This document shows, in pieces, positions 1-64,000 of a stretch of 64,000 nucleotides of DNA. The stretch is from contig JADGNZ010000012.1 in the NCBI GenBank assembly GCA_017883205.1, positions 72,151-136,150 on the forward strand. The letters run 5' to 3'. Numbering within the stretch: position 1 is the first letter of the stretch; each line of letters starts with the position of its first letter. The notes below the pieces were generated by a model. It had not been told where the DNA came from. It was given only the letters and a program-made list of their open reading frames with translations, and made no database searches. The DNA comes from Thermoanaerobaculia bacterium. Its GTDB lineage: Bacteria > Acidobacteriota > Thermoanaerobaculia > Gp7-AA8. Made by a program: the position numbers and the translations under genes.

Positions 1-222
1 CGGATCAGGTCCCCCGCCTCCACCCCGAGCACCTCGGCTAACTCCAGGATGGTCGAGAGGGTGGGGCTGTTCCTGCCGGCCTCGACGACGCCGAGGTATT
101 GGGGATTCATCCCGGTGCGCCGGGCCAGCTTGACGATGGTCCATCCGCGAGACCGACGCTCGCGTCGAAGGATCGCTCCGAAGAGAAGAGCATCAGGATC
201 AGCGAATCGAGATCGCGTCATG
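1..222 (-). CDS. XRE-family helix-turn-helix regulator (3' end beyond window)
   Basis: Reading leftward from the ATG at 220-222 gives an uninterrupted 74-codon frame that runs off the window edge. The product is a one-domain Cro/C1-type DNA-binding protein: an N-terminal basic stretch, then W-T-I-V-K-L-A-R-R-T-G as helix 2, the recognition helix around M-N-P-Q-Y-L, and the usual E-A-G-R-N-S-P-T-L turn followed by L-E-L-A-E-V-L-G-V. This is a near-complete 80-90-residue XRE domain. It probably binds the CCATGG-centred palindromes just upstream of its start (autoregulation, inferred). What lies downstream cannot be seen; such regulators often pair with a toxin or a restriction-modification gene. 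Confidence 0.8.
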
Positions 223-231
223 GCTCGGATA

Positions 232-300
232 ATATATCCATGGACATTCCAAATCCACACCGATTTGGCTAGCAAATATGTCCATAGACATCGAACGTCA
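232..300 (-). promoter_or_regulatory. Promoter region of the XRE gene with CCATGG-centred operator-like sites
   Basis: Directly upstream of the leftward XRE start are two sites of the form ATATCCATGGACAT (about 234-247) and TATGTCCATAGACAT (about 276-290). Both match the palindrome TGTCCATGGACA that recurs throughout the neighbouring repeats. Their position suggests operators for the XRE protein itself. No -35/-10 pair is assigned. Confidence 0.45.
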
Positions 301-319
301 GCAGATTGACTGCCCGAAT

Positions 320-790
320 TTGTCCATGGCCATATTTCGACAGTCAAAACGACAATTAAAATTTGCCATAGCATGATTAAAATTCGCCATCGCCTGATTA
401 AACGGAGGGACACGGCGGACAAAATATGTCCATGGGTATATTATAGACATCATCAAGCTCACTACAAGTTGCCATGGCCATATTTCGCCAGTCAAAACGA
501 CTACTCAAATTTGCCATAGCATGATTAAAGGGTGCCACAGCGTGATTAAACGAGGGACACTTCAGAAAAAAATATGTCCATGGGTATAAACACGACATCA
601 TCAAGCTCCTGAACGTTTGCCATGGACATATTTTTAGAGTCAAAACGACTACTTAAATTTGCCATAGCATGATTAGAGACTGCCACAGCCTGATTAAACG
701 AAGGACACTTCGGATAACAATATGTCCATGGGTATAAACAAGACATCATCAAGCTCACTGAAAGTTGCCATGGACACATTTTGATAGGTC
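320..790. repeat. Tandem repeat with exact 148-bp period, CCATGG-centred sites
   Basis: CCATGG cores occur at 324, 472, 620 and 768, each exactly 148 bp apart. A second series (ATATGTCCATGGGTAT) has cores at 430, 578 and 726, again 148 bp apart. Each unit also carries two copies of a GCCAT-A/C-GC-N-TGATTAAA sub-repeat about 22 bp apart. There are three full units plus a partial fourth. The stretch is much richer in A+T than the rest of the window. Short leftward ORFs in it only reflect the periodicity. Multiple regularly spaced palindromes suggest an operator array or iteron-like protein-binding region for the adjacent XRE regulator. Confidence 0.85.
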
Positions 791-1094
791 TAAGCGACTA
801 CCGAATACGTCCATGGCACGAATCGCCAGGCAGGATGACTACCGAAAGATCTTCCATGTCTCTACTCATCAACGATTTCGCGTCGGCTGGAGACCCAGCG
901 ATGGTTCACGAGCCGCCGCGGCTCCCTTTCACCCAACGAACCGGCGCGCCGCTGCGTTTCTACAGCGAAGCTGGCAGCCCCGCCAGCTTCTCATGGTGCG
1001 CGAAAGACACATCGCTGTCTTCGGTTCCGAGGCCCGGCGTTGGCTCGGAGCGCGCGGGCTTTCGTCGCGCCCAATGATCAGAGTGGAGGGACTC
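791..1094. other. No recognisable gene
   Basis: Both strands hold only overlapping short frames without plausible starts or family motifs. A last TCCATGG site lies near 810. Nothing else stands out until the lipoprotein start at 1095. Confidence 0.5.
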
Positions 1095-1349
1095 ATGGTT
1101 CGCTCAGCGTTCACTTCTCTCGTATGTTTGGCGGCCTTGATGAGCGGATGCGCGGCGACGGCCTCGCGACGTTCCGCGCCAGAGGGAACGAGCCCGGCGG
1201 CGACGTTCAGTTGCTCACGACACACTTCTATCGCAACTCTCTTCAATCGAGCGCCTTCTCCCCCACGCTTTTCAGTGGGGGAGAAGGTGCCGAAGGCGGA
1301 TGAGGGGGCGTTACGGCGAGACGACATCCGTGCATGTGCCGCGTCTTGA
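1095..1349 (+). pseudogene. Lipoprotein gene fragment ending in a repeat
   Basis: An ATG at 1095 is preceded by a strong ribosome-binding site (GGAGGGACTC). It opens an 84-codon frame whose first 19 residues form a lipoprotein signal (hydrophobic core S-L-V-C-L-A-A-L-M-S-G-C with the lipobox Cys at residue 19). After about residue 50 the frame runs straight into the palindromic CCTTCTCCCCC repeat and stops soon afterwards. I read it as a lipoprotein gene whose 3' part was lost or replaced by the repeat; a short intact lipoprotein is the alternative. Confidence 0.4.
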
Positions 1350-1460
1350 TGCAGTTCGGACGAGGCGTGGTTGATCGCTCTGCGCACTCGTTCCCCCCTC
1401 ATCCGGCTTCGCCACCTTCTCCCCCTCAAAAAGCGCGGGGGGAGAAGGCGCTCGATGGGA
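1245..1460. repeat. Pair of inverted palindromic elements (CGCCTTCTCCCCC type)
   Basis: A hairpin-forming element at about 1250-1310 (GCGCCTTCTCCCCC ... GGGGGAGAAGG ... GGATGAGGGGG) is repeated in inverted orientation at about 1390-1457 (CCCCTCATCCGGCTTCG ... CCTTCTCCCCC ... GGGGGAGAAGGCGC). Each copy is itself palindromic and the two together form a larger inverted repeat. This resembles dispersed REP/MITE-like elements rather than a gene. Confidence 0.75.
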
Positions 1461-1603
1461 AAGCACTCCAAAAGAAAAGGAAGAGGTATAGCAACGAGGT
1501 GTAGCAAGGAGGCGTAGCAAGGTCACCAAGCGTGTGAGAAATGCTTGTTAAAGCCTTCGCTCCTACCCCCACTCCCCACACCCTACTCCCCACCCCCGAA
1601 CCC

Positions 1604-1963
1604 TTACGGCGAGTGAGCCTGGTCCCGCGAACCGCACAAATCGATCGTGCGATAGACGATCTTTCGCGCGCGCGGATCGTAACGTTCTTCGCGCAAAGCC
1701 ACGAGGTGCGAGTCGTGAAAGGTCAGGTCGACGAGGCTGAGGTCTTTCCTGTTTCCTGACGGGCTCGCCGCCGAGCGCGCGAGCCAGGATGGGTCCGATC
1801 CTTTGTAGCCTCTCTCGCGCGCCAGTTGCGTGACCTGTTCGCGGGTCATGCCGCATCGAAGCGATTCCCTGAACGAGATCGTTGCGTCCGAGCGCCGCTG
1901 GCATCCCACCGGGCTGAGCAGAAGGGCAACTATCGGGATCAACCATGGCACTCGCCTCTGCAT
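1604..1963 (-). CDS. Small lipoprotein, BamE/SmpA-like
   Basis: The ATG at 1963 encodes a 119-residue protein starting M-Q-R-R-V-P-W-L, with a hydrophobic core ending in a lipobox (L-L-S-P-V-G-C). A GTG at 1990 would add nine residues; I prefer the ATG because it gives a normal-length signal. The mature part begins with S-L-R-C-G-M-T-R-E-Q-V, reminiscent of the G-M-x-x-x-x-V start of SmpA/OmlA (BamE-like) outer-membrane lipoproteins. Function is unknown. It is divergently transcribed from the TlpA operon, with about 85 bp between the starts. Confidence 0.6.
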   Translation of the reverse strand: MQRRVPWLIPIVALLLSPVGCQRRSDATISFRESLRCGMTREQVTQLARERGYKGSDPSWLARSAASPSGNRKDLSLVDLTFHDSHLVALREERYDPRARKIVYRTIDLCGSRDQAHSP

Positions 1964-2047
1964 CGCTGTGAACAAACTAACACAGGGCACCCACTACGAA
2001 ATGCGGTTAATGCCGCGTTTATCAGATTGCGCAGATGATCGCGAACG

Positions 2048-2614
2048 ATGATCGCCCAACCACTCCTGCACAAATGTTCCAACCCGCCCCGTTCGACCTC
2101 CGAAGCCGCTCATGACCGCATCCGGCGCGGCGCCACGGTTCTGCTTCTGCTCGCTCTCGCAATCGCACCATGTGCCTTCGCTAAACCTCGCGAACGCCCG
2201 ACACAAGCGCCTGACTTCTCGCTACCAGCAAACAGCGGGACGATCTCGTTGCACGACTTTCGCGGCAAAGTCGTTCTTGTGGACTTCTGGGCTTCGTGGT
2301 GCGTGCCGTGCCGCCAGTCGTTTCCCTGGATGACGAGCATGATGAATCGTTACGGCGCGCAAGGTCTGGCCATCGTCGCAGTGAACCTCGACAAGCAGCG
2401 AGACGCGGCTAACAGGTTTCTCGAGACCTTTACGCCGCCTTTCCCTGTGGCCTTTGACCCGTCCGGAAAAACCGCGGAGGGATTTCGCGTCGAGGCGATG
2501 CCATCGAGCTTCCTCGTGAGCCGCACGGGCGAGATCATCCACATATACGCCGGATTCGATCCCGGCCACGCGCAAACCATCGAAAGTCAGATCCAGGAGG
2601 CATTATCCAAATGA
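2048..2614 (+). CDS. TlpA-like thioredoxin-fold protein (exported)
   Basis: A 188-residue protein with a rather long basic N-region, a hydrophobic signal or anchor segment at about 31-45, and an AhpC-TSA/TlpA fold. It has A-P-D-F-S-L-P, the redox site W-C-V-P-C (Cys85 and Cys88), V-V-L-V-D-F-W-A-S, and a cis-proline region around E-A-M-P-S-S-F-L. Such proteins reduce or protect thiols in the periplasm, including apocytochrome cysteines. It is the first gene of a four-gene operon: its stop overlaps the next start (ATGA at 2611). A dedicated role for this operon's Cys-containing lipoprotein (C-terminal G-C-G-C-N) is plausible but inferred. Confidence 0.9.
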   Translation: MIAQPLLHKCSNPPRSTSEAAHDRIRRGATVLLLLALAIAPCAFAKPRERPTQAPDFSLPANSGTISLHDFRGKVVLVDFWASWCVPCRQSFPWMTSMMNRYGAQGLAIVAVNLDKQRDAANRFLETFTPPFPVAFDPSGKTAEGFRVEAMPSSFLVSRTGEIIHIYAGFDPGHAQTIESQIQEALSK

Positions 2615-2838
2615 TCAGAATGAGACGGTATCTCTGGCGATTCATTGCAACGGCGGCGCTCCTGCTCGCCGCTGGATGCGCGACGGTTCAACCGTGGGAT
2701 CGCGATCTTCTCGCTGAAAAGAAAATGAGTCTGAATCCCTCCCCCATGCTGCAGGCGGTGGATGAGCACATCTACTTCAGCAAAGAAGCCTCGATGGGCG
2801 GAATGGACGCAGGAGGCGGCGGATGCGGTTGCAATTAG
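2611..2838 (+). CDS. DUF4266-type small lipoprotein with C-terminal CGC motif
   Basis: A 75-residue protein starting at the ATG that overlaps the TlpA stop. Residues 1-23 form a lipoprotein signal (L-L-L-A-A-G-C23), so it should be lipid-anchored. The mature part has V-Q-P-W-D-R-D-L-L-A and a helix, and ends in a Gly-rich tail closing with G-G-G-G-C-G-C-N. I recognise this as the DUF4266 family, whose function is unknown. The two tail cysteines could bind a metal, form a disulfide, or be substrates of the neighbouring TlpA protein (inference). It overlaps the next gene by 16 bp, so translation is tightly coupled. Confidence 0.8.
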   Translation: MIRMRRYLWRFIATAALLLAAGCATVQPWDRDLLAEKKMSLNPSPMLQAVDEHIYFSKEASMGGMDAGGGGCGCN

Positions 2839-4088
2839 AGCCCGGCAAGGCTCCCAAAGTCTCCGTGCGCGATGCCTTACACGGCGCGGCATTGGCGCTG
2901 CTCATGATTCCGGCCTCGGCACAAGCTCAGTCCGCCCCTTCGGACCGCATCGACGTCACGTCACTGCTGTACGGAGAACAGGGCCGCACCGAAGTGGTCG
3001 AGCCGGTCGTCCGCTTCACGCACCTGCTGCCGGACGGACAGTCGGTCTCCGCGCAACTGGCATTCGACGTCATCACCGGAGCCTCACCCAGCGGGGCGCT
3101 ACCCTCTGGAACCGTACAGACCCGTACCAGCGCGTCAGGCCATGTCATTACGTCAAAGGCCGGGCAGATCCCGGTCGCACCCTTCCACGATGAGCGCGTG
3201 GAGCTGGAGGGCACATGGCACAAGCCGTTAAACCGCCTGGTTAGCTCCGACCTCGGCTTTCACGTTTCGCGGGAGAAGGACTACCAATCGCTCGGCATCA
3301 ACGCAAAGGTCTCGACGGAGCTGATGCGCCGCCTTCTCACTGTCACTGTCGGCGGCGGAGTCAGTCACGACACCGTATTCCCAACCGGCGGCACACCAGC
3401 GGGATTATCCGACGGGACTGTCGTCAATCTCGGAAGCAATGCCAAGAACGTCACCAATGTATTGCTCGGAGCTTCCCGCATCGTCAGCCGTCAATGGCTC
3501 GTCGCCGTCAACGGCACCGAGACGCTCGAGCGCGGATATCTGACGGAGCCTTACAAAGTCATCAGCATCATGAGCCATGTAAACGGCACGCCCATTGGCG
3601 AACTGACCGACAAGCGCCCATCCACACGCAACCGGTCGGCCGTACTGCTGAGCTCCGTCTATCACCTTTCCGACGACGTGCTCTATACGTCGTATCGCTA
3701 TTATTGGGATACTTGGAGTATCCGTTCCCACACCATTGATCTGAAATACCGTCACGACTTGGGTGACGATTCCTACATTGAACCCCTCCTCCGCTATTAC
3801 CAGCAGAGCGCGGCCAGCTTCTACACAGTTGGATTCGTGGAAGGCGCAACGCTGCCGGACTTTGCGACGAGCGATTACCGGTTGGGTAGATTGCGAACGA
3901 TCACGGCCGGCGCTACGTATAGCTTCCGGCCGGACTTCGCGGCGGGCGAATTCACCGTACGCGGCCAGTACATGCGCCAATTCGGCAATAGCTCGCCGTC
4001 CAATGCGATCGGCATCCAGCGAAACTTTGATCTCTCCCCGCCAGTCAACATCGTGGCGGTCGTGCTCGGCTATTCATTCGATTATTGA
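2823..4088 (+). CDS. DUF3570-type outer-membrane beta-barrel with putative flavinylation motif
   Basis: A 421-residue exported protein with a signal at about 16-37 ending A-S-A-Q-A. Alternating hydrophobic/polar strands follow and the chain ends in an aromatic residue (G-Y-S-F-D-Y), as in outer-membrane barrels. Near the N-terminus, D82-V-I-T-G-A-S88 fits the D-x-x-[ST]-G-A-[TS] motif at which ApbE enzymes attach FMN to the last Thr/Ser in NqrC and RnfG. The FMN transferase gene follows with a 3-bp overlap, which supports Ser88 as a real flavin site; this is inferred, not shown. I recognise the family as DUF3570. The likely role is a flavin-bearing outer-membrane redox or electron-transfer protein. 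Confidence 0.8.
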   Translation: MRLQLEPGKAPKVSVRDALHGAALALLMIPASAQAQSAPSDRIDVTSLLYGEQGRTEVVEPVVRFTHLLPDGQSVSAQLAFDVITGASPSGALPSGTVQTRTSASGHVITSKAGQIPVAPFHDERVELEGTWHKPLNRLVSSDLGFHVSREKDYQSLGINAKVSTELMRRLLTVTVGGGVSHDTVFPTGGTPAGLSDGTVVNLGSNAKNVTNVLLGASRIVSRQWLVAVNGTETLERGYLTEPYKVISIMSHVNGTPIGELTDKRPSTRNRSAVLLSSVYHLSDDVLYTSYRYYWDTWSIRSHTIDLKYRHDLGDDSYIEPLLRYYQQSAASFYTVGFVEGATLPDFATSDYRLGRLRTITAGATYSFRPDFAAGEFTVRGQYMRQFGNSSPSNAIGIQRNFDLSPPVNIVAVVLGYSFDY

Positions 4089-5023
4089 GAATTCCCTTGC
4101 AGGCAACCGCTCTCAGTGCCGAACGTGAAGGAACGAACGACGCGCCGGGTCTCCGGCGCGTCGACGATTACTTCATAGGCGAGTTTCACGCCATGGCCAG
4201 CCCATGCACGCTGCTCATCGACACGGACGACCGCACAGAGGCTGCCAAGTGTCTCGCGATCGCGAGTGCGGAGGCGATCCGGATCGAACAGAAATTCAGC
4301 CGGTACCGCCGCGACAACATCGTTTACGAGATCAACCACGCCGAGGGGCGGCCCGTCGTCGTCGATCATGAGACTGCGCTGTTGATCAACTACGCGGCGA
4401 CCTGCTATGTGATGTCCGATGGCCTGTTCGACATCACCTCGGGGGTCCTGCGCCGGGTCTGGACGTTCGACGGAGGACGCAAGGTGCCGTCGCGCCAATC
4501 GGTGGAGGCGTGTCTGCGTCACGTAGGATGGCCGCGCGTCGAGTGGCAGAACCCCGTCCTGACCATCCCCGTCGGAATGGAGATCGACTTCGGCGGAATC
4601 GGAAAAGAGTACGCCGTCGACCGCGCCGCCGCGCTGATCGCATCGCGCACGCAAAGCTCGTTCGTCGTGAATTTCGGCGGCGATCTCTACACCGCGGGCT
4701 TGCGGCGAGATGGCCGGACATGGGCAATTGGCATCGACGATCCCGGCCGCACAGGAAAGTCCGCCCTCTACCGCCTCGATGTCCCGAAAGGCGGCATCGC
4801 CACGAGCGGCGACGCCCGCCGTTTCGTGCAATGGCGCGGAAAACGCCTCGGCCACATCCTCAACCCGAAAACCGGCTGGCCCGTCGACGGCGCCCCACGG
4901 TCGATCACCGTGTTCGGCCGCACGTGCATGGAAGCTGGAACCCTATCCACGCTCGCCTACCTGCAAGGAAGGGGCGCGAGACAGTTCCTCAAGCAACAAG
5001 GCGTTCAGTTCTGGATCGTGTGA
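4085..5023 (+). CDS. apbE: FAD:protein FMN transferase (ApbE family)
   Basis: A 312-residue enzyme that would transfer FMN from FAD to a Thr/Ser of a target protein. Family motifs are present in order: G-L-F-D-I-T-S-G (113-120), D-F-G-G-I-G-K-E-Y-A-V-D (168-179), V-N-F-G-G-D-L-Y (195-202), A-T-S-G-D-A-R-R-F (239-247) and H-I-L-N-P-K-T-G-W-P (257-266). The usual C-terminal A-D-A-L-A-T metal site reads E-A-G-T-L-S-T (283-289), so the Asp is missing. The start is a TTG overlapping the barrel gene's stop; no signal peptide is visible, although many family members are exported. The most likely substrate is the adjacent barrel. Confidence 0.9.
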   Translation: MRIPLQATALSAEREGTNDAPGLRRVDDYFIGEFHAMASPCTLLIDTDDRTEAAKCLAIASAEAIRIEQKFSRYRRDNIVYEINHAEGRPVVVDHETALLINYAATCYVMSDGLFDITSGVLRRVWTFDGGRKVPSRQSVEACLRHVGWPRVEWQNPVLTIPVGMEIDFGGIGKEYAVDRAAALIASRTQSSFVVNFGGDLYTAGLRRDGRTWAIGIDDPGRTGKSALYRLDVPKGGIATSGDARRFVQWRGKRLGHILNPKTGWPVDGAPRSITVFGRTCMEAGTLSTLAYLQGRGARQFLKQQGVQFWIV

Positions 5024-5069
5024 GGGGTGGTGAATCGTCACCACGCGCCTCGAGTGCGTCCGCCAGCGA

Positions 5070-5438
5070 CTACTTCTCCTCAATCCCTGGCATGCCATCC
5101 TGGAAGGTTCGGCTGGTGAGACCAATTGCAAAGGCGAGCGCGCGATCGAGAAGGGCAATCCTTGCGGGGGACAGGGAGCCGATAAAATTCGTGAGAGAGG
5201 CCCTAGGTAGGCTCATGAGTTCGTCGCAGTGAATGCTGCTCTCGTGCTTGAGCCCCTCATCTGTGCCGACGTCGACTTGGGTGTGAATGCCATCGCGACG
5301 GGAGTAGACCGGAGCGCAGATCACGGACGAGAACGTGGAATCAAGGAGAAGTTGACGACTGACAGCAACAAAGACCCGCTGCTTCCGCGGATCTCGAGAT
5401 GTCGGGTGCTGGACAAGGTAGAGCTCTCCGCGCCTCAC
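5070..5438 (-). CDS. MazF/PemK-type endoribonuclease toxin
   Basis: A 122-residue protein starting M-R-R-G-E-L-Y-L-V, followed by [19 protein letters not shown] and the usual H-x-S-S-I-H-C-D-E-L pattern with an L-T-N-F-I-G-S-L-S tail. This is the PemK/MazF fold of ribosome-independent mRNA interferases. Its start overlaps the stop of the upstream antitoxin gene (ATGA at 5435-5438), the normal antitoxin-toxin order. It lies convergent to apbE, about 50 bp away, and separates the flavin operon from the cytochrome cluster. Confidence 0.85.
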
Positions 5439-5659
5439 AGTGGGACCTGATAGGAAAGCGCGTCTTCGGCCTCCGCGTTCAGCTCAGCCGCGTTTGCGTT
5501 GATGATCGCGAGATCTGCGGCGTCTTCATCGGGCCGGGGCCAGGCCAGGTAGGCGCGAACTGCTGCTGCAACGAGCTTGTCTCTGTCAGAGCGGTTCGGG
5601 GCGCGTTGGTCAAGTGCCTCGCTGATGTCGTCGGGTAGCGCTAGAAGCGTTTCGATCAT
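5435..5659 (-). CDS. Antitoxin of the MazF/PemK pair
   Basis: A 74-residue acidic protein directly upstream of and overlapping the toxin gene. The N-terminus ([15 protein letters not shown]) looks like a ribbon-helix-helix domain that would bind DNA and repress the pair. The C-terminus is rich in Ala, Asp and Glu, as expected for a disordered toxin-wrapping tail. Identity rests mainly on position and composition. Confidence 0.7.
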
Positions 5660-5720
5660 GGGTCAATGCTACGACTCCAGACAGACTGGAGCAATACATC
5701 GACTTTCTTTGTCTTCGCCG

Positions 5721-6239
5721 CTACTTCGCGTCGATCCCCTCGGTCGACCGCATCACCTTCTGCAGCTCTTCCTTCGTCAGCGCGTGGCCGCCCTTTGGTG
5801 CGCGGTATTCGTTGTTGTGGGAGACCATGAGGCGGTTGCTTTGGAAGTTGCCGTTGCGGGTGAGGGTGCCTTCGACGACGACGCCGATGTTTTCGCGGAA
5901 CATTTGCGGGGGGACGCCGTTCGAGGTTACGTGGACGATGCGGGCGGCGTCTTTGACGTCGAACTCGACGCCTGAGGTGCCGGGGCGGCGATGGATCGAG
6001 CCGGGGGCGACCATCCCGCCGAGGCGGATGGTGGCGCCGTAGGCTTTTTCGCCGTTGGCGTAGAGATCGGTGGGAGTCCAGTAGTAGACGAGGTTCTTGT
6101 TGATGCCGCCCATGGCGATGGCGATGAAGGCGCCGGCGGCGACGATCAGTGCGATCACCGTGTAGAGGCGGCCGCTGCGGCGGATGCTGGTCGTGGCTGA
6201 TGGGAAGGTGCGGTCGTCAGGCGTACGCATGGTGCTCAT
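5721..6239 (-). CDS. ccmE: Cytochrome c maturation heme chaperone CcmE
   Basis: The ATG at 6239 follows a CCGGAG ribosome-binding site; earlier in-frame starts up to 6302 are not needed. The 172-residue product has an N-terminal membrane anchor (Y-T-V-I-A-L-I-V-A-A-G-A-F), the OB-fold region with Y-Y-W-T-P-T-D-L, R-L-G-G-M-V and V-V-V-E-G-T-L, and the heme-binding signature H-N-N-E-Y (HxxxY), whose His attaches heme covalently before transfer to apocytochromes. It lies downstream of the multiheme cytochrome genes on the same strand and shares its pathway with ccmC and ccmD on the other side of the cluster. Confidence 0.93.
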   Translation of the reverse strand: MSTMRTPDDRTFPSATTSIRRSGRLYTVIALIVAAGAFIAIAMGGINKNLVYYWTPTDLYANGEKAYGATIRLGGMVAPGSIHRRPGTSGVEFDVKDAARIVHVTSNGVPPQMFRENIGVVVEGTLTRNGNFQSNRLMVSHNNEYRAPKGGHALTKEELQKVMRSTEGIDAK

Positions 6240-6302
6240 GATTGCTCCGGAGGACGGGGATGCGCGGCGGTGGAGGTCACGAGGCCGGGTGATGCGAGTC
6301 AC

Positions 6303-6470
6303 GTAGTGCAGACATTCTTGTCTGCTGCTGCCGGGCGTCCCTGCCCGGCAGGGGTTCGGGGCGGACGGTTGGGCCGATCAAAACCTGTCCTCGATCAATT
6401 CGAATTCAGCGCGACACACCACCGCCGGGCAGGGACGCCCGGCGGGAGCAGACAAGAATGTCTGCGCTAC
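6303..6470. repeat. 47-bp inverted repeat between the MtrB-like gene and ccmE
   Basis: Arms at 6303-6349 and 6424-6470 match at 44 of 47 positions when one is reverse-complemented, with a 74-bp spacer. Each arm contains the smaller palindromes GCAGACATTCTTGTCTGC and GCCGGGCG..CGCCCGGC. The right arm contains the stop codon of the MtrB-like gene (6467-6469). It is probably a mobile or dispersed palindromic element that may also act as a terminator. Confidence 0.85.
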
Positions 6471-8413
6471 GGGCGCCAGCGGAAGTAGAGGCCGTAGCGG
6501 GTGGCGTTGAAATCGCTGAAGAAGCCGGATGTCTCGTCGTATTTGTCGCGGTCCAATTCGGCAGCGAGGCCGGTCTTGTTCTTGAAATCCCAGGTTGCGC
6601 GGACTTTGTGGCGGTCGATGTTGAACGGGAGCGTGCCGCGGTTGTGGAAGCGCGAAAGGCTGGCGTCGATGGAGAACGGGCCCTTCAGGTAGCTCACGCC
6701 GCCTTCGCGGGCGTTGCCGTCTTCCGTCTGCACCGACTGTCCGATCGTGAAGTTCTGCGGGAAGCGGATGCTGATGTTGCTGTCGGCGCGGAACTGCGAC
6801 AGTGAGCCGCGGAAGTGCAGCGCTTCGATCGGCGACACTTCGATCTCGCCGCTGTACTGGCGAAGCTTGCTGTCGTAGCCGATGCCGGGATCGTCGTTCG
6901 ATTGATTGGTGCGCTCTGCGGTGACGCCCGCGCGGAACAGTTTCTTCGGTGTCATCCAACCGGCACGGACGCGATAGCGATTGCGGCCGCGGTAGTCGGT
7001 GCGGAAGATTGGTGCATCGGCACTATCGTGCTTCACTGCCGCACCGAGCATGAATCCGGAATGTGTGTATGCGCCGTTCAGGTCGACGGTGTGAATACGC
7101 CGGTCGAAGGTTCCGCTCTGGCTGCCCGGAACGACGATCTCAGACAAATCGGGCGACACCGTCACGTCCTGCTGCGACTCGCGAACTTCGCCGCGGAATG
7201 AGAAAGGTCCGACAGCGTGCGCGGAGATTCCGGCACTCAGGACTTCATCGGTGCGATCGATTCCGTTCGTAGCCTGGAGCACCGTGGCGATGTCTTTGCG
7301 ATCGAAACCGGAGAAGAGGATGCTCTGCAGGAAGACGTCATTGATCAATGCCGAGCCGTCCAGCTCGCGCTTTTCGCGCTGATAGCCGGCCAGGAGATCG
7401 ATGTGCGGCGTCAGATTGACTTCGGTCCGCAAGCCGCCGCGCCAAGTCTTGTTCTTCGCGGACGAGGTCGCGCTTTCCGTCAGGCCCGTGAAGAAACGGC
7501 TGATCGCGAACGATGTGAATGAACCTGCCGACGATTCGGCCTCGCTGCCGCTCGAGTCGGCGGAGAAACGGACATAGTTTCCGATCAGGCGAACGCGGTC
7601 CGTCATTTGTCCGGTGACGAAGAAGTTCGTGAACGGCGTATCGACGTGTGTCTGATCGGTGCGGGTGATCGAGGTGGCCGTAACCGGCTGCCCCAGGACG
7701 TTTCCGGGCTCGTTGCCGTTGCCTGCTCCGGACGCGAGCGACAGTGACTCCGTTCCGCGGAAGCTGCGCCAGCCCTGCGTGAGCTGGCCGGAGATCGATG
7801 CGAAGTGGAAGCTGGCACCGGCGCGGATCTCGCGATCGCGCTCGTGCAGATCCTGCGAGAGGAGGAACTCGTCCTGGCCGAGGTGATAGGTCGTCTGGCC
7901 GGGCCCGCGGTTGTCGTTGCTCGTGAATCCGATGAACGGAGCGATGGCGCGGTCGGGCAAGAGCTCGAGATCGACGTCGAACATTCGTCGCCGGCGATCT
8001 TCGGTGTGCTGGCCCGGAACGATGCCCTGGTCGAAGAGAGGATTGGCGAACGCGGGCAACGCACTGAACGCATCGGTGGATCGATAGCCGAGGCGGAGCT
8101 TGTACGCGTTGGCGCGCGAGGCTTCCATCCGTACCGATTGCGCGGGGCCGGAGCCGAGGTCGCTGACGTCGATGCGGAAGCGGTCGGTCAGCGAGTTGTG
8201 TCCCTCGAAGTCGGAGGTAGCCAGTGTGAAGTTGTGGATCAAAAGGCCGTCACGCTCATTGATCTGCGTGCGGTACATGCCGGTGTCGCCCTTGAGATCG
8301 AGCCAGCGATAGCCGATCTCGAGATCGAAGGGAACGACCTGGGCGTTGGCTGCGAAGGCAATCGCGAGGATCGGCAGTGAGAGCCAGTTCGCGACGAATC
8401 GTTTCATGTTCAT
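6467..8413 (-). CDS. MtrB/PioB-like outer-membrane beta-barrel of an electron conduit
   Basis: A 648-residue exported protein with a signal at about 1-24 (ending F-A-A-N-A). It has many amphipathic strands (F-D-L-E-I-G-Y-R-W, Y-K-L-R-L-G-Y-R-S, A-T-R-Y-G-L-Y-F-R-W) separated by polar loops, typical of a large barrel near the 650-700-residue size of MtrB. In Shewanella-type conduits MtrB is the pore that holds MtrA against the extracellular cytochrome. The gene lies 8 bp downstream of a decaheme cytochrome gene and in one run with a second, which supports that role. No cysteine is seen, so the N-terminal CxxC of some MtrB proteins is absent. The last residues lie inside a repeat arm. Confidence 0.8.
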   Translation of the reverse strand: MNMKRFVANWLSLPILAIAFAANAQVVPFDLEIGYRWLDLKGDTGMYRTQINERDGLLIHNFTLATSDFEGHNSLTDRFRIDVSDLGSGPAQSVRMEASRANAYKLRLGYRSTDAFSALPAFANPLFDQGIVPGQHTEDRRRRMFDVDLELLPDRAIAPFIGFTSNDNRGPGQTTYHLGQDEFLLSQDLHERDREIRAGASFHFASISGQLTQGWRSFRGTESLSLASGAGNGNEPGNVLGQPVTATSITRTDQTHVDTPFTNFFVTGQMTDRVRLIGNYVRFSADSSGSEAESSAGSFTSFAISRFFTGLTESATSSAKNKTWRGGLRTEVNLTPHIDLLAGYQREKRELDGSALINDVFLQSILFSGFDRKDIATVLQATNGIDRTDEVLSAGISAHAVGPFSFRGEVRESQQDVTVSPDLSEIVVPGSQSGTFDRRIHTVDLNGAYTHSGFMLGAAVKHDSADAPIFRTDYRGRNRYRVRAGWMTPKKLFRAGVTAERTNQSNDDPGIGYDSKLRQYSGEIEVSPIEALHFRGSLSQFRADSNISIRFPQNFTIGQSVQTEDGNAREGGVSYLKGPFSIDASLSRFHNRGTLPFNIDRHKVRATWDFKNKTGLAAELDRDKYDETSGFFSDFNATRYGLYFRWRP

Positions 8414-8421
8414 CGCTTCCC

Positions 8422-9396
8422 CTACTTGAGCAGTTGCGGATCGCGGTTGGAACCGTGGATCGCAACATGGCAGGTGGTGCAGTTCTGATAGCGAGCGAGA
8501 GTGAGGTTATGGAACGAGGGCGGCTGCGAGCCGAGCGTCGTGCCGCTGATGGGCGAGTGACACTCGAGACAGAGCTGCGACACGGTGGACCTCTTGAGCC
8601 GCTTCGGGTTGGACGAGCCGTGCGGCTCGTGACAGGTCATGCAATCACCGACGGCGATCGCGCCGTGCTGGAATACGAACGGTCCGCGCTTGTCGGCGTG
8701 GCATCCGAGGCATGGCAGCTCGCCGGCGGAGGTCGTCCGCAAGCTTGCGGCGCCCGGCCGGCCGTGGGGCTCGTGGCATGACGAACATTCCATCCCTCCC
8801 CTGCCGATGCGATGCGCGTACGGCTTGTTGCGGAAGGAGGAGACTTGCGTCATGTGGCAGGAGTCGCAGAGCGTGAGCTGTTTTTTCGCCAGCAGATGCG
8901 GTGCATGCGCCTCGGACGAGTGAATCGAGTGACAGGTGAGGCAGTTGACCACGGCCGAGTTGGCGTGCATTCCGGCGTGACGGGAGATGCGGTCGTTGCT
9001 GATGTCGTGACAGCTCATGCAGGTCTTGTTCGACCCGAGGAGCCCGGCCGGTTTGAAGATCTTTTCTTTGTCGCCGCCGCCTTCGATGTGCGCTTTGCCG
9101 TCGCCGTGGCACGACTCACAAAGCGCGTTAGGAACTTCACCCTTCTTGATCTGGCCGTGTGCGTGGGCGTTGGCGGCGAAGGCCTTGGCCTGATCGGCGT
9201 GGCAGTCGCTGCATGCGGGAAGTGCGGCTGGTTCCGCGGGCGTAGCGCTTGCTGCGGCGGGAGCGGTAGCGGGCGGAGTGGTTTGTGTAACAGGGGCGGC
9301 TGGCTCGGGCGGTTTCTCCGGAGGCTTCTCTTGCGCAAGCGCCGGGAGGCCCAGGAGCACTGCCAGCGCAAGTGCGCCAATCAGGTGAGATCTCAT
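8422..9396 (-). CDS. DmsE/MtrA-like periplasmic decaheme c-type cytochrome
   Basis: The ATG at 9396 begins a 324-residue protein with a clean signal peptide (1-22). A Pro/Ala-rich linker (23-60) follows, then ten CxxCH heme sites: CSDCH, CESCH, CMSCH, CLTCH, CDSCH, CSSCH, CLGCH, CMTCH, CLECH and CTTCH. Ten hemes in about 260 residues, with E-P-H-G after two of the sites, is the DmsE/MtrA pattern: a heme wire threading the outer-membrane barrel. It is followed at 8 bp by the MtrB-like gene and preceded by the OmcA/MtrC-like gene. The longer in-frame extension upstream of 9396 overlaps that gene and is rejected. Confidence 0.93.
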   Translation of the reverse strand: MRSHLIGALALAVLLGLPALAQEKPPEKPPEPAAPVTQTTPPATAPAAASATPAEPAALPACSDCHADQAKAFAANAHAHGQIKKGEVPNALCESCHGDGKAHIEGGGDKEKIFKPAGLLGSNKTCMSCHDISNDRISRHAGMHANSAVVNCLTCHSIHSSEAHAPHLLAKKQLTLCDSCHMTQVSSFRNKPYAHRIGRGGMECSSCHEPHGRPGAASLRTTSAGELPCLGCHADKRGPFVFQHGAIAVGDCMTCHEPHGSSNPKRLKRSTVSQLCLECHSPISGTTLGSQPPSFHNLTLARYQNCTTCHVAIHGSNRDPQLLK

Positions 9397-9455
9397 CGCT
9401 ATTTTCCTCAGAGCCGGGGGAGACGATGCCGTCTCCCCCGAGCCCAGGCGCTGGC

Positions 9456-11606
9456 TTACCGCGCGTGTACTTTGTCGACTGCCCAATCCTTGCCGGTGCC
9501 GTGGCATGTCGCGCACGCCTCGGCGCTGATGGTCGAACCAGGGAATACCGCGGTATTCAGGAACGCGTGCGCTGCTGCGTCCTTGTTGTCGTGGCAACCG
9601 AGGCAGGCTGCGGTGGCCGGGCCCTGCGGAGTGAAGTAATCGCGTAGTGTGGTGACCGAGGCGATGTTGGTCTGCTGCAGCGGAAGTGTGTAGGCAGCCG
9701 TTGAGGCGTGGCACTTCGCGCAGTTGCGCGTGTCGCCGGGGAAACGAACGTCATTGAAGTTGTTCGTGGAGCCCCCGAAGCCGATGATCGTGTAGTCCTG
9801 CGTTAGATTCTCGCCCGTGTGAATGCGATGGATCATGCGCTGGAAGGAGATCGACTCCGGTGCTCCGAGGCTGGCCGGACGGAGCGACTCGTCACCCGCG
9901 GTGGGGTTGTGGCAGATCACGCACTCTTCGATGTTGCGGCGCTGTCCGCCGTGCAGTTCGAGCGTGTCGTGGCACTGGTTGCACTGCGCGAGCGTTACGA
10001 CTGTCCGCCGCGGAGTGACCGCACCGGTGACGGCAACGTACTTGATCGGATTGAGCGTGGATTCCTGGATGGCGATGTCGGCCTTGCCGTCGCCGCGCTT
10101 GAGCGAGACGTTGCGGCGAAGGTCGGCGCTGATCGTCCAGGTGCCGGACGCATTCGCGGGAAGCGCGGCTGTGAACGTATAGGTCGTCGTGCCCGCGGCG
10201 GCGCTGAAGACGCCCTTGGTGATTGCGTTCTCGCGGAAGTTCGGTCCGTAGTTGGACGTCGGTCCGGCCAGAATCGGGGAGAAGGTCGCGAGCTTGGTGC
10301 CGTCGACTGCGGTGCCGTCGCCGTTTGTGATCTTGAAGACGGCCGTCGGCGACTTGCCCGGGGTCATGTTCGTGACGCTGACGACGGTGACGTTGAGGCC
10401 CTGGAGCTGTTTCGATTTCTCAGGAACGGTGTGCGCGCCCTTGATCGAGGCGTCGAATTCGAGTCCGTCCGGCTGGTGGCAGGAAGCGCAGGCATTGTCG
10501 TCGGCCTGCGGGCCGGCCGGATGGTTCGCGCCAGTGACCCAGTCGACGTCGTCGTGGCAGGATCCGCAGGCGGCGCGGCTCGGGTACGTGTACCAGACAT
10601 TCGACCCGGCGCCTTTGTTCGTGGCGACCGTGCCTTCATGGCAGTTCGCGCAATTGCGAATGTCCTGCGGAAAGACAACCGTCGAGTAGTCCTGGAGCGA
10701 TTGCGCATTTCCGATGATCTGGTACGGCGTCCCTGCGAGCACGCTGGGCAGGTTCTTGCCATCATGGATCTTGTGCGCCATCACCTTCATGTCGACCGTG
10801 TTGCCGGTGTCCGGATCAACCGTCTGCGGCTGATGGCAGAGGACGCAAAGCTTGAGGTCCAGGCGGGATCCGCCGTGGGCCGCGAGTTTGGACTGCGTGT
10901 CGTGGCAGTTGAGGCAAGTCGACGAGTCGCGCATCTTGTCCCAGGTGTTCGCCGCAACCACTGCTGCGCCGTCGGGCCGGAAGTCGTACTCGAGGTTGAA
11001 GAAGTAGTTCTTCTGAAGGGCGGGATCAATCCCGACGACCGCGGTCAGGTTGCGAGACGCGTAAATGCCGAGGGTGTGCGTCTTCGTCTGATCGAAACCG
11101 GCGGGCAGCACCGTTGTCGAATTGAACTTCGCGTGACCGGTCTCCAGATCGGTGAAGGTTCCGGCAAGAGTCCCGGCCTGCGTCGCCGATACGCCCGGGT
11201 GGGGGCTGTTGGCCGGCGTGGTCTGAACGCGCGTGCCGTACGAGGTGTAATGACGTGTGGCCGGGTCGTACCAGGCAAGCACGAAGCTCGGCGAGATCGG
11301 ACCTGGGGTCGTCTTGCCCAGCCGGTCGAGCGGCTGGTCGAGCGAGTCGGTCATGCTGAAGTCGATGACCGGCTTCCGATCTGTGCCGATCGTGATCGAG
11401 TTGACGATGATCTTCAGACCCGGGCGAATGAAGGCGACGTCGCTTGCGGTCGCATAAGCCTCGACCTGGCTCGGGGAGAAGCGGGGTTTCGCCGGCGTGG
11501 GCGCGGGCGCCGCAGCCCTTGTACGGGTATCGGCTGACAGTAGCGGAAGGGCAACCACCGCTGCCGTTGCAATCATCAAAATGGTGCGCCTGATCAGGTT
11601 GTTCAT
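9456..11606 (-). CDS. OmcA/MtrC-family decaheme c-type cytochrome (outer surface)
   Basis: The ATG at 11606 follows an excellent ribosome-binding site (TTGGAGGACCGA). The 716-residue product has a signal peptide (about 1-32), an N-terminal beta domain, five CxxCH sites (CLNCH, CVLCH, CANCH, CGSCH, CASCH), a second beta domain (about residues 330-480), and five more (CNQCH, CVICH, CAKCH, CLGCH, CATCH). The alternating split-beta/pentaheme layout and ten hemes are those of OmcA/MtrC surface cytochromes that reduce minerals or other extracellular acceptors. Unlike MtrC it has no lipobox cysteine after the signal, so its anchoring is unclear. It is the first gene of the cytochrome-barrel operon. 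Confidence 0.92.
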   Translation of the reverse strand: MNNLIRRTILMIATAAVVALPLLSADTRTRAAAPAPTPAKPRFSPSQVEAYATASDVAFIRPGLKIIVNSITIGTDRKPVIDFSMTDSLDQPLDRLGKTTPGPISPSFVLAWYDPATRHYTSYGTRVQTTPANSPHPGVSATQAGTLAGTFTDLETGHAKFNSTTVLPAGFDQTKTHTLGIYASRNLTAVVGIDPALQKNYFFNLEYDFRPDGAAVVAANTWDKMRDSSTCLNCHDTQSKLAAHGGSRLDLKLCVLCHQPQTVDPDTGNTVDMKVMAHKIHDGKNLPSVLAGTPYQIIGNAQSLQDYSTVVFPQDIRNCANCHEGTVATNKGAGSNVWYTYPSRAACGSCHDDVDWVTGANHPAGPQADDNACASCHQPDGLEFDASIKGAHTVPEKSKQLQGLNVTVVSVTNMTPGKSPTAVFKITNGDGTAVDGTKLATFSPILAGPTSNYGPNFRENAITKGVFSAAAGTTTYTFTAALPANASGTWTISADLRRNVSLKRGDGKADIAIQESTLNPIKYVAVTGAVTPRRTVVTLAQCNQCHDTLELHGGQRRNIEECVICHNPTAGDESLRPASLGAPESISFQRMIHRIHTGENLTQDYTIIGFGGSTNNFNDVRFPGDTRNCAKCHASTAAYTLPLQQTNIASVTTLRDYFTPQGPATAACLGCHDNKDAAAHAFLNTAVFPGSTISAEACATCHGTGKDWAVDKVHAR

Positions 11607-11647
11607 TCGGTCCTCCAAACGACCGTTACATTCATGTGAGACATCAC

Positions 11648-11687
11648 GCGCATACGGTAGGGTCAGTGGGAACGATCGCGTATGCGC
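11648..11687. promoter_or_regulatory. Inverted repeat in the leader of the OmcA/MtrC-like gene
   Basis: GCGCATACG (11648-11656) and CGTATGCGC (11679-11687) form a perfect 9-bp inverted repeat with a 22-bp spacer, 42 bp upstream of the leftward start. It could be a leader hairpin or a dimeric operator; the sequence does not decide. Confidence 0.45.
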
Positions 11688-11703
11688 CGCCGCACCGCTG
11701 TCA

Positions 11704-11719
11704 GGTGACACGTGTCACC
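11704..11719. promoter_or_regulatory. Perfect 16-bp palindrome in the cytochrome/ccmC divergent promoter
   Basis: GGTGACACGTGTCACC is a perfect palindrome midway between the divergent starts of the decaheme operon (11606) and ccmC (11777). Its half-sites (GTGAC/GTCAC) resemble operators of CRP/FNR-type regulators, but the spacing differs from the classic form. A shared operator that co-regulates cytochrome synthesis and maturation is a reasonable inference. Confidence 0.55.
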
Positions 11720-11776
11720 GCGTTTCGTGACCGCAGCCGCTGAGTGCCGGACACCGGACCCGTATCGTGCATCGTC

Positions 11777-12478
11777 ATGAAACGAGCAACGATCGGCTTG
11801 CCTATCATCTTCTTTTTTGCCTCCGCAGTCTGCTTATTTGCTGGAATTCTGGACGGCCTGCTGGTTGCCCCTGCCGAGCAACACATGGGCCAGGTGCAGC
11901 GAATCATGTACATCCACGTGCCGACCGCGTGGACAGCCATGCTCGTTCTGACCTGGGCCTTCCTCTGCGCGGTGATGTTTCTCTTCCGCGCAAGCTGGCG
12001 CTGGGACAGCAGGCTCGAGGCGGCCCTCGAAGTTTCCGTCCTCCTCTGCTTCCTTCTCTGTGTTCAGGGATCGATCTGGGCCAAACCGACCTGGGGCGTG
12101 TGGTGGGATTGGGATCCGCGGCTAACAACGACAGCAGTTCTGCTGATGGCCTTCGTCGGAATCGTGGCGCTACGGCACTTCCTCGCCGACGCGGCACAAC
12201 GTGCCACATGGTCCGCGGTGGCGACGATCATCGCCTACGTCGATGTGCCGATCGTCTACTTCTCGGTGAAGTGGTGGAATTCGCTCCACCAGCAGCCGTC
12301 GAGCGCGTCGACGATCTCGCGCGATTTCCTCATCCCGCTGATGCTCAATTTCGCAGGGATGCTCTTCCTCGTCATCGGCCTGATGACGATCCGCGGCCGT
12401 ACGGCGCTACTCCGTCTCGAAGATGAGATGCTGCCCCCGCCACTGCCAGCCGCAATTCCGACGGAGGTGATGGCATGA
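11777..12478 (+). CDS. ccmC: Heme export/handling protein CcmC
   Basis: The ATG at 11777 (M-K-R-A-T-I-G) gives a 233-residue protein with six hydrophobic segments. It has the tryptophan-rich WWD signature W-G-V-W-W-D-W-D-P-R-L-T (about residue 103) and conserved His residues in Y-I-H-V-P and S-L-H-Q-Q-P. CcmC loads heme onto CcmE in the periplasm in system I maturation. Its stop overlaps the ccmD start (ATGA). Divergent to the decaheme operon across about 170 bp of palindrome-rich DNA, it is well placed for co-regulation. The ccmA, ccmB, ccmF, ccmG and ccmH genes are not in the window. Confidence 0.94.
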   Translation: MKRATIGLPIIFFFASAVCLFAGILDGLLVAPAEQHMGQVQRIMYIHVPTAWTAMLVLTWAFLCAVMFLFRASWRWDSRLEAALEVSVLLCFLLCVQGSIWAKPTWGVWWDWDPRLTTTAVLLMAFVGIVALRHFLADAAQRATWSAVATIIAYVDVPIVYFSVKWWNSLHQQPSSASTISRDFLIPLMLNFAGMLFLVIGLMTIRGRTALLRLEDEMLPPPLPAAIPTEVMA

Positions 12479-12636
12479 ACGGCATCGTTACCGGAGGCTG
12501 GAACTTCGTTCTGGCCGCATACATCGTGACTGGGACAGTCCTGGTCGCCTACTCGATTCACACCATCCGCGAACTGCGGCAGAAACTCGAGATCCGCGCA
12601 GCACTCACCAGAGTCACGAAAGGAACTTCATCATGA
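12475..12636 (+). CDS. ccmD: CcmD-like small membrane protein
   Basis: A 53-residue frame between ccmC and the next gene. Its ATG overlaps the ccmC stop, and its own stop overlaps the following ATG, a four-base overlap on each side. It has a single membrane span (W-N-F-V-L-A-A-Y-I-V-T-G-T-V-L-V-A-Y) followed by a basic helix (R-E-L-R-Q-K-L-E-I-R), the standard CcmD layout. CcmD helps release holo-CcmE from CcmC. Confidence 0.88.
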   Translation: MNGIVTGGWNFVLAAYIVTGTVLVAYSIHTIRELRQKLEIRAALTRVTKGTSS

Positions 12637-13241
12637 GCAACGAACCGAAACCGTCCCGCTTCTCCGCCCGCAGCGGCTTCTTCCTCGGCGTCGCAACCGC
12701 CGCAATCATCGGTGCCCTCGCCTTCGCCGCCGTCCGCTACGACGGCAATTCAAAGACAACGACCAATGCTCAGGTAGCGCCAGTCACTACCGCCGCCGCA
12801 GCGACGACAGAAACGTTTCCGCTGGCCGAGCACGTAGCCGCGATGACCGGAACGCAGGAAAGCGTGGTCGCGCCGACCGCGCCGGCACTCGTGTCGCCGA
12901 AAGCCCCGGCAACGACACTGCTCTCCGGAACGATCGAGCTCGACCCATCCGCCGCGAGCAGCGTGCACGGAACCGTGACGGTGTTCGTCATCGCCCGCGA
13001 CAAAAAAGGCAAAGGCCATCCGATCTTCGCCAAGCGCCTCGACGTCGCCTCCTTCCCCACCAAATTCACCCTCGGCCCCCAGGACTCCATGATGGGCGGC
13101 GCCCCACCCGATACCGTCTCCGTCGAAGCCCGCATCGACCTCGACCACGACGCCATGACCAAAGAGCCCGGCGCCCCGTCAGCGAAAATCGAATCAGTAA
13201 CGATGGGCAGCAAGGATTTGACGCTGACGTTGAAGCCGTAA
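12633..13241 (+). CDS. CcmI C-terminal-domain-like membrane-anchored protein
   Basis: A 202-residue protein with one N-terminal span (about 16-36) and a low-complexity Thr/Ala linker. The C-terminal domain has G-T-I-E-L-D-P-S, V-T-V-F-V-I-A-R-D, P-I-F-A-K-R-L-D-V and F-T-L-G-P-Q-D-S-M-M-G-G. These patterns match the periplasmic C-terminal domain of CcmI/CycH, which chaperones apocytochrome c. The TPR region that normally binds apocytochrome C-termini is missing, so this is either a stand-alone partner domain or a reduced CcmI. Translational coupling to ccmD supports the link to cytochrome maturation. Confidence 0.7.
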   Translation: MSNEPKPSRFSARSGFFLGVATAAIIGALAFAAVRYDGNSKTTTNAQVAPVTTAAAATTETFPLAEHVAAMTGTQESVVAPTAPALVSPKAPATTLLSGTIELDPSAASSVHGTVTVFVIARDKKGKGHPIFAKRLDVASFPTKFTLGPQDSMMGGAPPDTVSVEARIDLDHDAMTKEPGAPSAKIESVTMGSKDLTLTLKP

Positions 13242-13260
13242 GGTTTTACTGGTCTTCTTC

Positions 13261-13320
13261 TCACGCGAAGACGCGGAGTAGGAAGTCTCTACTTCGCGTC
13301 TTCGCGTCTTCGCGTGAACC
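13261..13320. repeat. Palindromic dispersed repeat, TCACGCGAAGACGCGGAG family (copy 1)
   Basis: TCACGCGAAGACGCGGAG is followed by a short spacer and the complementary ...CGCGTCTTCGCGTGAACC arm. Related copies occur at 14092-14145 and 57351-57412. It lies just after the 3' end of the CcmI-like gene and could serve as a terminator. Confidence 0.75.
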
Positions 13321-13344
13321 AAGGGAACACGCCTCAGAACAATC

Positions 13345-13533
13345 TCACGCGCTCCGCCGCCCATTGACGACGCTGGGCGCCTTCGGCTCATAGTTGACGA
13401 GCCTCTCTTCGTTCTCCTGCTCTCTCTCCGCAAGAAAATCGCACAAGGCGTTGATGTCGCTACCGAAGCGATCCGCAAGCTCGTTACGGACGGCACGGAT
13501 TTCGGCCACAATTGGATCGTCTTCGATGTTCAT
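13345..13533 (-). CDS. Small conserved protein of unknown function (62 aa)
   Basis: Starts M-N-I-E-D-D-P-I-V-A-E-I-R-A-V-R and continues N-E-L-A-D-R-F-G-S-D-I-N-A-L-C-D-F-L. I recognise this as a common orphan small protein (D-P-I-V-x-E-I-R ... R-x-E-L) found beside toxin-antitoxin genes, but no function is established from the sequence. It is the last of three small leftward genes (13345-14019), 4 bp after its neighbour. Confidence 0.6.
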   Translation of the reverse strand: MNIEDDPIVAEIRAVRNELADRFGSDINALCDFLAEREQENEERLVNYEPKAPSVVNGRRSA

Positions 13534-13537
13534 GGTG

Positions 13538-13780
13538 TCATCTCAACGACGTGAAGATCATCGGCACGTCAGCCAGGACGATCTGCTTCACGAGGAATGC
13601 CTCGTTCCCAAACCGCCGGTAGCCATCGCGAATCGCTTCGGCCTCTCCGCCAAAGGTGCCGACGAGCTCACTGCCCTTCACGAGAGCGTACTTCCCCGCG
13701 GCCCGATCAAGCAGACTTAACCTGAGCCGCTCGAAGACCTCGAGCTCAGTCTGCAATTCGATGGTCCCGGATGTGGTCAT
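13538..13780 (-). CDS. Small conserved protein of unknown function (80 aa)
   Basis: An 80-residue soluble protein with G-K-Y-A-L-V-K-G-S-E-L-V-G-T-F followed by E-A-I-R-D-G-Y-R-R-F-G-N-E-A-F-L-V-K-Q-I. The pattern recurs in many bacteria as a small beta-alpha protein beside antitoxin-like genes. Its start overlaps the stop of the Phd/YefM-like gene (4 bp), so the two are probably co-translated. It does not look like a PIN or RelE toxin. Confidence 0.6.
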   Translation of the reverse strand: MTTSGTIELQTELEVFERLRLSLLDRAAGKYALVKGSELVGTFGGEAEAIRDGYRRFGNEAFLVKQIVLADVPMIFTSLR

Positions 13781-14019
13781 GAATCGCTCCTGCCTTCGAA
13801 TGCGTCAAGCAGATCGCCCGGGAGAGGATCATCAAAATCATCAGGCACGACGAACGACCCTGCCGCGAGACCAAAGGGCCTTGGCCGGCGTACGGCTGCG
13901 ATCGGGCGAATCTCCGCGACGGGTCGGCCATGCTGCGTAACGACGAGCGTTTCGCCTTCGATCACGCGATGGAGAAACCGTTCCGGGTCCTTCGTCACTT
14001 CTTCCACGGTGACGTTCAT
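13777..14019 (-). CDS. Phd/YefM-family antitoxin-like protein
   Basis: An 80-residue protein with the Phd fold: an N-terminal strand-helix, E-R-F-L-H-R-V-I-E-G-E-T-L-V-V-T, then Q-H-G-R-P-V-A-E-I-R-P. These antitoxins bind DNA through the N-terminus and the toxin through the C-terminus. The usual PIN or YoeB/Doc toxin is not next to it; two small unknown genes follow instead. It is either an orphan antitoxin or the antitoxin of an unrecognised partner. Confidence 0.75.
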   Translation of the reverse strand: MNVTVEEVTKDPERFLHRVIEGETLVVTQHGRPVAEIRPIAAVRRPRPFGLAAGSFVVPDDFDDPLPGDLLDAFEGRSDS

Positions 14020-14091
14020 GGCGGTTCAAGTTTAGCAAAGCTCAGCAGGGGCATTGTTTGACGCTCGTCGTGATGATCCTCGGCTCTCTTG

Positions 14092-14145
14092 TCACGCGAA
14101 GACGCGGAGGTTCTACTCCGCATCTCCGCGCCTCCGCGTGAACCA
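14092..14145. repeat. Palindromic dispersed repeat, TCACGCGAAGACGCGGAG family (copy 2)
   Basis: TCACGCGAAGACGCGGAG, a short spacer, then CTCCGCGCCTCCGCGTGAACC. It shares arms with the copies at 13261 and 57351 and ends close to the 3' end of the LexA-like gene. Confidence 0.75.
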
Positions 14146-14174
14146 ATAGAATCTGCCTCGGAGCAACTCACGCG

Positions 14175-14705
14175 CTATCGCAGGCGCTTCCGACGAGCGG
14201 ACACGCCTCGGCACCGCAGCACCCAGAGGGCCACCTCCTCGCTGACGCGGCGGCCAGCCTCCATCGCTTCTTCGCTGCTCGCGCCCGCAGCTCTCAGCGA
14301 CGAGTGGACTGCTTGCGCAGTTGCCGCCGCCAGTCCTGCGGTCGGTCCATCGAAAGCAACGTGCGGCATCACCGCGTCGAGTACGACCGTAGCCGCCATA
14401 ACCGCAACGTCCGCCGTGGACGGGACAGCGGTATCCGAGCGCGCGCTCGACCTCTCCCGCCCACCGCCGAACTCGCTCTCCGGCAGCAGCCACTCCGGAA
14501 CAGTTACCCGAAGCGATCTCGCGACACCTGGCAGGCGCGAAAGCAGACCTCGGGCGCACAACGTCTTGATCATGTTGTTGACGCTGGGCGGCGTCGTACC
14601 GAAGTGACGGCCGATATCCTCAAAAGAAGGCGCTACTCCGAACTTCTGCGTGTATCGGTGAATGAACGCCAGATACTCTCCCTGACGTGCAGTAAATGCG
14701 GCCAT
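14175..14705 (-). CDS. LexA-type winged-helix DNA-binding protein without peptidase domain
   Basis: The ATG at 14705 gives a 176-residue protein. Residues 1-70 match the LexA N-terminal winged helix (T-A-R-Q-G-E-Y-L-A-F-I, A-P-S-F-E-D-I-G-R-H-F-G, P-S-V-N-N-M-I-K-T-L, R-G-L-L-S-R-L-P-G-V-A-R-S). There is no S24 self-cleavage domain. Residues 90-176 are Ala-rich helices of unknown role ending in a basic tail. It starts 8 bp after the HicB-like gene and probably regulates that pair. Confidence 0.7.
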   Translation of the reverse strand: MAAFTARQGEYLAFIHRYTQKFGVAPSFEDIGRHFGTTPPSVNNMIKTLCARGLLSRLPGVARSLRVTVPEWLLPESEFGGGRERSSARSDTAVPSTADVAVMAATVVLDAVMPHVAFDGPTAGLAAATAQAVHSSLRAAGASSEEAMEAGRRVSEEVALWVLRCRGVSARRKRLR

Positions 14706-14712
14706 GGGTGGG

Positions 14713-14931
14713 TCAGGCGTACAGAAGGCGGCCACGAGGCTCGGGGACAGTTCTCCCAAGCTGCAGCGCGGTTTCGTTCCATTCGTCAATGACAACGCGG
14801 ACATTGGCGAGTGCAGTCTCGTACGTCAGACCATCCGCAGCGCAACCGGGAAGCTCGGGAACCTCGGCGATAAACGCCTCGTCCTCGGCGCTCCAGTAGA
14901 TGATGACTTCATAACGCGGTTCAGATTGCAT
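14713..14931 (-). CDS. HicB-like antitoxin domain protein
   Basis: The ATG at 14931 encodes 72 residues: Y-E-V-I-I-Y-W-S-A-E-D-E-A-F-I-A-E-V-P-E-L-P-G-C, then A-D-G-L-T-Y-E-T-A-L-A-N-V. This is the HicB partial RNase H-like fold. There is no added helix-turn-helix, and no HicA toxin can be read in any frame of the 155 bp upstream. The LexA-like gene follows immediately. Confidence 0.75.
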   Translation of the reverse strand: MQSEPRYEVIIYWSAEDEAFIAEVPELPGCAADGLTYETALANVRVVIDEWNETALQLGRTVPEPRGRLLYA

Positions 14932-15086
14932 CGTCCTCACCTGCCAATCGATAGCGCGTGAGCACTTGCCGCACCCTGCTTCACCTGGTACGGCTTCGCT
15001 GTCCCGTCGCGCCTCGCCTATAGATTCAAGATCTCCGTCACGACCGGCAAAACAACGAATGCGTGATCCAGCGTCTCTCCGCAAAG

Positions 15087-15689
15087 CTAGGCACCGTTCT
15101 CTCTTGCCACGAGCTTTTTCAGCAGATCGCATTCCTCGGAAAAGAAACCTTCCGCAGCGTCGCTCCCCTTCACGAGGTCCTCATATGTTAAGCGCCTGTG
15201 AAGATCGCGCCTCACTCGCCACCACGTAGCTCCGCCGTGGCGCCACGCGAGGGATGTGATCACCCGGGTGATATGCTTGACCTCGATCTCTACGTCTGCC
15301 ACAGAGGCGCCGCTGTAGCCTTCACCGAGTTTGAGGATCGACTGGACGTTTGTACGGCCAACCCGACGCATATCTGAAGCAAGCAACGGCTCAACGCCAG
15401 CAACGGCGTCGATTGTCTCAGCAAATGGCGTTCTTAGCTTATCGATTTCATCGAAAACCTGAGCCAGGCCGAGCTGGATGAGTTTCTTTCGCAAGACGTC
15501 GACTGCGGCGAAACGATCGTCAGTTAGTGGTAGAACAACAAGCAAGCGACGTCGCTCCTCGAGGAGGTCCGCCAGTGCGCGACCAACGACACGGCGGTAT
15601 TCTTGACGTGATTTTGCCAACGCCGTCGCGACCGACAGCGCCCAGCCAATAACCACCCCGACGAGTGTGCTCTCTAGCGTGAAAGCCAT
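15087..15689 (-). CDS. Membrane-anchored protein of unknown function
   Basis: A 200-residue protein with an N-terminal hydrophobic segment (about 3-24: L-E-S-T-L-V-G-V-V-I-G-W-A-L-S) followed by charged, mostly helical sequence with several R/E-rich stretches. No family is recognised. It lies in the accessory patch between the HicB-like gene and a divergently transcribed secreted protein, which starts about 75 bp away. Confidence 0.6.
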   Translation of the reverse strand: MAFTLESTLVGVVIGWALSVATALAKSRQEYRRVVGRALADLLEERRRLLVVLPLTDDRFAAVDVLRKKLIQLGLAQVFDEIDKLRTPFAETIDAVAGVEPLLASDMRRVGRTNVQSILKLGEGYSGASVADVEIEVKHITRVITSLAWRHGGATWWRVRRDLHRRLTYEDLVKGSDAAEGFFSEECDLLKKLVARENGA

Positions 15690-15764
15690 GGTGCTATCCT
15701 ACATCATCGGCTCGTGGAAACTGAGGGCATGAGTCCACCCGAATCGGCAGGATCTGGAGGATGT

Positions 15765-16667
15765 ATGTTTCGCTCCGCTTCGATTTTCGCAGCCTTGATC
15801 GCCGCATGCGCCGCTATCGGCCAGCAGTCCCCATTCGTTCGGGAAGGTTCAATTGGCGAGGTGAAGAAGGAGCAGAAGATCGGCAGTGGCACTCAGACGC
15901 TGGAACTGAATGAGTGGGTAGGCGAGAAATTCATCTTGCTTCCTCAACGCCAAAAGCTCCGCAGCTTTGGGTATCAGATGTGCGAGCCCCCATTGCCGTA
16001 CAACGAGTGGGTTGGGAAGACACTGACCGTTACAGGAGTGAGTGAGGTTCACTCCGGCCGCTCCCTCCGAAAAATAGCCTTCAAGACTGACGATGGTCGG
16101 GTAGTGAACGCCATCGCGTATGGTGACACCGTCCAAGGCATCGCGCCTCTCCGTGATCTCGCGTATGCCCGTACACGCTGGCTTGGAAAGACACTCTGGA
16201 TTCGCAGTTTTGCTCTGATTACATGGAACGAGGCGACACAGGAGTTTGGCTCATTCCAAGTCAAGAAGTACTCTCCGCTCGAGGTAACAGACGTTGTTGC
16301 CGGTTGGGACGACGCAGCACCAGTCCGTCTCGTGCTCAAGACGGCCAATGGGCAAAGTGGCTACGTGGACATCAGCATCTCAGGCACGAACGTTCCCCTC
16401 ATCTTGCGCGGATTCCGTCACTTTGACGACGGTTTCTTTGAGATCGATCCGCGAACGACTTACCACTGGGCCAAGGAGATCTGGGATGCAGTTGAGAGCG
16501 GGAAAGTTTTCGTCGGAATGACGATTGAACAGGCCCGGATGAGCTGGGGCAACCCAAAAGAAATCAATCGTACGACGACGTCCCGCGGTTCCGAAGAGCA
16601 ATGGGTGTACGGCAATGGCAACTATTTGTACGTAGGTAACGGCAAGGTTACAGCTGTACAAGACTAG
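15765..16667 (+). CDS. Secreted protein of unknown function with BamE-like C-terminus
   Basis: The ATG at 15765 lies just after GGAGG and starts a 300-residue protein with a signal peptide (M-F-R-S-A-S-I-F-A-A-L-I-A-A-C-A-A-I-G). An upstream in-frame ATG would put the signal internal. The middle is beta-rich. The C-terminal G-M-T-I-E-Q-A-R-M-S-W-G-N-P-K-E-I followed by Q-W-V-Y-G-N-G-N-Y-L-Y resembles the SmpA/BamE pattern, suggesting an envelope protein. It overlaps the convergent gene 16664-17287 by 4 bp. Confidence 0.65.
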   Translation: MFRSASIFAALIAACAAIGQQSPFVREGSIGEVKKEQKIGSGTQTLELNEWVGEKFILLPQRQKLRSFGYQMCEPPLPYNEWVGKTLTVTGVSEVHSGRSLRKIAFKTDDGRVVNAIAYGDTVQGIAPLRDLAYARTRWLGKTLWIRSFALITWNEATQEFGSFQVKKYSPLEVTDVVAGWDDAAPVRLVLKTANGQSGYVDISISGTNVPLILRGFRHFDDGFFEIDPRTTYHWAKEIWDAVESGKVFVGMTIEQARMSWGNPKEINRTTTSRGSEEQWVYGNGNYLYVGNGKVTAVQD

Positions 16668-17287
16668 CAGCCGGCTAGGAGCGAGGCGAGAATCGACGCG
16701 AGATTCCGAACTGCCAACGTTTTGTCCACAAGCATGCTTATCAAAATTCCTCGAACGAGGTCGCTCGGCATTCGGTCAAATAGGCCGTCCACCACTTCAC
16801 GCTTGTCTGGGTCGCCGTGATACTCGTGGGCATTCAGCCAGTCATACAGCACCTTCTCCGAGTTCACGATTACGTCATTCGACGTGAGCGTGATCAGACG
16901 CTGCGACTTGCGTCCGTCGTACAGTTGTCGCTGTTTGGTCAAGAGCAGTCTCAACTGAATATCATCGAATCGCCTGGCGACGATGGCAATGACGGTAGCG
17001 AAACTAGCCGGTTCATTCTGGAGGATGAACGGCCGGAGACGGTGGAGAAGAACACTGAGCGTATCGCTGTCTGGGAGATTGGCAGTAACTTCTACACCCT
17101 CCTCTTCGGTAGAGTTGATTGATATACTGCATGGAATTCCTTCACGAAGAGGCTTTGATTCACTGAGCCGATCGTAGTTCTCGAGGTAGCGGACGACTGT
17201 CGCGTGTTCCTCGTCGGTCAGTGCGCCACTGATGACGTTATCGTCGCCGCTGTCTCGCTTCATCGTGAGTTGAAATTGCTTCGGCAT
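16664..17287 (-). CDS. Hypothetical protein (207 aa)
   Basis: A soluble 207-residue frame with no recognised family. It begins M-P-K-Q-F-Q-L-T-M-K-R-D, has no signal or membrane span, contains a Leu-rich helical middle (S-V-L-L-H-R-L-R-P-F-I-L) and ends L-A-S-L-L-A-G-C. Its coding-strand composition is less GC-rich than lysS next door, in keeping with the accessory character of 13.3-17.3 kb. Confidence 0.5.
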   Translation of the reverse strand: MPKQFQLTMKRDSGDDNVISGALTDEEHATVVRYLENYDRLSESKPLREGIPCSISINSTEEEGVEVTANLPDSDTLSVLLHRLRPFILQNEPASFATVIAIVARRFDDIQLRLLLTKQRQLYDGRKSQRLITLTSNDVIVNSEKVLYDWLNAHEYHGDPDKREVVDGLFDRMPSDLVRGILISMLVDKTLAVRNLASILASLLAGC

Positions 17288-17375
17288 GGAGCACCCGGGC
17301 TCTGATGAGTCTACCGCGTTTGCTCCGAGGTAGTTTCGTACTCATTGATGCCAATGTGAATATCATGTCCCCCGC

Positions 17376-18888
<1,513 letters not shown>

Positions 18889-18899
<11 letters not shown>

Positions 18900-18960
18900 G
18901 TCGGACTCTCCAGTCCGACATTCCCGGCAGTCGGACTAGAGAGTCCGACCTACGTTTCTC
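18889..18960. repeat. Perfect 22-bp inverted repeat (GTAGGTCGGACTCTC family)
   Basis: Arms at 18889-18910 and 18939-18960 are exact reverse complements, with a nested GTCGGACT/AGTCCGAC palindrome between them. The left arm carries the lysS stop codon. A partial copy (GTAGGTCGGACTCTCCAG...) lies at 54217-54255. It would form a strong hairpin and may end lysS transcription. Confidence 0.85.
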
Positions 18961-18970
18961 TTTCATTCGA

Positions 18971-20128
18971 ATGATCGAAACTCGCATCGCCCGCCGTTAC
19001 CTCTGGGCCGCTCGCAAGCGGGCGCATACGGCATTTCTCTCATCGATCTCGATGCTTGGACTTGCCGTTGGTGTGGCGACGTTGCTCATCTCGCTGGCGC
19101 TGATGGCGGGATTGCAGGGGCAGATCAAGCGGCGGCTCATCGCATCGAGTCCGCAACTGCTGATCGAGCCGGCTGGGTCGCCGACGATCGATGATGCGGC
19201 TGCGATTGAGACTGCTGCGCGGCGGTTAGGCGTCACCGACGTGCGACCGCTCGTCACCGGCATTGGATGGGGTGCGAACGACCGCGAGCGGCGCGGACGT
19301 CCGATGCGCATCCGATCGGGATCTGCGCGCGCTCTGCCATCCGACGACGAGATCATGGTCACGCGCGACTTCGCCGCCGCGATCGCACTCGACACCGGCG
19401 AGACGATCACCGTGGTCTCGCCGCGCACGCGGCTGACGCCGTTCGGCCCGATGCCGGTCTGGCGAAAGTACCGAATCGCCCGTCTCTCTTCCGAACCGGT
19501 CAACGATGAGTCGGCCGACGGCATCCTCAACCTCGGCGAGACGGAGAGCTTCTTTGGCACCGGCGGCAAGCCGACATCGATCGAGATGTACGGTCCGGAG
19601 GAGCGCGCCGAAGAGATTCAGTCGGCGCTGGCGGGGCAGTTTCCGGGCGTGCAGGTCAAGACGTGGAAGGAGATCAACCGGCCGCTGTTTCTGGCGCTGC
19701 GTCTGGAGAAGATCGTAATGTTCGTGACGATCTCCATGATCATCTTCGTGGCTGCGCTGAATCTGATCTCGTCCCTTTCGATGCTCATCCTGGAAAAGCG
19801 TCCCTCCGTCGGCGTTCTTCGCACCCTCGGCGCAACGGAACGGACCATCCTCGTCATCTTTCTCGAAGTGGGCCTCCTCATCGGCATCTCCGGCACGATC
19901 CTTGGCAATGTCTTCGGCCTCAGCGCATCGTGGCTCATCGATCACTACCATATGGTGCCGTTGCCGGCGGGCATCTATCCGATTGCGTACCTGCCGCTCA
20001 CCATCGATCCGTCGGATGTGATCGGCGTCAACGCCGTGGCGATCGTGCTGTCGATCATCGCCACGTGGTATCCGGCCCGGATGGCCTCGCGGCTCGATCC
20101 GATCGCAGCGATCCGGGAGGAAGCATGA
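18971..20128 (+). CDS. LolC/LolE-like ABC transporter permease
   Basis: A 385-residue protein with an N-terminal membrane span (about 22-45, S-S-I-S-M-L-G-L-A-V-G-V-A), a periplasmic domain of about 200 residues, and three C-terminal spans with the FtsX/MacB-type motif S-L-S-M-L-I-L-E-K-R-P-S-V-G-V-L-R-T-L-G-A. This is the LolC/E permease architecture, which extracts lipoproteins from the inner membrane. The LolD ATPase is not adjacent; instead the gene overlaps (ATGA) a lipoprotein gene. It starts 10 bp after the lysS repeat. Confidence 0.85.
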   Translation: MIETRIARRYLWAARKRAHTAFLSSISMLGLAVGVATLLISLALMAGLQGQIKRRLIASSPQLLIEPAGSPTIDDAAAIETAARRLGVTDVRPLVTGIGWGANDRERRGRPMRIRSGSARALPSDDEIMVTRDFAAAIALDTGETITVVSPRTRLTPFGPMPVWRKYRIARLSSEPVNDESADGILNLGETESFFGTGGKPTSIEMYGPEERAEEIQSALAGQFPGVQVKTWKEINRPLFLALRLEKIVMFVTISMIIFVAALNLISSLSMLILEKRPSVGVLRTLGATERTILVIFLEVGLLIGISGTILGNVFGLSASWLIDHYHMVPLPAGIYPIAYLPLTIDPSDVIGVNAVAIVLSIIATWYPARMASRLDPIAAIREEA

Positions 20129-21165
20129 AACGAACATTCGTAGCGGCGGCCGTATTTTTCTTCGCGGCATCGTGCGCGAACATCGTTCATCACGATCTGA
20201 CGCTGACGTTCGACGACCAGGGCGAGCGCGTCACGGTGGCCTCCGTGACGTCGATCCCGACAACAAAGGACTCGCGTGACAAAACCCGCGACGAGCACCT
20301 GCGCGAAGACATCCTGGCCGGACGCGACGAGTGGAGTCTGCGTTTCGCCAACGCCAGCCCGGAAGCGGACCGCGTCACCTTCGAGCGCGCACGCGGTGAG
20401 CTGATCCGCGCGGAGCATGTGGCCCGCATCGACGTCGCCGACCTCCAGAAGATCTTCTTCGACGTCGCAGTCTCGGCGGTCGTGACTCGCGGCGATGGCT
20501 GGGCGGAGCTGGCCATTTATCCCGGCACTTCGACGCGCGCGACGCGGCAGCAGCGCGACGACTCCGAGAAAAAGTTGCGGGCCTACTCACGGCGCGCTGT
20601 CCGCTACTTCGAAGCGGTTCGCGCGATGTACGACTACATGAACGACAATCCGCCGCGCGCACGAGAGATCTTCGGCGCGCTCTTTCGCGAGGAAGACGAC
20701 CCGCGGCCACCGCTCATCGACGACAAAGAGCACGACCTCGTCGACGGCGTCAGAAGGGCGATCGACGGCCTGACGAAAGATGAAGATACGGACGCGCTCG
20801 AAGCGGAAGCCGACATGGTCTTCAACCCGCTGCCGGCGCGCATCGTCGTGCGCGTCCCCAGCGAACCGCTCCTCTTCGAAGGATTCACGCGCAGCAAAGA
20901 AGGTGAGCTGATCGCCGAACCGCTGTCACTGCTCGAAGCGATCGCATCGCTGGAAGGGCGATGGGTGACTCCTGATCCGCTTGCGTTTTCCATCCGGCCG
21001 GGCGGAGGTGGGGATCCGGAGAAAGAAGCCGCGCTCATCGCCGCGATGCCGCGTCAGACCTCGCCCGTCATCGGCGAGATCGAAGTGGCCGACGCGCTCG
21101 TGGCAAAGATGCGGCCGGCGGCGAGGTATCGGGTGCGATGGATCACAAAGGCGCGAACTGACTAA
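20125..21165 (+). CDS. Lipoprotein of unknown function coupled to the LolC/E-like gene
   Basis: The ATG at 20125 overlaps the permease stop. The 346-residue product begins with a lipoprotein signal (A-A-V-F-F-F-A-A-S-C17) and is otherwise charged and helical with no recognised domain. The N-terminal part (H-H-D-L-T-L-T-F-D-D-Q-G-E-R-V-T-V) looks like a beta strand pair. The middle holds a Glu/Asp-rich segment around Y-D-Y-M-N-D-N-P-P-R. Tight coupling to the permease suggests a shared envelope function, but none can be named. Confidence 0.65.
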   Translation: MKRTFVAAAVFFFAASCANIVHHDLTLTFDDQGERVTVASVTSIPTTKDSRDKTRDEHLREDILAGRDEWSLRFANASPEADRVTFERARGELIRAEHVARIDVADLQKIFFDVAVSAVVTRGDGWAELAIYPGTSTRATRQQRDDSEKKLRAYSRRAVRYFEAVRAMYDYMNDNPPRAREIFGALFREEDDPRPPLIDDKEHDLVDGVRRAIDGLTKDEDTDALEAEADMVFNPLPARIVVRVPSEPLLFEGFTRSKEGELIAEPLSLLEAIASLEGRWVTPDPLAFSIRPGGGGDPEKEAALIAAMPRQTSPVIGEIEVADALVAKMRPAARYRVRWITKARTD

Positions 21166-21168
21166 GAA

Positions 21169-21615
21169 TCACAGATCTCTCGTCATCACCACGGCCGCCT
21201 CACCGTCCGGGTAATAGCCCTTCCGGATGTACTCCGGCTCGAAGTTGAGCACGTGGTAGAACTGCTGCGCTTCCTCATTCGACTGACGGACTTCCAGCCA
21301 GATCGACGTCACGCCCTGTTCGACGGCAAAGGCCGTACAGCGCTCCATCAACGCCAGGGCAATCCCCTGGCGGCGCGCTCCGGCATCGACAGCGATCTTG
21401 TTGATGTGCATCTCGTCGACGATCCATGCCGCGAAGAGGTAGGCGATGATCACGCCCTCACGGCGGGCCACGAGATTGAAGCGGCCGGGCGTGATGACCT
21501 CGCTCTCGAAAAACTCGCGGCGCCACGGAGCCGGGAAGCAGCGCTGCTCCAGGGCATGCACGGCGGCAATGTCGCTCATCGCGGCGCGCTCGAAGATGAT
21601 GCCCTCGGTGATCAT
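21169..21615 (-). CDS. rimI: Ribosomal-protein-alanine N-acetyltransferase RimI-like (GNAT)
   Basis: A 148-residue GNAT acetyltransferase: the acetyl-CoA loop A-G-A-R-R-Q-G-I-A-L-A-L-M-E (motif A, Q/R-x-x-G-x-A), I-W-L-E-V-R-Q-S-N-E-E-A-Q-Q-F-Y, and the C-terminal Y-Y-P-D-G-E-A-A-V-V-M-T. RimI acetylates the N-terminus of ribosomal protein S18. The start overlaps the tsaB stop by 4 bp; the tsaB-rimI pairing is widespread and supports the assignment. Confidence 0.85.
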   Translation of the reverse strand: MITEGIIFERAAMSDIAAVHALEQRCFPAPWRREFFESEVITPGRFNLVARREGVIIAYLFAAWIVDEMHINKIAVDAGARRQGIALALMERCTAFAVEQGVTSIWLEVRQSNEEAQQFYHVLNFEPEYIRKGYYPDGEAAVVMTRDL

Positions 21616-22208
21616 CGCTTCTGCTGCAGTTTCACTTCGGCCTCGGCCAGCCGAACGTAGATCGGCGTGACGTCGCGATAGCGCTCGCCGTCGCCGCGCG
21701 ACACGATCGCTCGGGCGCGGCGTGCGCAGGCGAGGGCAACGTTGCTGCGTTGCACAAGATCGGGCACGCGCGTGACGTCTTCGAGTGATTCGACTTCGTC
21801 GCGTCCCGCCAGATGCGGCGCGACAACCTCCTGCCCATCCTCGAACACCGAAACGTAAGACTCGCCCCGCCCCGCATCGTCGACGATCGCCGCACGACCA
21901 TGCTCCGGAGCAATCGCCTCGTGCGTCGACATCGCGCAGACCGGCTTGCCGAGTGCGAGTGCGAGACCCTGCATCGTAGCCAGGCCGATGCGAACGCCCG
22001 TAAACGAGCCCGGACCACGCGTGACCGCGAAAAGGTCGATTGCCGAGCGCTCGATCGACGCCTCAGTCAGAAGCCAATCGATGGCCGGAAGCAGCTTCTC
22101 GTTCCGCGAGTGCTTTCCCTCGAGCGCAACCGCACCGATCAGCGCGTCATCGAACAGCAGCGCGGCGGAGAGGATCGAGAGCGACGTATCCGCGGCGAGG
22201 ATCAGCAT
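21612..22208 (-). CDS. tsaB: tRNA threonylcarbamoyladenosine biosynthesis protein TsaB
   Basis: The ATG at 22208 gives a 198-residue protein starting M-L-I-L-A-A-D-T-S-L-S. Typical TsaB features are H-S-R-N-E-K-L-L-P-A-I-D-W-L-L, the glycine-rich V-T-R-G-P-G-S-F-T-G-V-R-I-G-L-A and G-L-A-L-A-L-G-K-P. TsaB is the scaffold partner of TsaD in making t6A37 on ANN-decoding tRNAs. The longer frame upstream of 22208 runs through repeat DNA and is rejected. Confidence 0.92.
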   Translation of the reverse strand: MLILAADTSLSILSAALLFDDALIGAVALEGKHSRNEKLLPAIDWLLTEASIERSAIDLFAVTRGPGSFTGVRIGLATMQGLALALGKPVCAMSTHEAIAPEHGRAAIVDDAGRGESYVSVFEDGQEVVAPHLAGRDEVESLEDVTRVPDLVQRSNVALACARRARAIVSRGDGERYRDVTPIYVRLAEAEVKLQQKR

Positions 22209-22213
22209 GTGCG

Positions 22214-22350
22214 CGGGGGTCGGTAGTCGGGGGTCGGGTGTCGGAGAGATTTCGGGCAACCGCCAGGCACAGAATGGGGGAGCCAACCCTTGGGAACCGA
22301 CACGGAATAGATCGGAATCAAGACGCTCCGACCCCCGACTCCCGACTCAC
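22214..22350. repeat. GTCGGGGGTCG-type low-complexity repeat
   Basis: Runs of GTCGGTAGTCGGGGGTCGG at 22214-22245 and, in inverted sense, CCGACCCCCGACTCCCGAC at about 22329-22347. The same family recurs at 51535-51668 and 60980-61075. The inverted copy encodes the last residues of the neighbouring deaminase. Confidence 0.7.
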
Positions 22351-22773
22351 CACCTCCGCCCCCAGATCAATCAACTCGATCCCGGTCTCTTTCGCCACCT
22401 CGCGCGAGCGCTCATCGCGGTAAAACTCGCCGTAGTAAATTTTGCGGATTCCGGCGTTGGCGATGAGCTTGAAGCAGTTCCAGCAGGGAGATGCCGTGGT
22501 GTACAGCTCGGCCCCGTCGATGGCGATGCCATTTTTTGCCGCTTGCAAAATCGCATTGGCCTCGGCATGGACAGTTGTGACGCAGTGGCCATCCTCCATC
22601 ACGCAGCCGGCGTCGTCACAGTGCGGCAAACCTCGCAGCGAGCCGTTGTAACCGGTCGAAAGCACCGTACGGTCGCGAACGATGACCGCTCCCACCCGCT
22701 TGCGCGGACAGGTCGAGCGCGTGGCTGCCTGGTGCGCGATTCCCATGAAGTATTCGTTCCATCCGGCACGCAT
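22318..22773 (-). CDS. dCMP deaminase (ComEB-like)
   Basis: The ATG at 22773 (M-R-A-G-W-N-E-Y-F-M) gives 151 residues of a zinc-dependent cytidine/deoxycytidylate deaminase: V-H-A-E-A-N-A-I-L (catalytic His and Glu) and S-P-C-W-N-C (two Zn cysteines), with additional Cys/His in C-D-D-A-G-C typical of dCMP deaminases. It converts dCMP to dUMP for thymidylate synthesis. The C-terminal V-V-S-R-E-S-G-V-G-A-S is encoded by the intergenic repeat family, so the natural C-terminus has been altered. The receiver gene to its left is divergent. Confidence 0.88.
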   Translation of the reverse strand: MRAGWNEYFMGIAHQAATRSTCPRKRVGAVIVRDRTVLSTGYNGSLRGLPHCDDAGCVMEDGHCVTTVHAEANAILQAAKNGIAIDGAELYTTASPCWNCFKLIANAGIRKIYYGEFYRDERSREVAKETGIELIDLGAEVVSRESGVGAS

Positions 22774-22817
22774 GACCCCGGATTCTACATGCGCACGAAA
22801 CCTGCAGAGCTGCCAAC

Positions 22818-23180
22818 ATGCCCTCAAAAGCCAAGGTGCTCATCGTAGAGGACAACTCTGACGTCCGGAGACTCTATGCAATCGGCCTCAATCAGCGCGG
22901 CTTCGAGGTAAAGCTTGCCGCGAACGGTGCCGAAGCGGTCGAACGGATCATGGCCGAGAAGCCGGACATCCTGCTCCTTGACTGGCTCATGCCCCTCATG
23001 GATGGCGACGAAGTGCTGCGCAGGATCGGCGTGCACAACAGTCACCACATGCCCGTGATCGTGATCAGCGGGCAGCCCGAGCCCGACGAGCGCGATCCGC
23101 GCATCCAGAGCTGGCTGGTGAAACCGGTCTCGATCGACGAGCTCGTCGCCGAGATCGAGCGGCCTCTGATGTCGATCTAG
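22818..23180 (+). CDS. Single-domain response regulator (CheY-like receiver)
   Basis: A 120-residue receiver domain: K-V-L-I-V-E-D-N-S (acidic pair), the phosphoacceptor Asp in L-L-L-D-W-L-M-P-L-M-D-G, the conserved Ser in V-I-S-G and Lys in L-V-K-P-V-S. It has no output domain, so it would act through protein contacts or phosphorelay. No histidine kinase is adjacent. The FHA gene begins 38 bp downstream, which hints at a shared signalling unit. Confidence 0.9.
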   Translation: MPSKAKVLIVEDNSDVRRLYAIGLNQRGFEVKLAANGAEAVERIMAEKPDILLLDWLMPLMDGDEVLRRIGVHNSHHMPVIVISGQPEPDERDPRIQSWLVKPVSIDELVAEIERPLMSI

Positions 23181-23218
23181 GGGGCCATTCCGCCAATCGG
23201 CTACAATTCGTTCCATCC

Positions 23219-23695
23219 ATGGCCAAGCTCTTTTTCGTCGGGCTCGACGGCACTGAGAAGAGTTATCGCTTGCAGACGCACCGGCCGTTCACGGTCGGAC
23301 GCGATCCCGGCAACGACATCATTCTCCGCGACCCGAAAGTCTCACGGCATCACGCCGAGATCATCTTCGAGCGCGGATTCTTCGTCGTCCACGATCTCTC
23401 CAGCGCCAACGGCACCTACATCAACAGCAAACGCGTCCGCGTAGCGCCTCTGACCCACGCCGCGAAGGTGCGGATGGGCAACACGTACGGACGGTTCTCG
23501 GAAGAGCTGCCCACCGAGAGCGACGGCGTGCCCGCCGCGGAGCCGTTCGAACAGCCGCTGCCCATTCCCACCGGCAGCCAGGGCCCCTTCGCCGCGATCG
23601 AGTCGATGCAGACGTCGCAACTCGAACGTTACAGCCTCTCCACCCAACCGCACGAACTACTCTCCGAGGAAGATCTAAAAAAAAAAGCGGAGTAG
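23219..23695 (+). CDS. FHA-domain protein (N-terminal part of a frame-interrupted gene)
   Basis: A 158-residue frame with an FHA phosphothreonine-binding domain: G27-R28-D-P-G-N-D-I, the S42-R43-H44-H45 signature, and S-S-A-N64-G65-T. After about residue 95 the sequence is linker-like. The frame ends L-K-K-K-A-E-stop immediately after ten A residues. One more A, or a -1 slip, would join it to the following membrane-domain frame, which has no convincing start of its own. I therefore regard 23219-24507 as one gene encoding FHA, an acidic/Pro-rich linker, membrane spans and a C-terminal domain. Confidence 0.85.
   Translation: MAKLFFVGLDGTEKSYRLQTHRPFTVGRDPGNDIILRDPKVSRHHAEIIFERGFFVVHDLSSANGTYINSKRVRVAPLTHAAKVRMGNTYGRFSEELPTESDGVPAAEPFEQPLPIPTGSQGPFAAIESMQTSQLERYSLSTQPHELLSEEDLKKKAE
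23677..23686 (+). other. A10 slippery run joining the two frames
   Basis: Ten consecutive A residues after C-T, in zero-frame context CTA-AAA-AAA-AAA-GCG. The downstream open frame is the -1 frame, reading AAA-AAA-AAA-AGC-GGA-GTA-GAC. Such runs allow RNA-polymerase or ribosome slippage, and are also classic places for assembly or sequencing indels. Confidence 0.8.
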
Positions 23696-24507
23696 ACGAT
23701 GACGATGCGACGGTAACGACGGTCGATCCGCCAACCGAGCCGATTGGCGACATCCCTCCGCTTCCACCCAGGCCCGCACCGGTCAGCCCGCCTGCTCCGC
23801 CGCCGCCCGCGGCTGTGTTCACTCGTTCGCGCTACCAGTTCATGAGCGGCATCCCCGCGGGCGAGACCGCGTACATCCGCGGAGACGATGGCGACGCCCT
23901 GCTGTCGTACCGAAGCTTTGCCAGCGTCGTAGGAATCATCGCCGCGCTGATGTCGGCAGTCGTACTCGTTGCGGGAGCCGCCGGCGTGCTGTTCCTGCTG
24001 CTGGAGCGGCGGCCGCTCCCGGCCATCGCGGCGATGATCCTCAGCGCCGCCTTCGCCGCGATGATCGTCATGCTCAATCCGGCGACGAACGTAACGATCT
24101 TCGAAGGTGCGGCACCGGTGATATCGATCGCACAGCAGCCAGGGGTCAGCTTCCCGACGACAACGTGGATCGTGTCAGCACCGGATGGTCAGCCGATCGT
24201 TCGCATTCGCAAGTCGTTCTTCTCCGGCTTCGGCCGCAATCGCTGGAAAATGGCCGGCGAAACATCGAGCGGCGAAGCGGTCGAGGAGTCGCTCACGCGC
24301 GCCATCATCCGCAAACTCTTCGGCAAGTTCGCCCGCGCCTACCAGTCGAACCTGCGCCTGATCTGGGACGGGGACGAAGCGGGATGGATCATTCGCCGGA
24401 CCGATGCTTTGGGCCGCGCCGACGTGCTGGATCTGCATCCAGCGCTGACGCTCGATCGCCGCGCAGCGGTGGCGCTGGCGGTGCTGGTGTTGGGTGGCGA
24501 GCCGTGA
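23677..24507 (+). CDS. Membrane domain following the FHA gene (-1 frame continuation)
   Basis: In the -1 frame the chain continues S-G-V-D-D-D-D-A-T-V, through a Pro-rich linker (about 23735-23815), into two hydrophobic segments (S-V-V-G-I-I-A-A-L-M-S-A-V-V-L-V-A and A-I-A-A-M-I-L-S-A-A-F-A-A-M-I-V). A soluble C-terminal domain follows with R-I-R-K-S-F-F-S-G-F-G-R-N-R-W and L-I-W-D-G-D-E-A-G-W-I-I, loosely recalling beta-rich scramblase-like (LURP-one/Scr) domains. No ATG with a good ribosome-binding site precedes the domain; the first GTG lies at 23815 in the middle of the linker. This supports expression as an extension of the FHA frame. Confidence 0.7.
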   Translation, partial: KKKSGVDDDDATVTTVDPPTEPIGDIPPLPPRPAPVSPPAPPPPAAVFTRSRYQFMSGIPAGETAYIRGDDGDALLSYRSFASVVGIIAALMSAVVLVAGAAGVLFLLLERRPLPAIAAMILSAAFAAMIVMLNPATNVTIFEGAAPVISIAQQPGVSFPTTTWIVSAPDGQPIVRIRKSFFSGFGRNRWKMAGETSSGEAVEESLTRAIIRKLFGKFARAYQSNLRLIWDGDEAGWIIRRTDALGRADVLDLHPALTLDRRAAVALAVLVLGGEP

Positions 24508-24510
24508 AAC

Positions 24511-26736
24511 CTACTTCATCGGCTGAATCTCGATGCCGGTGTAGTAGTGCGTCAGGATCTGCTGTGCGGTCCTTCCCTTCATGGCCATGCCATACGCGCC
24601 GACCTGGCAGAAACCGACGCCGTGGCCCCATCCTTTGCCGTAGAACGTATAGCGGTCCATACCGTCGGGATCCTGCGTCTTCTCGTAGACGAACAGGTTG
24701 TCCGGCACGTTCAGCGACCAGCGCACGGGAAGGCCGCGCAACACGAACGTGCGGCCGTTCTCCGCGGTCACTTCGAGCTCGGCGATGCGCTGCGAGGCGT
24801 CGACCGTCAGCGGGCGGATGCCCTGCAGTCTCGTGATCGGATTGCGTTTGTTGATCGAGACGACGAGATCGTCCGCGCGGTAGCTGCGCGTCCAACTGGC
24901 GAAGCTCGAGCTTCGGTCGAACGACGCGCCGTCGAGATAGGCATTGATGATCAGCGCCACCGGCGTCTTGCGAGCGTCGGAATCGATCGTGGCACGGTCT
25001 CCGATCGTCACCGGCGCGTTGCGGTACTCCTGATAGCGATCGCCAAACTTGCGAAACACGAGAACGTTGGCGGGCAGCAGAAAGTGCGTCTGTTTGCCGT
25101 CGATCTTCATCGTCACATTGCGCGCCGACACGCTGACGATCTTCCCGGTCGCTTCGCTGACTGCCGCATGTTTACGAAGCCACGAACCAAGGAGACCGAG
25201 CAGCTCATCGCGAGGCATCGCCGCATTCAGATCCGCCCTATCGATCGCCTCGGCTGGCAGGAATCCGAACTTGATGAGAAACGCCGCGGCGCGATACGGC
25301 GGCGTGTCTTTGGCCGCGGTCTGCGGGAAGTAGTAGCTGCGGTCCTCTGGCATCGTCACGACGCCCGCGTAGCGATCGATGCCGAGTGTGGCGGCGAGAT
25401 ACGTGAGCACATCGCCGCGCCGCGATGATGTGGGCGCGGCCGCGTTCCGCGGATCGAAATGGAGCGTCTGCATCGCCGCCGTCACTGCCTGTTCGACGTC
25501 GCGCGCGCTCCACGAGGTTCCGGAGTCACTCAAACCGGCGAGCGCACTGAAGAGCCGCGCGTTCATCTGCTGTTCCGTGAGCAAACCGCTGTCACTGCGT
25601 CCGGCGATCGTGATGACGTCATCCTCTACGCAGCGGACACGTTTCAGATACGGCTCGTTGCGGCCGGGAAACATCGTACCGACGTCCGAGGTCTCGCCGC
25701 CGCAGGTGGCCGTGTAGAGCGCATCGATCGGCTGGCCGTTGTACGTGGCCACGAGCCCCGCGGTCTCGCGCACGGCGCGGTCGGTGAGCGCTTCCTCTCC
25801 CGAGAAGCCGTTGTAGGCCTGGCAGGCGGGTCCGGCGCAGATGTCGTAACCCTCGCGCTTGAACTGGCCGAGGTTGCGGACTGCGTAGGTGCGGGCGGCG
25901 ATGGCCTGCGCTTTGAGCGCCTCCACCTCATCGTAAATCTTCGACCCCATCTCGGCGGGAACGACACCGCGCAGATAGTCTTCGAGATTCAGCTCATTGA
26001 TGATGTTGTAGGTTCCGCGGGCGTTGATGAAGATGCGCGCCGCGGTGCGGTACGGTTTGTCGATGATCGTGAGCGTGTCGGCGCTGACCGGCATCACCAG
26101 CACCGATTCTCCGTTCAGCGTGAACGGCTCCCCTTCGTCGTCCAGGCCCTGATGCCGCTTGTCGAACGGCTGATCCGCGGGCCGTTTGACGATGAGGAGA
26201 TTGGTGCCGAATCCGTGTTGCGTGAGCTGATCGCGAAGCGGCTGCGCGTCGCTCGATGTGGCGAAGTCGCCGGCGATGATGCGATACGCCGTGCCGCCGG
26301 TATCGATCAGCACATCAACGCGCTGCTGACTCTCCGCACGCAACTTCCCGGCAAGCGCGTTGGCGCTGGGAAGATCGGAGACAGAGCTGACCTGCACCGC
26401 GTAGTGCGGCGGCGCATCGCTGAGAGGTGCCGTCATCGTGAACCCGCGCCGAATCGTGGAGGAGCCGGTGTCCGTGATGAGGTAGTAGCCGCCGGCGATG
26501 CGCGGAAAGGTGACCGAGGCTTGATCGTTGATCAATCCCACTTTGATGCGTGGCTCTACGATCGTCTTCGCGGGTGCAGCCATGGGCGTCAGAGCGTTCG
26601 CCGAACGGACGGGCTGTGGAGCTGTACTGATCGCCGGCGGCGGGGGGAGGATCGGGCGGGCGGGTTGGGCGGCCGGGGGCGCGGAAGCGCACGCGGCAAG
26701 GATCAGGAGTGACAATGCGATTGCAGTCCGTTTCAT
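24511..26736 (-). CDS. SpoIID/LytB-domain lipoprotein with SPOR domain
   Basis: The ATG at 26736 gives a 741-residue lipoprotein (L-L-I-L-A-A-C). After a Pro/Ala linker comes a SPOR-like domain at about 110-190 (H-Y-A-V-Q-V-S-S-V, Y-R-I-I-A-G-D-F), which binds denuded septal peptidoglycan. The SpoIID region follows (L-E-D-Y-L-R-G-V-V-P-A-E-M, A-L-K-A-Q-A-I-A-A-R-T-Y-A, Y-T-A-T-C-G-G-E-T) and ends G-W-G-H-G-V-G-F-C-Q-V-G-A-Y-G-M-A. SpoIID-type domains are lytic transglycosylases or amidase enhancers. An insert of about 330 residues splits the SpoIID region between the C-G-G and G-H-G-V-G-F motifs. The likely role is cell-wall remodelling at division. Confidence 0.87.
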   Translation of the reverse strand: MKRTAIALSLLILAACASAPPAAQPARPILPPPPAISTAPQPVRSANALTPMAAPAKTIVEPRIKVGLINDQASVTFPRIAGGYYLITDTGSSTIRRGFTMTAPLSDAPPHYAVQVSSVSDLPSANALAGKLRAESQQRVDVLIDTGGTAYRIIAGDFATSSDAQPLRDQLTQHGFGTNLLIVKRPADQPFDKRHQGLDDEGEPFTLNGESVLVMPVSADTLTIIDKPYRTAARIFINARGTYNIINELNLEDYLRGVVPAEMGSKIYDEVEALKAQAIAARTYAVRNLGQFKREGYDICAGPACQAYNGFSGEEALTDRAVRETAGLVATYNGQPIDALYTATCGGETSDVGTMFPGRNEPYLKRVRCVEDDVITIAGRSDSGLLTEQQMNARLFSALAGLSDSGTSWSARDVEQAVTAAMQTLHFDPRNAAAPTSSRRGDVLTYLAATLGIDRYAGVVTMPEDRSYYFPQTAAKDTPPYRAAAFLIKFGFLPAEAIDRADLNAAMPRDELLGLLGSWLRKHAAVSEATGKIVSVSARNVTMKIDGKQTHFLLPANVLVFRKFGDRYQEYRNAPVTIGDRATIDSDARKTPVALIINAYLDGASFDRSSSFASWTRSYRADDLVVSINKRNPITRLQGIRPLTVDASQRIAELEVTAENGRTFVLRGLPVRWSLNVPDNLFVYEKTQDPDGMDRYTFYGKGWGHGVGFCQVGAYGMAMKGRTAQQILTHYYTGIEIQPMK

Positions 26737-26819
26737 CGTTGGGCGTCCTTGCAAGAAGAGAGACAGCAACGGAGTAGCCTGTGGCTCACCGCTGTTCTCC
26801 GAGGTACACTTTTCGAACT

Positions 26820-26990
26820 ATGACACCCAAACTCAGAACGATCCGCACGACGAGGCGAGCCACAAGCGTGCCGCGCAAAGCAATCCGCGCCGCCGTAAAG
26901 GCTGTTTCCGCGGCGCGGTCTCCGGAGATGGAACGGATCATTCGCGGCGAAGCCACCGAGGAAGAAATCGCGCGATTCCTTGGCAAGTAG
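26820..26990 (+). CDS. Small basic protein, first gene of a two-gene module
   Basis: The ATG at 26820 encodes 56 residues: a very basic N-terminal half (R-T-I-R-T-T-R-R-A-T-S-V-P-R-K) and an acidic C-terminus (P-E-M-E-R-I-I-R-G-E-A-T-E-E-E-I-A-R-F-L-G-K). It is separated by 3 bp from the next gene, so the two are co-translated. It could be an antitoxin, adaptor or DNA-binding partner; no family is recognised. Confidence 0.6.
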   Translation: MTPKLRTIRTTRRATSVPRKAIRAAVKAVSAARSPEMERIIRGEATEEEIARFLGK

Positions 26991-26993
26991 ACG

Positions 26994-27689
26994 ATGCCGA
27001 CGGACTACGAGCGCAACGTCTTCGTCAACTGCCCGTTCGACGAGGAGTATCGGCCTCTCTTCGAGGCCGTCGTATTTGCGGTTCACGACTGCGGATATAT
27101 CGCACGGTGTTCACTCGAAGTCGATGACGCCAGTGAAGTACGCGTCGACAGGATTACGAAAATTGTCGGCGATTGCATGTTCGGCCTTCACGACATATCG
27201 AGAACGGAGGCTGATCCGACGTCGGGCCTGCCGCGCTTCAACATGCCCTTTGAGTTAGGCCTTTTTGTCGGCGCGAAGCGCTTTGGCCGGGCTGAGCAGC
27301 AGCACAAGAAGTGTCTCATTCTCGATATCGACCGGTATCGATATCAGAGGTTCATCTCGGACATCGCCGGTCAGGATATTGCCGCTCACAACGGCGACTC
27401 AGAAACGGCTATTGTCTGCGTCCGAAATTGGCTCAGCAACGCAACTCCGAAGTCGGTTCGAATCCCGGGCGGGAAAGCGATGGCCGAGCGCTACGCAATT
27501 TTTCGCCAGGAGCTTCCAGCAATGTGCAGGAAGGCCCACTTGAGCGTTAATGAGCTGACGTTCAACGACTACGTCGCTCAGGTTGAAGACTGGCTTGAAG
27601 TTAATCCGCGCGTGGAACCCTCGGGCTATCGAGATCGGAATGTGAGGCCGCGCCCACCGAGGTCCTCAAAACGGCGGCCAACCTCCTGA
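26994..27689 (+). CDS. TIR/nucleoside-deoxyribosyltransferase-like protein
   Basis: A 231-residue soluble protein. It has the repeatedly seen signature E-R-N-V-F-V-N-C-P-F-D-E-E-Y near the start, then H-D-C-G-Y-I-A-R-C-S-L-E, D-I-S-R-T-E, and F-N-M-P-F-E-L-G-L-F-V-G-A-K. A further block reads Y-R-Y-Q-R-F-I-S-D-I-A-G-Q-D-I. The strand-turn start and the conserved Glu in a P-F-E-L-G helix resemble the Rossmann-like folds of TIR and nucleoside deoxyribosyltransferase proteins; this is inference. Similar proteins are scattered through accessory regions of many bacteria. With its small upstream partner it looks like a defence or toxin module. The 3' end overlaps the convergent aminotransferase by 89 bp. 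Confidence 0.6.
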   Translation: MPTDYERNVFVNCPFDEEYRPLFEAVVFAVHDCGYIARCSLEVDDASEVRVDRITKIVGDCMFGLHDISRTEADPTSGLPRFNMPFELGLFVGAKRFGRAEQQHKKCLILDIDRYRYQRFISDIAGQDIAAHNGDSETAIVCVRNWLSNATPKSVRIPGGKAMAERYAIFRQELPAMCRKAHLSVNELTFNDYVAQVEDWLEVNPRVEPSGYRDRNVRPRPPRSSKRRPTS

Positions 27690-28833
27690 TCCCCTCCCGA
27701 ATCCGCTCGTCGTTCTCTTTCGCGAACGTCAGGCGCATCGTGTTCCGGCCGGTGCCGTCGACGAAGAACGGGGCGCCGGGGATGAACGCCACGCCGTTTG
27801 CGACTGCGTCGGGGACGAGCGCCGCGGTGTCGATGTCGTCGCGCATCGTGACGAACGTGAAGAGGCCGCCGTCGGCTGGGGTCCATGTGGCGCGGGCGCC
27901 GAAGTGTTCCTGAAGCGCTTCCAGCATCGTTCCGCGTTTCTCGCGATAGAAATCGCGAACGCGGGCGATCTGCGCCGGCAACTCTCCCGCCGCCGTGAAC
28001 TCATCGACGATCGATTGGTCGAGCATGCCAGAGCAGAGATCAGCGGCCTGTTTGGCGATCTCGAGCTTCGCCAGTACTTCCGCTCCCGCCACGATCCAAC
28101 CGCAACGCAGGCCGGGAGCGAGGATCTTGCTGAAGGAGCCGAGGTAGATCACGCGGTCTTCGTGATCGCGCGACTTCATCGCCAGCGTGTCGGCCTCGCG
28201 CACGTACACCAGCTCGCCGTACGGATCGTCTTCGATGACCAGGAAGTCGTGCTCCGCGGCGATCCGCAGCACTTCGGCGCGGCGCTGCTGTGTCATCAGG
28301 CGCCCCGACGGGTTCTGAAAGTTCGGGATCGTGTACAGCAGCTTCGGTTTCGTCCGCGCCGCAACCTCGGCCAGCGACTTCGGGACGATTCCATCGTCGT
28401 CCTGCTCGACGCCTTCGAGCGTGGCGCTACGTGCGTAAAACGACGAAGTACCGCCGATGTACGTCGGCAACTCGACGAGCACAACGTCGCCCGGATCGAG
28501 GAGCGTGTGCGCGATGAGGTCGAGCGCCTGCTGCGAGCCGGTCGTGAGCAGGACGTCGTCGACGCTGCAATCGATCCCGCGCGAGCGGCAGATGCCGGCA
28601 ACGAAATCGCAGAGGCGCGGCAATCCGCGAGTGGGACCGTATTGCAGCGCTACCGAGCGCTTCTCGCGGATCACCTGTCCTGCGATCTCCGCGATCCGCT
28701 CAGCTGGAAACGTCTCCGGACTCGGCACGCCACCGGCGAATGAAATGATGTTGGGATCGTTGATCAGTTTCGCGAAGGCGCGGATCGCGGAGGGACGGAA
28801 ATTCCTCGCATCCCGCGAGAAGAACCTCTCCAT
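27601..28833 (-). CDS. PLP-dependent aminotransferase, class I (LysN/MocR-like fold)
   Basis: A 410-residue fold-type I enzyme: R-N-F-R-P-S-A-I-R, F-A-G-G-V-P-S-P-E-T-F, G-P-T-R-G-L-P-R-L, T-T-G-S-Q-Q-A-L-D-L, V-V-L-V-E-L-P-T-Y, N-F-Q-N-P-S-G, V-I-E-D-D-P-Y-G-E-L and the PLP lysine in G-S-F-S-K-I-L-A-P-G-L-R. The closest groups are 2-aminoadipate (LysN) and aromatic aminotransferases; the substrate is undetermined. The last 20 or so residues after R-R-L-A-A-V-L-R look like an added tail within the overlap with the TIR-like gene. It follows the membrane-protein gene in one operon (TGATG junction). Confidence 0.9.
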   Translation of the reverse strand: MERFFSRDARNFRPSAIRAFAKLINDPNIISFAGGVPSPETFPAERIAEIAGQVIREKRSVALQYGPTRGLPRLCDFVAGICRSRGIDCSVDDVLLTTGSQQALDLIAHTLLDPGDVVLVELPTYIGGTSSFYARSATLEGVEQDDDGIVPKSLAEVAARTKPKLLYTIPNFQNPSGRLMTQQRRAEVLRIAAEHDFLVIEDDPYGELVYVREADTLAMKSRDHEDRVIYLGSFSKILAPGLRCGWIVAGAEVLAKLEIAKQAADLCSGMLDQSIVDEFTAAGELPAQIARVRDFYREKRGTMLEALQEHFGARATWTPADGGLFTFVTMRDDIDTAALVPDAVANGVAFIPGAPFFVDGTGRNTMRLTFAKENDERIREGIRRLAAVLRTSVGAASHSDLDSPRVPRAD

Positions 28834-29768
28834 CAACGCTCCTCGGTCATCGAGACGAAGCAGGCCAGGAAGAACGAACTGATGGCGGCGCCGATCATTC
28901 CCTGAATGACTCCGGCGATGACTCTGACCGGCGCAAACATGAGCGCCATCGTCGGGAACTTGTGCTGGCTGATGTTCATCGGAACGCTGAAGCCGGACAC
29001 CAGCGAGTTCAGGGCCATCGAGATCACAAAGACGATGACGGCGACGGCGAGATGGCGCCCGAGGTCAGAGCGGAACTCGCGCCAGCCTTGACGCAACGCG
29101 TCCCTGGCGCTGACTGCGCGCGCGACGCAGATCGTGATCGCCTTCTTGCACCAGATCGATGTGACGATGCCGGTCGGAATCAGGATCAGGACTGCCAGCG
29201 CCACGCCGGAGCATCCGACGACAACCCGTCCGACGGTGTCGGAAATGGCCAGCATGAGGATGATCGTGATGATCAGCGGCACGAGCACGAGCATGAGCGT
29301 GACCGACCAGGCCAGGTTGTAGACCCAGAAGATCTGCCACCACGATGCGGCGCCGCCGGCCAGCCAGCGGTCGAAGGTGAATACGCGGAGGTCGTCGCGA
29401 ACTATGCCTGAACGTTTCGCCGCGGCGCGCTCGCCGTCGACGTAGATTCGCGCCGACCCGCCTTCGACGAACGAATGGATCGCGATCATGATGCCGAGGA
29501 CGATGAAGGCGAGCGCGAAGATCCAGACGAAGAGCATCAGGTGACTGACCAGCCACTCGACGACCGCGCCGCCGGGATCGGCCGAATTCCTGATGTCGTC
29601 TGCCGAGAGGCCGGCTGCGACGATAGCGGGCACGATCGCAGCCAGAATCCCGGCGATGGCAATCGCAGCAAACACGAGGCTCTCGGCGATGCGCAATACG
29701 ATGACCGGCCAGTTGGCGATGGTCGTATCGAGCCCGCGGCGGAGAACGTCGGTAATGGTGCGTTTCAA
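28833..29768 (-). CDS. Polytopic membrane protein of unknown function
   Basis: A 311-residue protein with about six hydrophobic segments (at roughly 22-50, 70-100, 145-180, 185-210, 235-260 and 285-305). The overall layout resembles glycerophosphodiester phosphodiesterase-type membrane domains, with no catalytic motif. Its start overlaps the DnaC-like gene's stop (ATGA at 29765) and its stop abuts the aminotransferase start, so three genes form one leftward operon. Confidence 0.75.
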   Translation of the reverse strand: MKRTITDVLRRGLDTTIANWPVIVLRIAESLVFAAIAIAGILAAIVPAIVAAGLSADDIRNSADPGGAVVEWLVSHLMLFVWIFALAFIVLGIMIAIHSFVEGGSARIYVDGERAAAKRSGIVRDDLRVFTFDRWLAGGAASWWQIFWVYNLAWSVTLMLVLVPLIITIILMLAISDTVGRVVVGCSGVALAVLILIPTGIVTSIWCKKAITICVARAVSARDALRQGWREFRSDLGRHLAVAVIVFVISMALNSLVSGFSVPMNISQHKFPTMALMFAPVRVIAGVIQGMIGAAISSFFLACFVSMTEER

Positions 29769-30505
29769 AGGATGTTGCCGCTCTGTTTGTTGGCGCTGCG
29801 GTGATCCGGAACGCCCTTGATCACGATCTGCTCGGTCATCTCGTAGAGCCGGCTGCGTAACCGCTCGCCGATCTTGTCCACCAGCCGCTGACCGTCGGCG
29901 CCGGGCTCGTCGGTCGCGTTGGTCGTGAAAATCGTGGGCCGCACCGTGTTGTAGCGGCTATTGATCACATAGTAAAGAAGATCCTGAACGAACTGCGTCG
30001 GCTTCACCGATCCGAGCTCGTCGAGCACGAGGAGATCCGCTTCCAGCAGCGGCCGGAGGATTTCCGACTTGCCGACTGCGGCGTCGGCATCGAAGCTGGC
30101 CTGAATGTCCTGGATGAGCTCCTGGAAGTTGCAGAAGAGCACCCGTCCCGGTTTGCCGCTGTGAATGATCTCGACCAGCGCGGCGACAGCGAGATGCGTC
30201 TTCCCCGCACCGCAGCCTCCCATGAGCAGCAGGCCGCGGCCTTCGTTGGTCATCGGCCAGGAGTCGACGAACTCGCGCACGCGATTCCGCGCCGACTTCA
30301 GGATGGCGTTGTTCTTGTCGTAGAAGGTCTCCAGCGTGCAGTGCGGATAGTAGCGGCGCGGAATGTTCGACGCGGAGATGCGCTGCCGCCGCCGCAGATC
30401 GCCCTGACATCCGCACGGCTCCACGCGCAACGAGTCGCCGGACAGCGGAACCCAGCCGGATCCGTTGCATCGGGCGCAGGTGGCGGGGAGGAGAGCGGAG
30501 GACAT
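29765..30505 (-). CDS. DnaC/IstB-like AAA+ ATPase with N-terminal zinc motif
   Basis: A 246-residue protein with an N-terminal Cys4-type zinc motif (C-A-R-C-N-G-S-G-W and C-G-C-Q-G), the Walker A site M-G-G-C-G-A-G-K-T-H-L-A, the Walker B site L-L-V-L-D-E-L-G-S-V and sensor residues in I-F-T-T-N-A-T. This is the architecture of DnaC/DnaI helicase loaders. No transposase adjoins it, which argues against IstB. Upstream is a 128-bp divergent promoter shared with the cyclase-like gene. Confidence 0.85.
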   Translation of the reverse strand: MSSALLPATCARCNGSGWVPLSGDSLRVEPCGCQGDLRRRQRISASNIPRRYYPHCTLETFYDKNNAILKSARNRVREFVDSWPMTNEGRGLLLMGGCGAGKTHLAVAALVEIIHSGKPGRVLFCNFQELIQDIQASFDADAAVGKSEILRPLLEADLLVLDELGSVKPTQFVQDLLYYVINSRYNTVRPTIFTTNATDEPGADGQRLVDKIGERLRSRLYEMTEQIVIKGVPDHRSANKQSGNIL

Positions 30506-30633
30506 GGGTGAAGTTTAGTCGAGAGAGCCGGGATGTTGAAGAGTACGCGCTCGTCATGTCCGGGTTGCATGAAGACTCCTATGCCTTGGTTTTGCCCGAG
30601 CGTCCGATTCGACCATAATCCTTCCCTCGGCCA

Positions 30634-32967
30634 ATGGCTTCACCCCTCGAGACGTACCTCGCCTCGCGGTCCGATACCGCCACGTTCCTCCTCGGCAGCG
30701 AGCTCGGGCGGACGATAGAGGAGATTTTCCCGCGCGCGGAGACATTGCTGCCGAGGCCGTACAAAATCTTCCCGGCGGACGAGACGCAAGTGCCGGCGAT
30801 GGGTTTCCCTGTCGCCGATGTGCCGGTGTTGCGCGAGCTGGACGCAAAGCTCGACCGCTGGCTCTCCGATGAGATTGCCTGGCAGGCAGGCCGGCAGCCC
30901 GCGGCGAAGGAAAAGGCCCAGATCGCGAACGGCGTGTACATGACGCAGTTGCTGCGCATGGCCGAGAACGCGCTGATGTCGAACCTACTCAGCGATTACC
31001 ACGCCGTCTTCTGGCTCGCCCATTCGTTCGATCTGGCCCGGCAACTGTCGTCGATCCCGAGGCGCGTCAGCCTCTATGACACGGCCACCGGCAAGACACA
31101 GGGCGATGCCTTCAAGTACCGGATCTACGCCAAGTGGGCGAACGACACGCGCGAGGGAATGGCCCAACTGGCCACGAAAGCGTCGTCGATTCTCGACGGC
31201 GAGGAACAGCGCAGTCTGCAGTTCTTCAAGCTCCTCACCGACGACGTGCTCATCCTGACCGAGGAGTTCATCGGTCCTGACTTGCGGGAGCTGCGCTCGT
31301 TCGTCAACGGCTACCTGCGCCGCGACTTCCAGGCGTTCCGCGATTCGGTCGAGCGGATGCGCGAGATTGCGCTCGACCTGCTGCAGCGCGACCGCACATT
31401 CCGGGCGGCGCTGCCGCTCTTCGGCGCGGCATCGGATCAGGGAATCCCGATCGCGCTTCTGCTCGACACGCGCTTCCAGAATTTCCTGTTCGAGCAGAAT
31501 GCGGTTCAGGCGGCCGTGACGCGCGAAGAGCGCGAGCAGTTCCAGCTCATCGCGCGGCGCCTGCGCGAGTTCGCCATCCTCAACCAGTTGCGCCGCGGCA
31601 TCACGATGATGACGGTGCGGTCGGACAACCAAGTCGTTTCGGCCGACAAGCGCGCCACGCTCTACTCCCGATCGACGCGGCCGATGGATTTCGGGCGTCC
31701 GGGTGTGGTCGATCCGATGGTACACCGCTTCGGACTGATCTACGACATCTCCAACTTCACCGAGACCCTCGGCAACATCCGCCGCGGCGGACGGAAGGAG
31801 GAGATCAGTTCGTACCGGCAGATGCTTCTGTTCCAGCGCAAGCTCGATTCGATCGCCGGCCGGCACCTCCTGCAATTCGAGAAGTTCCTTGGCGACGGCG
31901 CCTTCTACACGACGCGCCGTGCTCTGCGTCTCGTGCGCGCGGCGGTGGAAATTCAGCGTTGCTACGCCGACGTCCGCCGCAAAGGCTTCGCGTTCAACAA
32001 AGGCCTGCGCATCGCGCTCAACTACGGCTACTACCGTCTCCTGCCGATGAAGGGAAGCGGCAACGAGCGGATCACGGAGTTTTACGGCCCGGGCATCGTC
32101 GAGCTTTCGCGCCTGACGACCGGCAAGGCGAACAAGGAGCTCGAGGAGTTCGCTTCGTTTCTCCTCACGCACGGCTACGAATCAGGGAAGGTGCGAGCAT
32201 TCTTCGCCCCCCTCGCGAAGGGCGTCGACGTCATCGACCACACGCAGCACGCCCGCGAGTTCTACGCCTACGTGAATGCCAGCGGCCACCTCGTCAACGA
32301 AGGGATCGTGGCTTCCTTCTCGCTGCTGCAGGAGCTGTCGAACGATCTGGCGTCCGAGGGGCAGCAGTTGTTCCGGTTGCGCTCGCCGTGGGCGACGTAC
32401 ATCGGCTTCGCGCCGTCATTGACAGGACTGGAGTACATCGGCGTCCGCCTCGTCGGCATGGTGTCGTTGAAGGGACTCGAAGAGATCGACGTCGGCGAGA
32501 TCGTGCCGTTCGCGCCGGGCGATGTCGAAGCGACTCCCATCGACGGAGCGGACCCGCTCATCCTCGTGATCCGCCAGGAGTTTCATCAGGACCGCGACCT
32601 CGAAGGTCCGATGACCGCGGCGGCCGCACTCGACGACACGACGACAAGCGAGCAGGCCATCGGATCGGAGCTCGTGATCTGCCTGCGCAATGAACCGGAT
32701 GGCACCGAAGACGACGTCGTCATCGGCAAGTGGAACCCGCGCACCGACGAGCTGCGCTGCCCGCTGCGATTTCCGCACGGCGACTTCGTCCGCCTCTTCA
32801 CGCTCAAAGGCGACGTCACCGCCGAGCTTCTCAGCGAACGCCGCGAAACAGTCCGCGATCTCTACAACCGTCTTTCCGATCGCACGCCGACGCCCGCCGT
32901 GCCTCTGGCCGAGCTCCGCGATTGGTACGCGACGTACGTGCTGGGGGCGGTGGTGGAGAAGTTGTAA
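30634..32967 (+). CDS. Large protein with a divergent class III nucleotidyl cyclase-like core
   Basis: A 777-residue soluble protein. Residues 1-350 are helical and unrecognised. At 365-495 the order of motifs follows class III adenylate/guanylate cyclases: I-Y-D371-I-S-N-F-T (first metal Asp; canonical D-I-x-G-F-T), K-F-L-G-D421-G-A-F-Y (second metal Asp; canonical G-D-x), G-L-R-I-A-L-N-Y-G and F-Y-G-P-G-I-V-E-L-S-R493-L (canonical G-x-x-V-N-x-A-x-R-L, with Asn replaced by Glu). The C-terminal 280 residues are unassigned. Either it is an active but diverged cyclase or a degenerate nucleotide-sensing domain. It precedes the nuclease-helicase gene on the same strand, about 175 bp away. Confidence 0.6.
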   Translation: MASPLETYLASRSDTATFLLGSELGRTIEEIFPRAETLLPRPYKIFPADETQVPAMGFPVADVPVLRELDAKLDRWLSDEIAWQAGRQPAAKEKAQIANGVYMTQLLRMAENALMSNLLSDYHAVFWLAHSFDLARQLSSIPRRVSLYDTATGKTQGDAFKYRIYAKWANDTREGMAQLATKASSILDGEEQRSLQFFKLLTDDVLILTEEFIGPDLRELRSFVNGYLRRDFQAFRDSVERMREIALDLLQRDRTFRAALPLFGAASDQGIPIALLLDTRFQNFLFEQNAVQAAVTREEREQFQLIARRLREFAILNQLRRGITMMTVRSDNQVVSADKRATLYSRSTRPMDFGRPGVVDPMVHRFGLIYDISNFTETLGNIRRGGRKEEISSYRQMLLFQRKLDSIAGRHLLQFEKFLGDGAFYTTRRALRLVRAAVEIQRCYADVRRKGFAFNKGLRIALNYGYYRLLPMKGSGNERITEFYGPGIVELSRLTTGKANKELEEFASFLLTHGYESGKVRAFFAPLAKGVDVIDHTQHAREFYAYVNASGHLVNEGIVASFSLLQELSNDLASEGQQLFRLRSPWATYIGFAPSLTGLEYIGVRLVGMVSLKGLEEIDVGEIVPFAPGDVEATPIDGADPLILVIRQEFHQDRDLEGPMTAAAALDDTTTSEQAIGSELVICLRNEPDGTEDDVVIGKWNPRTDELRCPLRFPHGDFVRLFTLKGDVTAELLSERRETVRDLYNRLSDRTPTPAVPLAELRDWYATYVLGAVVEKL

Positions 32968-33004
32968 TGCGCTGCCTGGCGGCAGCGCGTTGTCTGATGC
33001 CACC

Positions 33005-33112
33005 GTAGCGCCGACGGCTCGTCGGCTGTACCGCCAGCGGCTCGCTGGCGACTCTCATCGCGACAATGCCGCCGGGCCGGCGGCGGACCAGCCGTCGAGC
33101 CGACGGCGCTAC
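33005..33112. repeat. Inverted repeat, GTAGCGCCGACGGCTCG family
   Basis: GTAGCGCCGACGGCTCGTCG at 33005 is mirrored by CGAGCCGACGGCGCTAC ending at 33112, with further nested palindromes (GCCAGCGGCTCGCTGGC, CCGCCGGGCCGGCGG) between. A related element is at 52485-52535. It fills the gap between the cyclase-like and nuclease-helicase genes. Confidence 0.8.
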
Positions 33113-33143
33113 ATTCGCCCCCTCTGTTACCATCAATAACCCA

Positions 33144-35582
33144 ATGCGCGTCGACCATGAGAAGCGGGAGATCCTCTGTTCGGTCGGCGATCTCGTTTAC
33201 GAATCGACCAACCGGCGCATCGGGGTCGAGCGCGGGGACGGGTTCCGGCGGATGTGGATCGGCCAGGACATCCACACGAAGCGCGCGGAACAGCGGACCG
33301 GCGAGGATGCGAATTACCGCGCCGAGGTGCATGTCGTTCATCGCACGCAACTGGGGGCCTGGTCGGTCACGATCACCGGCCGCATCGACGGACTCTCGGT
33401 CGACAAGGCAGAGAAGCGCGTCACGATCGAAGAGGTGAAGTCGATTCACTTCGATCTCGAGCTCGAAGCGCTCTACCGCTCCGACAAGCTGCAGCGGCAC
33501 CTGCTGCAATTGCTCCTGTATTCGTATTTCCTTTCCGGTCAGCCGGACTTCGAAGGCTTTGTATTCGCGCCGCAGCTCGTGCTCATCGACCTCATCTCCG
33601 GCGATGCCAAGACGATCGACGCGGAGTTCGATCGGGAAGTCGTTCTCGGCAGGTTGAACGAGCGGTTGGAAGCGCTCATCACCGAGATCGAGTCGGCGTC
33701 GGCGCTGCGTGTGGCCAAGCGCGCCTTCGCCGACACGCTGACGTTTCCGTTCGCTGAGATGCGCCATGGCCAGCAGGAGATCGTCTCGTCCGTTGCGCGA
33801 ACGTTGTATCAGCGCGAGGCGTTGCTGATCTCCGCGCCGACCGGAATCGGCAAGACGATGGCCGTTCTCTACCCGGCCGTGAAGCAGGCGCTGAAGCTCG
33901 GCAAGAAGTTGTTCTTCCTCACATCGAAAACGATGCAGCAGGATGCCGCCGTCGAAGCGTTGCAGCTCCTCAACGATGGATCCTTCCGCGTGCTTCGCAT
34001 CCGCGCCAAACAGAAGATGTGCGCGCATACGGAGATGATCTGCCACGAGGATTTCTGTCCATACGCGGCGCGCTATTCCGAGAAAATGCAGCGCACCGAT
34101 CTGCTCAATCATCTGGTCACGTCGATGAGCTACTTCGATCCCGCCCTCACGTTCGAGATGGCCAAGTCGAACGAGGTCTGCCCGTTCGAAGTGTCGCTGG
34201 AGCTGATCGAACAGGCCGACGTCATCGTCTGCGATTACAACTACATCTTCGATCCATACGTCGGCCTGAAGGCGTACCAGCAGGAGAACGACTACGGCGA
34301 TTGCGTTCTCGTCGTCGACGAAGCGCACAACCTCGTCGACCGTGGCCGCGGCTACTACTCGCCGGAGCTGCACGAGGAGCTGTTCGGCCGCATCCGCAAT
34401 CATCTCGCCGGCCGCAATTGCTGGCTCGATGGCGCCGACGAGCTGCTGGAGCAACTGCGCGATCACTACCACACGTTGGCCGAGGGGATGGATGAAGAGT
34501 CGGGCGTGAAGCAGGCGCTCTGCGAGCCAGACCGCGAGCTGTTCATCGAGCAGCGCACGGAGTGGGAGCGGCTGATCATTCATTACATCGGCTGGAAGAT
34601 CGACAACCGCATCGTCGAAGAAGACGATCCGGTGATCGATTTCTACTTCCGTCTGATGAAGGTCGCGAATCTGATGACGGAGAGGGGCGACGAGTTCGCG
34701 CATCTGATCGAGCGCACTCCCGAGGGACTCAAGCTCAAGATCTTCTGCAAGGATCCCTCGCGCTTCCTCGGCAGGATCTTCGACTCCGCGCACGCCACGG
34801 TGGCGCTCTCCGCCACGCTCGAGCCTTTCGACTTTTATCGCAAGCTCCTCGGCTTTCCAACCGATCGCACCACGGAGCTGGCTCTCCCCTCGCCGTTCCC
34901 GCGCGGCAATCGCAAGATCGTCGTCATCTCCGAGGTCGACACGTCGTACAAAAAACGCGCGGATTCCTACGACCGCATCGCCGACAACGTGGCCTCGATT
35001 GCCGAGGCGGGCGACGGCAACTTTCTGGCGCTCTTTCCCAGCTACGCGTTTCTGCGCGAGATCTCCGACCGCATGCCGCCGATCCGCAAACACGTGATGG
35101 TGCAGCGAACGGACATGACCGACTACGAGCGCAACGCCATGCTCGACATCCTTCGCGAGCGCTCCCGCAAGGGCAATCTCATCCTCGCAGTCTCCGGCGG
35201 CATGTACGCGGAAGGGATCGATTATCGCGGCGACATGCTCTCGGGCGTCATGGTCATCGGCCCTGCCCTGCCGCAGGTCAGTTTCGAGCAGGAGCTCCTC
35301 AAGCAGTACTACGACGAGCAGTACGGCTCCGGCTTCGAGTTCGCGTACCTGATTCCGGGCATGACGCGCGTGGTGCAATCGGCCGGCCGCGTGATCCGCA
35401 GCGAGACCGACATCGGCGTGATCGCATTACTCTGCCGCCGCTTCACGCAGCAGCCCTACACACAGTTTTTTCCAACCGACTGGTACGAAGAATCGCCGCG
35501 CGAATTGATCTCGAAGAAAGCAGCAAGCGAGATTCGCGAGTTCTTCGAAGCGCGTTTGACACCACAATTGAGGCTGGTATGA
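33144..35582 (+). CDS. PD-(D/E)XK nuclease fused to an Fe-S superfamily 2 helicase (XPD/DinG type)
   Basis: The ATG at 33144 gives 812 residues. Residues 1-130 contain G-R-I-D82-G, E97-V-K99 and a downstream Q-L-L-L-Y, the core of a RecB/Cas4-like PD-(D/E)XK nuclease. The helicase follows: Walker A A-P-T-G-I-G-K-T (231-238), a four-cysteine Fe-S cluster set (C293, C300, C305, C346), D-E-A-H (392-395), and C-terminal motifs with G-M-Y-A-E-G-I-D and Q-S-A-G-R-V-I-R. Rad3/XPD-like enzymes unwind 5'-to-3' using the cluster domain as a wedge. The nuclease fusion suggests end processing in repair or degradation of foreign DNA. Confidence 0.85.
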   Translation: MRVDHEKREILCSVGDLVYESTNRRIGVERGDGFRRMWIGQDIHTKRAEQRTGEDANYRAEVHVVHRTQLGAWSVTITGRIDGLSVDKAEKRVTIEEVKSIHFDLELEALYRSDKLQRHLLQLLLYSYFLSGQPDFEGFVFAPQLVLIDLISGDAKTIDAEFDREVVLGRLNERLEALITEIESASALRVAKRAFADTLTFPFAEMRHGQQEIVSSVARTLYQREALLISAPTGIGKTMAVLYPAVKQALKLGKKLFFLTSKTMQQDAAVEALQLLNDGSFRVLRIRAKQKMCAHTEMICHEDFCPYAARYSEKMQRTDLLNHLVTSMSYFDPALTFEMAKSNEVCPFEVSLELIEQADVIVCDYNYIFDPYVGLKAYQQENDYGDCVLVVDEAHNLVDRGRGYYSPELHEELFGRIRNHLAGRNCWLDGADELLEQLRDHYHTLAEGMDEESGVKQALCEPDRELFIEQRTEWERLIIHYIGWKIDNRIVEEDDPVIDFYFRLMKVANLMTERGDEFAHLIERTPEGLKLKIFCKDPSRFLGRIFDSAHATVALSATLEPFDFYRKLLGFPTDRTTELALPSPFPRGNRKIVVISEVDTSYKKRADSYDRIADNVASIAEAGDGNFLALFPSYAFLREISDRMPPIRKHVMVQRTDMTDYERNAMLDILRERSRKGNLILAVSGGMYAEGIDYRGDMLSGVMVIGPALPQVSFEQELLKQYYDEQYGSGFEFAYLIPGMTRVVQSAGRVIRSETDIGVIALLCRRFTQQPYTQFFPTDWYEESPRELISKKAASEIREFFEARLTPQLRLV

Positions 35583-35755
35583 GAAGGATGAAGGCGGAAT
35601 GATGAAGGATGAATGTGGCGGAAACACTCATTTCGTTTCATCGGCGACCGTCGGGTTGAAAAAGGACGAAGGCGGAGGGATGAAGGATGAATGCTCGGAC
35701 AACCGCTCGCTGACGTTCATCCTTCATCCTTCATTCTTCATCCTTGTGTTCACCC
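35583..35755. repeat. GAAGGATGAA low-complexity repeats
   Basis: Several copies of ATGAAGGATGAA-like sequence (35583-35700) are followed by the complementary TTCATCCTTCATCCTTCATTC (about 35718-35745), forming an inverted arrangement. The second block encodes the signal peptide of the next gene. Confidence 0.7.
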
Positions 35756-36273
35756 TTCTCTTCATTTCCTGCGCGACAGCAACCACCCCACCCCCACCCC
35801 GCCTCCCGCAATGGAACGTAATGCCTGCCGCTGTACTAGACGCGTTCTGCGCGAACTTCCGCGACGAAGGAATCCCGACCTCGGCGACCGTCAACGTCGT
35901 GAAGACCGCGCAGCGTCTGTTGATCACGACTGAGTCGATGCAGACACTGGCCGAGTCGCAGTTCTACCACGGCAAAATCGACCCAGCCCGCGCCGCAACC
36001 GCGGCCGCCGCAGAGGCGGTGGAGATCCCGCTCACGATCACTCACGGCTGCGCATGGCGCCCCATCGAACCGGAGACCGGCGCCCGCTACACCGACACGA
36101 TGACGCTCGAGCTCTCCCCGCCCATCGCAAACCCGTTCGCCCGCAACTCCGCCGGCATCTTCGCCCGCATGGCCCTCGGCGGCGAAGCCCCCACCTGGTA
36201 CTGGATGCCACTCATCCCGCGCGGCGACACCTGGACGGCGGGGCGACTGACGATTTTGGCGTACCGGCAGTGA
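35680..36273 (+). CDS. Lipoprotein of unknown function with repeat-encoded signal
   Basis: Starting at the ATG at 35680 gives about 197 residues with a lipoprotein signal (F-F-I-L-V-F-T-L-L-F-I-S-C) followed by a Pro-rich stretch. The mature domain contains V-N-V-V-K-T-A-Q-R-L-L-I-T-T and C-A-W-R-P-I. The hydrophobic signal itself is read from the TTCATCCTTCAT repeat, so the gene's 5' end has been rebuilt by repeat DNA. No family is recognised. Which in-frame ATG is used is uncertain because the repeats carry several. Confidence 0.6.
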   Translation: MKDECSDNRSLTFILHPSFFILVFTLLFISCATATTPPPPRLPQWNVMPAAVLDAFCANFRDEGIPTSATVNVVKTAQRLLITTESMQTLAESQFYHGKIDPARAATAAAAEAVEIPLTITHGCAWRPIEPETGARYTDTMTLELSPPIANPFARNSAGIFARMALGGEAPTWYWMPLIPRGDTWTAGRLTILAYRQ

Positions 36274-36290
36274 AGAGCGTCGAAGATTAC

Positions 36291-37052
36291 TCAAGCCCGC
36301 TTCCGAATGGTCGCCAGCACAAACCCTGGATCGAACATGAACTCCGCCGGTGGGTTGCCATTCCTGGCCAGGGCTTCCTGGGCACGAAGCACGCCTCGTC
36401 CGTAGCGGTTGACATAGCCGAGGGCCTTCATTGCTTCCGCGATCACCGGATTGCGATAGCTCGTCTGGCGAGGGAAGTTCGTTTCCGAGGCTTCGCCGTA
36501 CAAACCTCCGGGACTCTGGATCTCCAGCATCTCCTCGAACCATGTGACTCGGAGCGGCGTTGTCGAGGCGTAGTCACGATGCATCACTGCATTCATCAGC
36601 AACTCGCGCACAGCTACGCGGGGATACGATTCGACCATCCGCTCGCGGAGCAAGCTTTCGGCTACGGGGAACCTCTCGAGTCGCGCATCGACGAGTGAAA
36701 ACAGCTCACGCAGAACCGTCAGCAGATCGCCGTAAAGCTCACGATCGTTCAGCACCTGACCCGCGAGTGAATCCCCCTTCATGCGCAGAAACTGGATGTA
36801 GGCACCGGGCAGCCACTTGCGGACGTCGAGCCCGAACAGAATGATCCCCGCGTTCGTTGCGCAACCGCGGCCAAGGTCGAAGAAACGCAGCGAGGCGAGC
36901 TGCTCCTCCAGCGAGCGGGTATTCTCCGCGGTGACTTCCAGCGCAACCGCCTGCCGACGATAGTCGACCAGGAACAGCGACTCGGCCAAATCCCTCACGC
37001 CACTGCCCAGACAAGGCTGCGCGTCGAACGTTCTGAGTTGTTGTTCCGTCAT
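36291..37052 (-). pseudogene. Truncated RecG-like/AlbA_2-family ATPase (N-terminal domain missing)
   Basis: From the ATG at 37052 a 253-residue frame shows the C-terminal half of a schlafen/AlbA_2-HATPase_4 protein: P-T-N-A-G-type C-A-T-N-A-G-I-I-L-F-G, A-V-R-E-L-L-M-N-A-V-M-H-R-D-Y, I-Q-S-P-G-G-L-Y-G and G-R-G-V-L-R-A-Q-E. The AlbA_2 DNA-binding domain that normally precedes these is absent. Upstream is not coding sequence but repeat DNA (37160-37300). I read it as a 5'-truncated remnant; it may still be translated. Confidence 0.65.
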
Positions 37053-37477
37053 GGGCGCCTCAAGTCGACAGGATACGATCACGGCCAGCCTGGGAGTTTG
37101 TGCGGCAGAAACCCCGAAGCCGTACTTCACCCAAGCAGGGAACATCGACGAATTTCGACCTCCGCCCCGACTGCACTCGGGCGAGGACGCCCGAGTGCCC
37201 GCGGTCGAGACGACCGCACTCCTTACGACGTGCATGCCTCGCAGCGCTGAGGAGTGTGGGCGTCTCGCCCGCGGCCATCGGGGCGTCCCGCCTCGGTGGT
37301 TGGACCCGGCCTGATAACTCCAATGGTTTGAAACGGGTCCACATCTGAAAACAAGCCCCAGTCTTCGACCGTCAAACGCAATCGCTGGCAGAGTGAATCG
37401 CCCAAGCCGTTCGTTCCTTGATTCCCAACCGGCGAAATCCTACACTTCGTCCGTCCCATACAAAAAAGGAAGGTCGA
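37053..37477. other. Intergenic region with dispersed repeats
   Basis: This gap holds a GACTGCACTCGGGCGAGGACG-type palindromic block at about 37165-37300 and otherwise no coding frame with a credible start. The last 20 bp contain the ribosome-binding site of the next gene (GGAAGG). Confidence 0.6.
37160..37300. repeat. CGGGCGAGGACGCCCG palindromic repeats
   Basis: Overlapping palindromes (GCACTCGGGCGAGG, CGCCCGAGTGC, CGGTCGAGACGACCG, then GGGCGTCTCGCCCGCGG) related to the GGCGAGACGCCTGC blocks at 43175-43236 and 45168-45216. It sits where the N-terminal half of the RecG-like gene should be. Confidence 0.65.
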
Positions 37478-38335
37478 ATGAACGCTCTGCCGATCGCAGC
37501 GGTTGTCCTCGTGCTGTCTCCGGGATTCGCTTTTGGCCAGGTAGCGGCGGACGCTGTTCCCGCTCCGTTGGCGGCATCTTCTGGTGGCTACATCCGCAAC
37601 ATCGCGGCGTTCCTCGAGCAGTGTCCTGATCGCGATCCGGCCTACGCGCAGATCATGAGAGACTTCGAGGTCCGTAGAAATGACAAGAAGACTGCGGAGC
37701 CGGTTTGCACCGAGCCCATTACGGCGATGACGACCGCGCAGTACACCGACGAGTTGATCGCGCGCCAGGGACTGAGAGTCATGTACTACATGGATCGGGG
37801 GCAGTCCGGACATCTCCCCTGGACCCCCGGCACCCTGTACGATTGGATGAAATCGAAGATCCAGGGGATCGACATCATCGACGGTGTCGTCGGTGGCTAT
37901 TGTTGTGCCACGCTCGATGGAAAGCTCTTCTTCGTCGCAGGGAACGAAGATGGGCCCAACCGGGACGCCGATCGGTTCTGGTATGGAATCTCCGGGAACA
38001 TCGCTTTTTATGCGCACGAAGCGCGCCACGTCGATGGCTTTCCCCACTCCTCGTGCTGCGGCATCGCCAATGGCTGTGATGACGTTTTTGATCCGAAGAA
38101 CCTATCCGCGTACGCCGTGCAATGGTGGCTCTACAGTCTCTGGCTCAACGGCACGATCAATGTGGGTGACTCATGCGCGCTTCCAGCGGACCGATACGCG
38201 CAGGGGCTTCTGAATTCGATGAACGAGCAATTCCGAAACCGGTTCTGCACGAATAAGCCTGATCTCGTGTCTTTGCCCGCCGTCCCGGAGGGAGCCTGTC
38301 CGCCTCAGGATCGACGCAGGTCCGCGAAGAAATAG
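37478..38335 (+). CDS. Secreted protein with HEARH zinc-peptidase-like motif
   Basis: The ATG at 37478 follows GGAAGGTC and encodes 285 residues with a signal peptide (about 1-20, ending F-G-Q). The mature part is Cys-rich and carries A-H-E-A-R-H-V-D-G-F-P-H at about residue 173. This is an HExxH pattern with a further His six residues on, followed by a cluster of three Cys. It could be a small extracellular metallopeptidase; no family name is recognised. Confidence 0.6.
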   Translation: MNALPIAAVVLVLSPGFAFGQVAADAVPAPLAASSGGYIRNIAAFLEQCPDRDPAYAQIMRDFEVRRNDKKTAEPVCTEPITAMTTAQYTDELIARQGLRVMYYMDRGQSGHLPWTPGTLYDWMKSKIQGIDIIDGVVGGYCCATLDGKLFFVAGNEDGPNRDADRFWYGISGNIAFYAHEARHVDGFPHSSCCGIANGCDDVFDPKNLSAYAVQWWLYSLWLNGTINVGDSCALPADRYAQGLLNSMNEQFRNRFCTNKPDLVSLPAVPEGACPPQDRRRSAKK

Positions 38336-38337
38336 CC

Positions 38338-39072
38338 TTAGCCCAGGTCCTCAGGAGGACGACCTCGCGCGTCATCGGGTTGATCTACGGGATGCGGCCG
38401 CGACGGACGACTTGATCGCTCTCGGGACCGCGGCGCTGAGGCTTTCGCGGATTTGGTCGACGTAGACGATGGGGAGCTTGCGGCTTTCTCTGTCCGGACA
38501 TCAGCCTCGCTTTGCGGAAGGGGCGGATTGGGCGGCGTCTCGAGGGGGTCGGCGCTGCGGCTGTCGCTGCCCGGCTTCTTCCTGCGAGGACGGCCGGTGC
38601 GGCCGAGGGCTGACTGCATCGCTTTTACGTGGGCGACGAGCGCTGCGGAACGGTTGTTGCGGGTGTATCCCTTCCCGAGGTTGTACATCTGCAACGCCTG
38701 CTGCACGACCTCCCAGCGCTCCCGCAACATGTTGTAGCGAATGTCCCGCGCCAGCGCCTCGGCGGCAGCAGCGAGAGGCTCGAACCGCAGATTGCGGTTG
38801 ATGACCATCCGCGTTCTGGCCGGATCGAGACCCGTCGCCGCTTGCATCGTCACGTCGTTCTCCGCCGCGACGGCGCTGGCTTCGAGAAACTCGTCCGGGA
38901 CGGTACTGGCCGTGCGCACCACGTTGAAGCCCTCGGCGGGCGCCCGCACAAAATCGGACAGGATCTGATAGACGGCATCAAGGTGCGCTGCCGCCTCCCG
39001 CACGACGGCCTCGAGCGCCGCAGGGTCGGGCGTTCCGGACCCCGCGCTGTGAACGTTTTTCGTGGTTTGCAT
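38338..39072 (-). CDS. Hypothetical protein with basic, disordered C-terminus
   Basis: A 244-residue protein. Residues 15-160 are Ala-rich helices (A-L-E-A-V-V-R-E-A-A-A-H-L, Y-N-L-G-K-G-Y-T-R-N-N). The remainder is a Ser/Pro/Arg/Lys-rich tail beginning R-P-R-R-K-K-P-G, likely to bind nucleic acid or be disordered. The start has a good ribosome-binding site (AAGGAG) right behind a leader hairpin. No family is recognised. It converges with the HEARH gene, 2 bp apart. Confidence 0.6.
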   Translation of the reverse strand: MQTTKNVHSAGSGTPDPAALEAVVREAAAHLDAVYQILSDFVRAPAEGFNVVRTASTVPDEFLEASAVAAENDVTMQAATGLDPARTRMVINRNLRFEPLAAAAEALARDIRYNMLRERWEVVQQALQMYNLGKGYTRNNRSAALVAHVKAMQSALGRTGRPRRKKPGSDSRSADPLETPPNPPLPQSEADVRTEKAASSPSSTSTKSAKASAPRSRERSSRPSRPHPVDQPDDARGRPPEDLG

Positions 39073-39092
39073 GAACGTTTTCTCCTTTTCGC

Positions 39093-39145
39093 CAAGGTTT
39101 GGTCCGCGAGCGCCTATCTGGGTTCGCCTTGCGGACCCAACCTTG
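39093..39145 (-). promoter_or_regulatory. Leader hairpin upstream of the gene at 38338-39072
   Basis: CAAGGTTTGGTCCGC and GCGGACCCAACCTTG pair with one or two mismatches around a 23-bp loop. The structure ends about 20 bp before the start codon, with the ribosome-binding site just after it. It could regulate translation or be the end of an upstream transcript. Confidence 0.45.
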
Positions 39146-39249
39146 AGACGTTTCAGGATTCAAAAGGTTCCAACGTGCTCACTCGTTACCGGCGCCTGAT
39201 CCTTCATCCCGTTGAATGCGTGCAAAAATGGAATCAATGCGTTATCACA

Positions 39250-39412
39250 ACGCATGAATGCGATATCGGAACGCATGAATGCGAAATGAGAACGCATGAA
39301 TGCGAAACGAGAACGCATGAATGCGATGTCGGAACGCGTGAATGCGATACCAGAACGCGTGAACGCGAAATCGGAACGCATGAACGGGAAATCGGAACGC
39401 GTGCACGGTTGC
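39250..39412. repeat. 21-bp tandem array, ACGCATGAATGCGAAATCGGA unit (about 7.8 copies)
   Basis: Seven complete units start at 39250, 39271, 39292, 39313, 39334, 39355 and 39376, and a partial one at 39397. The first half (CGCATGAATGCG) is palindromic and best conserved; the second half varies. The 21-bp period is two turns of B-DNA, which would put every site on the same face. It lies upstream of the OsmC gene. Confidence 0.9.
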
Positions 39413-39454
39413 CTCGGTATGATCTGGCGTAACGATTAGCTCCGAGGAGGACTC

Positions 39455-39877
39455 ATGCTTCCAGTCATCGTTCGCTCCGCTGATTCGCTTCGTAACGACA
39501 TTCAGGCCGGGCCGCATCGGATGATCGCCGATGAGCCCGTGAGTGCCGGCGGCACGGAAATGGGACCGACGCCGTATGACTTTCTCGCCGCCGCCCTCGG
39601 CACTTGCACATCGATGACGATGCGCGTCGTCGCGAAGAAGGAAAGCATTCCGCTCGAAGGAGTCGAGATCACGATCGAGAACGACCGGATGTACGCGAAG
39701 GATTGCGCCGATTGCCTCAGCACCAGCGGCTTCATCCATCGGTTCAACGTGGCCATCAAATTGATCGGAAACCTGACTCCGGCGCAACGAGAGCGTATGC
39801 TGGACGTCGCGGGGCGCTGTCCTGTCAACAAAACACTCCGCTCAGAGATCCGCATCGACGAGCGTCTCGTCGATTGA
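39455..39877 (+). CDS. OsmC-family peroxidase-like protein
   Basis: A 140-residue protein with the OsmC/YhfA layout: P-T-P-Y-D-F-L-A-A-A-L-G-T-C51 and the second conserved cysteine in R-C122-P-V. In OsmC/Ohr proteins these two Cys reduce organic hydroperoxides. The N-terminal part holds the D-E-P-x-x-x-G-G-T-E-M-G-P loop. The ribosome-binding site is GAGGAG. The gene lies just downstream of the 21-bp array, which is the obvious candidate for its control region. Confidence 0.88.
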   Translation: MLPVIVRSADSLRNDIQAGPHRMIADEPVSAGGTEMGPTPYDFLAAALGTCTSMTMRVVAKKESIPLEGVEITIENDRMYAKDCADCLSTSGFIHRFNVAIKLIGNLTPAQRERMLDVAGRCPVNKTLRSEIRIDERLVD

Positions 39878-39925
39878 GTTGTCCGGATTTCTTCTTCTCA
39901 CCAGTTCGGAGAACAGGTTCATCGC

Positions 39926-40399
39926 ATGACACCGCCCGCGGTGGAAACCAGGCAACGGGTCCTAGTCGCTGACGATGATCAATCGATCCGTCAGCTCGTC
40001 AGCACGATCGTCAAGCGCGAGGGTCTCTTCGTCGATGCCGTCGCTGATGGCGTCGAAGCGATCGAATCGCTCAAGAGGCACGACTACGCCGTCGTCCTGC
40101 TCGATCTCATGATGCCGCGGCTGGACGGATTCGGCGTCATTGCCTGGCTGAAAGAGAATCCGCCCGCGGTCAAGCCGATCATTCTCGTGATCACCGCGTA
40201 CGCCGACCAGAGTTTCAAAGAGGTCGATCCCAACCTCGTTTCCGGCATCCTCCGCAAGCCCTTCGAAATCGCCGACCTCGGCAATCTGATCCGCCTCTGC
40301 GTAAGCGGCTTTAACGATGAGCTGAGCCAGACACTCTTCCTGTCGAAAGACCGCGCCATCCGCGACTTCGCGCACGGGGAGAACGATCGGGAGACGTAG
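39926..40399 (+). CDS. Response regulator receiver protein
   Basis: A 157-residue receiver: V-L-V-A-D-D-D-Q-S, phosphoacceptor Asp in V-V-L-L-D-L-M-M-P-R-L-D-G, Thr in V-I-T-A-Y and Lys in L-R-K-P-F. About 35 extra residues follow without a recognised output domain. No kinase is adjacent. The start lies about 50 bp after the OsmC gene on the same strand. Confidence 0.87.
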   Translation: MTPPAVETRQRVLVADDDQSIRQLVSTIVKREGLFVDAVADGVEAIESLKRHDYAVVLLDLMMPRLDGFGVIAWLKENPPAVKPIILVITAYADQSFKEVDPNLVSGILRKPFEIADLGNLIRLCVSGFNDELSQTLFLSKDRAIRDFAHGENDRET

Positions 40400-40401
40400 T
40401 T

Positions 40402-40488
40402 GGGTCAGGTCTAAAGTCTAAAGTGCCGAAGCAGACTTGTCGCCTTAACGACGATCGTCCTCGGCACTTTAGACTTTAGACCTGACCC
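40402..40488. repeat. Perfect 28-bp inverted repeat (GGGTCAGGTCTAAAG...)
   Basis: Arms 40402-40429 and 40461-40488 are exact reverse complements with a 31-bp loop. The right arm contains the asnB stop codon and its last three codons. Between two convergent genes it could act as a bidirectional terminator, but its AT-moderate arms look more like a small dispersed element. Confidence 0.88.
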
Positions 40489-42329
40489 CAATTCTCGATC
40501 CAGTACTGCAGGATGATCAGCGCCCAGAGTGGCTTGGCGTTGTTTGCACGCCCCGAGCGATGCGCGGCCAGTAGATCGCCGACGATGCGCTCGTCCAGCA
40601 GACCCTGCGACCGGAGCCGTTCCGGCGCGAGCAGGCGATCGACTTCGGATCGCAATCCGTCATTCAGCCAGCTCGCGATCGGGACGCTCAGTCCGCGCTT
40701 GCGCCGGTAGATCACATCCTTCGGCAGCCAGCGCTCGGCCGCTTTCTTCAGCACCCACTTCGTCTCGAAACGGCGCAGGCGCAGATCGGTAGGAAGCGAC
40801 AGCGCGAAACGCGTGACGTCGCGGTCGAGGAACGGCGCGCGCGCTTCGACCGACGACAGCATCGTGGCGCGGTCGACTTTCACCAGCAGGTTGTCGCGAA
40901 GGTAGCTGCGATAGTCGAGCAGCATCGCTCCCGCCAGCGGATCGGCGCTCGAAGGCGCGACGGGAAGCTCCGGCATTTCCGCGTGGAGCTTGAAAACATC
41001 CGCGGGCAGTCCGGTTCCGAACCACGCCAGATGGCGCTCGATCCACGGCTTCTCGGCATCGGATACGAAACGCTTGAGGAGAAACTCGAGCGTCACTTTC
41101 TTCGTCGATGACGGAACGCGCTGCACGGCACGCCGCAGGATCGCGCGGACGAACGACGGCATCGCGTCGTACACCGGCGCCAGCTTATGTCCGATGTACG
41201 TCGGATAGCCGCCGAACAGCTCATCGGCACCTTCCCCGCTCAGAACAACCTTCACATGCTGCCGCGCCGCGCGCGCCAGCAGAAACGTCGGCAGAATCGC
41301 CGGATCGGCGAGAGGCTCGGCCACGCCCTTCACGACACTTTGCAAGGCTTCTAGCAACGTTCGCGCGTCGGTCGGAACCGGCACATAGCGCGTCTGAATC
41401 CGTTTCGCCAGCTCCTCGGCCACCGGACTCTCGTCATACGACTGTTCCGCAAACGCGGCCGAGTACGTGTGCACCCTATCGACGCCGATGAACTTCGCCG
41501 CCAGCGTGGCCAGGATCGAGGAGTCGAGACCGCCGCTCGTGAAAACGCCGACCGGCACGTCGGACATCACCTGTTTTTCGACTGCGCGCTCGACGAGGCG
41601 CCGCGTCTCCGCAACCGCTTCGCGCGCCGGAATCTGCTGGATGCGGAACGACTCCGGGTCCCAGTAGCGAACCGCTTCCTCCTCACTGTTCGTGAATCGA
41701 ACAAACGTTCCCGCTGCGACGCGCCGCACATCGCGAAACGGCGTGCGCGGCTCGGGGATATACCCGAAGCGTAGATACTCGCCGATGGCGGCAGGATCGA
41801 GCTCGCGGCTCACTTCAGGATGCCGCAACAGGCATTGCAGCTCCGACGCGAAAATCACCTCGGCGCCCGAGTTCCCGCCGACCTTCGCATAGAACAACGG
41901 CTTCTCGCCCGCACGATCGCGCGCCAGGATGAGCGTGTGCGTACGCGCGTCCCAGATCGCCAGACCGAACATTCCGTCGAGCTCCGGAATCGCCGCCACG
42001 CCGCGCTCCAGGTAAAGCGGAAGGATCGTCTCGACATCGGACTGCGAGCGGTAGGGATAGTCGGGATAGCGCTTTCGAATCTCGGGCGCGTTGTAGATCT
42101 CGCCGTTGCACTCCAGCCAAACCTGCGATCCGGGCGCCGCGAAGGGCTGATCGGCCCGTTCGTGAAGATCGATGATGCGCAGCCGCTCGGTGCCGATGAC
42201 CGCATCCGCCCGCGTAAACTCCGCATGCCCGTCCGGCCCGCGATGCCGCAGCGCTTCCCCCATGTACCCCAACACCTCGGGATACCGCAGCGCCGCACCA
42301 TCGGCGACCATTCCATAGATTCCGCACAT
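40476..42329 (-). CDS. asnB: Asparagine synthase (glutamine-hydrolysing)
   Basis: A 617-residue AsnB. The N-terminal Cys2 nucleophile (M-C-G-I-Y-G) begins the glutaminase domain, with R-H-R-G-P-D-G, C-N-G-E-I-Y-N and the S-D-V-E-T-I-L region. The synthetase domain has the ATP-pyrophosphatase loop F-T-S-G-G-L-D-S-S and L-S-G-E-G-A-D-E-L-F-G-G-Y. It converts aspartate to asparagine, or amidates a related substrate in exopolysaccharide or peptide pathways. The C-terminal G-Q-V and the stop are supplied by the inverted repeat at 40461-40488. Confidence 0.93.
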   Translation of the reverse strand: MCGIYGMVADGAALRYPEVLGYMGEALRHRGPDGHAEFTRADAVIGTERLRIIDLHERADQPFAAPGSQVWLECNGEIYNAPEIRKRYPDYPYRSQSDVETILPLYLERGVAAIPELDGMFGLAIWDARTHTLILARDRAGEKPLFYAKVGGNSGAEVIFASELQCLLRHPEVSRELDPAAIGEYLRFGYIPEPRTPFRDVRRVAAGTFVRFTNSEEEAVRYWDPESFRIQQIPAREAVAETRRLVERAVEKQVMSDVPVGVFTSGGLDSSILATLAAKFIGVDRVHTYSAAFAEQSYDESPVAEELAKRIQTRYVPVPTDARTLLEALQSVVKGVAEPLADPAILPTFLLARAARQHVKVVLSGEGADELFGGYPTYIGHKLAPVYDAMPSFVRAILRRAVQRVPSSTKKVTLEFLLKRFVSDAEKPWIERHLAWFGTGLPADVFKLHAEMPELPVAPSSADPLAGAMLLDYRSYLRDNLLVKVDRATMLSSVEARAPFLDRDVTRFALSLPTDLRLRRFETKWVLKKAAERWLPKDVIYRRKRGLSVPIASWLNDGLRSEVDRLLAPERLRSQGLLDERIVGDLLAAHRSGRANNAKPLWALIILQYWIENWGQV

Positions 42330-42497
42330 CGGGGGCGACTATAGCAAGGCGAGGTGCCGATCCCTCGCAGCGACGAGTCATCGCTGCTGTCATTCCGAGA
42401 GGGCGGGGCGGCGGGCGGGCGAGGAATCCCCCGCCTACGAAGCGAGACAGTCACCGATCGAGGATCGTGCGGAATGACCGACTGCGTACCACCGAAA

Positions 42498-42839
42498 CTA
42501 GGTGTTTCGTCTTGCTCCAAGCTTGCGGCGCGCCTCGCCGAATGCACGTTCCTCGAGCTCCACGCGCTCGCGGACGATCCGTTCGAGCCAGGAATCGACG
42601 TCGCGTTCTCTGTGCAGGCGGGCCAGAAACGCCGCTCGTCGAGCCAGATTCGCAGGCAGTCCTAGCGAAGTCGCCTGGCGTTTGACGTCGATCGGCGCTT
42701 CCCAGGCCGAGTCATCATGAGCTTCGGAAATCACTCGCTCATCGATTTGCTCTTGCCGGGAAATTGTCTTTTTCGGCGCGCGCAGTACGCGGGTTCTTGT
42801 TCGCGATCCTGAAACTGCAGCTGGTTTCGGTTTACTCAT
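42498..42839 (-). CDS. BrnA-position antitoxin
   Basis: A 113-residue basic protein that starts inside the BrnT stop (ATGA). It has a basic disordered N-terminus (S-G-S-R-T-R-T-R), an acidic stretch D-D-S-A-W-E-A-P-I-D, and a C-terminal helical part (L-P-A-N-L-A-R-R-A-A-F-L-A-R-L-H). The toxin-then-antitoxin order is that of brnT-brnA operons. Sequence similarity to BrnA is weak, so identity rests on position. Confidence 0.6.
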   Translation of the reverse strand: MSKPKPAAVSGSRTRTRVLRAPKKTISRQEQIDERVISEAHDDSAWEAPIDVKRQATSLGLPANLARRAAFLARLHRERDVDSWLERIVRERVELEERAFGEARRKLGARRNT

Positions 42840-43087
42840 AGCGGCCAACCCGTGATGATTCTGACGATTCTACCCGGCTTGAGCTCAAAGATGATTTCGA
42901 GCGGACGTCCGGCGATCGTCCGTCCGTAGAGTTGAAACCGGTTGTCATCCCTCTTATTGCGGCGAATTCTGAAGTCGTAAAAGAATGCCTCGACGGCCTC
43001 CTCGAACGTGACGCCGTGGATTGCAAGCTTGTCGTTCTCGAAGTCGTATTCGAAGTCCGCCGGCTCGAAGGTGTCCCATCTGACCAC
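42836..43087 (-). CDS. BrnT-family toxin
   Basis: An 83-residue protein with F-E-Y-D-F-E-N-D-K-L-A-I-H-G-V-T-F-E-E-A-V-E-A-F, R-F-Q-L-Y-G-R-T, G-R-P-L-E-I-I-F and R-I-V-R-I-I-T. This is the RelE-like BrnT ribonuclease pattern, although the canonical N-x-x-K-H-x-I is N-D-K-L-A-I-H here. It overlaps its antitoxin gene by 4 bp. Like other BrnT toxins it would inhibit translation. Confidence 0.8.
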   Translation of the reverse strand: MVRWDTFEPADFEYDFENDKLAIHGVTFEEAVEAFFYDFRIRRNKRDDNRFQLYGRTIAGRPLEIIFELKPGRIVRIITGWPL

Positions 43088-43174
43088 GCCGTAATTCTAA
43101 GCACGTCTTTGCCAGATGGCGGATCGATTACCGCTGGAGGGGCTGTCGTTTCCTCGCGTATGCCTTCGCATCGG

Positions 43175-43236
43175 TCCGCGTTTACCGCCGGGCGAGACGC
43201 CCGCCGGTCGCAGGCGAGACGCCTGCACTCCTTTAC
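43175..43236. repeat. GGCGAGACGCCTGC palindromic repeat
   Basis: ACCGCCGGGCGAGACGCCCGCCGGTC followed by GCAGGCGAGACGCCTGCACTCC. The same family is at 37160-37300 and 45168-45216. The end touches the 3' terminus of the glycosyltransferase gene. Confidence 0.7.
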
Positions 43237-44858
43237 CGCGCGTATGCCACGTATCGCGCGTCGCTGCCAACGACGCGCAATCCTCGCGCGGCGAGCTGCG
43301 CGCGATGAGGCGCGTCGTTGTTGCGCACGATGTAGATGCGCGGCGTTGTTGCATCGAGAAGGGCGCCGCCTAGCCATGACTCCGGCTTGATCGATGCGCC
43401 GCCGCTGAAGGTTGCGTAGTGGCGGATGAGGTAGTTGCTCGTCAGCTCTTCCGCGTCCGGCGTGACGACGATCATCGTCCTTTGAGCGTAGAACGTCATC
43501 GAGCCGCTAAACGAATCGATGCCGACGACCTCGGTTTTCGGCGTCACCAGCGGACGCAGTTGTTCGACCAGCCCCGCCTCGGAACGGCGTGCTCCGATCG
43601 CTTGCATGATCGGATTGGCAGTGAGCGGGATCGCGATCATCGGGATCGTCAGCGCAACGAGCGCGACGTCGCGCCGCGGCATGAGCGCAAGCGCGCCGCC
43701 GATGATCCATGTTGCTCCGATTGCGATCGCGGAGACCTTCGCAGCATCGCCGTACTCCGCTGGCAGATGGACGACGAACGGCGCGATGACCAGCGCGGCG
43801 CCGGCAATCAACAGCACGATCGCAGCCACACGCGAGCCGGTGCGCGCGTCGCGCCAGATGCGCGCAACCAGCAGAGCGACCGGCGCCATCAGCGGCAGGA
43901 TGTACTGCGGCCGCTTCGATTGCGAGATCGAAAAGAAGAGGAACGGAATGGCGATCCAGAGCAGGAGAAAGATCGTGAAGCGGTCGCGGCGATCGATCGC
44001 TTTCGGACTGCCGAGGAGAACGATCGACCATGGCAGGGCGCCGCCGATGATGTACGGGATGAAGTACCAGGGCGGCCCCGTCCGCTTGAGCGCTTTCGTG
44101 GCCAGCCGTTGCGCAGTTTCGGTCACGAGCACGTAGTGCAGAAAATCAGGAATGGCGAGCGAGATCGCCCACACCCACGGGGCCACAGCGAGAATGAAGA
44201 GTCCCAATCCGCTCCACGACCAGAGCGCGCGAAAACGTTTGCGCCAGACGGCGTACGGAATCGCCACGAGCAGCGGCAGCGCAAGCGCGACCGGCCCTTT
44301 CGTGATCACGCCGAGTCCGATGGCTAGCCAGGCAAGACCAGACCATTTGCGCGACTCTTCCTCGCAGGCCAGGTAGAAGAATGCCGTCGCCATCGTGATG
44401 AAGAGCGCAAGGGCGCTGTCGAAGATGACCGTTCGCGAGAAGGAGATCGCGAATGGCGTCGCCAGAAAAACAATTGCCGCGATCAGGTCGCCTTGCGGCG
44501 CCTGAGCTCCCGTTTCGTCTGCCGAGGACGATGGAGCAATACAGCGCCGCATGAGCCACCAGAGAAAGGCCGCGTTGATCAGCGTGAAGAGCAGTGCCGG
44601 CAGGCGTGCTGCCGTTTCGGTCGGGCCCAGCACTTCCATCGCCGCGGCTTCGGCGGCGAAATAGACGATCGGCTTGTCGAGGTACGGCAGCCCGTCGAGA
44701 CGCGGCATGACGTAGTCGTTCGTCGCCGCCATCTCGCGGCCCACTTCGGCGTTGCGGCCTTCGTCGGGATCGAACAGCGGAAACCCGCCGAGGTGGATGG
44801 AAAGGGCGACGACGACAGCGAGAAGCCACCAGCGCAGTAAGGAGGAAGGTCCGGCCAA
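43233..44858 (-). CDS. GT39/ArnT-like membrane glycosyltransferase
   Basis: A 541-residue polytopic protein with about 11 membrane spans. The first periplasmic loop contains F-P-L-F-D-P-D-E-G-R-N-A-E-V-G-R-E-M, the Asp/Glu catalytic signature of the ArnT/PMT (GT-C, GT39/83) family, then P-Y-L-D-K-P-I-V-Y-F. A soluble C-terminal domain follows. These enzymes move a sugar from a polyprenyl phosphate to lipid A or another envelope acceptor. No partner lipid-A genes are nearby. Confidence 0.88.
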   Translation of the reverse strand: MAGPSSLLRWWLLAVVVALSIHLGGFPLFDPDEGRNAEVGREMAATNDYVMPRLDGLPYLDKPIVYFAAEAAAMEVLGPTETAARLPALLFTLINAAFLWWLMRRCIAPSSSADETGAQAPQGDLIAAIVFLATPFAISFSRTVIFDSALALFITMATAFFYLACEEESRKWSGLAWLAIGLGVITKGPVALALPLLVAIPYAVWRKRFRALWSWSGLGLFILAVAPWVWAISLAIPDFLHYVLVTETAQRLATKALKRTGPPWYFIPYIIGGALPWSIVLLGSPKAIDRRDRFTIFLLLWIAIPFLFFSISQSKRPQYILPLMAPVALLVARIWRDARTGSRVAAIVLLIAGAALVIAPFVVHLPAEYGDAAKVSAIAIGATWIIGGALALMPRRDVALVALTIPMIAIPLTANPIMQAIGARRSEAGLVEQLRPLVTPKTEVVGIDSFSGSMTFYAQRTMIVVTPDAEELTSNYLIRHYATFSGGASIKPESWLGGALLDATTPRIYIVRNNDAPHRAQLAARGLRVVGSDARYVAYAR

Positions 44859-44936
44859 AGCGGGCGAAGGATACAGCTAATATTCGCGCTTATGTTTCGA
44901 CGAATGATCCTTCTGATCTTCTTCAGCGCGATGGTT

Positions 44937-45135
44937 GGAGCACAGACAAGAGTGTCTGTGCCACACAATGCCCGGCATCTGGCACAGGCAGGAGTGTCTG
45001 GGCCACACAGTGCCCGGCATCTGGCACAGGCAGGAGTGTCTGGGCCACATGAAAGCCAGAATCAGGCAGAGACAAAAGTGTCTGTGGCCAACGGCAGGCA
45101 CAATGTGGCACAGACACTCTTGTCTGTGTCCCCCG
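44937..45135. repeat. 42-bp tandem/inverted repeats (AGACAAGAGTGTCTG family)
   Basis: Two near-identical 42-bp units (CCCGGCATCTGGCACAGGCA...GTGTCTGGGCCAC) start near 44961 and 45003. Degenerate and inverted relatives (GACAAAAGTGTCTGTGG, CACAGACACTCTTGTCTG) extend to 45135. The core is related to the AGACATTCTTGTCTGC palindrome at 6303-6470. Frames crossing it are not genes. Confidence 0.8.
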
Positions 45136-45148
45136 CGCTACGGAAGCC

Positions 45149-45958
45149 ATGAACGAGCGCGTTGAAAAGACGCAGGCGGGACGCCTACGAGCCAGCCGGC
45201 GGGACGCCTGCGTTCCGATTCGCGACATTCTCGGGCGCAGCTTCGAATTTCTCACCGCGCCGAAGCGCGTGGTCTCGCTCGTTCCTTCGCTCACCGAGAC
45301 TCTCTTCGACCTCGGTACTGGCGACGATGTCGCCGGCATCACCGACTTCTGCATCTTTCCCGAGAACCTGAACAAGCCGCGGGTCGGCGGAACAAAGAAT
45401 CCGCGCATCGACGAGATCCGGGCGCTTGCACCCGATCTGGTCTACGTCAATCTGGAAGAGAACCTGGAAAGGCATGCGCAAGCGATCGAAGCCTTCGCGC
45501 CGGTCTTCGTGACGGAGCCGAAGACCGTCGACGACGTCGCGACGTTGATCGCGACGCTCGGATCCATCCATTATCGCGTCGAGCGAGCGGACGACCTGAG
45601 AGAGGCTCTGGCGAAGGAGCGCGTGCACGTCGCCTCGTTCACCTTCGCCGTGCCGATCTGGAAGAAGCCGTGGATGTGGTGCGGCGGCGACACGTACGTA
45701 TCGAACCTCGTCGAGTCGATCGGAGGACGCAATGTGATGCACGACGAGATGCGCTACCCATCGCTCTCGCTCGAACAGGTGCTGTCGCTGCATCCTGACG
45801 TCGTCTTCCTTCCCGACGAGCCCTACGCGTTCACAGCCGGTGACGCTGCCGAGATCACGGGCACGCGTGTCATCGGCCCATTCCCCGGCCATCTCTTCAC
45901 CTGGCACGGCACGAGAACGATCCTCGGGTTGCGATTTCTACGCGACTGTTTCGGGTGA
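45149..45958 (+). CDS. BtuF/FecB-type helical-backbone metal receptor, no signal peptide
   Basis: A 269-residue frame. Residues 35 onward match the class III periplasmic-binding fold: R-V-V-S-L-V-P-S-L-T-E-T-L-F-D-L-G, V-A-G-I-T-D-F-C, V-G-G-T-K-N-P and D-L-V-Y-V-N-L-E-E-N. These proteins bind cobalamin or ferric-siderophore complexes. The first 25 codons are encoded by a GGCGGGACGCCTGC repeat (T-Q-A-G-R-L-R-A-S-R-R-D-A-C). There is no signal peptide, so the protein is cytoplasmic or has lost its export signal. No permease or ATPase gene lies nearby. Confidence 0.8.
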   Translation: MNERVEKTQAGRLRASRRDACVPIRDILGRSFEFLTAPKRVVSLVPSLTETLFDLGTGDDVAGITDFCIFPENLNKPRVGGTKNPRIDEIRALAPDLVYVNLEENLERHAQAIEAFAPVFVTEPKTVDDVATLIATLGSIHYRVERADDLREALAKERVHVASFTFAVPIWKKPWMWCGGDTYVSNLVESIGGRNVMHDEMRYPSLSLEQVLSLHPDVVFLPDEPYAFTAGDAAEITGTRVIGPFPGHLFTWHGTRTILGLRFLRDCFG

Positions 45959-46750
45959 TTCGTCGATGAGATGGAACCGCAGGAAGCCGAGCACGTGCCG
46001 GATGACCTCGCGCGACATCTCGCTGTCGTGCGCAATATCGAACGCGTGCGGCGCCTCGGCGTGATTGATCAGAGTGAGCGGCAGATTGCACTCCAACGCC
46101 TTGCTCACAAAACGATCGAGCGTTTGGTTCAGGTGCGGAAACTCGTCGCGGCCCGCGCGGACAATCATCAGCGGCAACTTCGGCGGCAGATCGCTGACTG
46201 ATTTGCCCGCCGCTGGATTCCTGTATCCGAACTGCTTTGCGCCATCCTCGACGGCGGTGTGGCCATCGAGGTCGAGCATCAATCCGTAGCAGAGAGCGGC
46301 GCAACGGAACGCATCGGAAGGTTCGTTTATCAGCACAGAAAGCGCCGTCGGAACGCTCCCCGAGCACGACCAGATGCCGATCCGCGCTTCGTCGATGCAC
46401 AGTGTTTCCGCGTTCTGGCGGATGAACGCGAGCACCGCTTCGGCATCGGCGGGCGGCTCGCGATTCGAGTAGGTAACGGCGATGAGTCCCGAGGCCGCGG
46501 CAAGCTCCGCCCAGGAGATGTACGACGCCATCTCCTTCTGTTTGCATCCGAAGAACTTCTGAAATCCGGGATCGGGATAGCCGGTCACGAAGACTACCGC
46601 CGCTGTTCGGACCTCGGGCTTCGAATCTGGCGGATAGTAAAGATCGATCGTGAGCTCATCGCGATACGGAACATCGCGCCGCACGGTCACGGCATCCTGA
46701 CCGGGCATTCGATAGACGACCGGCCGCTTCGTGATCGGAACTTCGCTCAT
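45938..46750 (-). CDS. Alpha/beta hydrolase (dienelactone-hydrolase-like)
   Basis: The ATG at 46750 (M-S-E-V-P-I-T-K-R) gives 270 residues of an alpha/beta hydrolase: Y-R-D-E-L-T-I-D-L-Y-Y-P, V-F-V-T-G-Y-P-D-P, a nucleophile elbow I-W-S-C-S-G-S-V-P, an acid in V-R-A-G-R-D-E and a His in E-A-P-H-A-F-D. The substrate is unknown. It follows the second hydrolase gene with a 6-bp gap, in an operon with a Rieske protein. Its 3' end overlaps the convergent BtuF-like gene by 21 bp. Confidence 0.82.
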   Translation of the reverse strand: MSEVPITKRPVVYRMPGQDAVTVRRDVPYRDELTIDLYYPPDSKPEVRTAAVVFVTGYPDPGFQKFFGCKQKEMASYISWAELAAASGLIAVTYSNREPPADAEAVLAFIRQNAETLCIDEARIGIWSCSGSVPTALSVLINEPSDAFRCAALCYGLMLDLDGHTAVEDGAKQFGYRNPAAGKSVSDLPPKLPLMIVRAGRDEFPHLNQTLDRFVSKALECNLPLTLINHAEAPHAFDIAHDSEMSREVIRHVLGFLRFHLIDESPETVA

Positions 46751-46756
46751 GAACAA

Positions 46757-47392
46757 CTACCCCGCGATGATCTCGGTGGCCCAGAGGCGCATTGTCTCTT
46801 CGACCGAATCGAGCTGGCGGGTGAAGAAGTGATCGGCTCCGGTGATGATCATCGTCTCGGCATTGCGAATCTGCTGGCCAAGCTTCTCGACCTTGTCGAC
46901 ATCGCCGAACTCATCCTGCGTGCCGTGCAGAATCAGCATCGGCTTCTCGCACGAGTGCAGATAGCCGAAGTCGTATTTGTTGACGGGCGTACCGATGAGA
47001 AAAAGTGCGTCGACGGAACTGATCTCGCACGCGACGCGCGAGGCCACCCAGGCGCCGAAGGAAAAGCCACCGACGATGACCTTCGCGTCCGGATGTTTCT
47101 TCGTCACCCAGTCGATCGCAGCGACGACGTCCGCCTGTTCACCTTCGCCGTCTTCGTGATGTCCCGCGCTGGCACCGGTGCCGCGGAAGTTGAAACGGAG
47201 CGTTGCCACATTCGCAGCCTCCAGTCCTCGGGCGGCGCGGAAGACGACTTTGTTGTGCAGCGTGCCGCCGCCGAGGGGATGCGGATGACAGACCACGCCG
47301 ACGGCGGCAGGATCCTGAAGATCGCGGTAAAGCGCTTCGAGCTTCCCGGCGCTGGAGAAGAGATCGACGTGGCGGAGCGGCTTCGGATTCAC
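46757..47392 (-). CDS. Alpha/beta hydrolase (KANL3/Tex30-like)
   Basis: A 211-residue protein starting at a GTG that overlaps the Rieske gene's stop (GTGA). It has V-V-C-H-P-H-P-L-G-G-G-T-L-H-N-K-V, F-R-G-T-G-A-S-A-G, the nucleophile elbow V-G-G-F-S-F-G-A-W-V, I-L-H-G-T-Q-D-E and a C-terminal His in G-A-D-H-F-F. This is the small alpha/beta hydrolase group with H-P-H-P; the substrate is unknown, with esterase or thioesterase activity possible. Confidence 0.85.
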   Translation of the reverse strand: MNPKPLRHVDLFSSAGKLEALYRDLQDPAAVGVVCHPHPLGGGTLHNKVVFRAARGLEAANVATLRFNFRGTGASAGHHEDGEGEQADVVAAIDWVTKKHPDAKVIVGGFSFGAWVASRVACEISSVDALFLIGTPVNKYDFGYLHSCEKPMLILHGTQDEFGDVDKVEKLGQQIRNAETMIITGADHFFTRQLDSVEETMRLWATEIIAG

Positions 47393-47727
47393 AGTGCGTC
47401 CGATGTTTCGCGCACTGGCGAAAGCTTGACGAGGATGCGGCCGCTGTCGACCTTCACGTCATGCGTGGCGATCGTGAAGTCTCTGTTTCCCGGGCACCGG
47501 CCGGTCGTGACGTCGAATCCCCAAAGGTGCCACGGACAGACGATCTCGTCGCCGATCAGATCGCCCTCGGCCAGCGGTCCGCCGCGGTGAGGACAAGTGT
47601 TGTCCGTCGCAAAGAACCCGTGCGATGTATGGCAGATCGCGACCGTGTGGTCATCGATTTTGACGGACTTGATGCGCCCGACCGGCAGGTCAGTCTCGCG
47701 GAGAACCTCGATAAATGCTTCGGTCAT
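47389..47727 (-). CDS. Rieske [2Fe-2S] ferredoxin-like protein
   Basis: A 112-residue protein with both Rieske boxes, C-P-H-R-G-G-P-L and C-P-W-H-L-W-G-F-D, which give the two Cys and two His cluster ligands. The small size and F-F-A-T-D-N-T start resemble NirD or dioxygenase-type ferredoxins. It probably carries electrons in the cytoplasm for an oxygenase or reductase. It heads a leftward operon with two alpha/beta hydrolases, which hints at a catabolic role. Confidence 0.9.
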   Translation of the reverse strand: MTEAFIEVLRETDLPVGRIKSVKIDDHTVAICHTSHGFFATDNTCPHRGGPLAEGDLIGDEIVCPWHLWGFDVTTGRCPGNRDFTIATHDVKVDSGRILVKLSPVRETSDAL

Positions 47728-47774
47728 CGGACGCGCACTCTAGCAAACCGCTCGCGGTTCGGGTCCTCGCAGGC

Positions 47775-48257
47775 TCAGTGACTGTTTCCCCTCATCGTCC
47801 GATAGGTCTTCCAGTCGGGTTCGTTCCCGGCGAGGTGAAGCGTGATCGGATACGGGTGTCCGGGCAGCAGATTGTTGAGCGCAGCGGCGAACGCTTTCGG
47901 ATCCCCGGCATACCAGAACCAGGTCCGATCGCCGTTGCCGGTCACGACCATCATCAGGTAGGCGACGTGATCGCCCTGAATCGGATCGATCGCCGCTTCG
48001 AGCCGGGCGAAGTTCGCCTCAACCTCCGGCGAAGGCATTCCCGCCGCATCCGGCGTGTACTTCCAATGCATCTCGATCCGGTTCGGATATTGCGCAGGCT
48101 CAACCGCGGGCGGAGTCTCGTTCCGCACTTTCCACTTCAAAACCTTGTCCGACACTTTGTTCTCGAACTTGAGCCACCCGAGGTTGGGTGGTGTGGTGGC
48201 GGCGGCAAGCGTGAATGCGATGAGTGTCGCGCTCAGGATGGCAGCGATCTGTTTCAT
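47775..48257 (-). CDS. Exported DUF695-like protein
   Basis: The ATG at 48257 overlaps the upstream stop. It gives 160 residues with a signal peptide (K-Q-I-A-A-I-L-S-A-T-L-I-A-F-T-L-A-A-A). The mature part has W-F-W-Y-A-G-D-P-K-A-F-A-A-A-L-N and N-E-P-D-W-K-T-Y, as in DUF695-type proteins; the function of these is unknown. It is the last gene of the cax/PAP2/amrS operon. Confidence 0.6.
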   Translation of the reverse strand: MKQIAAILSATLIAFTLAAATTPPNLGWLKFENKVSDKVLKWKVRNETPPAVEPAQYPNRIEMHWKYTPDAAGMPSPEVEANFARLEAAIDPIQGDHVAYLMMVVTGNGDRTWFWYAGDPKAFAAALNNLLPGHPYPITLHLAGNEPDWKTYRTMRGNSH

Positions 48258-49396
48258 TCGGACAGTTCCTCTCGCGAAAGATGAACGGGGCGGGGAATGC
48301 CGCTGCGTCCGACCGCAGGATTGCCATCCCACACGCCCGGGATGGCCGTACCGCAATCGGGACAGTGACCGTCGACCAGATGATACGAGATCACGCGAAA
48401 TCCAACACGGCCGATGACGACTCGATCGCACGAGGGACAGTGCGTGCTTTCGAGATCACCCACCGCTCCCGGGATGTTGCCCGGATAGATGAACCGCAAC
48501 CCTGCACGCCGGCCGATCTCATATCCGCGAAGAAGCTGGCGCGCCGTCGTATTGGCGTTGCCGGTCATCTTGTAATCCTGATGAAACGCGGTGATGTGCC
48601 ACGGGATGTCGACGTCGACGCCGGCGAGGAACTCGGCCATCTTCGTCAGCTCGTCATCGGAGTCGTTAAAGCCGGGCACGAGGAGCGTGACGACTTCGAG
48701 CCAGATGCCGCGCCGTTTGAGACCGCGGATCGTGTCGAGCACCGGCTGCAATGTGCCGCCGAGGTCGCGGTAGTGCGCGTCGGAGAACCCTTTGAGATCG
48801 ACCTTGTAGAGATCGACATACGGCGCGATGTAGTCGAGCACCCTCTCCGTTCCGTTGCCGTTGGAAACATACGAGCAGACGAGCCCTTCCCGCTTCGCTT
48901 CCTTGAAGATCTCGACTGCCCACTCCGAGGTGATGAGCGGCTCGTTGTAGGTCGAGGTGATCACTTTCGCGCCGTGCTGCTTGGCGAGCTTCACGAGCTC
49001 AGACGGCTCGATGTCGGTCGGCGCAGCGCCCGCGACCGGATCGCGCAAAGCTTGCGACGTCACCCAGTTCTGGCAGTAGCCGCAGTGATAGTCGCAGCCG
49101 AGCATGCCGAATGAAAGGGCAAGCGCACCCGGATAGGCGTGGAAGAAGGGCTTCTTCTCGATGGGATCGACCTGCAGCGCGGCGGCATATCCACGCGGAA
49201 CGCGCAGCACACCTCCCTCGTTGTAGCGGACCTTGCAGATGCCTTGGAGGCCTTCGAGAATCTTGCATCGGTGACCGCAGGAGTAGCAGCGCACGGCAGC
49301 GTTTTCGAGTTTGTCGTAAAGCTCCGGCGCTCCCTCGGCGGTGCGGCGCGCGAGGATCTCGCCGAGTGCACGCTGTCGTTCGGTAACTGCTGGCAT
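48254..49396 (-). CDS. amrS: AmrS-like radical SAM enzyme (AmmeMemoRadiSam-type)
   Basis: The ATG at 49396 gives 380 residues. The radical SAM cluster is C-D-Y-H-C-G-Y-C-Q-N-W. An N-terminal C-Y-S-C-G-H-R-C and a C-terminal C-P-S-C / C-P-D-C set suggest extra zinc or Fe-S binding. T-S-T-Y-N-E-P-L-I and W-H-I-T-A-F-H match the pyruvate-formate-lyase-activating-like AmrS group. In the AmmeMemoRadiSam system it partners Memo and AMMECR1 proteins, neither of which is here. The substrate is not known. Confidence 0.9.
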   Translation of the reverse strand: MPAVTERQRALGEILARRTAEGAPELYDKLENAAVRCYSCGHRCKILEGLQGICKVRYNEGGVLRVPRGYAAALQVDPIEKKPFFHAYPGALALSFGMLGCDYHCGYCQNWVTSQALRDPVAGAAPTDIEPSELVKLAKQHGAKVITSTYNEPLITSEWAVEIFKEAKREGLVCSYVSNGNGTERVLDYIAPYVDLYKVDLKGFSDAHYRDLGGTLQPVLDTIRGLKRRGIWLEVVTLLVPGFNDSDDELTKMAEFLAGVDVDIPWHITAFHQDYKMTGNANTTARQLLRGYEIGRRAGLRFIYPGNIPGAVGDLESTHCPSCDRVVIGRVGFRVISYHLVDGHCPDCGTAIPGVWDGNPAVGRSGIPRPVHLSREELSE

Positions 49397-49416
49397 GCAT
49401 TGGAAAACACGCGAGG

Positions 49417-50385
49417 TCAGGCACGTATTGCCGGAACCCGTTGCGCTGCGGTGTAGCATATCCACGCCAGCAAGGCGCCTGCAACTCCATCGATGAGGTA
49501 ATGCCAGCCGGTCACGATCGAGCCGATGAAGATGAAGACTGCAAAGATGCCGAAGACGATCCCGCCCCAGCTCGTCAGCCGTCGCATCCAGAGAAACGCC
49601 AGCATCTGAAAGGCGACGTGCAGGCTTGGAAACGCGGCCACTCCAAAGAGAATAATGAACGGACGCCGCACCCCTCGGAGCTGCGACACCACCGCGTCAT
49701 AGTTCGTCATCAGAAGACGTTGGAAGGTCTGCGTGCGGTCCAGAAGCGGCGCGAGCGGCAGCCAGACCTCGGGGAAACGATACGCCGGACCGAGTGACGG
49801 CAGCGCCACGTAAAGCCATGCGCCGATGAGCCAGAGAAGGACATTCGAGTTCATGAATGCGATGCGCAGCCTTCTTTCGGGTGCCGAGGCGAAGAAGATG
49901 CCGGCGATGTTGAGACTGGCGAAGAACACGTTCGCGTAGGTCCAGTCGATCGTGCGCAGCAGCGGCGGCGCCGAAAAGATCGTCACCAGAAACACGTTCG
50001 GCGAATAGCCGAAGAAGATCGCGCGATCGAGGTTCCAGAGCTGTTGATCGAAGAGGCGCGGATGCAGCAGCGGAATCATCAGCTTGATCCAGCCGTAGGT
50101 GTGCATCCAGAGTCCCGCGAAAACCGCCAAACGAAGTGTATCGATCAACCACCCTTTCGATCGATAGACAGCCAGCAACTCGCGCGCGGTCCCTTTGCGC
50201 GCGGCAAGCGCGAGGCGGATGGCCACTCCGGCTAATGCCTGCAGCAGGAACAAGCCCGCGATCGAAGGAGCGATGACGCCGAGGGTCGAGAGCGGCATCG
50301 TGGTCATTCCACGAACCACGAAGAGGAGCAGCAGGAAGTTCGCGAGCGTGAAGATCTCGAAGAAGTACGGGCGCCCGGCTTTCAC
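49417..50385 (-). CDS. PAP2-superfamily membrane protein (inositolphosphorylceramide-synthase-like)
   Basis: A 322-residue protein with about eight spans. PAP2-type catalytic motifs are A-F-P-S-L-H-V-A (about 265) and G-W-H-Y-L-I-D-G-V-A-G (about 300). The missing basic first motif and the overall length fit the Aur1/IPC-synthase-like branch, which transfers a phospho-headgroup between lipids. A role in envelope lipid synthesis is likely but unproven. It precedes the amrS-like gene by 20 bp. Confidence 0.85.
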   Translation of the reverse strand: MKAGRPYFFEIFTLANFLLLLFVVRGMTTMPLSTLGVIAPSIAGLFLLQALAGVAIRLALAARKGTARELLAVYRSKGWLIDTLRLAVFAGLWMHTYGWIKLMIPLLHPRLFDQQLWNLDRAIFFGYSPNVFLVTIFSAPPLLRTIDWTYANVFFASLNIAGIFFASAPERRLRIAFMNSNVLLWLIGAWLYVALPSLGPAYRFPEVWLPLAPLLDRTQTFQRLLMTNYDAVVSQLRGVRRPFIILFGVAAFPSLHVAFQMLAFLWMRRLTSWGGIVFGIFAVFIFIGSIVTGWHYLIDGVAGALLAWICYTAAQRVPAIRA

Positions 50386-50424
50386 CGCGCCATCGTACGT
50401 TGGAAGACGCCCGGCGTCAGCAGC

Positions 50425-51513
50425 TCAAGGAGTGACGGGCGCGGGACCCGACGGGAGGAAGTACAACGCCACGGCGATGATGGCGTAGACGGCCAGGAGC
50501 TGAATGCCTTCGTACCAGTTCGTCTCGCCGTCCATGACGAGATAGGCAAAGATCGCGACGCCGAGGACGACGGCGAGCATCTCGAACGGCGTGAAGATCA
50601 GATCGAGCGGATGGCCCAGGGGGTATGAGAAGAAGACCAGCATGGGCGTGACGAAGAGCGCGATCTGCACGCTCGACTGCATCGAGATGTTCAGCGCGGT
50701 ATCCATCTGATTGCGCGCCGCCAGCATCACGGCCGTCGAATGCTCGGCCGCGTTCCCGACGATGGCCAGAACAACGAAGCCGAGGAAGACTTCGTTCATC
50801 CCCCACGCCTTCCCCGCCGCCCCCACCGCGTGTACCAACCCCTCAGCCACCACACTCATGAGCGCACTGGCAAAGAGCAAGAGTCCGATGGCTTTCCTGA
50901 CGCTCCAGACGTCCTCATCGGCCATTTCCGGCGGCGCAGTCACGGCAGTGAGCTGCTCCTTGTGCGTCTTGAACGCGAACACGAGCCCGAGGATGTAGAC
51001 GACGATCAGGATGATGGCGGTACCGATCGAGACCGAATGAATGAGCTGCGGCTCATGCGCGGAATGCACCGATCGGAAGAAGAGTGCGGGCACGAGGAAC
51101 GAAGCAACGGCGAGGATGAGCTGTCCGGCCTGCGACTCGGCTGCGAGCGCGTTGAACTTCAGAGTGCGATGCTTCCAGCCGCCCGCCAGCATCGAGAGTC
51201 CCGCCACAAACAGGAGGTTGCCGACGATCGAGCCGGTGAACGACGCGCGAACGACGTTCGGCAGGCCCGCACGGATCGCGAAGATGGCGATGACCATTTC
51301 CGCGAAGTTGCCGAAGGTGGCGTTGAAGAGGGCGCCATACGTGGAGCCCATCCGATGCGCGAGTTGCTCGGTGCTGATGCCGATCCAAGCGGCCAGCGGC
51401 AGCACCGCAGCACAGGCAAAGACGAACTCCCAGACCAGGCTGCCATGCATGAACTGCAATGCGATGGCGACCGGGATCGTGGCATACAGGAGCCAACTGG
51501 CAACGCGCTTCAT
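50425..51513 (-). CDS. Ca2+/H+ antiporter (CAX family)
   Basis: The ATG at 51513 gives 362 residues with about 11 membrane segments. The two alpha-repeat motifs are G-N-F-A-E-M-V-I-A-I-F-A-I and G-N-A-A-E-H-S-T-A-V-M, the G-N-x-x-E Ca2+-binding signatures of CaxA/ChaA. It exports cytosolic Ca2+ in exchange for protons. The much longer frame upstream of 51513 is the antisense of an enoyl-CoA hydratase and repeat DNA. It starts an operon with PAP2, AmrS and DUF695-like genes. Confidence 0.92.
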   Translation of the reverse strand: MKRVASWLLYATIPVAIALQFMHGSLVWEFVFACAAVLPLAAWIGISTEQLAHRMGSTYGALFNATFGNFAEMVIAIFAIRAGLPNVVRASFTGSIVGNLLFVAGLSMLAGGWKHRTLKFNALAAESQAGQLILAVASFLVPALFFRSVHSAHEPQLIHSVSIGTAIILIVVYILGLVFAFKTHKEQLTAVTAPPEMADEDVWSVRKAIGLLLFASALMSVVAEGLVHAVGAAGKAWGMNEVFLGFVVLAIVGNAAEHSTAVMLAARNQMDTALNISMQSSVQIALFVTPMLVFFSYPLGHPLDLIFTPFEMLAVVLGVAIFAYLVMDGETNWYEGIQLLAVYAIIAVALYFLPSGPAPVTP

Positions 51514-51534
51514 GTGCTTCGTAACTCTATCTCG

Positions 51535-51668
51535 GGTGTCGCGTGTCGGGAGTCGGGTGTCGAGACTCTGGCGTTGGAACTCTGGAACCTTGGAGTCTGG
51601 GTCCAACCAAATCGTAGAATCTCTCACTCGCACTCCGACACCCGACACCCGACACCCGACACCCGATA
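51535..51668. repeat. GTGTCGGG / CCCGACAC repeats
   Basis: TCGGGTGTCGCGTGTCGGG-like sequence (51535-51565) is mirrored by ACACCCGACACCCGACACC (about 51640-51666). This is the same family as 22214-22350 and 60980-61075. It occupies the divergent promoter of the CAX and enoyl-CoA hydratase genes. Confidence 0.7.
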
Positions 51669-51679
51669 AACTCGGCAGG

Positions 51680-52459
51680 ATGATTCTCAGTGAGACCACC
51701 GGCTCCGTCACGACCATCACGCTGAACCGTCCCGAAAAGCTGAACGCCTTCAGCGGGACCATGCGCGAGGATTTGCTTGCGGCTTTGCGCGCGGCTGACG
51801 CCGATTCTGCATGCCGCGTCGTCGTGATCACCGGCGCTGGGCGGGCATTCTGTGCGGGCGGCGACGTCGAGTTCATGTCCGGTCTGCAAAAGGATGGCGA
51901 CGTCGAGCGCTTTCGCAAACTCCTCGATGCCGGACGCGACGTCGTGACGCAGATCGCGGAGATGGCGAAGCCGGTCATCGCCTCGGTGAACGGAATCGCC
52001 GCCGGCGCGGGGTGCAATCTGGCGCTGGCGTGCGATTACCGGATTGCCTCCGAAGCAGCAAAGTTCGGCGAGACGTTCGTCAGGATCGGCATCCATCCCG
52101 ATTGGGGCGGAACCTGGCTGCTACCGCGCCTGATCGGGACGGGGCGAGCGCTGGAAATGATGATGACGGGACGCATGGTCGATGCTGCCGAGGCGTTCGC
52201 GATCGGGATTGTCGAGCGCGTCGTGGCGGCGGATGCGCTCATGGATGGGACCACGAAGCTAGCGCGCACTATCGCGCAGGGACCCCCGCTGGCGATCGCA
52301 GGCATAAAGCGGGCGCTGTCGGCGTCGCGCACGAATGCGCTGCGCGTGCAGGTCGAACTGGAGAGTGAGCATCAGCTCGAGGCGTTCCGGTCGCATGATG
52401 CTGCCGAGGGAATGGCTGCGTTTTTTGAGAAGCGGGCGGCGAAGTTCGAGGGAAAGTAG
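51680..52459 (+). CDS. Enoyl-CoA hydratase/isomerase family protein
   Basis: The ATG at 51680 gives 259 residues of the crotonase fold: L-N-R-P-E-K-L-N-A-F, V-I-T-G-A-G-R-A-F-C-A-G-G-D-V (oxyanion hole 1), G-I-A-A-G-A-G-C-N-L-A-L-A-C-D and F-G-E-T-F-V-R-I-G. One catalytic Glu is replaced by Gly at the A-A-G-A-G-C position, so the activity may be isomerase or ring-processing rather than hydration. The longer frame beginning at 51041 is antisense to the antiporter. Confidence 0.9.
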   Translation: MILSETTGSVTTITLNRPEKLNAFSGTMREDLLAALRAADADSACRVVVITGAGRAFCAGGDVEFMSGLQKDGDVERFRKLLDAGRDVVTQIAEMAKPVIASVNGIAAGAGCNLALACDYRIASEAAKFGETFVRIGIHPDWGGTWLLPRLIGTGRALEMMMTGRMVDAAEAFAIGIVERVVAADALMDGTTKLARTIAQGPPLAIAGIKRALSASRTNALRVQVELESEHQLEAFRSHDAAEGMAAFFEKRAAKFEGK

Positions 52460-52484
52460 GCGTCGCGTCGGTGCCATGCTCATA

Positions 52485-52535
52485 GTCGCCAGCGGGCCGC
52501 TGGCGGTCCAGCCGGCGGGCCGCCGGCGCTACGGT
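52485..52535. repeat. GCCAGCGGGCCGCTGGC-type palindrome
   Basis: GCCAGCGGGCCGCTGGC and CCGGCGGGCCGCCGG in tandem, followed by CGCTACGG. Related to the element at 33005-33112. Confidence 0.6.
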
Positions 52536-52553
52536 CGTAACTGCGCGACCGCA

Positions 52554-54185
52554 TCACGCAGCGCTGCGGGCGATGACGAGCGTCTGGTCGTCCTTCTGCG
52601 GCGCTTCGCCGACGAAGCCATCGACGGCCGCGGCGATTGCGTCGCGCAGACCGACGGCGGTGCTGCCGGCGGAGCGCACGAGGAGCTCCTCGAACGCTTC
52701 GTTCCCCCATTCGTCGCCGGCGATGTTCTCGGCTTCATTGATGCCGTCGCTGTAGAGCACGACCGCGGAACCGGCAGCGAAGGGGCGGGTCTGCGTCATG
52801 TACTTTGATGTGCCAAGGATGCCGATGGGCAGTCCGTGAGAGCGCAACTGTTCCATGTGATTGGCAGTCAGCACGTAACACGGATTGTGCCCCGCGTTGA
52901 CGAACTGGATCGTCTCCGCTTCCGGATCGATCGTGACCATGATCATCGTGATGAACTTATTTTCCGCCGACCAGCTATGGATATGCCGGTTGAGCTCCGT
53001 TGCGATATCGCCCAGCTCCCGACCCTCCGCAAAAAGAAGCTGCACGGCTGCGTGAAAGGCCGAGACGAGAAGGGCCGCGGGCATCGACTTGCCCGAAACA
53101 TCGGCGACGATCGTGGTCAGCGTTCCTTCGCGCTGGAAAAACGCGTGGTAGTCGCCGCCCACCTGTTTGGCCGGACGCGACAGCGCAGCCAGCTCGATCC
53201 CTTCGACGGTGGGAATCGACTTCGGCAGAATGTCGCGCTGGATCGTCGCGGCGAGATCGAGCTCCCGTTGCATAGCCTGCTTCTCGAGCGCTTCCTTGTG
53301 CAGCCGGGCGTTCTCGAGGGCGATGGCAACCTGATTGGCGAAGAGCGAGAGGAGGCGCAGCTCGTTCGCTTCAAATGCGCCGACGTCACCTTCGCGCGTC
53401 TCGCGGTCGCCCGCGGCAAGAACACCGATCACGGCGTTGTTGCCTTTGATCGGCACGGCCACGGTGGCGATACAGCCGGGGAAGATACATTCAGAGGCGT
53501 CTTCGAACGTCAGGGCCTCACCGGCGGCGACAACGCGGTCGGTGATCTCATCGTCGAGAAAATCGGAGCGCGTGTCGCCAAACGAGCGATAGACACGGAA
53601 CTTGTCGCCGTCGCGCAGAAAGAGCGCGGCGCGGCGCGCGTTGATGAGCGAGATCATCCGGAAAAGAATCTCGTCCGCCAGCGCATCGATGTTCAGCGTA
53701 CCGGCGATGGAGAGGCCGATGTCATAGAGCGACTCGAGCTCCCAGAGACGGTACTTGAGCTGAAAATCGCCCTCGCGCATCTCCTGCGCGAGCCGATGGT
53801 TGTTCAACACTGATCCGGCAAAAGCGCCGGCAGCGTGCAGCATCTGCAGGTCTTCTTCCGACGCCGCGTCGCCGTTGAGGGCAACGAGGCCGAATTGATC
53901 ACGGATCGTGCGGATGGGAATGAGATGACGAGGTTCCGGATCGAGCGGCGGCTTTGCGGACTCGATCTCGCCCTCGAGCACTTCGGGGGCGATACATGCG
54001 TCCGACTTCGCCACAAGACGCAGAGACGGCCCGCGCACATCGCGCAGGTAGACCGCGCTGACGTCGTAGGGAGTGTGTTTCGCGAACGCGTCGAAGATCA
54101 GGGACCCGTGCGACGAAAGGGCAGCCCGCTCGAGTTGTTGCAGATCGTGCAGAAACTCTGCGAACTGATTGACGAGGGGTGACAT
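52554..54185 (-). CDS. GAF-domain PP2C phosphatase (RsbU/SpoIIE-like)
   Basis: A 543-residue protein. Two GAF-like regions (about 20-130 and 150-290, the latter with R-A-A-L-F-L-R-D-G) precede a coiled linker (L-A-T-I-Q-R-D-I-L-P-K) and a SpoIIE/PP2C domain: G-G-D-Y-H-A-F-F, I-V-A-D-V-S-G-K-S-M, V-V-L-Y-S-D-G-I-N-E-A and K-D-D-Q-T-L-V-I. It would dephosphorylate an anti-sigma-factor antagonist in response to a ligand sensed by the GAF domains. The STAS and HATPase partners are encoded about 70 bp upstream on the same strand. Confidence 0.9.
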   Translation of the reverse strand: MSPLVNQFAEFLHDLQQLERAALSSHGSLIFDAFAKHTPYDVSAVYLRDVRGPSLRLVAKSDACIAPEVLEGEIESAKPPLDPEPRHLIPIRTIRDQFGLVALNGDAASEEDLQMLHAAGAFAGSVLNNHRLAQEMREGDFQLKYRLWELESLYDIGLSIAGTLNIDALADEILFRMISLINARRAALFLRDGDKFRVYRSFGDTRSDFLDDEITDRVVAAGEALTFEDASECIFPGCIATVAVPIKGNNAVIGVLAAGDRETREGDVGAFEANELRLLSLFANQVAIALENARLHKEALEKQAMQRELDLAATIQRDILPKSIPTVEGIELAALSRPAKQVGGDYHAFFQREGTLTTIVADVSGKSMPAALLVSAFHAAVQLLFAEGRELGDIATELNRHIHSWSAENKFITMIMVTIDPEAETIQFVNAGHNPCYVLTANHMEQLRSHGLPIGILGTSKYMTQTRPFAAGSAVVLYSDGINEAENIAGDEWGNEAFEELLVRSAGSTAVGLRDAIAAAVDGFVGEAPQKDDQTLVIARSAA

Positions 54186-54216
54186 ACAGGTGACGGAAGA
54201 ATAGCAGTTGCGGGGA

Positions 54217-54255
54217 CGTAGGTCGGACTCTCCAGTCCGACTCCGTTGCCTACGT
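54217..54255. repeat. GTAGGTCGGACTCTC repeat copy
   Basis: GACGTAGGTCGGACTCTCC then AGTCCGACTCC...GCCTACGTC, a shorter version of the element at 18889-18960. It lies between the STAS gene's 3' end and the phosphatase gene. Confidence 0.75.
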
Positions 54256-54605
54256 CACAACCCGAGCTCCTTGAGCGCCGTATCCTCGTTCTCGAAGATC
54301 TTCGCGTAATTCGCAAGGCCCATGATCTGGAAGGTCTTGTGAATGACGGGAGTGAGGCAGCAGAAGGCGATGCTGCCGCCTTTGTCGATCATCTTCTCGA
54401 TGATCTCGATGAGGATGCTGATGCCGATGGAGTTGACGATTTTCGTATCGCGAAGGTTGAGCAGGAGTGTGCGCACGTTGTCATCCATCAACTCGTAGGC
54501 CCGATTGGCGATCTCTTCGCCGCCGACGTTGTTGATGTAGCCCTTCGTGTAGAGCACCGCCCCGTTCGCCTTGCGGTCGACCGCGACTCTGAGTTCCTCA
54601 GTCAT
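54255..54605 (-). CDS. STAS-domain anti-sigma-factor antagonist (RsbV/SpoIIAA-like)
   Basis: The ATG at 54605 gives 116 residues. The phosphorylation site is the Ser59 of K-I-V-N-S-I-G-I-S, matching the D-S-x-G loop of SpoIIAA. The N-terminal V-L-Y-T-K-G-Y-I-N and the L-L-L-N-L-R-D-T segments complete the STAS fold. It is the target of the HATPase kinase encoded just before it (8-bp overlap) and of the RsbU-like phosphatase after it. Confidence 0.9.
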   Translation of the reverse strand: MTEELRVAVDRKANGAVLYTKGYINNVGGEEIANRAYELMDDNVRTLLLNLRDTKIVNSIGISILIEIIEKMIDKGGSIAFCCLTPVIHKTFQIMGLANYAKIFENEDTALKELGL

Positions 54606-55041
54606 GATTCTTCTTCTCGTATTTGACCATGTGGATTGTGGTTCCCCCACCCGAGGAGGTCGAGATGCTGACCTCGTCCATGTGTGCCTCGATCAGTTGC
54701 AATCCTCTTCCGCGTTTGTGAGTCGCGCCAACTGCGGGCCGGCGCGAACGGGCCTCGTCAGGATCGAATCCGCGACCGTGATCGGTGATCCAGACATCGA
54801 TCCTGCTGCCGTCGCCCTGGGAGGTTCCGACGAATCTTAAGTAGATGCGGTTGTCTTCGCAACCGGAATGCTCGCGAGCGTTGATACAGGCCTCGATGAT
54901 CGCATGAGTCATCTCATCGATCTTCTCGGAGCTCATTCCGAGCTCGCGGGCGAGGTTTCCGGCCGCACGGGCGGCAGCGATCTCGATATCCGCGACCATC
55001 GGAAGGGTCAGCTCCATCTGCCGCTCGGCGGTTGAGGTCAT
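54598..55041 (-). CDS. HATPase anti-sigma-type kinase (RsbW/SpoIIAB-like)
   Basis: A 147-residue GHKL kinase: N box E-A-C-I-N-A-R-E-H-S, G1 box D-H-G-R-G-F-D-P, and the G2 region K-R-G-R-G-L-Q-L-I-E. It would phosphorylate the STAS protein, and sequester a sigma factor or other client. No sigma factor gene lies nearby, so the output may be elsewhere. The ATG at 55041 follows a small membrane-peptide gene (stop at 55067) in what looks like one operon. Confidence 0.9.
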   Translation of the reverse strand: MTSTAERQMELTLPMVADIEIAAARAAGNLARELGMSSEKIDEMTHAIIEACINAREHSGCEDNRIYLRFVGTSQGDGSRIDVWITDHGRGFDPDEARSRRPAVGATHKRGRGLQLIEAHMDEVSISTSSGGGTTIHMVKYEKKNHD

Positions 55042-55066
55042 TTCACGGGGATCCTGTCGGAGGTCT

Positions 55067-55225
55067 TCAAAAGGAGAGGAAGAGTGCGGCCACAGACTTG
55101 ATCCAGGCAGGGATGCCGCCGAGCTGGTCGATCGCGAGCAGGGCGAAGGTGTTGATTGCCAGCAACATTGGAAGCGCGTACTGGACGGAGATGGTGTTGG
55201 TGCGGGTTTCGGCGATGCTTTTCAT
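55067..55225 (-). CDS. Small membrane peptide (52 aa) at the head of the Rsb-like operon
   Basis: A 52-codon frame with the strong ribosome-binding site GAGGGGGG 5 bp before the ATG at 55225. The product begins M-K-S-I-A-E-T-R-T and has one hydrophobic span (Y-A-L-P-M-L-L-A-I-N-T-F-A-L-L-A-I) and a second amphipathic stretch ending V-A-A-L-F-L-S-F. It precedes the RsbW-like gene by 25 bp. No family is recognised. It could be a membrane tether or signal sensor for the switch. Confidence 0.6.
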   Translation of the reverse strand: MKSIAETRTNTISVQYALPMLLAINTFALLAIDQLGGIPAWIKSVAALFLSF

Positions 55226-55368
55226 GGTGTCCCCCCTCATGTGTCGGGACCACCCTTGAGCAACGCGACTGCCACGCCCGATTTGCCTGCTCCACTCTCT
55301 CTAAGCCTCTGATGACGCGAAGTTTACACGAGAACTTGAGCAAGATGTCACGGACTGTGCCACTGGGT

Positions 55369-55399
55369 CAAATTGCCACACTAGCAAGGTTTCAAATTG
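55369..55399 (-). promoter_or_regulatory. Direct repeats CAAATTG in the activator-to-Rsb intergenic region
   Basis: CAAATTG occurs at 55369-55375 and 55393-55399, 24 bp apart, in an AT-richer 210-bp gap between the sigma-54-type activator and the small membrane-peptide gene. No clear -24/-12 promoter was found. Assignment as an activator site is speculative. Confidence 0.25.
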
Positions 55400-55435
55400 T
55401 GTCATTGCGCTAAACGTTGGCATCTTATGATGTTA

Positions 55436-56968
55436 TCAGTGAATGTCCCAAGACTCCACATGCGCCCCTAATTGGGACAGTGCCTCGCGCATCCGATAAA
55501 GCGTCTTTCGGTCGACCCCCAGTATCCGCGCCGCTTTCGACATGTTTCCCTTCGTGTGAGCGAGGACTCGGATCACATAGCGGCGCTGCAGATCCTCCAA
55601 TGACGGAAAGTCCGTGATCAGTTCCACGCCGCCGGAGCCGGCCGCCGACTCGGGGAGCGCCAGATCGCCCGGATCGATCACAGGATCGGTCGTCAGCGCC
55701 AGCGAGCCCTCGATCAGATTCTCCAGCTCGCGGACGTTCCCCGGAAACGGATAGCGCATCAGTTGCTGCAGCGCTTCCTGCGTGATCCGCACGTCGTGCA
55801 GCCCCTCGCGCTTGCCGTACTTGTCGAGAAAGAAACGGACGAGCTTCGGAATGTCCTCTTTCCGATCGCGGAGCGGCGGAAGGACGATCTCAACGACCTT
55901 GAGCCGATAGTAGAGATCCTGCCGGAACTCGGCCTTCTCGATCATCTGCTCGAGATCGCGATGGGTTGCAGAAAGGATGCGAACGTCGATGGGGATGCGG
56001 CGGCGTCCGCCGAGCTTCTCCACCTCGCGCTCCTGCAGCACACGCAACAGCTTGGCCTGCAGCGCCAGCGGAATGTCGCCCACTTCATCCAGAAAGATCG
56101 TGCCACCTTTGGCCAGTTCGAACCTGCCCGGACGCGCATCGACTCCGGTAGCCACACCGCGCTCGATCCCAAAGAGCTCCGACTCGAGCAATGTCTCCGG
56201 TAGCGCGGCGCAATTGATCGCCACGAAGGGACCGTCTTTGCGAGACGAGTTGCCGTGGATGAGCCGCGCCACCATTTCTTTGCCGGTGCCCGACTCCCCG
56301 CGAATCAGCACGCTGGCCTGCGAATCGGCCACGCGGGCGACGAGATCGATGACGCGCTGCATCTTCGGCGAGTCGCCGATCATCAGGCGGTCGTTGTAAT
56401 CGCGCAGCATGCGCTGCTTGAGGTTGCGGTTCTCGTCTTCGAGCGTCTCTCGCAGAACCGAGAGTTTGTGGAAGTTGCGAGCGTTGTCGATGGCCGCTCC
56501 GCCGATGGCAGCGAGCGAGGCGAGAAAGCGGAGGTCGTCCTCAACGAAACTGCCGCTCTTGGCGCCACGCTCCTCTTTCCCTCCGACTCCGATCATGCCG
56601 ATGATGGTTTCGCCGGAGATCATCGGAGCCAGCAGCAGATCTTTGCCCGTGCCGCCGAGGAACTTGGAGACGGTGACGGACATCGGCTCGCGCGAGGCCA
56701 GGACCTGTTTGACGGGAGGCTCGGCCAGAATGGCGTTCGCCGGCGTCGGGATCTCCAGCTCGAACGTGAAGATCTGCTGAACGTTGAGCTTTTCGTCGAG
56801 AGAGAAGACGAAGCCGGCCATGGCATCGAGCACGGCGACGGCGCGGTGCATCAACTCTTCGATGAGCTCCCCTTCCGGACGGAGGGTATTCAGCGCACGC
56901 CCGACATCGTAGAGCGCCTCGAGCTGGAGGAGCTTGCGTCGCAGTTCGAAGTTCGATTGCTGGGCCAT
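55436..56968 (-). CDS. GAF-AAA+ sigma-54-type transcriptional activator with altered GAFTGA loop
   Basis: A 510-residue protein: a GAF domain (about 20-170), then a central AAA+ domain with Walker A G-E-S-G-T-G-K-E (about 225), F-V-A-I-N-C-A-A-L-P, Walker B G-G-T-I-F-L-D-E-V-G-D and R-x-D-L-Y-Y-R-L. A Fis-type helix-turn-helix closes the chain (S-K-A-A-R-I-L-G-V-D-R-K-T-L). The loop that contacts sigma-54 is normally G-A-F-T-G-A; here it reads G-V-A-T-G-V. It lies upstream of the small peptide/RsbW operon on the same strand and may control it. Confidence 0.9.
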   Translation of the reverse strand: MAQQSNFELRRKLLQLEALYDVGRALNTLRPEGELIEELMHRAVAVLDAMAGFVFSLDEKLNVQQIFTFELEIPTPANAILAEPPVKQVLASREPMSVTVSKFLGGTGKDLLLAPMISGETIIGMIGVGGKEERGAKSGSFVEDDLRFLASLAAIGGAAIDNARNFHKLSVLRETLEDENRNLKQRMLRDYNDRLMIGDSPKMQRVIDLVARVADSQASVLIRGESGTGKEMVARLIHGNSSRKDGPFVAINCAALPETLLESELFGIERGVATGVDARPGRFELAKGGTIFLDEVGDIPLALQAKLLRVLQEREVEKLGGRRRIPIDVRILSATHRDLEQMIEKAEFRQDLYYRLKVVEIVLPPLRDRKEDIPKLVRFFLDKYGKREGLHDVRITQEALQQLMRYPFPGNVRELENLIEGSLALTTDPVIDPGDLALPESAAGSGGVELITDFPSLEDLQRRYVIRVLAHTKGNMSKAARILGVDRKTLYRMREALSQLGAHVESWDIH

Positions 56969-56981
56969 CGGTCGCCGGGTG

Positions 56982-57335
56982 CTAATCCCTTCCCACCGCT
57001 TTCCTGCACTCGCCGAGCAGAAAATCGCAGTTCCAGCTCGCGTAGAACGCGGGATCCATGGCGTAGATCCTTACGAACAACGATGCCGCTTCGTCGAAGC
57101 GCCCGCGTTTCATCTCCGTCCGTGCCAGAAAGTAGATGGCCCGGATGGTCTGCGGGTCGACTTCATTTTTCTCGACAATGCCGCGAAATCCCGCCTCTGC
57201 CTCCGTAAACGCCCGGCGCTGGTAGGCGCAGAGGGCTTTCGAGTATTCGTCGGTGCCGCCGCAAGTGGATGGTGGCTTCGCGCTCGCGGTCGTGGCGATG
57301 GCGAGGAGGAGTAAGAGAGCACAGCGCACAGTCAT
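56982..57335 (-). CDS. Small exported TPR-like protein
   Basis: A 117-residue protein with a signal peptide (about 1-19, ending T-A-S-A). It is a helical repeat protein: Y-S-K-A-L-C-A-Y-Q-R-R-A-F-T-E-A-E-A-G-F, then A-I-Y-F-L-A-R-T-E-M-K-R-G-R-F-D-E-A. Four Cys suggest disulfides. Function is unknown. It starts the leftward run ahead of the sigma-54-type activator (13 bp gap). Confidence 0.65.
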   Translation of the reverse strand: MTVRCALLLLLAIATTASAKPPSTCGGTDEYSKALCAYQRRAFTEAEAGFRGIVEKNEVDPQTIRAIYFLARTEMKRGRFDEAASLFVRIYAMDPAFYASWNCDFLLGECRKAVGRD

Positions 57336-57350
57336 CAGTTTAGAACCTTT

Positions 57351-57412
57351 TCACGCGGAGACGCGGAGAACGCGGAGACTCCACTCCGCCTCTCCGCGCC
57401 TCCGCGTGAACC
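57351..57412. repeat. TCACGCGGAGACGCGGAG family palindrome (copy 3)
   Basis: Same family as 13261 and 14092: TCACGCGGAGACGCGGAG, a spacer with CTCCACTCC, then CTCCGCGCCTCCGCGTGAACC. It sits in the divergent promoter region between the TPR-like and Rossmann genes. Confidence 0.75.
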
Positions 57413-57440
57413 CCACTCCCTTTCGAAATACACTCTAACG

Positions 57441-58172
57441 ATGAATCTCGGCATCATCGGCAGCGGCCGCGCGGCTTGGGCCTTCGCTTCGACCTGGAGG
57501 CGCATCGGTTGGCCGGTCGTTGGAGTGGCTACCCGCGGGGTCGTGGCCACCCGCGGCAACGACACGCCGCTCGGCCCACGACGCTCGATCGAAGAGTTGG
57601 CGGCAACCAGCGACATCCTCCTCGTCGCGGTCAGCGATCGCGCCATCGAAGAGGTCGTGGGCACGATTCCGGAAACGAAGGCCATCATCGTCCATCCCAG
57701 CGGCGCGCTGCCTGCCCTCCGAGGTGGCTTCTCGCTGCATCCACTGAAGTCGCTGCCACCGGTTGGAGAACCTTCTGATCTGGAAGGGACCCTCCTCGTC
57801 TTCGAAGGTGCGCACCGCGACGTCGCAAAACGGATCGCCACCGCGGCCGGAGCCCGTTTCGCGGAGATCACAGCGGAGGCGAAGACGCGATACCACGCCG
57901 CCGCAGTGTTCGGATCAAACTACGTGGCCGCATTACTCGACATCGCGGAAGACCTCATCGGCATCGACGACGTTCGGGAGGATCTGGCCGTCCTTGCCCG
58001 CTCCGCCATCGACAACTGGCTGGCGCATACCGACGGGCAACGCTTCACCGGGCCTGCCGCGCGCGGGGACGAAGCGGTCATGAATCGCCACGCCGACGCG
58101 CTAGCCGGACAGCCGGACCTCGCGGAGCTGTACCGCCTCCTCGCCGCGCGCATTGTTGCGACTGCAAAGTAG
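57441..58172 (+). CDS. Rossmann-like/DUF2520 NADP-binding protein
   Basis: A 243-residue protein: N-terminal dinucleotide loop N-L-G-I-I-G-S-G-R-A-A-W-A, D-I-L-L-V-A-V-S-D-R-A-I, H-P-S-G-A-L-P and F-S-L-H-P-L-K-S-L. The C-terminal DUF2520 part follows, with K-T-R-Y-H-A-A-A-V-F-G-S-N-Y. The family resembles 6-phosphogluconate-dehydrogenase-like reductases; the substrate is unknown. It lies upstream of the MglA-like gene, about 40 bp away. Confidence 0.8.
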   Translation: MNLGIIGSGRAAWAFASTWRRIGWPVVGVATRGVVATRGNDTPLGPRRSIEELAATSDILLVAVSDRAIEEVVGTIPETKAIIVHPSGALPALRGGFSLHPLKSLPPVGEPSDLEGTLLVFEGAHRDVAKRIATAAGARFAEITAEAKTRYHAAAVFGSNYVAALLDIAEDLIGIDDVREDLAVLARSAIDNWLAHTDGQRFTGPAARGDEAVMNRHADALAGQPDLAELYRLLAARIVATAK

Positions 58173-58215
58173 CGGGTGCTACCATCGATCCCCTTTCGAT
58201 CGGAGCCTCGCCCGG

Positions 58216-59586
58216 ATGGTCTTCTTCAACTACGCGACGATGCAGATGGCGGCGAAGATCGTTTATTACGGTCCGGGCCTCTGTGGGAAGACGACTAACC
58301 TCCACCACATCTACGCCAAGACCTCGCCGCAGAGCCGCGGCGAAATGGTGAGTCTGGAGACGGAAACCGACCGTACGCTGTTCTTTGACCTGCTGCCGAT
58401 CGACGTCGGCGTCATCGGCGGGTTCAAGACGCGTCTGCAGCTCTACACGATCCCCGGCCAGGTCTTCTACAACACGACACGCAAGCTCGTCCTCAAAGGC
58501 GTCGACGGTCTCGTATTCGTCGCCGACTCGCAGGTGGCGATGCTCGACGCGAACCTCGAGAGCTTCAAGAACCTCCGCGAAAACCTCGGCGAGATCGGCC
58601 TCTCCATCGACGAGATCCCTTTGGTTCTTCAACTCAACAAGCGCGACCTCCCGAACATCGCCTCGGCTCAGGCGGTCGTCGATGTCATCGATCCGGAGCG
58701 CAAGTTCGACTTCGTCGAGGCTGTGGCGTCCCGAGGAGATGGTGTTTTCGAGACTCTGAAGGTGATCTCGAAGCTGACGCTGCGAACGTTGCGGCGGCGC
58801 ATGACCGGCGAAGAGCCAGCGCGCGCGACACTGCGCCGGCCGGTGTCTGAAGCCTCGGCCTTCCGCGTTCGGGAGGACCCGGTCAGCAGCGAAGGAAGCA
58901 TCGCGGAACCGGCGCAAGCTCCCAGAAAGAAGATCGACACCGCTCCGATTCCTGCGTTCGGCACCGCCGCTGGCGTCTTGCCATCACAAGCGTCCACCGA
59001 GCCCGCCGCCACGCAAGCGGTTCAGATCGTGGAGCCGATTGAAGAGATCTCCTCGGCTGACGAGATCCTGGCCGAGCTCGCGGGCATCGATGAGATGTCC
59101 ATTCCTGACGTGCTCTCCGAATCGGACGTGCTCCCCGAACCGCTGCCGCCTGTTAACGCGGCCCCGCCCGTCAACGAGCCCTCACCTGCCCCTCCCGAAC
59201 CGGACATCGATTTCGGCCAGAGTGAACGGCCGGGCAAAGCGGCGCCGGAGGTCAAACACGTCAAGGTCCGCTCCTCGGTCGACATCATGGCCGAGCTCGA
59301 ATCGCTCCGGAAGCGCGCCACACAATCGACACCCAAGGCGCCGCCGAAAAAGGAAACGTCGCCGCTCGATGCACTCAGAAATCCACCCAAACCGAAGCGC
59401 GACGTCCACCGCACGATCACTCTGCCGACACCTCCCGGCACCCTGCCAAAGTCGAAACGTTTGCGCATTGCGGTATCCTTTGAGAATGACGGAGGCGTCG
59501 TCCAGTCGCAGGAAGAGTCGATCGACCTCGGCGAGACGGGCGATGTGCAGTCGCTGTCGGTCAATCTGAAATTCGAAGATCTCTAA
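58216..59586 (+). CDS. MglA-like small GTPase with long C-terminal extension
   Basis: The ATG at 58216 gives 456 residues. Residues 1-195 are an MglA-type Ras-like GTPase: V-F-F-N-Y-A start, P-loop G-P-G-L-C-G-K-T-T-N-L, D-V-G-V-I-G-G-F-K-T-R-L-Q-L-Y-T-I-P-G-Q and L-Q-L-N-K-R-D. MglA sets cell polarity and drives gliding and pilus motility in myxobacteria. A Pro/Ala-rich linker (about 215-410) and a conserved C-terminal beta domain (R-L-R-I-A-V-S-F-E-N-D-G to the end) are additional. No MglB (GAP) gene is adjacent; the extension may replace or recruit it (inference). Confidence 0.87.
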   Translation: MVFFNYATMQMAAKIVYYGPGLCGKTTNLHHIYAKTSPQSRGEMVSLETETDRTLFFDLLPIDVGVIGGFKTRLQLYTIPGQVFYNTTRKLVLKGVDGLVFVADSQVAMLDANLESFKNLRENLGEIGLSIDEIPLVLQLNKRDLPNIASAQAVVDVIDPERKFDFVEAVASRGDGVFETLKVISKLTLRTLRRRMTGEEPARATLRRPVSEASAFRVREDPVSSEGSIAEPAQAPRKKIDTAPIPAFGTAAGVLPSQASTEPAATQAVQIVEPIEEISSADEILAELAGIDEMSIPDVLSESDVLPEPLPPVNAAPPVNEPSPAPPEPDIDFGQSERPGKAAPEVKHVKVRSSVDIMAELESLRKRATQSTPKAPPKKETSPLDALRNPPKPKRDVHRTITLPTPPGTLPKSKRLRIAVSFENDGGVVQSQEESIDLGETGDVQSLSVNLKFEDL

Positions 59587-59605
59587 CGGGGCGGAGGGTG
59601 TTGCG

Positions 59606-60976
59606 ATGACGATGAGCCGAGCGGTCGTGCTGCTGTTGGCCCTCTGCACCGTTGCTTGTGCTACTGCCCCTCCCCCTGCGCCGGCACCGAAGCTGGCCAG
59701 CAAACCAGCCACATCACCGTCCGCCGCAAGACTTCAGACCGAGGAGTACCGGCGGGCACTCGAAGCAGCGTATGGCGAGATCGTCGCGCGCGAGGGAAAG
59801 CCGGTCACTGCGCCGAAGGTTGACGTCGAAGCCGTAGTGTCGATGCCGATCCCGGAGCACGAAACGATCCGCGGCGCGCTTCAGTACTTCACGACCGATC
59901 TCAAGCCGAGCATCCAGGAATCGCTGATCCGCTCGGCGAAGTACAAGAACCTCATCGACAAGGCGCTCGACGAGAACAAGCTGCCGCGCGGTCTGGCGTA
60001 TCTGCCGGTGATTGAAAGCGCGTACGTGCCGACCCTCACCTCGCGCGCCGGCGCGCACGGCATCTGGCAGTTCATGCCCGAGACTGCGCGCGAGTACGGC
60101 CTGCGCGTCGACTGGTGGGTGGACGAGCGCGCCGATCCGGAGCGTTCCACCCGCGCTGCTGCTACGTACCTCCGCGACCTCTATCGCCAGTTCAACGATT
60201 GGCCGCTCGCACTTGCGGCGTACAACGCAGGGCCGGGACGCATCCGCCGCGCCATGGAATCGACCGGCGCTTCCACATTCTGGGAGCTGCTCGACGCCGA
60301 AGCCGTGCCTAAGGAGACACGCGGCTACGTTCCCACTTTCTTCGCCACGCTGACGATCGCCAGCGATCCGGTGACCTACGGATTCCGGCTCGGATCACCC
60401 GCCGACTTCGATCATCAGCAAGTTGAGGTGGAAGGTCCTCTCTCGCTCCGCTATCTCGCCACGATCGCGAACGTTGACGAACGGCTTCTACGCGATCTGA
60501 ATCCTGCGCTCCGCCACGGCGTCGTGCCTCCAGGAAGAACGTCCGTGCATGTTCCGTCGAAGGCAGCCGCGGCCGTCACCGCGCGTGCATCGACGTTGAA
60601 GAACGAGGATGCGAACATCGCTTTCTGCTCCTACACGCTGCCCGACGGTCAGTCGCTGCGCCGCCTCGCCCGCAGCATCGGCACCGACGTCGACACGCTC
60701 CTGGCGATGAACAATCTCCGGTCCGCCGACGACATCGGCGGCGGCGATTCGATCTATCTCCCGGTGCGGGCGCGCGAGCTGGGATCGCTGCTCGCGCACA
60801 ACGACGCGTATTACGCTGTGAAGAAAGGCGACACGTTCTTCTCGATCGCGAAGAGTCACCACCTCTCAGTCGAGGAGCTCCTGGCGATCAACGAGCTCGA
60901 TTCCGATCACAAGCTTCATCCGGGAGAGAAGTTGCGCGTGACTGCACCACACGCGCTGAGCGCAGCAGGGATGTGA
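59606..60976 (+). CDS. MltD-like membrane-bound lytic transglycosylase with two LysM domains
   Basis: A 456-residue lipoprotein (signal ending L-C-T-V-A-C). The SLT domain (about 125-270) has the catalytic Glu in L-P-V-I-E-S-A-Y, S-R-A-G-A-H-G-I-W-Q-F-M-P and A-L-A-A-Y-N-A-G-P-G. Two LysM domains follow (about 340-390 and 395-445, each with L-L-A-M/I-N). It cuts peptidoglycan to form 1,6-anhydro ends. It starts 19 bp after the MglA-like gene, and so may be in its operon. Confidence 0.9.
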   Translation: MTMSRAVVLLLALCTVACATAPPPAPAPKLASKPATSPSAARLQTEEYRRALEAAYGEIVAREGKPVTAPKVDVEAVVSMPIPEHETIRGALQYFTTDLKPSIQESLIRSAKYKNLIDKALDENKLPRGLAYLPVIESAYVPTLTSRAGAHGIWQFMPETAREYGLRVDWWVDERADPERSTRAAATYLRDLYRQFNDWPLALAAYNAGPGRIRRAMESTGASTFWELLDAEAVPKETRGYVPTFFATLTIASDPVTYGFRLGSPADFDHQQVEVEGPLSLRYLATIANVDERLLRDLNPALRHGVVPPGRTSVHVPSKAAAAVTARASTLKNEDANIAFCSYTLPDGQSLRRLARSIGTDVDTLLAMNNLRSADDIGGGDSIYLPVRARELGSLLAHNDAYYAVKKGDTFFSIAKSHHLSVEELLAINELDSDHKLHPGEKLRVTAPHALSAAGM

Positions 60977-60979
60977 GGT

Positions 60980-61075
60980 TGCGGGGGTCGTAGGGTGTCG
61001 GGGGTCGGGGGTCGTAGCAGAAGCACGCTTTATCTACGACTCCCGACTCCCGAAACGCGACTCCCGCGCACGCAA
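60980..61075. repeat. GTCGGGGGTCG repeats with inverted ACTCCCGACTCCCG
   Basis: GGTGTCGGGGGTCGGGGGTCG at about 60993-61013, then CGACTCCCGACTCCCG at about 61038-61054. Same family as 22214-22350 and 51535-51668. Confidence 0.7.
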
Positions 61076-61096
61076 CATGCACGCCGTTCTTTTGTT

Positions 61097-61345
61097 ATGG
61101 CAAGAGGATTCGAAAGCAAGTCTGTTGAGTCGCATCGTCAGGATGTCGAGAACGAGCGCGAGGCGCGTCGAAGCGGCAAACGTGTCGATGTTCACGAGAT
61201 CGAGCGCCGCCAGAAACGTGAAGGACTGGAGCTCTCGCGCAGACGCATCGTGACCGAGCTCGAAGCAACGACGAACGACCGTCGTCGCGAATCGCTGCGC
61301 GCCGCACTCGCGCATCTCGACAGCGAGCTGGCGAAGTTGGAGTAG
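61097..61345 (+). CDS. Small charged coiled-coil protein (82 aa)
   Basis: The ATG at 61097 gives 82 residues, almost entirely helical and charged (S-H-R-Q-D-V-E-N-E-R-E-A-R-R, E-L-S-R-R-R-I-V-T-E-L-E-A-T, A-H-L-D-S-E-L-A-K-L-E). A coiled coil is likely; no family is recognised. The upstream part of the frame lies in repeat DNA and is not coding. ileS follows at 77 bp. Confidence 0.55.
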   Translation: MARGFESKSVESHRQDVENEREARRSGKRVDVHEIERRQKREGLELSRRRIVTELEATTNDRRRESLRAALAHLDSELAKLE

Positions 61346-61422
61346 CGAACTCTCGTAAACGCGCGCACGCCGCTACGGCAACATGAAATGCCGCGCCTCA
61401 GCCGTTCGTTTCGCCCCCCACC

Positions 61423-64000
61423 ATGGCCGAGAGCAGTGACTACAAGAAAACGCTGAACCTTCCGCAAACCTCCTTCTCGATGAAGGGGAACCTGCCGCAG
61501 AACGAGCCGAAGCGCCTCGAGCAATGGCGTCTCATCGACCTCTACAAGCTCATTCGCGAGAAGTCGGAAGGGCGGCCGAAGTCGGTTCTGCACGACGGCC
61601 CTCCCTACGCGAACGGCCACATCCACATGGGCCACGCGCTCAACAAGATCCTCAAAGACATCGTCGTCAAATCGAAAACGATGATGGGCTACGACTCGCC
61701 GTACGTGCCGGGCTGGGACTGCCATGGCCTGCCGATCGAGCACGCGGTGGACAAGGAGATCGGGAGCTCGAAGCGGAAGGAGATGTCGCCGGCCGACTTC
61801 CGGCGCGCCTGCCGCACGTTCGCCGAGAAGTTCGTCTCCATCCAGCGCCAGGACTTCATCCGACTCGGCGTCTTCGGCGACTGGTTCCATCCCTACATGA
61901 CGATGGCGTTCCAGTACGAAGCCGACATCGCCTATGCCCTCGGCCGCTTCTTCCGCACCGGCATGGTCTACAAAGGGCTCAAGCCGGTTCATTGGTGTAC
62001 GTACGATCAGTCGGCACTCGCCGAAGCCGAGGTCGAGTATGCGGACCACACGTCTCCCTCTGTTTATGTGCGCTTCCGCCTGACCGACGAATCGGTAAAG
62101 AGCCTCGACCTTCCGATCGAGAAGCCGTGCTACGCCGTGATCTGGACCACGACCCCCTGGACGCTTCCCGCTAACCTCGGCATCGCAGTCAAGCCCGATT
62201 TCGACTACGAAGTCGTCGAGCACGACGGCGAGAATTACATCATCGCCGGTGAGCTGGTTCCATCCGTCATCACGAAGTTCGGCTGGACCGAATACCAGGT
62301 CGTCAAGGTCTTTAAAGGTGCCGCGTTCGAGCACCTTCGCTACCGTCATGCGTTCCTGCCTCGCGAAGGGGTCTTCGTGCTCGGCGACTACGTCACGCTC
62401 GATCAGGGAACGGGCCTCGTGCACACGGCGCCCGGGCACGGCGTCGACGACTTCAAGACTGGCCAGCGCTACGGGCTCGAGACCTACACGCCCGTCAATC
62501 ATCGCGGCGAGTTCACGCCCGACGTGCCGCTGTGGGCGGGGATATTCGTGTTCAAAGCCAATCCGCTGATCGTCGAGCACCTGCGCGAGCGCGGTGCGTT
62601 GATGCATGCGGAAACGATCACGCACTCGTATCCGCATTGCTGGCGCTGCAAGCACGCCGTGATCTTCCGAGCCACGGAGCAGTGGTTCATCTCGATGGAC
62701 GACAAAGACCTTCGCGCGAAGGCTCTCGAACAGGTTCACAGCGTGAAGTGGTTCCCGGCCTGGGGCGAAGAGCGCATGGCCGGCATGGTCGAGAACCGTC
62801 CCGACTGGTGCATCTCGCGCCAGCGCACTTGGGGCGTTCCGATCACTGTTTTGTACTGTGAAAGCTGTGGCGAGCCGGTCACGTCGCCCGAGCTGTTCGA
62901 GCGCGTGAAAGAGCTGTTCCTCACCGAGGGTGCCGATGCCTGGTACGACCGTCCGGCCACCGATTTTCTGCCTGCGAACTACGGATGCACAAAGTGCGGA
63001 GGCACAGCGTTCCGCAAGGAGCTCGACATCCTCGATGTCTGGTTCGACTCCGGCTGCTCGCACCTCGCTGTTCTGAAGGAGCGTCCCGAGTTGACGTGGC
63101 CGAGCGACGTCTACATCGAAGGACACGATCAGCACCGCGGATGGTTCCAGTCGTCGCTGCTCGTCGGCACCGGCCTCGAAGGCGCAGCGCCGTTCCGTCA
63201 GGTCATCACCTGCGGCTTCCTCATCAACGAACAGGGCGACAAGATGTCGAAGTCGCGCGGCAACGCGCTATCGCCGCAGGACGTTCTCAAGCAGCACGGC
63301 GCCGACGTCATCCGCCTCTGGGTTGCGATGATCGACTACCAGACCGACATGACGATCGGCCCGCAGATCATGGGCCGTGCGGCTGAGGCCTACAAGAAAA
63401 TCCGCAATACCGCCCGCTACCTGCTGTCGAACCTGAACGGCTTCGAGCCGGAGCGCGATGGTGTGTCTCATGACCAGCTTCTCGACGTCGACAAATGGGT
63501 GCTGTCTCGCGCTGCCGAGGTGTTCGAGCGGTGTCGACGCGCGTACGAAGAGTACGAGTTTCACGTCGTCTATCACCGCGTGCTCGACCTTTGCACCGTC
63601 GTGCTGTCGTCGCTCTATCTCGACATCTCGAAAGACACGTTGTACTGCGATGCACCGGCGTCCGTTAGCCGGCGCTCGGCGCAGACTGCGATGTACGAGA
63701 TCCTGCGCGGCATGGTGGCCTTCCTGGCGCCGCTACTCACGTTCACCACGGAAGAAATCTACGAGGCGATGCCGGGAGCGAAGGAGCAGTCGGTGCATCT
63801 CGTCGACTTCCCCTCGATCACCGCACCCGCAACCGATTCCGCCGCCTGGGATCGAATCTTCCGCGTCCGCGAGGCAGTATCGAAAGTGCTCGAAGGAGCG
63901 CGCGCTGCGGGAACGATCGGGCAATCGCTGGAGGCTGACGTCACGCTTCACGGCGTCACGCGCGAGGCGATCGTAGGCACGCTCGATCTCGACCTGGCCA
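61423..64000 (+). CDS. ileS: Isoleucyl-tRNA synthetase (3' end beyond window)
   Basis: From the ATG at 61423 the frame stays open to the window end (859 codons). It is a class Ia synthetase: H-I-G-H-type [11 protein letters not shown], editing-domain residues [11 protein letters not shown] and [30 protein letters not shown] (in D-K-M-S-K-S-R-G-N) and Cys pairs (C-E-S-C, C-T-K-C) that probably bind zinc. It charges tRNA-Ile and hydrolyses Val-tRNA-Ile. The anticodon-binding C-terminus is mostly present; the extreme end is missing. A large antisense frame at 61192-63135 is not a gene. Confidence 0.97.

Follow-up and report, generated by a model that had tools for sequence, protein, structure and literature searches.

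The window, a stretch of 64,000 nucleotides from a Thermoanaerobaculia bacterium, encodes a predicted outer-membrane barrel of the DUF3570 family together with an FMN transferase of the ApbE family that has no recognisable signal peptide, and the flavin expected on this barrel may well be attached before the protein is exported. In the proposed mechanism, four genes would form one translationally coupled redox module, in which DUF3570—a predicted 16-stranded outer-membrane barrel—would carry one covalent FMN on Ser88, attached by its dedicated ApbE. Attachment would take place in the cytosol on the unfolded pre-protein, followed by Sec export and insertion into the outer membrane. A TlpA-like thiol protein and a CXC lipoprotein would relay electrons between a periplasmic DsbD-type donor and the flavin; the flavin would in turn give electrons to a cell-surface partner or accept them from it. 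Taken as a whole, this account—coupled module, FMN barrel, cytosolic loading, outward-facing flavin and thiol relay—appears probable. Sequence and model together establish a single candidate site, a predicted barrel fold and the absence of a recognisable signal peptide from ApbE. The locus is a further member of a system known since 2021, and its twist concerns the place at which the flavin would be attached.

Four open reading frames occupy positions 2048-5023 on the same strand, in the order TlpA-like, DUF4266, DUF3570, ApbE, with overlapping ends: 4 nt between TlpA-like and DUF4266 genes (2611-2614), 16 nt between DUF4266 and DUF3570 (2823-2838), and 4 nt between DUF3570 and ApbE (4085-4088), where the TTG start of ApbE overlaps the stop codon of DUF3570. 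Scans for promoters and terminators found none. All four products score well over their Pfam cut-offs. The genes and residues concerned are the following.

2048..2614, + strand: TlpA/ResA-like thioredoxin-fold protein, 188 aa (Pfam AhpC-TSA/Redoxin/Thioredoxin; 80 bits for AhpC-TSA/Redoxin)
2300..2311, + strand: CVPC active-site pair (C85, C88) of the TlpA-like protein (sequence reading)
2611..2838, + strand: DUF4266 lipoprotein, 75 aa, with lipobox LAAGC and C-terminal GGGGCGCN (PF14086, 70.5 bits)
2823..4088, + strand: DUF3570 outer-membrane barrel, 421 aa (PF12094, 283.5 bits against a cut-off of 25; AlphaFold model; Foldseek)
2824..2832, + strand: C-G-C tail (C72, C74) of the DUF4266 protein (sequence reading)
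3066..3086, + strand: putative flavinylation motif DVITGAS, residues 82-88 of DUF3570 (conservation; AlphaFold model)
4085..5023, + strand: ApbE FMN transferase, 312 aa, TTG start (PF02424, 219.8 bits)
4937..4939, + strand: Gly285 of ApbE, replacing the catalytic-triad Asp (Asp301 of Listeria FmnB; alignment to PDB 7esa)

An earlier note on this DNA had described the four genes, and the reading frames lie where it placed them, with Pfam agreeing for each; its redox TlpA protein and Cys-tailed lipoprotein of the same operon are borne out by the CVPC pair, the CGCN tail and the overlapping genes. The TlpA-like protein begins with a hydrophobic signal and is likely to be a periplasmic thiol-disulfide oxidoreductase, its scores against the NCBIfam ResA, DsbE and TlpA models all falling under the model cut-offs. 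The DUF4266 lipoprotein ends in CGCN; a CXC is present in 121 of 124 relatives and has been pointed out in PMC8238504 too, and C72 and C74 are a possible redox pair. DUF3570 carries a Sec-type signal peptide (about residues 1-36). The nearest named relatives, Thermoanaerobaculia MAGs of the Acidobacteriota with 71-73% identity, have the same operon.

The motif DVITGAS, which the note had placed at barrel residues 82-88, is encoded at 3066-3086, and D82, A87 and S88 are invariant columns in an alignment of 24 homologues from several phyla. A larger set of 133 DUF3570 proteins was assembled from the Acidobacteriota, the class of a Novimethylophilus relative (which we take to be Gammaproteobacteria in GTDB), the phylum of an Ignavibacteria relative (presumably Bacteroidota in GTDB) and matches at related loci; its rows are not independent, yet several phyla are covered. 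Of these 133 proteins, 122 retain D, [ST] and [ST] in the corresponding alignment columns; the Asp is replaced by Ser in five rows and by Glu in four. The pattern Dxx[ST]GA[ST] occurs in 58% of the 133, as against 0.6% after residue shuffling. A chance match as the source of DVITGAS is ruled out by the alignment invariance and this shuffling control. Ser88 is the residue expected to bear the FMN. Threonine is preferred at the last position of the ApbE motif (PMC12052999), and the serine found there in the window counts against FMN attachment.

A full-text literature search returned a single paper naming both DUF3570 and DUF4266 (PMC8238504). In that work, Meheust et al. (2021) demonstrated that DUF3570 of Chlorobium luteolum is flavinylated by its own ApbE in E. 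coli, and that the serines of both [ST]GA[ST] motifs must be changed for flavinylation to be lost. By analogy with this homologue, covalent attachment of FMN to Ser88 by the window ApbE is very likely. Clusters of ApbE, DUF3570, a thioredoxin-like protein and DUF4266 were reported from hundreds of genomes (PMC8238504). The core of what the note had claimed—a flavinylated barrel with a dedicated ApbE and FMN on Ser88—is therefore upheld by conservation, gene content and the homologue experiments, whereas its novelty is lost to the 2021 publication; the note had also overlooked the absence of a signal peptide from ApbE, the lost triad Asp and the question of one site versus two. That the flavin acts as an electron carrier is something we infer for this locus, just as the literature does for the family.

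PMC8238504 reports two [ST]GA[ST] motifs for ApbE-associated DUF3570 members. The window protein, like its closest relatives, has only one full motif, and a loop some 30 residues long comes after it. This was not taken to exclude the protein from the family, whose members are not defined by how many sites they have and most often show one strict motif (94 of 133 proteins); relative to the published two-site description, the window DUF3570 represents a form with one site. Two sites within the same loop occur in betaproteobacterial and Ignavibacteria DUF3570 proteins (e.g., DAVSNAS...VVTTAS). The C. luteolum system shares with the window all four families, the [ST]GA[ST] site and an adjoining signal-less ApbE with Gly for the triad Asp. 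However, the probable C. luteolum DUF3570 (G768) has, by alignment, two SGAS sites in loops 1-2 and 3-4, whereas in the window protein loop 3-4, which is longer, holds the only site; moreover, a DsbD-like gene adjoins ApbE in C. luteolum, in contrast to the window, where no linked DsbD is present. The target motif D-x-x-[ST]-G-A-[ST] is also that of NqrC and RnfG. Unlike these, the window DUF3570 is a barrel rather than a small soluble domain and stands outside any Nqr/Rnf context; membership of an Nqr/Rnf-like group was rejected, FMN_bind (PF04205) being matched neither in the DUF3570 protein nor in the genome.

An AlphaFold model of the window DUF3570, built with 24 sequences, is a barrel (pLDDT 79.6, pTM 0.80) in which strand 3 ends at Ser88 and a long, low-confidence loop 3-4 begins. 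The model of a betaproteobacterial DUF3570 is a clean 16-strand barrel (pLDDT 85.8, pTM 0.83) whose loop 3-4 holds both sites. A Foldseek search with the window model returned only generic, assorted outer-membrane barrels. Loop 3-4 lies opposite both termini in the model topology, and in outer-membrane barrels the side opposite both termini is the outer face. By these general rules, the flavin is reasonably likely to face outward; it could instead fold into the barrel lumen.

The partner enzyme departs from canonical extracytosolic ApbE/Ftp/FmnB proteins. It shares with them the PF02424 fold and the Ser and His of the proposed triad, whereas signal peptide and lipobox are missing and the triad Asp is a Gly. 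A scan of the N-terminus found no run of hydrophobic, uncharged residues ahead of the domain. The proposed triad of FmnB is Ser257-His273-Asp301 (PMC12052999). Ser241, His257 and Gly285 of the window enzyme align with residues 237, 253 and 281 of the 7esa chain, and since these are offset from the published triad by a constant 20, Gly285 occupies the position of Asp301; Ser and His are kept, and the triad as a whole is incomplete.

These two features extend far beyond the window. Signal peptides of 100 DUF3570-linked ApbEs were judged by a hydrophobicity scan, with a few labels set by eye and one row (L198) re-labelled by hand. On this basis, a missing signal peptide goes with Gly at the triad position in 64 enzymes, with Glu in 14 and with Asp in two; the remaining 20 bear a signal (16 with Asp, four with Val). 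The 64 form one clade (SH-aLRT 99) with Gly throughout, which contains the window ApbE and the probable C. luteolum ApbE—equally signal-less and with the same Gly. The 14 Glu enzymes, from betaproteobacteria, make up a clade of their own that is nested within signal-bearing ApbEs; in two genomes of that group (G399, G403), modules of both kinds occur. A rule that signal-less enzymes always carry Gly was rejected on account of these Glu enzymes and of two survey ApbEs with Asp from the Ignavibacteria phylum. The notion that betaproteobacterial loci are without ApbE was likewise discarded, the gene sitting just beyond the flanks first examined. The best hydrophobic uncharged 11-mer before the domain reaches at most 1.75 in the Gly class as against at least 2.07 in signal-bearing enzymes (L198 apart), and many Gly-class ApbEs have just 12-30 residues of open frame upstream of the catalytic domain. 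Their DUF3570 partners have a hydrophobic leader in all 61 cases scored.

Because ApbE lacks a signal peptide while the barrel has one, and because the ApbE gene overlaps the barrel gene, the cytosol is the most likely place of attachment, and loading before export is rather favoured. Such an order is stated neither in PMC8238504 nor in PMC12052999. Cytosolic ApbEs are named only with non-exported substrates, such as the Klebsiella pneumoniae enzyme, which acts with a soluble fumarate reductase (PMC12052999). The window ApbE resembles that enzyme in having no signal peptide and differs from it in its substrate, which is cytosolic in K. pneumoniae; the only recognised substrate in the window is exported to the outer membrane. 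This genome, 99.7% complete, has one DUF3570 and one ApbE, and FMN_bind and DUF2271 were searched for in it and not found, which leaves the window ApbE with a single recognised substrate. Loading before export would require covalently bound FMN to cross the Sec channel, a step for which we know of no precedent and which counts against this order.

The same flavin barrel could also arise if ApbE acted in the periplasm, having passed through an unrecognised export route or being translated from an unrecognised start. Nearly all well-studied ApbEs are indeed periplasmic (PMC12052999), and 20 of the 100 DUF3570-linked enzymes bear a signal. The 12-30 residues preceding the domain in many signal-less members are, however, too few for a signal peptide, and the signal-less trait is fixed in the 64-member clade and arose separately in the 14-member betaproteobacterial one; a periplasmic site of action is therefore unlikely. 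Gly285 in place of the triad Asp raises the different prospect that transferase activity has been lost, so that DUF3570 would carry no covalent flavin and its motif would be kept for another reason. The nine replacements of the motif Asp among the 133 proteins (Ser in five, Glu in four) fit a site that tolerates some change, and if the C. luteolum enzyme were not known to work, loss of the Asp301 equivalent would point to a dead transferase. The activity of that Gly-class member in E. coli implies that Gly does not abolish activity in the class; in addition, Ser241 and His257 are kept, and site and ApbE are conserved together in the relatives of the window. A dead transferase is thus highly improbable, and an active cytosolic ApbE remains the preferred reading.

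For the electron donor of the flavin, a relay through the TlpA-like and DUF4266 thiols stands at roughly even chances, the link resting on gene neighbourhood. PMC8238504 proposes that electrons come from DsbD via thiols and lists about 220 DUF3570 clusters with DsbD and 316 without; 25 clusters contain a gene for the iron transporter VIT1. The single DsbD_TM gene of the present genome is on another contig than the operon, which counts against a thiol relay to the flavin.

Close to the flavin module, on the opposite strand, positions 5721-12478 hold an Mtr-like cluster with CcmE, a CcmC-like gene, a decahaem protein (10 CXXCH), a 751-aa multihaem protein and a cysteine-free, barrel-like protein of 648 aa. 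This gene content would fit a module belonging to a nearby Mtr-type porin-cytochrome machinery, with electrons moving between multihaem cytochromes and a surface flavin. However, CcmE, the barrel-like gene and the decahaem gene are absent beside the module in the loci of the closest relatives (L001, L002, L094) and in the other loci searched. A conserved link was rejected, the adjacency being confined to the window among the loci searched, and participation in such a machinery is very unlikely. Between module and CcmE lie a PemK/MazF-like toxin gene and a small upstream ORF (5070-5659), likely a toxin-antitoxin pair. Upstream of the module, a stretch without a convincing gene contains a tandem repeat (324-801; period 148, 3.2 copies, 84% matches).

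DUF3570 is patchily distributed: matches occur in 34 of the 396 genomes from the window's phylum, in 71 of 274 from the Novimethylophilus class and in 71 of 247 from the Ignavibacteria phylum. Chlorobia-type genomes such as G890, G894 and G834 have several matches each (up to nine match stretches), in places as neighbours on one contig (G894:C45). Among the Acidobacteriota, 30 of the 31 genomes whose DUF3570 match exceeds the cut-off also encode ApbE, as against 28 of 47 without DUF3570, counts that leave out G143 (match below cut-off) and G385 (short-fragment match). The comparison proposed in the note, with the motif expected to be missing wherever apbE is missing, thus has hardly any genomes to draw on. 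The sole exception, G088, keeps the flavin motif, beside a haem motif; no ApbE match was found in this genome, where the contig ends about 2 kb past the barrel gene.

This barrel belongs to one of four Acidobacteriota loci (L103—that of G088—and L105, L106, L107) whose DUF3570 reads DAI[ST]AASDSC[AI]RCH in loop 3-4, a flavin site with a c-type haem motif immediately after it. The CxxCH occupies the position of the second flavin site of other members, and haem attachment to DUF3570 proteins of this DSC[AI]RCH type is a prediction from that motif. Each of the four loci has an additional, apparently exported protein with a mono-haem motif beside the module. In two other DUF3570 proteins (L050, L102), a His/Asp-rich insert (HDHDHDHD...DDDDD), possibly a metal-binding stretch, lies between two flavin-type motifs. 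Since a c-type haem motif replaces the second flavin site in some Acidobacteriota, the loop site may be a general cofactor socket. The broader proposal—a widespread cytosolic clade of Gly-type ApbEs that loads barrels with FMN ahead of Sec, at such a socket—is slightly favoured.

Signal-less partner ApbEs and the Gly at the triad position are features of which no mention was found in PMC8238504. If the proposed order of events is true, the Sec and outer-membrane insertion machineries would handle a protein to which a bulky redox cofactor is already bound, and most DUF3570 partners would escape surveys restricted to signal-bearing ApbEs. The single-site, double-site and haem-bearing forms of DUF3570 constitute a natural series for probing the function of the barrel.

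Follow-up and report, generated by a model that had tools for sequence, protein, structure and literature searches.

Does a soil acidobacterium of the class Thermoanaerobaculia possess a conduit of the MtrCAB type which carries electrons through its outer membrane, and do the ccm genes found at the flanks of this conduit actually serve it? Both had been claimed in a first-pass annotation of the analysed stretch of 64,000 nucleotides (hereafter the window), which described a complete trans-outer-membrane heme wire with its own maturation genes. As revealed by six-frame analysis, only two open frames rich in heme motifs are present across the 64-kb window and both are located within the reported locus. 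They form, together with a barrel gene, a block on the minus strand (6467-11606) in the transcription order OmcA/MtrC-family cytochrome, DmsE/MtrA-family cytochrome, barrel. The features of the locus are as follows:

2048-5023, plus strand: flavinylation cluster (Pfam)
5721-6239, minus strand: CcmE paralogue, heme chaperone (Pfam CcmE, E 4e-26)
6289-6302, no strand: another GTGA-N6-TCAC box, 49 nt ahead of the ATG of ccmE
6303-6470, no strand: inverted repeat with 53-nt arms and 62-nt spacer, between mtrB and ccmE
6467-8413, minus strand: MtrB-type outer-membrane beta-barrel (648 aa, no Cys, fold match 6R2Q_B)
8422-9396, minus strand: DmsE/MtrA-family decaheme cytochrome (324 aa, 10 CxxCH, TIGR03508)
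9456-11606, minus strand: OmcA/MtrC-family decaheme cytochrome (716 aa, 10 CxxCH, TIGR03507)
11705-11718, no strand: GTGA-N6-TCAC palindrome resembling a CRP site, in the promoter region shared by the divergent omcA and ccmC
11777-12478, plus strand: CcmC paralogue, heme-handling permease (Pfam E 4e-24, NCBIfam)
12475-12636, plus strand: small CcmD-like membrane protein of 53 aa, its frame overlapping those of both neighbours
12633-13241, plus strand: CcmI-like protein with one TM segment and a CycH Ig-like domain (Pfam Ig_CycH, 2.4e-13)

The claimed succession of three conduit genes on one strand holds. With the likely ATG starts the intergenic gaps amount to 59 nt (OmcA-DmsE) and 8 nt (DmsE-MtrB), and the open frames of OmcA and DmsE overlap solely when upstream non-ATG starts are taken. 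All flanking genes are present as annotated as well, ccmE on the strand of the conduit and ccmC, ccmD and the CcmI-like gene divergently.

Both cytochromes are, as annotated, decaheme members of the respective families. Each contains ten CxxCH motifs, a number far above that found in 2,000 residue shuffles, none of which exceeded two (mean 0.02 for the OmcA/MtrC-family sequence; maximum 2 for either protein). The OmcA/MtrC-family protein scores 459 bits against TIGR03507 (cut-off 209, E 2.7e-137) and the DmsE/MtrA-family protein 214.5 bits against TIGR03508 (cut-off 192, E 1.7e-63; both NCBIfam). Sequence matches of the former within the PDB are MtrF, OmcA, UndA and MtrC, and OmcA, UndA, MtrC and MtrF are also the best Foldseek matches of its predicted structure. 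Since the quality of this model is only moderate (pLDDT 61) we base no claim about interfaces on it. The DmsE/MtrA-family protein aligns with chain A of PDB entry 6R2Q (E 9.5e-37) over a region spanning all ten hemes; the molecule name of this chain is apparently mislabelled in the sequence search, the title of the entry being "Structure of the Mtr complex". Ten histidines outside the heme motifs are invariant in the OmcA alignment (n=11 sequences) and nine in that of DmsE (n=8 sequences). These residues are candidate distal ligands, and the pattern fits, as expected, bis-His hemes in both cytochromes.

For the third protein, sequence searches of PDB, Pfam and NCBIfam yielded nothing usable, so that a comparison of folds was needed. 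The alignments used for structure prediction were shallow and taken from related loci (9 sequences for MtrB, 11 for OmcA). The AlphaFold2 model of MtrB, obtained with nine natural sequences (pLDDT 77.5, pTM 0.69), shows 27 strand elements, in agreement with the about 26 strands of an MtrB-type barrel (26 in Shewanella MtrB; PMC7198977). Foldseek ranks chain B of 6R2Q, Shewanella MtrB, first (E 4.8e-13, TM 0.65), the other listed matches reaching a TM of at most 0.49. A second aligner superimposes 546 residues of the model on the same chain (Z 26.2, 3.8 Å), compared to Z values of at most 16.6 for all other barrels. Homologues of this MtrB adjoin OmcA and DmsE in relatives of the class. The annotated MtrB-like barrel is hence confirmed at the level of the predicted fold, and the concern that no barrel able to hold the DmsE-like cytochrome might be present is not borne out by these single-chain models.

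The OmcA family is found above cut-off in 38 of the 149 Thermoanaerobaculia genomes, and inspection of the well-covered loci shows the order OmcA-DmsE-MtrB to be kept in about twenty of them. In the OmcA tree the sequences of the class constitute one clade (support 99/96) and are grouped largely by family, while the Acidobacteriia/Terriglobia-labelled sequences L036-L039 fall outside of it in a separate clade. As the tree follows families, inheritance of the conduit within the class looks mainly vertical, i.e. MtrCAB appears to be passed on vertically, instead of being acquired sporadically, in a soil lineage most of whose members are uncultured. One genome (G012) harbours two copies. Mtr genes are shared by an iron reducer of the same class, as one MtrC and two MtrA have already been noted for a Thermoanaerobaculum aquaticum MAG in the available part of PMC9671151, which describes neither ccm paralogues nor lipidation nor a donor pair for it.

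Taken together, the cytochrome families, the candidate distal histidines, the MtrB fold and the conserved order support the view that the locus very probably encodes a trans-outer-membrane electron conduit of the MtrCAB type, an estimate which does not extend to the inferred accessory steps addressed below. Against this assignment we count that OmcA lacks a lipid anchor, that GspD stays below cut-off and that the putative donor pair is unlinked to the conduit in this genome. In the assembled conduit the DmsE/MtrA-family protein would reside inside the MtrB barrel, allowing electrons to cross the outer membrane via ten bis-His hemes. It would then hand them to the decaheme MtrC/OmcA outside the cell, from where Fe(III)/Mn(IV) minerals, humics or another cell may receive them as extracellular acceptors.

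The fact that TIGR03508 is named for DmsE suggests an alternative, namely that the outer-membrane components work for a dedicated terminal reductase outside the cell, in the same way as DmsEF of Shewanella works for a DMSO/iodate reductase. The dmsEFAB system uses paralogues of MtrA and MtrB. An extracellular role of DmsEFAB, described in PMC9732548, points in the same direction. In the present locus, however, a decaheme MtrC-type protein occupies the place of the reductase. Moreover, the surroundings of the cluster revealed no recognisable gene for a molybdopterin reductase, and none recurs in the neighbour clustering of the class loci, whose annotation is partial. We thus consider a dedicated reductase highly improbable.

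The core of the MtrCAB-type conduit represents a known kind of system; its variant features are the missing lipid anchor, a paralogous heme-loading set and a candidate donor pair. With Shewanella MtrCAB (6R2Q; PMC7198977) it shares the decaheme MtrC family, the decaheme MtrA family, the MtrB fold and the adjacency of the three genes. In contrast to the Shewanella protein, which has a lipid anchor and uses type II secretion for its export (PMC12175506), MtrC is not a lipoprotein here. The N-terminus of the window OmcA is of the Sec type, and a lipobox cysteine is absent from it as well as from all complete OmcA N-termini of the class inspected; the gammaproteobacterial OmcA/MtrC of locus L043 does possess a lipobox. 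A search for type II secretion with GspD alone as marker reached 191 bits at best, which falls short of the cut-off (351). The window MtrB further differs from that of Shewanella, to which it is about 10% identical, by lacking the N-terminal CXXC: it contains no cysteine at all and its homologues within the class contain at most one, while MtrB of L043 carries CANC. This suggests that MtrC can do without a lipid anchor and MtrB without CXXC. Phylum and core genes are shared with the MtrCAB Group 5 of Acidobacteriia/Bryobacterales (PMC8805035), and the Terriglobia/Acidobacteriia-labelled proteins of L036 and L039 also lack a lipobox. Compared to that group, the window OmcA belongs to a clade apart from L036-L039, and the tetraheme gene reported downstream of mtrB, corresponding in position to a frame with 4 CxxCH which follows mtrB in L036 and L039, is missing; ccm paralogues adjoin instead.

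A further difference from Shewanella concerns the inner membrane. A stand-alone CymA (small tetraheme NapC/NirT) was not found, the NapC/NirT matches of the genome being confined to larger multiheme proteins, and the candidate partner differs. It consists of an 11-heme (undecaheme) c-b561 fusion of 633 aa and an adjoining hexaheme protein with a NapC/NirT domain, both encoded on contig C100 and hence outside the window. Next to the conduit, orthologues of both proteins are present in G001 (81-82% and 85% identity) and G009 (69-71% and 72%), and an orthologue of the hexaheme protein in G002 (65%). Because the pair adjoins the conduit in relatives it is the best donor candidate and, judged from these gene neighbourhoods, likely the inner-membrane donor, which would accept electrons from the quinol pool. 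The fusion is comparable by design to Geobacter CbcL, in which a b-type membrane domain is joined to a multiheme c domain (PMC9129911); it has 11 instead of 9 c-heme motifs and is accompanied by the hexaheme NapC/NirT protein. The annotated "complete" wire is consequently complete for the outer membrane, whereas its inner-membrane donor lies beyond the window.

Further large cytochromes were encountered during these searches. Contig C100 also encodes a cytochrome in which 21 hemes are combined with a b561-type membrane domain (L086, 1585-4494); a 19-heme protein encoded close to the G033 conduit shares 52% identity with it. Beside the G012 conduit (L062, 1259-4225) a cytochrome b (b6-like) frame runs into an 11-heme cytochrome, and related cytochromes are present near the conduits of G002 and G009. 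Contig C41 of the window genome encodes a protein of 1015 aa (L087, 6267-9311) which matches the heme domain of MtrC/MtrF and contains nine CxxCH as well as a PKD-like domain.

The direction of electron flow, which we assume to be outward, deserves consideration. MtrAB-type conduits are reversible in principle. The genome contains three genes of the heme-copper-oxidase (COX1) family, so that extracellular respiration need not be the main metabolism of the organism. These oxidases would also provide the electron sink for a conduit operating inward, in which Fe(II), Mn(II) or a partner cell donates electrons to the aerobic chain as in MtoAB/PioAB-like systems. The presence of an MtrC-type extracellular cytochrome, as in reducers, and the resemblance of the c-b561/NapC-type proteins beside the conduits of relatives to quinol oxidases argue against this. 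We therefore regard inward flow as unlikely and outward flow as the likelier direction.

Whether the MtrCAB-type conduit has "its own maturation genes" is the second part of the question. The claim stands insofar as ccmC, ccmD, ccmE and a CcmI-like gene are linked to it. It fails insofar as these are paralogues only: a complete ccmABCDEFGHI set is present on contig C42 of the same genome, so the window genes are additional, and ccmA, B, F, G and H are missing from the linked set. The paralogues retain their catalytic motifs. CcmE, of which the genome has two copies (window and C42), keeps the heme-binding motif HxxxY as HNNEY (residue 141), and the tryptophan-rich motif WGVWWDWDPRLT is intact in CcmC, a paralogue of the C42 copy. 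The CcmD-like protein matches Pfam CcmD below cut-off (E 0.0095), yet its size and position fit and relatives have a gene in the same position. The CcmI-like protein comprises only the Ig_CycH domain and no TPR, while full-length CcmI with TPR is encoded at C42. Maturation genes also adjoin mtrCAB in six published clusters (PMC8805035), where ccmA-I is complete; here, the linked genes are confined to ccmC, D and E and to a ccmI fragment with the Ig domain alone, paralogous to a full operon elsewhere.

Among 21 genomes searched, two ccmC copies occur only in the window genome (G000), G001, G002 and G009. In all four, i.e. the window genome and three relatives, the second copy lies divergently beside omcA, a linkage spanning two genera. 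In a tree the four linked copies are split from 13 housekeeping copies with a support of 100/100, their monophyly depending on the distant outgroups. A ccmE adjacent to the conduit is seen solely in the window genome; the G001 contig stops just past mtrB, which limits the view there, and in G009 the second ccmE is located about 38 kb off. The CcmE tree exhibits no deep separation of the copies and leaves the duplication undated.

In the divergent omcA-ccmC intergenic region of the same four genomes we observe the palindrome GTGA-N6-TCAC, whose half-sites are invariant while the spacer varies, in G001, G002 and G009 at a similar distance. In the remaining loci of the class that were tested (18 of 21), the 350 nt preceding omcA do not contain it. 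The palindrome resembles the consensus of CRP, in Shewanella an activator of omcA and mtrC (PMC4417206). Two sites occur in the 64-kb window compared to 1.27 expected, the other one just upstream of ccmE. Evidence from the window alone is thus weak; it is conservation and placement which carry the argument for a regulatory role. A putative regulator of the CRP/FNR family would probably switch on both halves of the locus, conduit and ccm paralogues.

On this basis we tentatively propose that the second CcmC-CcmD-CcmE heme-loading set and the Ig-only CcmI may form a client-specific maturation branch, co-regulated with a non-lipidated MtrCAB, which feeds housekeeping ligation for a wire of 20 hemes; we hold this to be possible, though rather doubtful. 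The extra CcmC/D/E would probably load heme onto the second CcmE during synthesis of the conduit, and this CcmE would then supply the housekeeping Ccm ligation machinery. Alternatively, the linked genes are unrelated to the conduit and were duplicated nearby by chance. The complete operon at C42, the adjacency of ccmE in this genome only, the shallow CcmE tree and the lack of linked ccm genes in most conduit-bearing relatives are in accordance with this explanation, whereas the ccmC linkage kept across two genera, the intact catalytic motifs and the conserved CRP-like box in the shared promoter region, with a second one before ccmE, speak against it; we grant chance linkage an appreciable probability, albeit below even. 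If the paralogues do serve the conduit, they would offer a test of heme supply as a dedicated bottleneck for long heme wires which, if real, bears on moving such wires into E. coli.

The two arms of the inverted repeat between mtrB and ccmE (6303-6355 and 6418-6470), identified by repeat search, are 91% complementary. As it parts mtrB from ccmE, a simple reading of ccmE as the final gene of the mtr operon is improbable. The repeat, reminiscent of a REP or MITE-type element, contains GCAGACAAGAATGTCTGC, an 18-nt motif unique within the window, and a GC-rich core. Scans for sigma-70 promoters and terminators gave no excess over chance, and Rfam yielded no match in window positions 1-20000. A search of a plasmid collection gave one weak match.

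Near ccmE lies the flavinylation cluster, a gene set already described (PMC8238504) and composed of a TlpA/ResA-like thioredoxin (2048-2614), DUF4266 (about 2611-2838), DUF3570 (2823-4088) and ApbE (4085-5023). In the window DUF3570 the [S/T]GA[S/T] motif occurs once in strict form, compared to two motifs reported for the family. We did not accept this cluster as a part of the conduit: DUF3570 is present in 2 of 20 relatives (G002 and G006), there on a contig apart from the conduit, and the cluster was not seen adjoining the conduit in relatives. Between apbE and ccmE, a gene for a PemK/MazF-type toxin (5070-5438, minus strand; Pfam E 2.6e-12) is preceded by a small open frame just upstream which probably encodes the antitoxin. 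Beyond the CcmI-like gene, a weak Phd/YefM antitoxin match (13777-14019, minus strand) is followed by an 80-aa frame, and a protein with a LexA-type DNA-binding domain is encoded near the cluster at 14175-14804 (minus strand).

Follow-up and report, generated by a model that had tools for sequence, protein, structure and literature searches.

A conserved A9/A10 run in an FHA-domain gene of Thermoanaerobaculia-type bacteria points to soluble and membrane-tethered products of one gene by programmed slippage

The locus described here raises the question of how the downstream part of a gene is expressed when the frame leading into it has already stopped. In the window, by which is meant the whole 64 kb stretch of Thermoanaerobaculia DNA that was analysed, an FHA-domain protein terminates shortly after ten A residues, and the -1 frame remains open for a further stretch of coding sequence. 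The elements concerned are:

23219..23695, plus strand, FHA-domain protein in the unshifted frame (158 aa, ending EEDLKKKAE before the stop; Pfam FHA match)
23677..23686, plus strand, A10 slippery run, beginning at the third codon position (ctA AAA AAA AAA)
23693..23695, plus strand, TAG closing the unshifted frame, two codons after the A10 run
23686..24507, plus strand, -1 frame extension, open from the run to its stop (TGA 24505-24507)

The Pfam FHA domain matches residues 25-87 (E 4.3e-19) with 69.1 bits against a gathering score of 20.7. An earlier note on this DNA had placed the end of the FHA frame just past ten A residues, which was confirmed. As the bases read, the -1 frame extension is reached only by slippage, either through one additional A in the RNA or through a -1 shift of the ribosome. 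The same note had called the downstream frame startless, which holds for the first 42 codons past the run, where no start codon was found, but not for the whole frame, as the ORF listing has a GTG at 23815 that opens an ORF of 230 aa. No Shine-Dalgarno-like stretch was seen by eye in the 16 bases preceding this GTG.

The run is the single occurrence of A9 or longer in the window and its sole A/T run of at least nine. Shuffling the window gave 0.08 A9 matches on average, with none of 100 shuffles reaching the two overlapping matches of the run. Across the whole 6.37 Mb genome there are five runs of at least A9, three of A10 and two of A9, together with roughly 34 of A8 exactly (47 overlapping A8 matches minus those within longer runs), such that the counts drop with length and then rise again at ten. 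A chance run was considered as an explanation and dropped once relatives showed a run at the same junction.

The membrane part of the gene was searched for in 100 related genomes at a threshold of E <= 0.001, with matches in 20, including 18/18 of the family, whose genomes are Acidobacteriota MAGs of Thermoanaerobaculia type and mostly fragmented. The FHA part was also present at 19 of the 22 membrane-part loci, the remaining three being two weak matches without an FHA part (L020 and L022) and the far end of the G017 gene, lying on another contig (L021). A run was found at the junction in 16 of these 19 loci, A10 in 12 and A9 in four, starting in every case on the third base of a codon. The unshifted frame stops 0-3 codons beyond the run (window's copy included) and the membrane part lies out of the FHA frame; a fused frame was seen in none of the 16. 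The run is kept in 16 genomes of a single family, representing at least 11 genera, and the protein sequence after it is conserved, with the flanks of the run differing to the extent of 13 genomes' worth among the 16 loci. The three loci that have no run carry a single ORF of 400-415 aa, two of them (L017 and L018) belonging to one genus of the same family and the third (L019) to another family of the same order.

Protein alignment of the shifted frame over 17 other loci gave 26-71% identity to the window's copy, which shows conservation of this frame at the protein level. In a protein tree, for which long branches were warned of, the 16 run-bearing loci form one clade (support 98/97) beside L017 and L018. 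Most simply, the fusion would be ancestral and the run would have arisen once, taking the two parts out of their common frame. As the family genomes G005 and G014 are without the run, the short product would not be indispensable in the family. The earlier note had proposed slippage and a comparison of run length among relatives, and its proposal is supported by A9 or A10 between disjoint frames in 16 of 19 loci, the run-less three being naturally fused, which is consistent with two products being made.

Long A runs were also found to concentrate in two other genes. All sites of at least A9 outside the FHA gene were retrieved from 13 genomes (G000-G012), giving 59 sites. Nine of the 18 sites with at least A10 lie in a DUF4388 gene, eight in a DUF374 gene and one elsewhere, while the 41 A9 sites comprise three in DUF4388 and 38 elsewhere. 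When the FHA runs of these genomes are counted as well (ten A10 and two A9), 27 of 28 runs of at least A10 fall within the three genes, which are mutually unlinked. Both additional genes are outside the window:

G000:C92:17000-17009 (L101, L103), A10 splitting a DUF374 acyltransferase gene (Pfam E 4e-28)
G000:C84:5306-5315 (L102, L133), in-frame A10 in a DUF4388 gene (Pfam E 4.8e-28)

For DUF374, we retrieved 30 of the 42 listed matches, with no match in G011. A10 or A11 is present in 12 of the 17 family loci, and in all 12 the C-terminal part follows in the -1 frame, while five family loci and 13/13 outgroup loci have no run and a single frame. As these frames stand, the full-length DUF374 enzyme also needs slippage in the run-bearing loci. 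The unshifted DUF374 product ends at residue 190 in seven of the 12 loci, an apparent conservation that we read by eye as a by-product of an ATGAAC conserved in the true frame, and a functional short DUF374 product is therefore not proposed.

For DUF4388, the best 30 loci were retrieved, among which all 15 family loci carry A9-A11 and read on in frame, with a -1-frame stop after the run at the same residue (180) in each (14 TGA, one TAA). This stop is made by a wobble T in 15/15, T accounting for 9.6% of third positions. The DUF4388 locus in G018 (L149), from another family of the same order, carries A10 with the roles exchanged, giving 195 aa unslipped and 274 slipped, and the other 14 outgroup loci among the best 30 are without a run; G004, G014 and G017 gave distant paralogues only. 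Judged by these layouts, slipping would yield the short form of DUF4388 and the long form of DUF374 and FHA.

Among the 39 runs of at least A9 outside the three genes, clear recurrence was limited to L054/L056, L024/L051 and L095/L100 (one genome). In the first of these, L054 (G001) and L056 (G002), near G001:C218, G002:C174 and C79, A9 lies in related lysine-rich frames of two congeners and may be simple lysine coding.

The direction of slippage bears on the mechanism. The two frames of the FHA gene are joined by one extra A in 13 of the 16 loci and by one A fewer in three (L005, L007 and L016), of which L005 and L007 (genus g6; genomes G007 and G015) are sister in the tree to L009 (G008), a locus requiring the extra A. 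With both directions needed, a -1 ribosomal shift cannot serve all loci, whereas slippage of RNA polymerase on A9/A10 could. Transcriptional slippage would call for an unbroken stretch of at least 8-9 A or T at the frame transition, and the FHA junction has A9 or A10 in 16 of 19 loci. Across the 43 run-bearing family genes (FHA, DUF4388 and DUF374) there is no run of 7-8, the minimum being nine, with DUF4388 having nine A10, four A9 and two A11, and DUF374 ten A10 and two A11. Lysine codons within the FHA and DUF4388 runs are AAA in 85 cases and AAG in six, compared with 100 AAA and 168 AAG elsewhere in those genes (Fisher P 1e-22, kinship ignored). No conserved downstream structure was detected in the 16 FHA loci (60-base windows, mean z -0.09), strong downstream folding being confined to one DUF374 locus (z -4.3), and no conserved Shine-Dalgarno-like stretch was found upstream of the run, with such a stretch in only two of the 16 FHA loci.

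The sequence A_AAA_AAA is a heptamer for -1 frameshifting by the ribosome and stands in phase here, such that programmed ribosomal frameshifting on a uniform mRNA would serve 13 of the 16 FHA loci too, and a -1 type of shift is needed or used in those 13, in 12/12 run-bearing DUF374 loci and in 15/15 DUF4388 loci. We consider this improbable, in that three FHA loci call for +1, that seven A would do for the ribosome yet no gene of the 43 is below nine, and that a conserved stem or Shine-Dalgarno-like stretch, features often but not always present, is missing. A direction that is not conserved is moreover taken as a sign of transcriptional slippage in passages of Antonov et al. (2013; PMC3711429). 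As such, runs that are never below nine, a direction switched in 3/16 loci and the lack of a conserved stimulatory RNA signal favour transcriptional slippage by RNA polymerase, which is likely, on these comparisons, to operate rather than ribosomal frameshifting. For programmed slippage at A9/A10 as such, the evidence from comparison of relatives is strong.

The stretch directly after the run would be translated only by shifted ribosomes or from slipped transcripts, and contains one short motif:

23725..23745, plus strand, DPPTEPI, a motif of the linker that is read only after a shift (T-[ED]-[PQ] in 14/16 run-bearing relatives)

The motif was not found in two of the 16 run-bearing loci, and in 12 of the 14 loci that have it, it precedes the first possible start codon; its conservation ahead of any start speaks for a true fusion. 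The linker threonine is a candidate phosphothreonine site and, by way of speculation, perhaps a ligand of the FHA domain. The position of the motif bears on whether FHA and membrane parts could instead be two separate proteins, the membrane part having its own ribosome binding or being re-initiated past the FHA stop. Such coupled genes could draw on the 230 aa ORF from GTG 23815 and, in L014 and L015, on an ATG within nine codons of the run. We hold two separate proteins to be very unlikely, as the first start in the shifted frame falls anywhere between codons 2 and 58, at no shared position, the motif comes before it in these 12 of 14 loci, the run would be left unexplained and three relatives are fused.

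Long A runs mutate readily and homopolymers are error-prone in sequencing, and the length of the run differs between species (9-11), as might be expected if replication altered it and so toggled the fusion between cells by phase variation. About a third of the loci would then be expected in the fused frame, which is seen in 0/16 FHA and 0/12 run-bearing DUF374 loci, and changes in the flanks offset changes in length such that the frame relation is kept (DUF374 runs occur in phases 0, 1 and 2, always with -1), making phase variation extremely unlikely. The alternative raised in the earlier note, a one-base error of sequencing or assembly in an error-prone homopolymer, has a negligible probability as a general account, given that 16 independent genomes from different projects share the junction at one codon, with a stop following the run in every one, and that DUF4388 runs of equal length in the same genomes are in frame in 15/15.

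The product of the shifted frame was modelled from an alignment of 18 sequences (mean pLDDT 85.7), with strands followed by two long helices forming a hairpin, then a barrel and a C-terminal helix:

23926..24003, plus strand, first predicted membrane helix (model residues 80-105)
24013..24072, plus strand, second predicted membrane helix (model residues 109-128)
23809..24504, plus strand, tubby/LURP-one-like beta barrel round a C-terminal helix (model; hairpin inserted after the first strands)

The description of the -1 frame in the earlier note, as leading through a linker to membrane spans and a folded domain, agrees with this model and with the frame being open to 24507. In VIA-align the highest Z scores were obtained with 1zxu (12.7; 138 aligned, 3.1 A), TULP1 (12.2), Tub (11.6) and another TULP1 entry (11.2), followed by a designed protein at 8.4 and unrelated natural proteins at no more than 6.6. 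We take 1zxu to be a LURP-one-type protein, its entry naming only AT5G01750. Foldseek against the PDB gave nothing significant (best match TULP1, E 0.59), and no Pfam or NCBIfam match to tubby/LURP-one-like families was obtained at E <= 1 with L018, L019, L002 and L012, which is compatible with distant kinship. The fold assignment thus follows the VIA-align ranking, Foldseek alone being weak, and on the model we read the shifted part as a tubby/LURP-one-like barrel into which a membrane hairpin of two helices is inserted. Like 1zxu, TULP1 and Tub, the model has a barrel round a buried C-terminal helix; unlike these proteins it has an inserted hairpin and an attached FHA domain, with 10-13% identity in the alignments. 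With two membrane helices, the FHA domain and the barrel would be on the same side of the membrane, presumably the cytosolic one.

The neighbourhood of the gene is in keeping with a role in signalling:

22818..23180, plus strand, response-regulator-like receiver protein, immediately preceding the FHA gene

This ORF, which we take from its sequence to be a response-regulator-like receiver, precedes the FHA gene, by tblastn, at 15 of the 16 run-bearing loci, and its retention there suggests a signalling role. No tblastn match to it was obtained at the fused L017, L018 and L019, or at L009, where there are 25 bases of upstream DNA. Two further ORFs, both on the minus strand, also accompany the gene. 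A large one at 24511-26769, the C-terminal part of which presumably resembles a SpoIID/LytB domain, converges on the FHA gene and adjoins it in most relatives, and one at 22318-22827, which we assume to be deoxycytidylate-deaminase-like, lies in several relatives upstream of the response regulator, and also beside the fused L017 and L018.

Taking these lines together, it is probable that one gene gives rise to two proteins by programmed slippage, most likely transcriptional, namely a soluble FHA protein and a membrane-tethered fusion. Unslipped mRNA would yield the soluble FHA protein, with Lys-Lys-Lys close to its end right after the run, while mRNA with one A more (one fewer in three relatives) would encode the FHA domain, a Pro-rich linker and the membrane hairpin set in the barrel. 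The slipping machine would most likely be RNA polymerase, as in Thermus dnaX, and slippage would determine how much of this phosphothreonine reader is free and how much is tethered to the membrane. We infer synthesis of both products, slippage by RNA polymerase and, as the outcome, a switch of localisation. If so, slippage would divide a protein that reads phosphothreonine between free and membrane-bound forms, and this division would be kept across one family. The switch of slip direction between sister genera provides a natural test of mechanism, the three genes in the same genomes form a clean set for joint testing of slippage, and the full-length forms of the FHA and DUF374 proteins are overlooked when these genomes are annotated.

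The occurrence of three such genes raises the possibility, which we regard as rather unlikely, of a slippage regulon, in which the product ratios of all three would be set jointly by the rate at which RNA polymerase slips on A9-A11. Were this the case, the slip rate could follow ATP level or temperature, such that the reading frame would report the state of the cell, and that state would decide how much of the FHA signalling protein is located at the membrane.

To our knowledge, few stable chromosomal genes make purposeful use of transcriptional slippage, most cases being insertion sequences, dnaX and secretion genes. Likewise, the FHA regulators OdhI and FhaB/FipA are not slippage genes as far as we know; they have the FHA domain in common with the protein described here, which scores 50-56 bits against their NCBIfam equivalog cut-offs of 125-200.

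The device itself is already described for dnaX, Shigella secretion genes and insertion sequences in passages of PMC1088944, PMC3711429 and PMC5009743. A search of open-licence papers gave none linking slippage or frameshifting to Thermoanaerobaculia or to the FHA domain, and no report of the three genes among the matches listed; for slippage and Acidobacteria the only match was PMC3711429, the matching passages of which name Acidobacteria once, in a table of counts. In Thermus thermophilus dnaX, according to passages of PMC1088944 and PMC3711429, transcriptional slippage at A9 generates longer and shorter transcripts. On that description the FHA gene resembles dnaX in having a chromosomal A9/A10 run, two proteins sharing an N-terminus and a stop soon after the run, and differs in that the unslipped product is the short one, with slippage adding a membrane anchor and a domain; the two genes have no sequence relation. 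The DUF4388 gene has the dnaX layout described there, unslipped long and slipped short. In Shigella spa13 and mxiE, slippage yields a C-terminal extension (passages of PMC5009743), as it would lengthen the product of the FHA gene, with the difference that these are unrelated secretion-system genes on a plasmid while the FHA gene is chromosomal and from an uncultured soil lineage. The magnesium chelatase cluster has A7-A11 runs, with reporter shifts of 63, 40 and 10% at 11, 9 and 7 A, respectively (passages of PMC3711429), and resembles the FHA gene in that A runs, conserved but of varied length, mark a -1 transition; it is a different gene without a membrane switch, and a change of direction is not reported for it in those passages. 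For transposases in which the direction is not conserved, transcriptional slippage was inferred by Antonov et al. (passages of PMC3711429). Set beside these systems, the FHA, DUF374 and DUF4388 genes are new cases of a known mechanism, the set of three genes being the unusual side.
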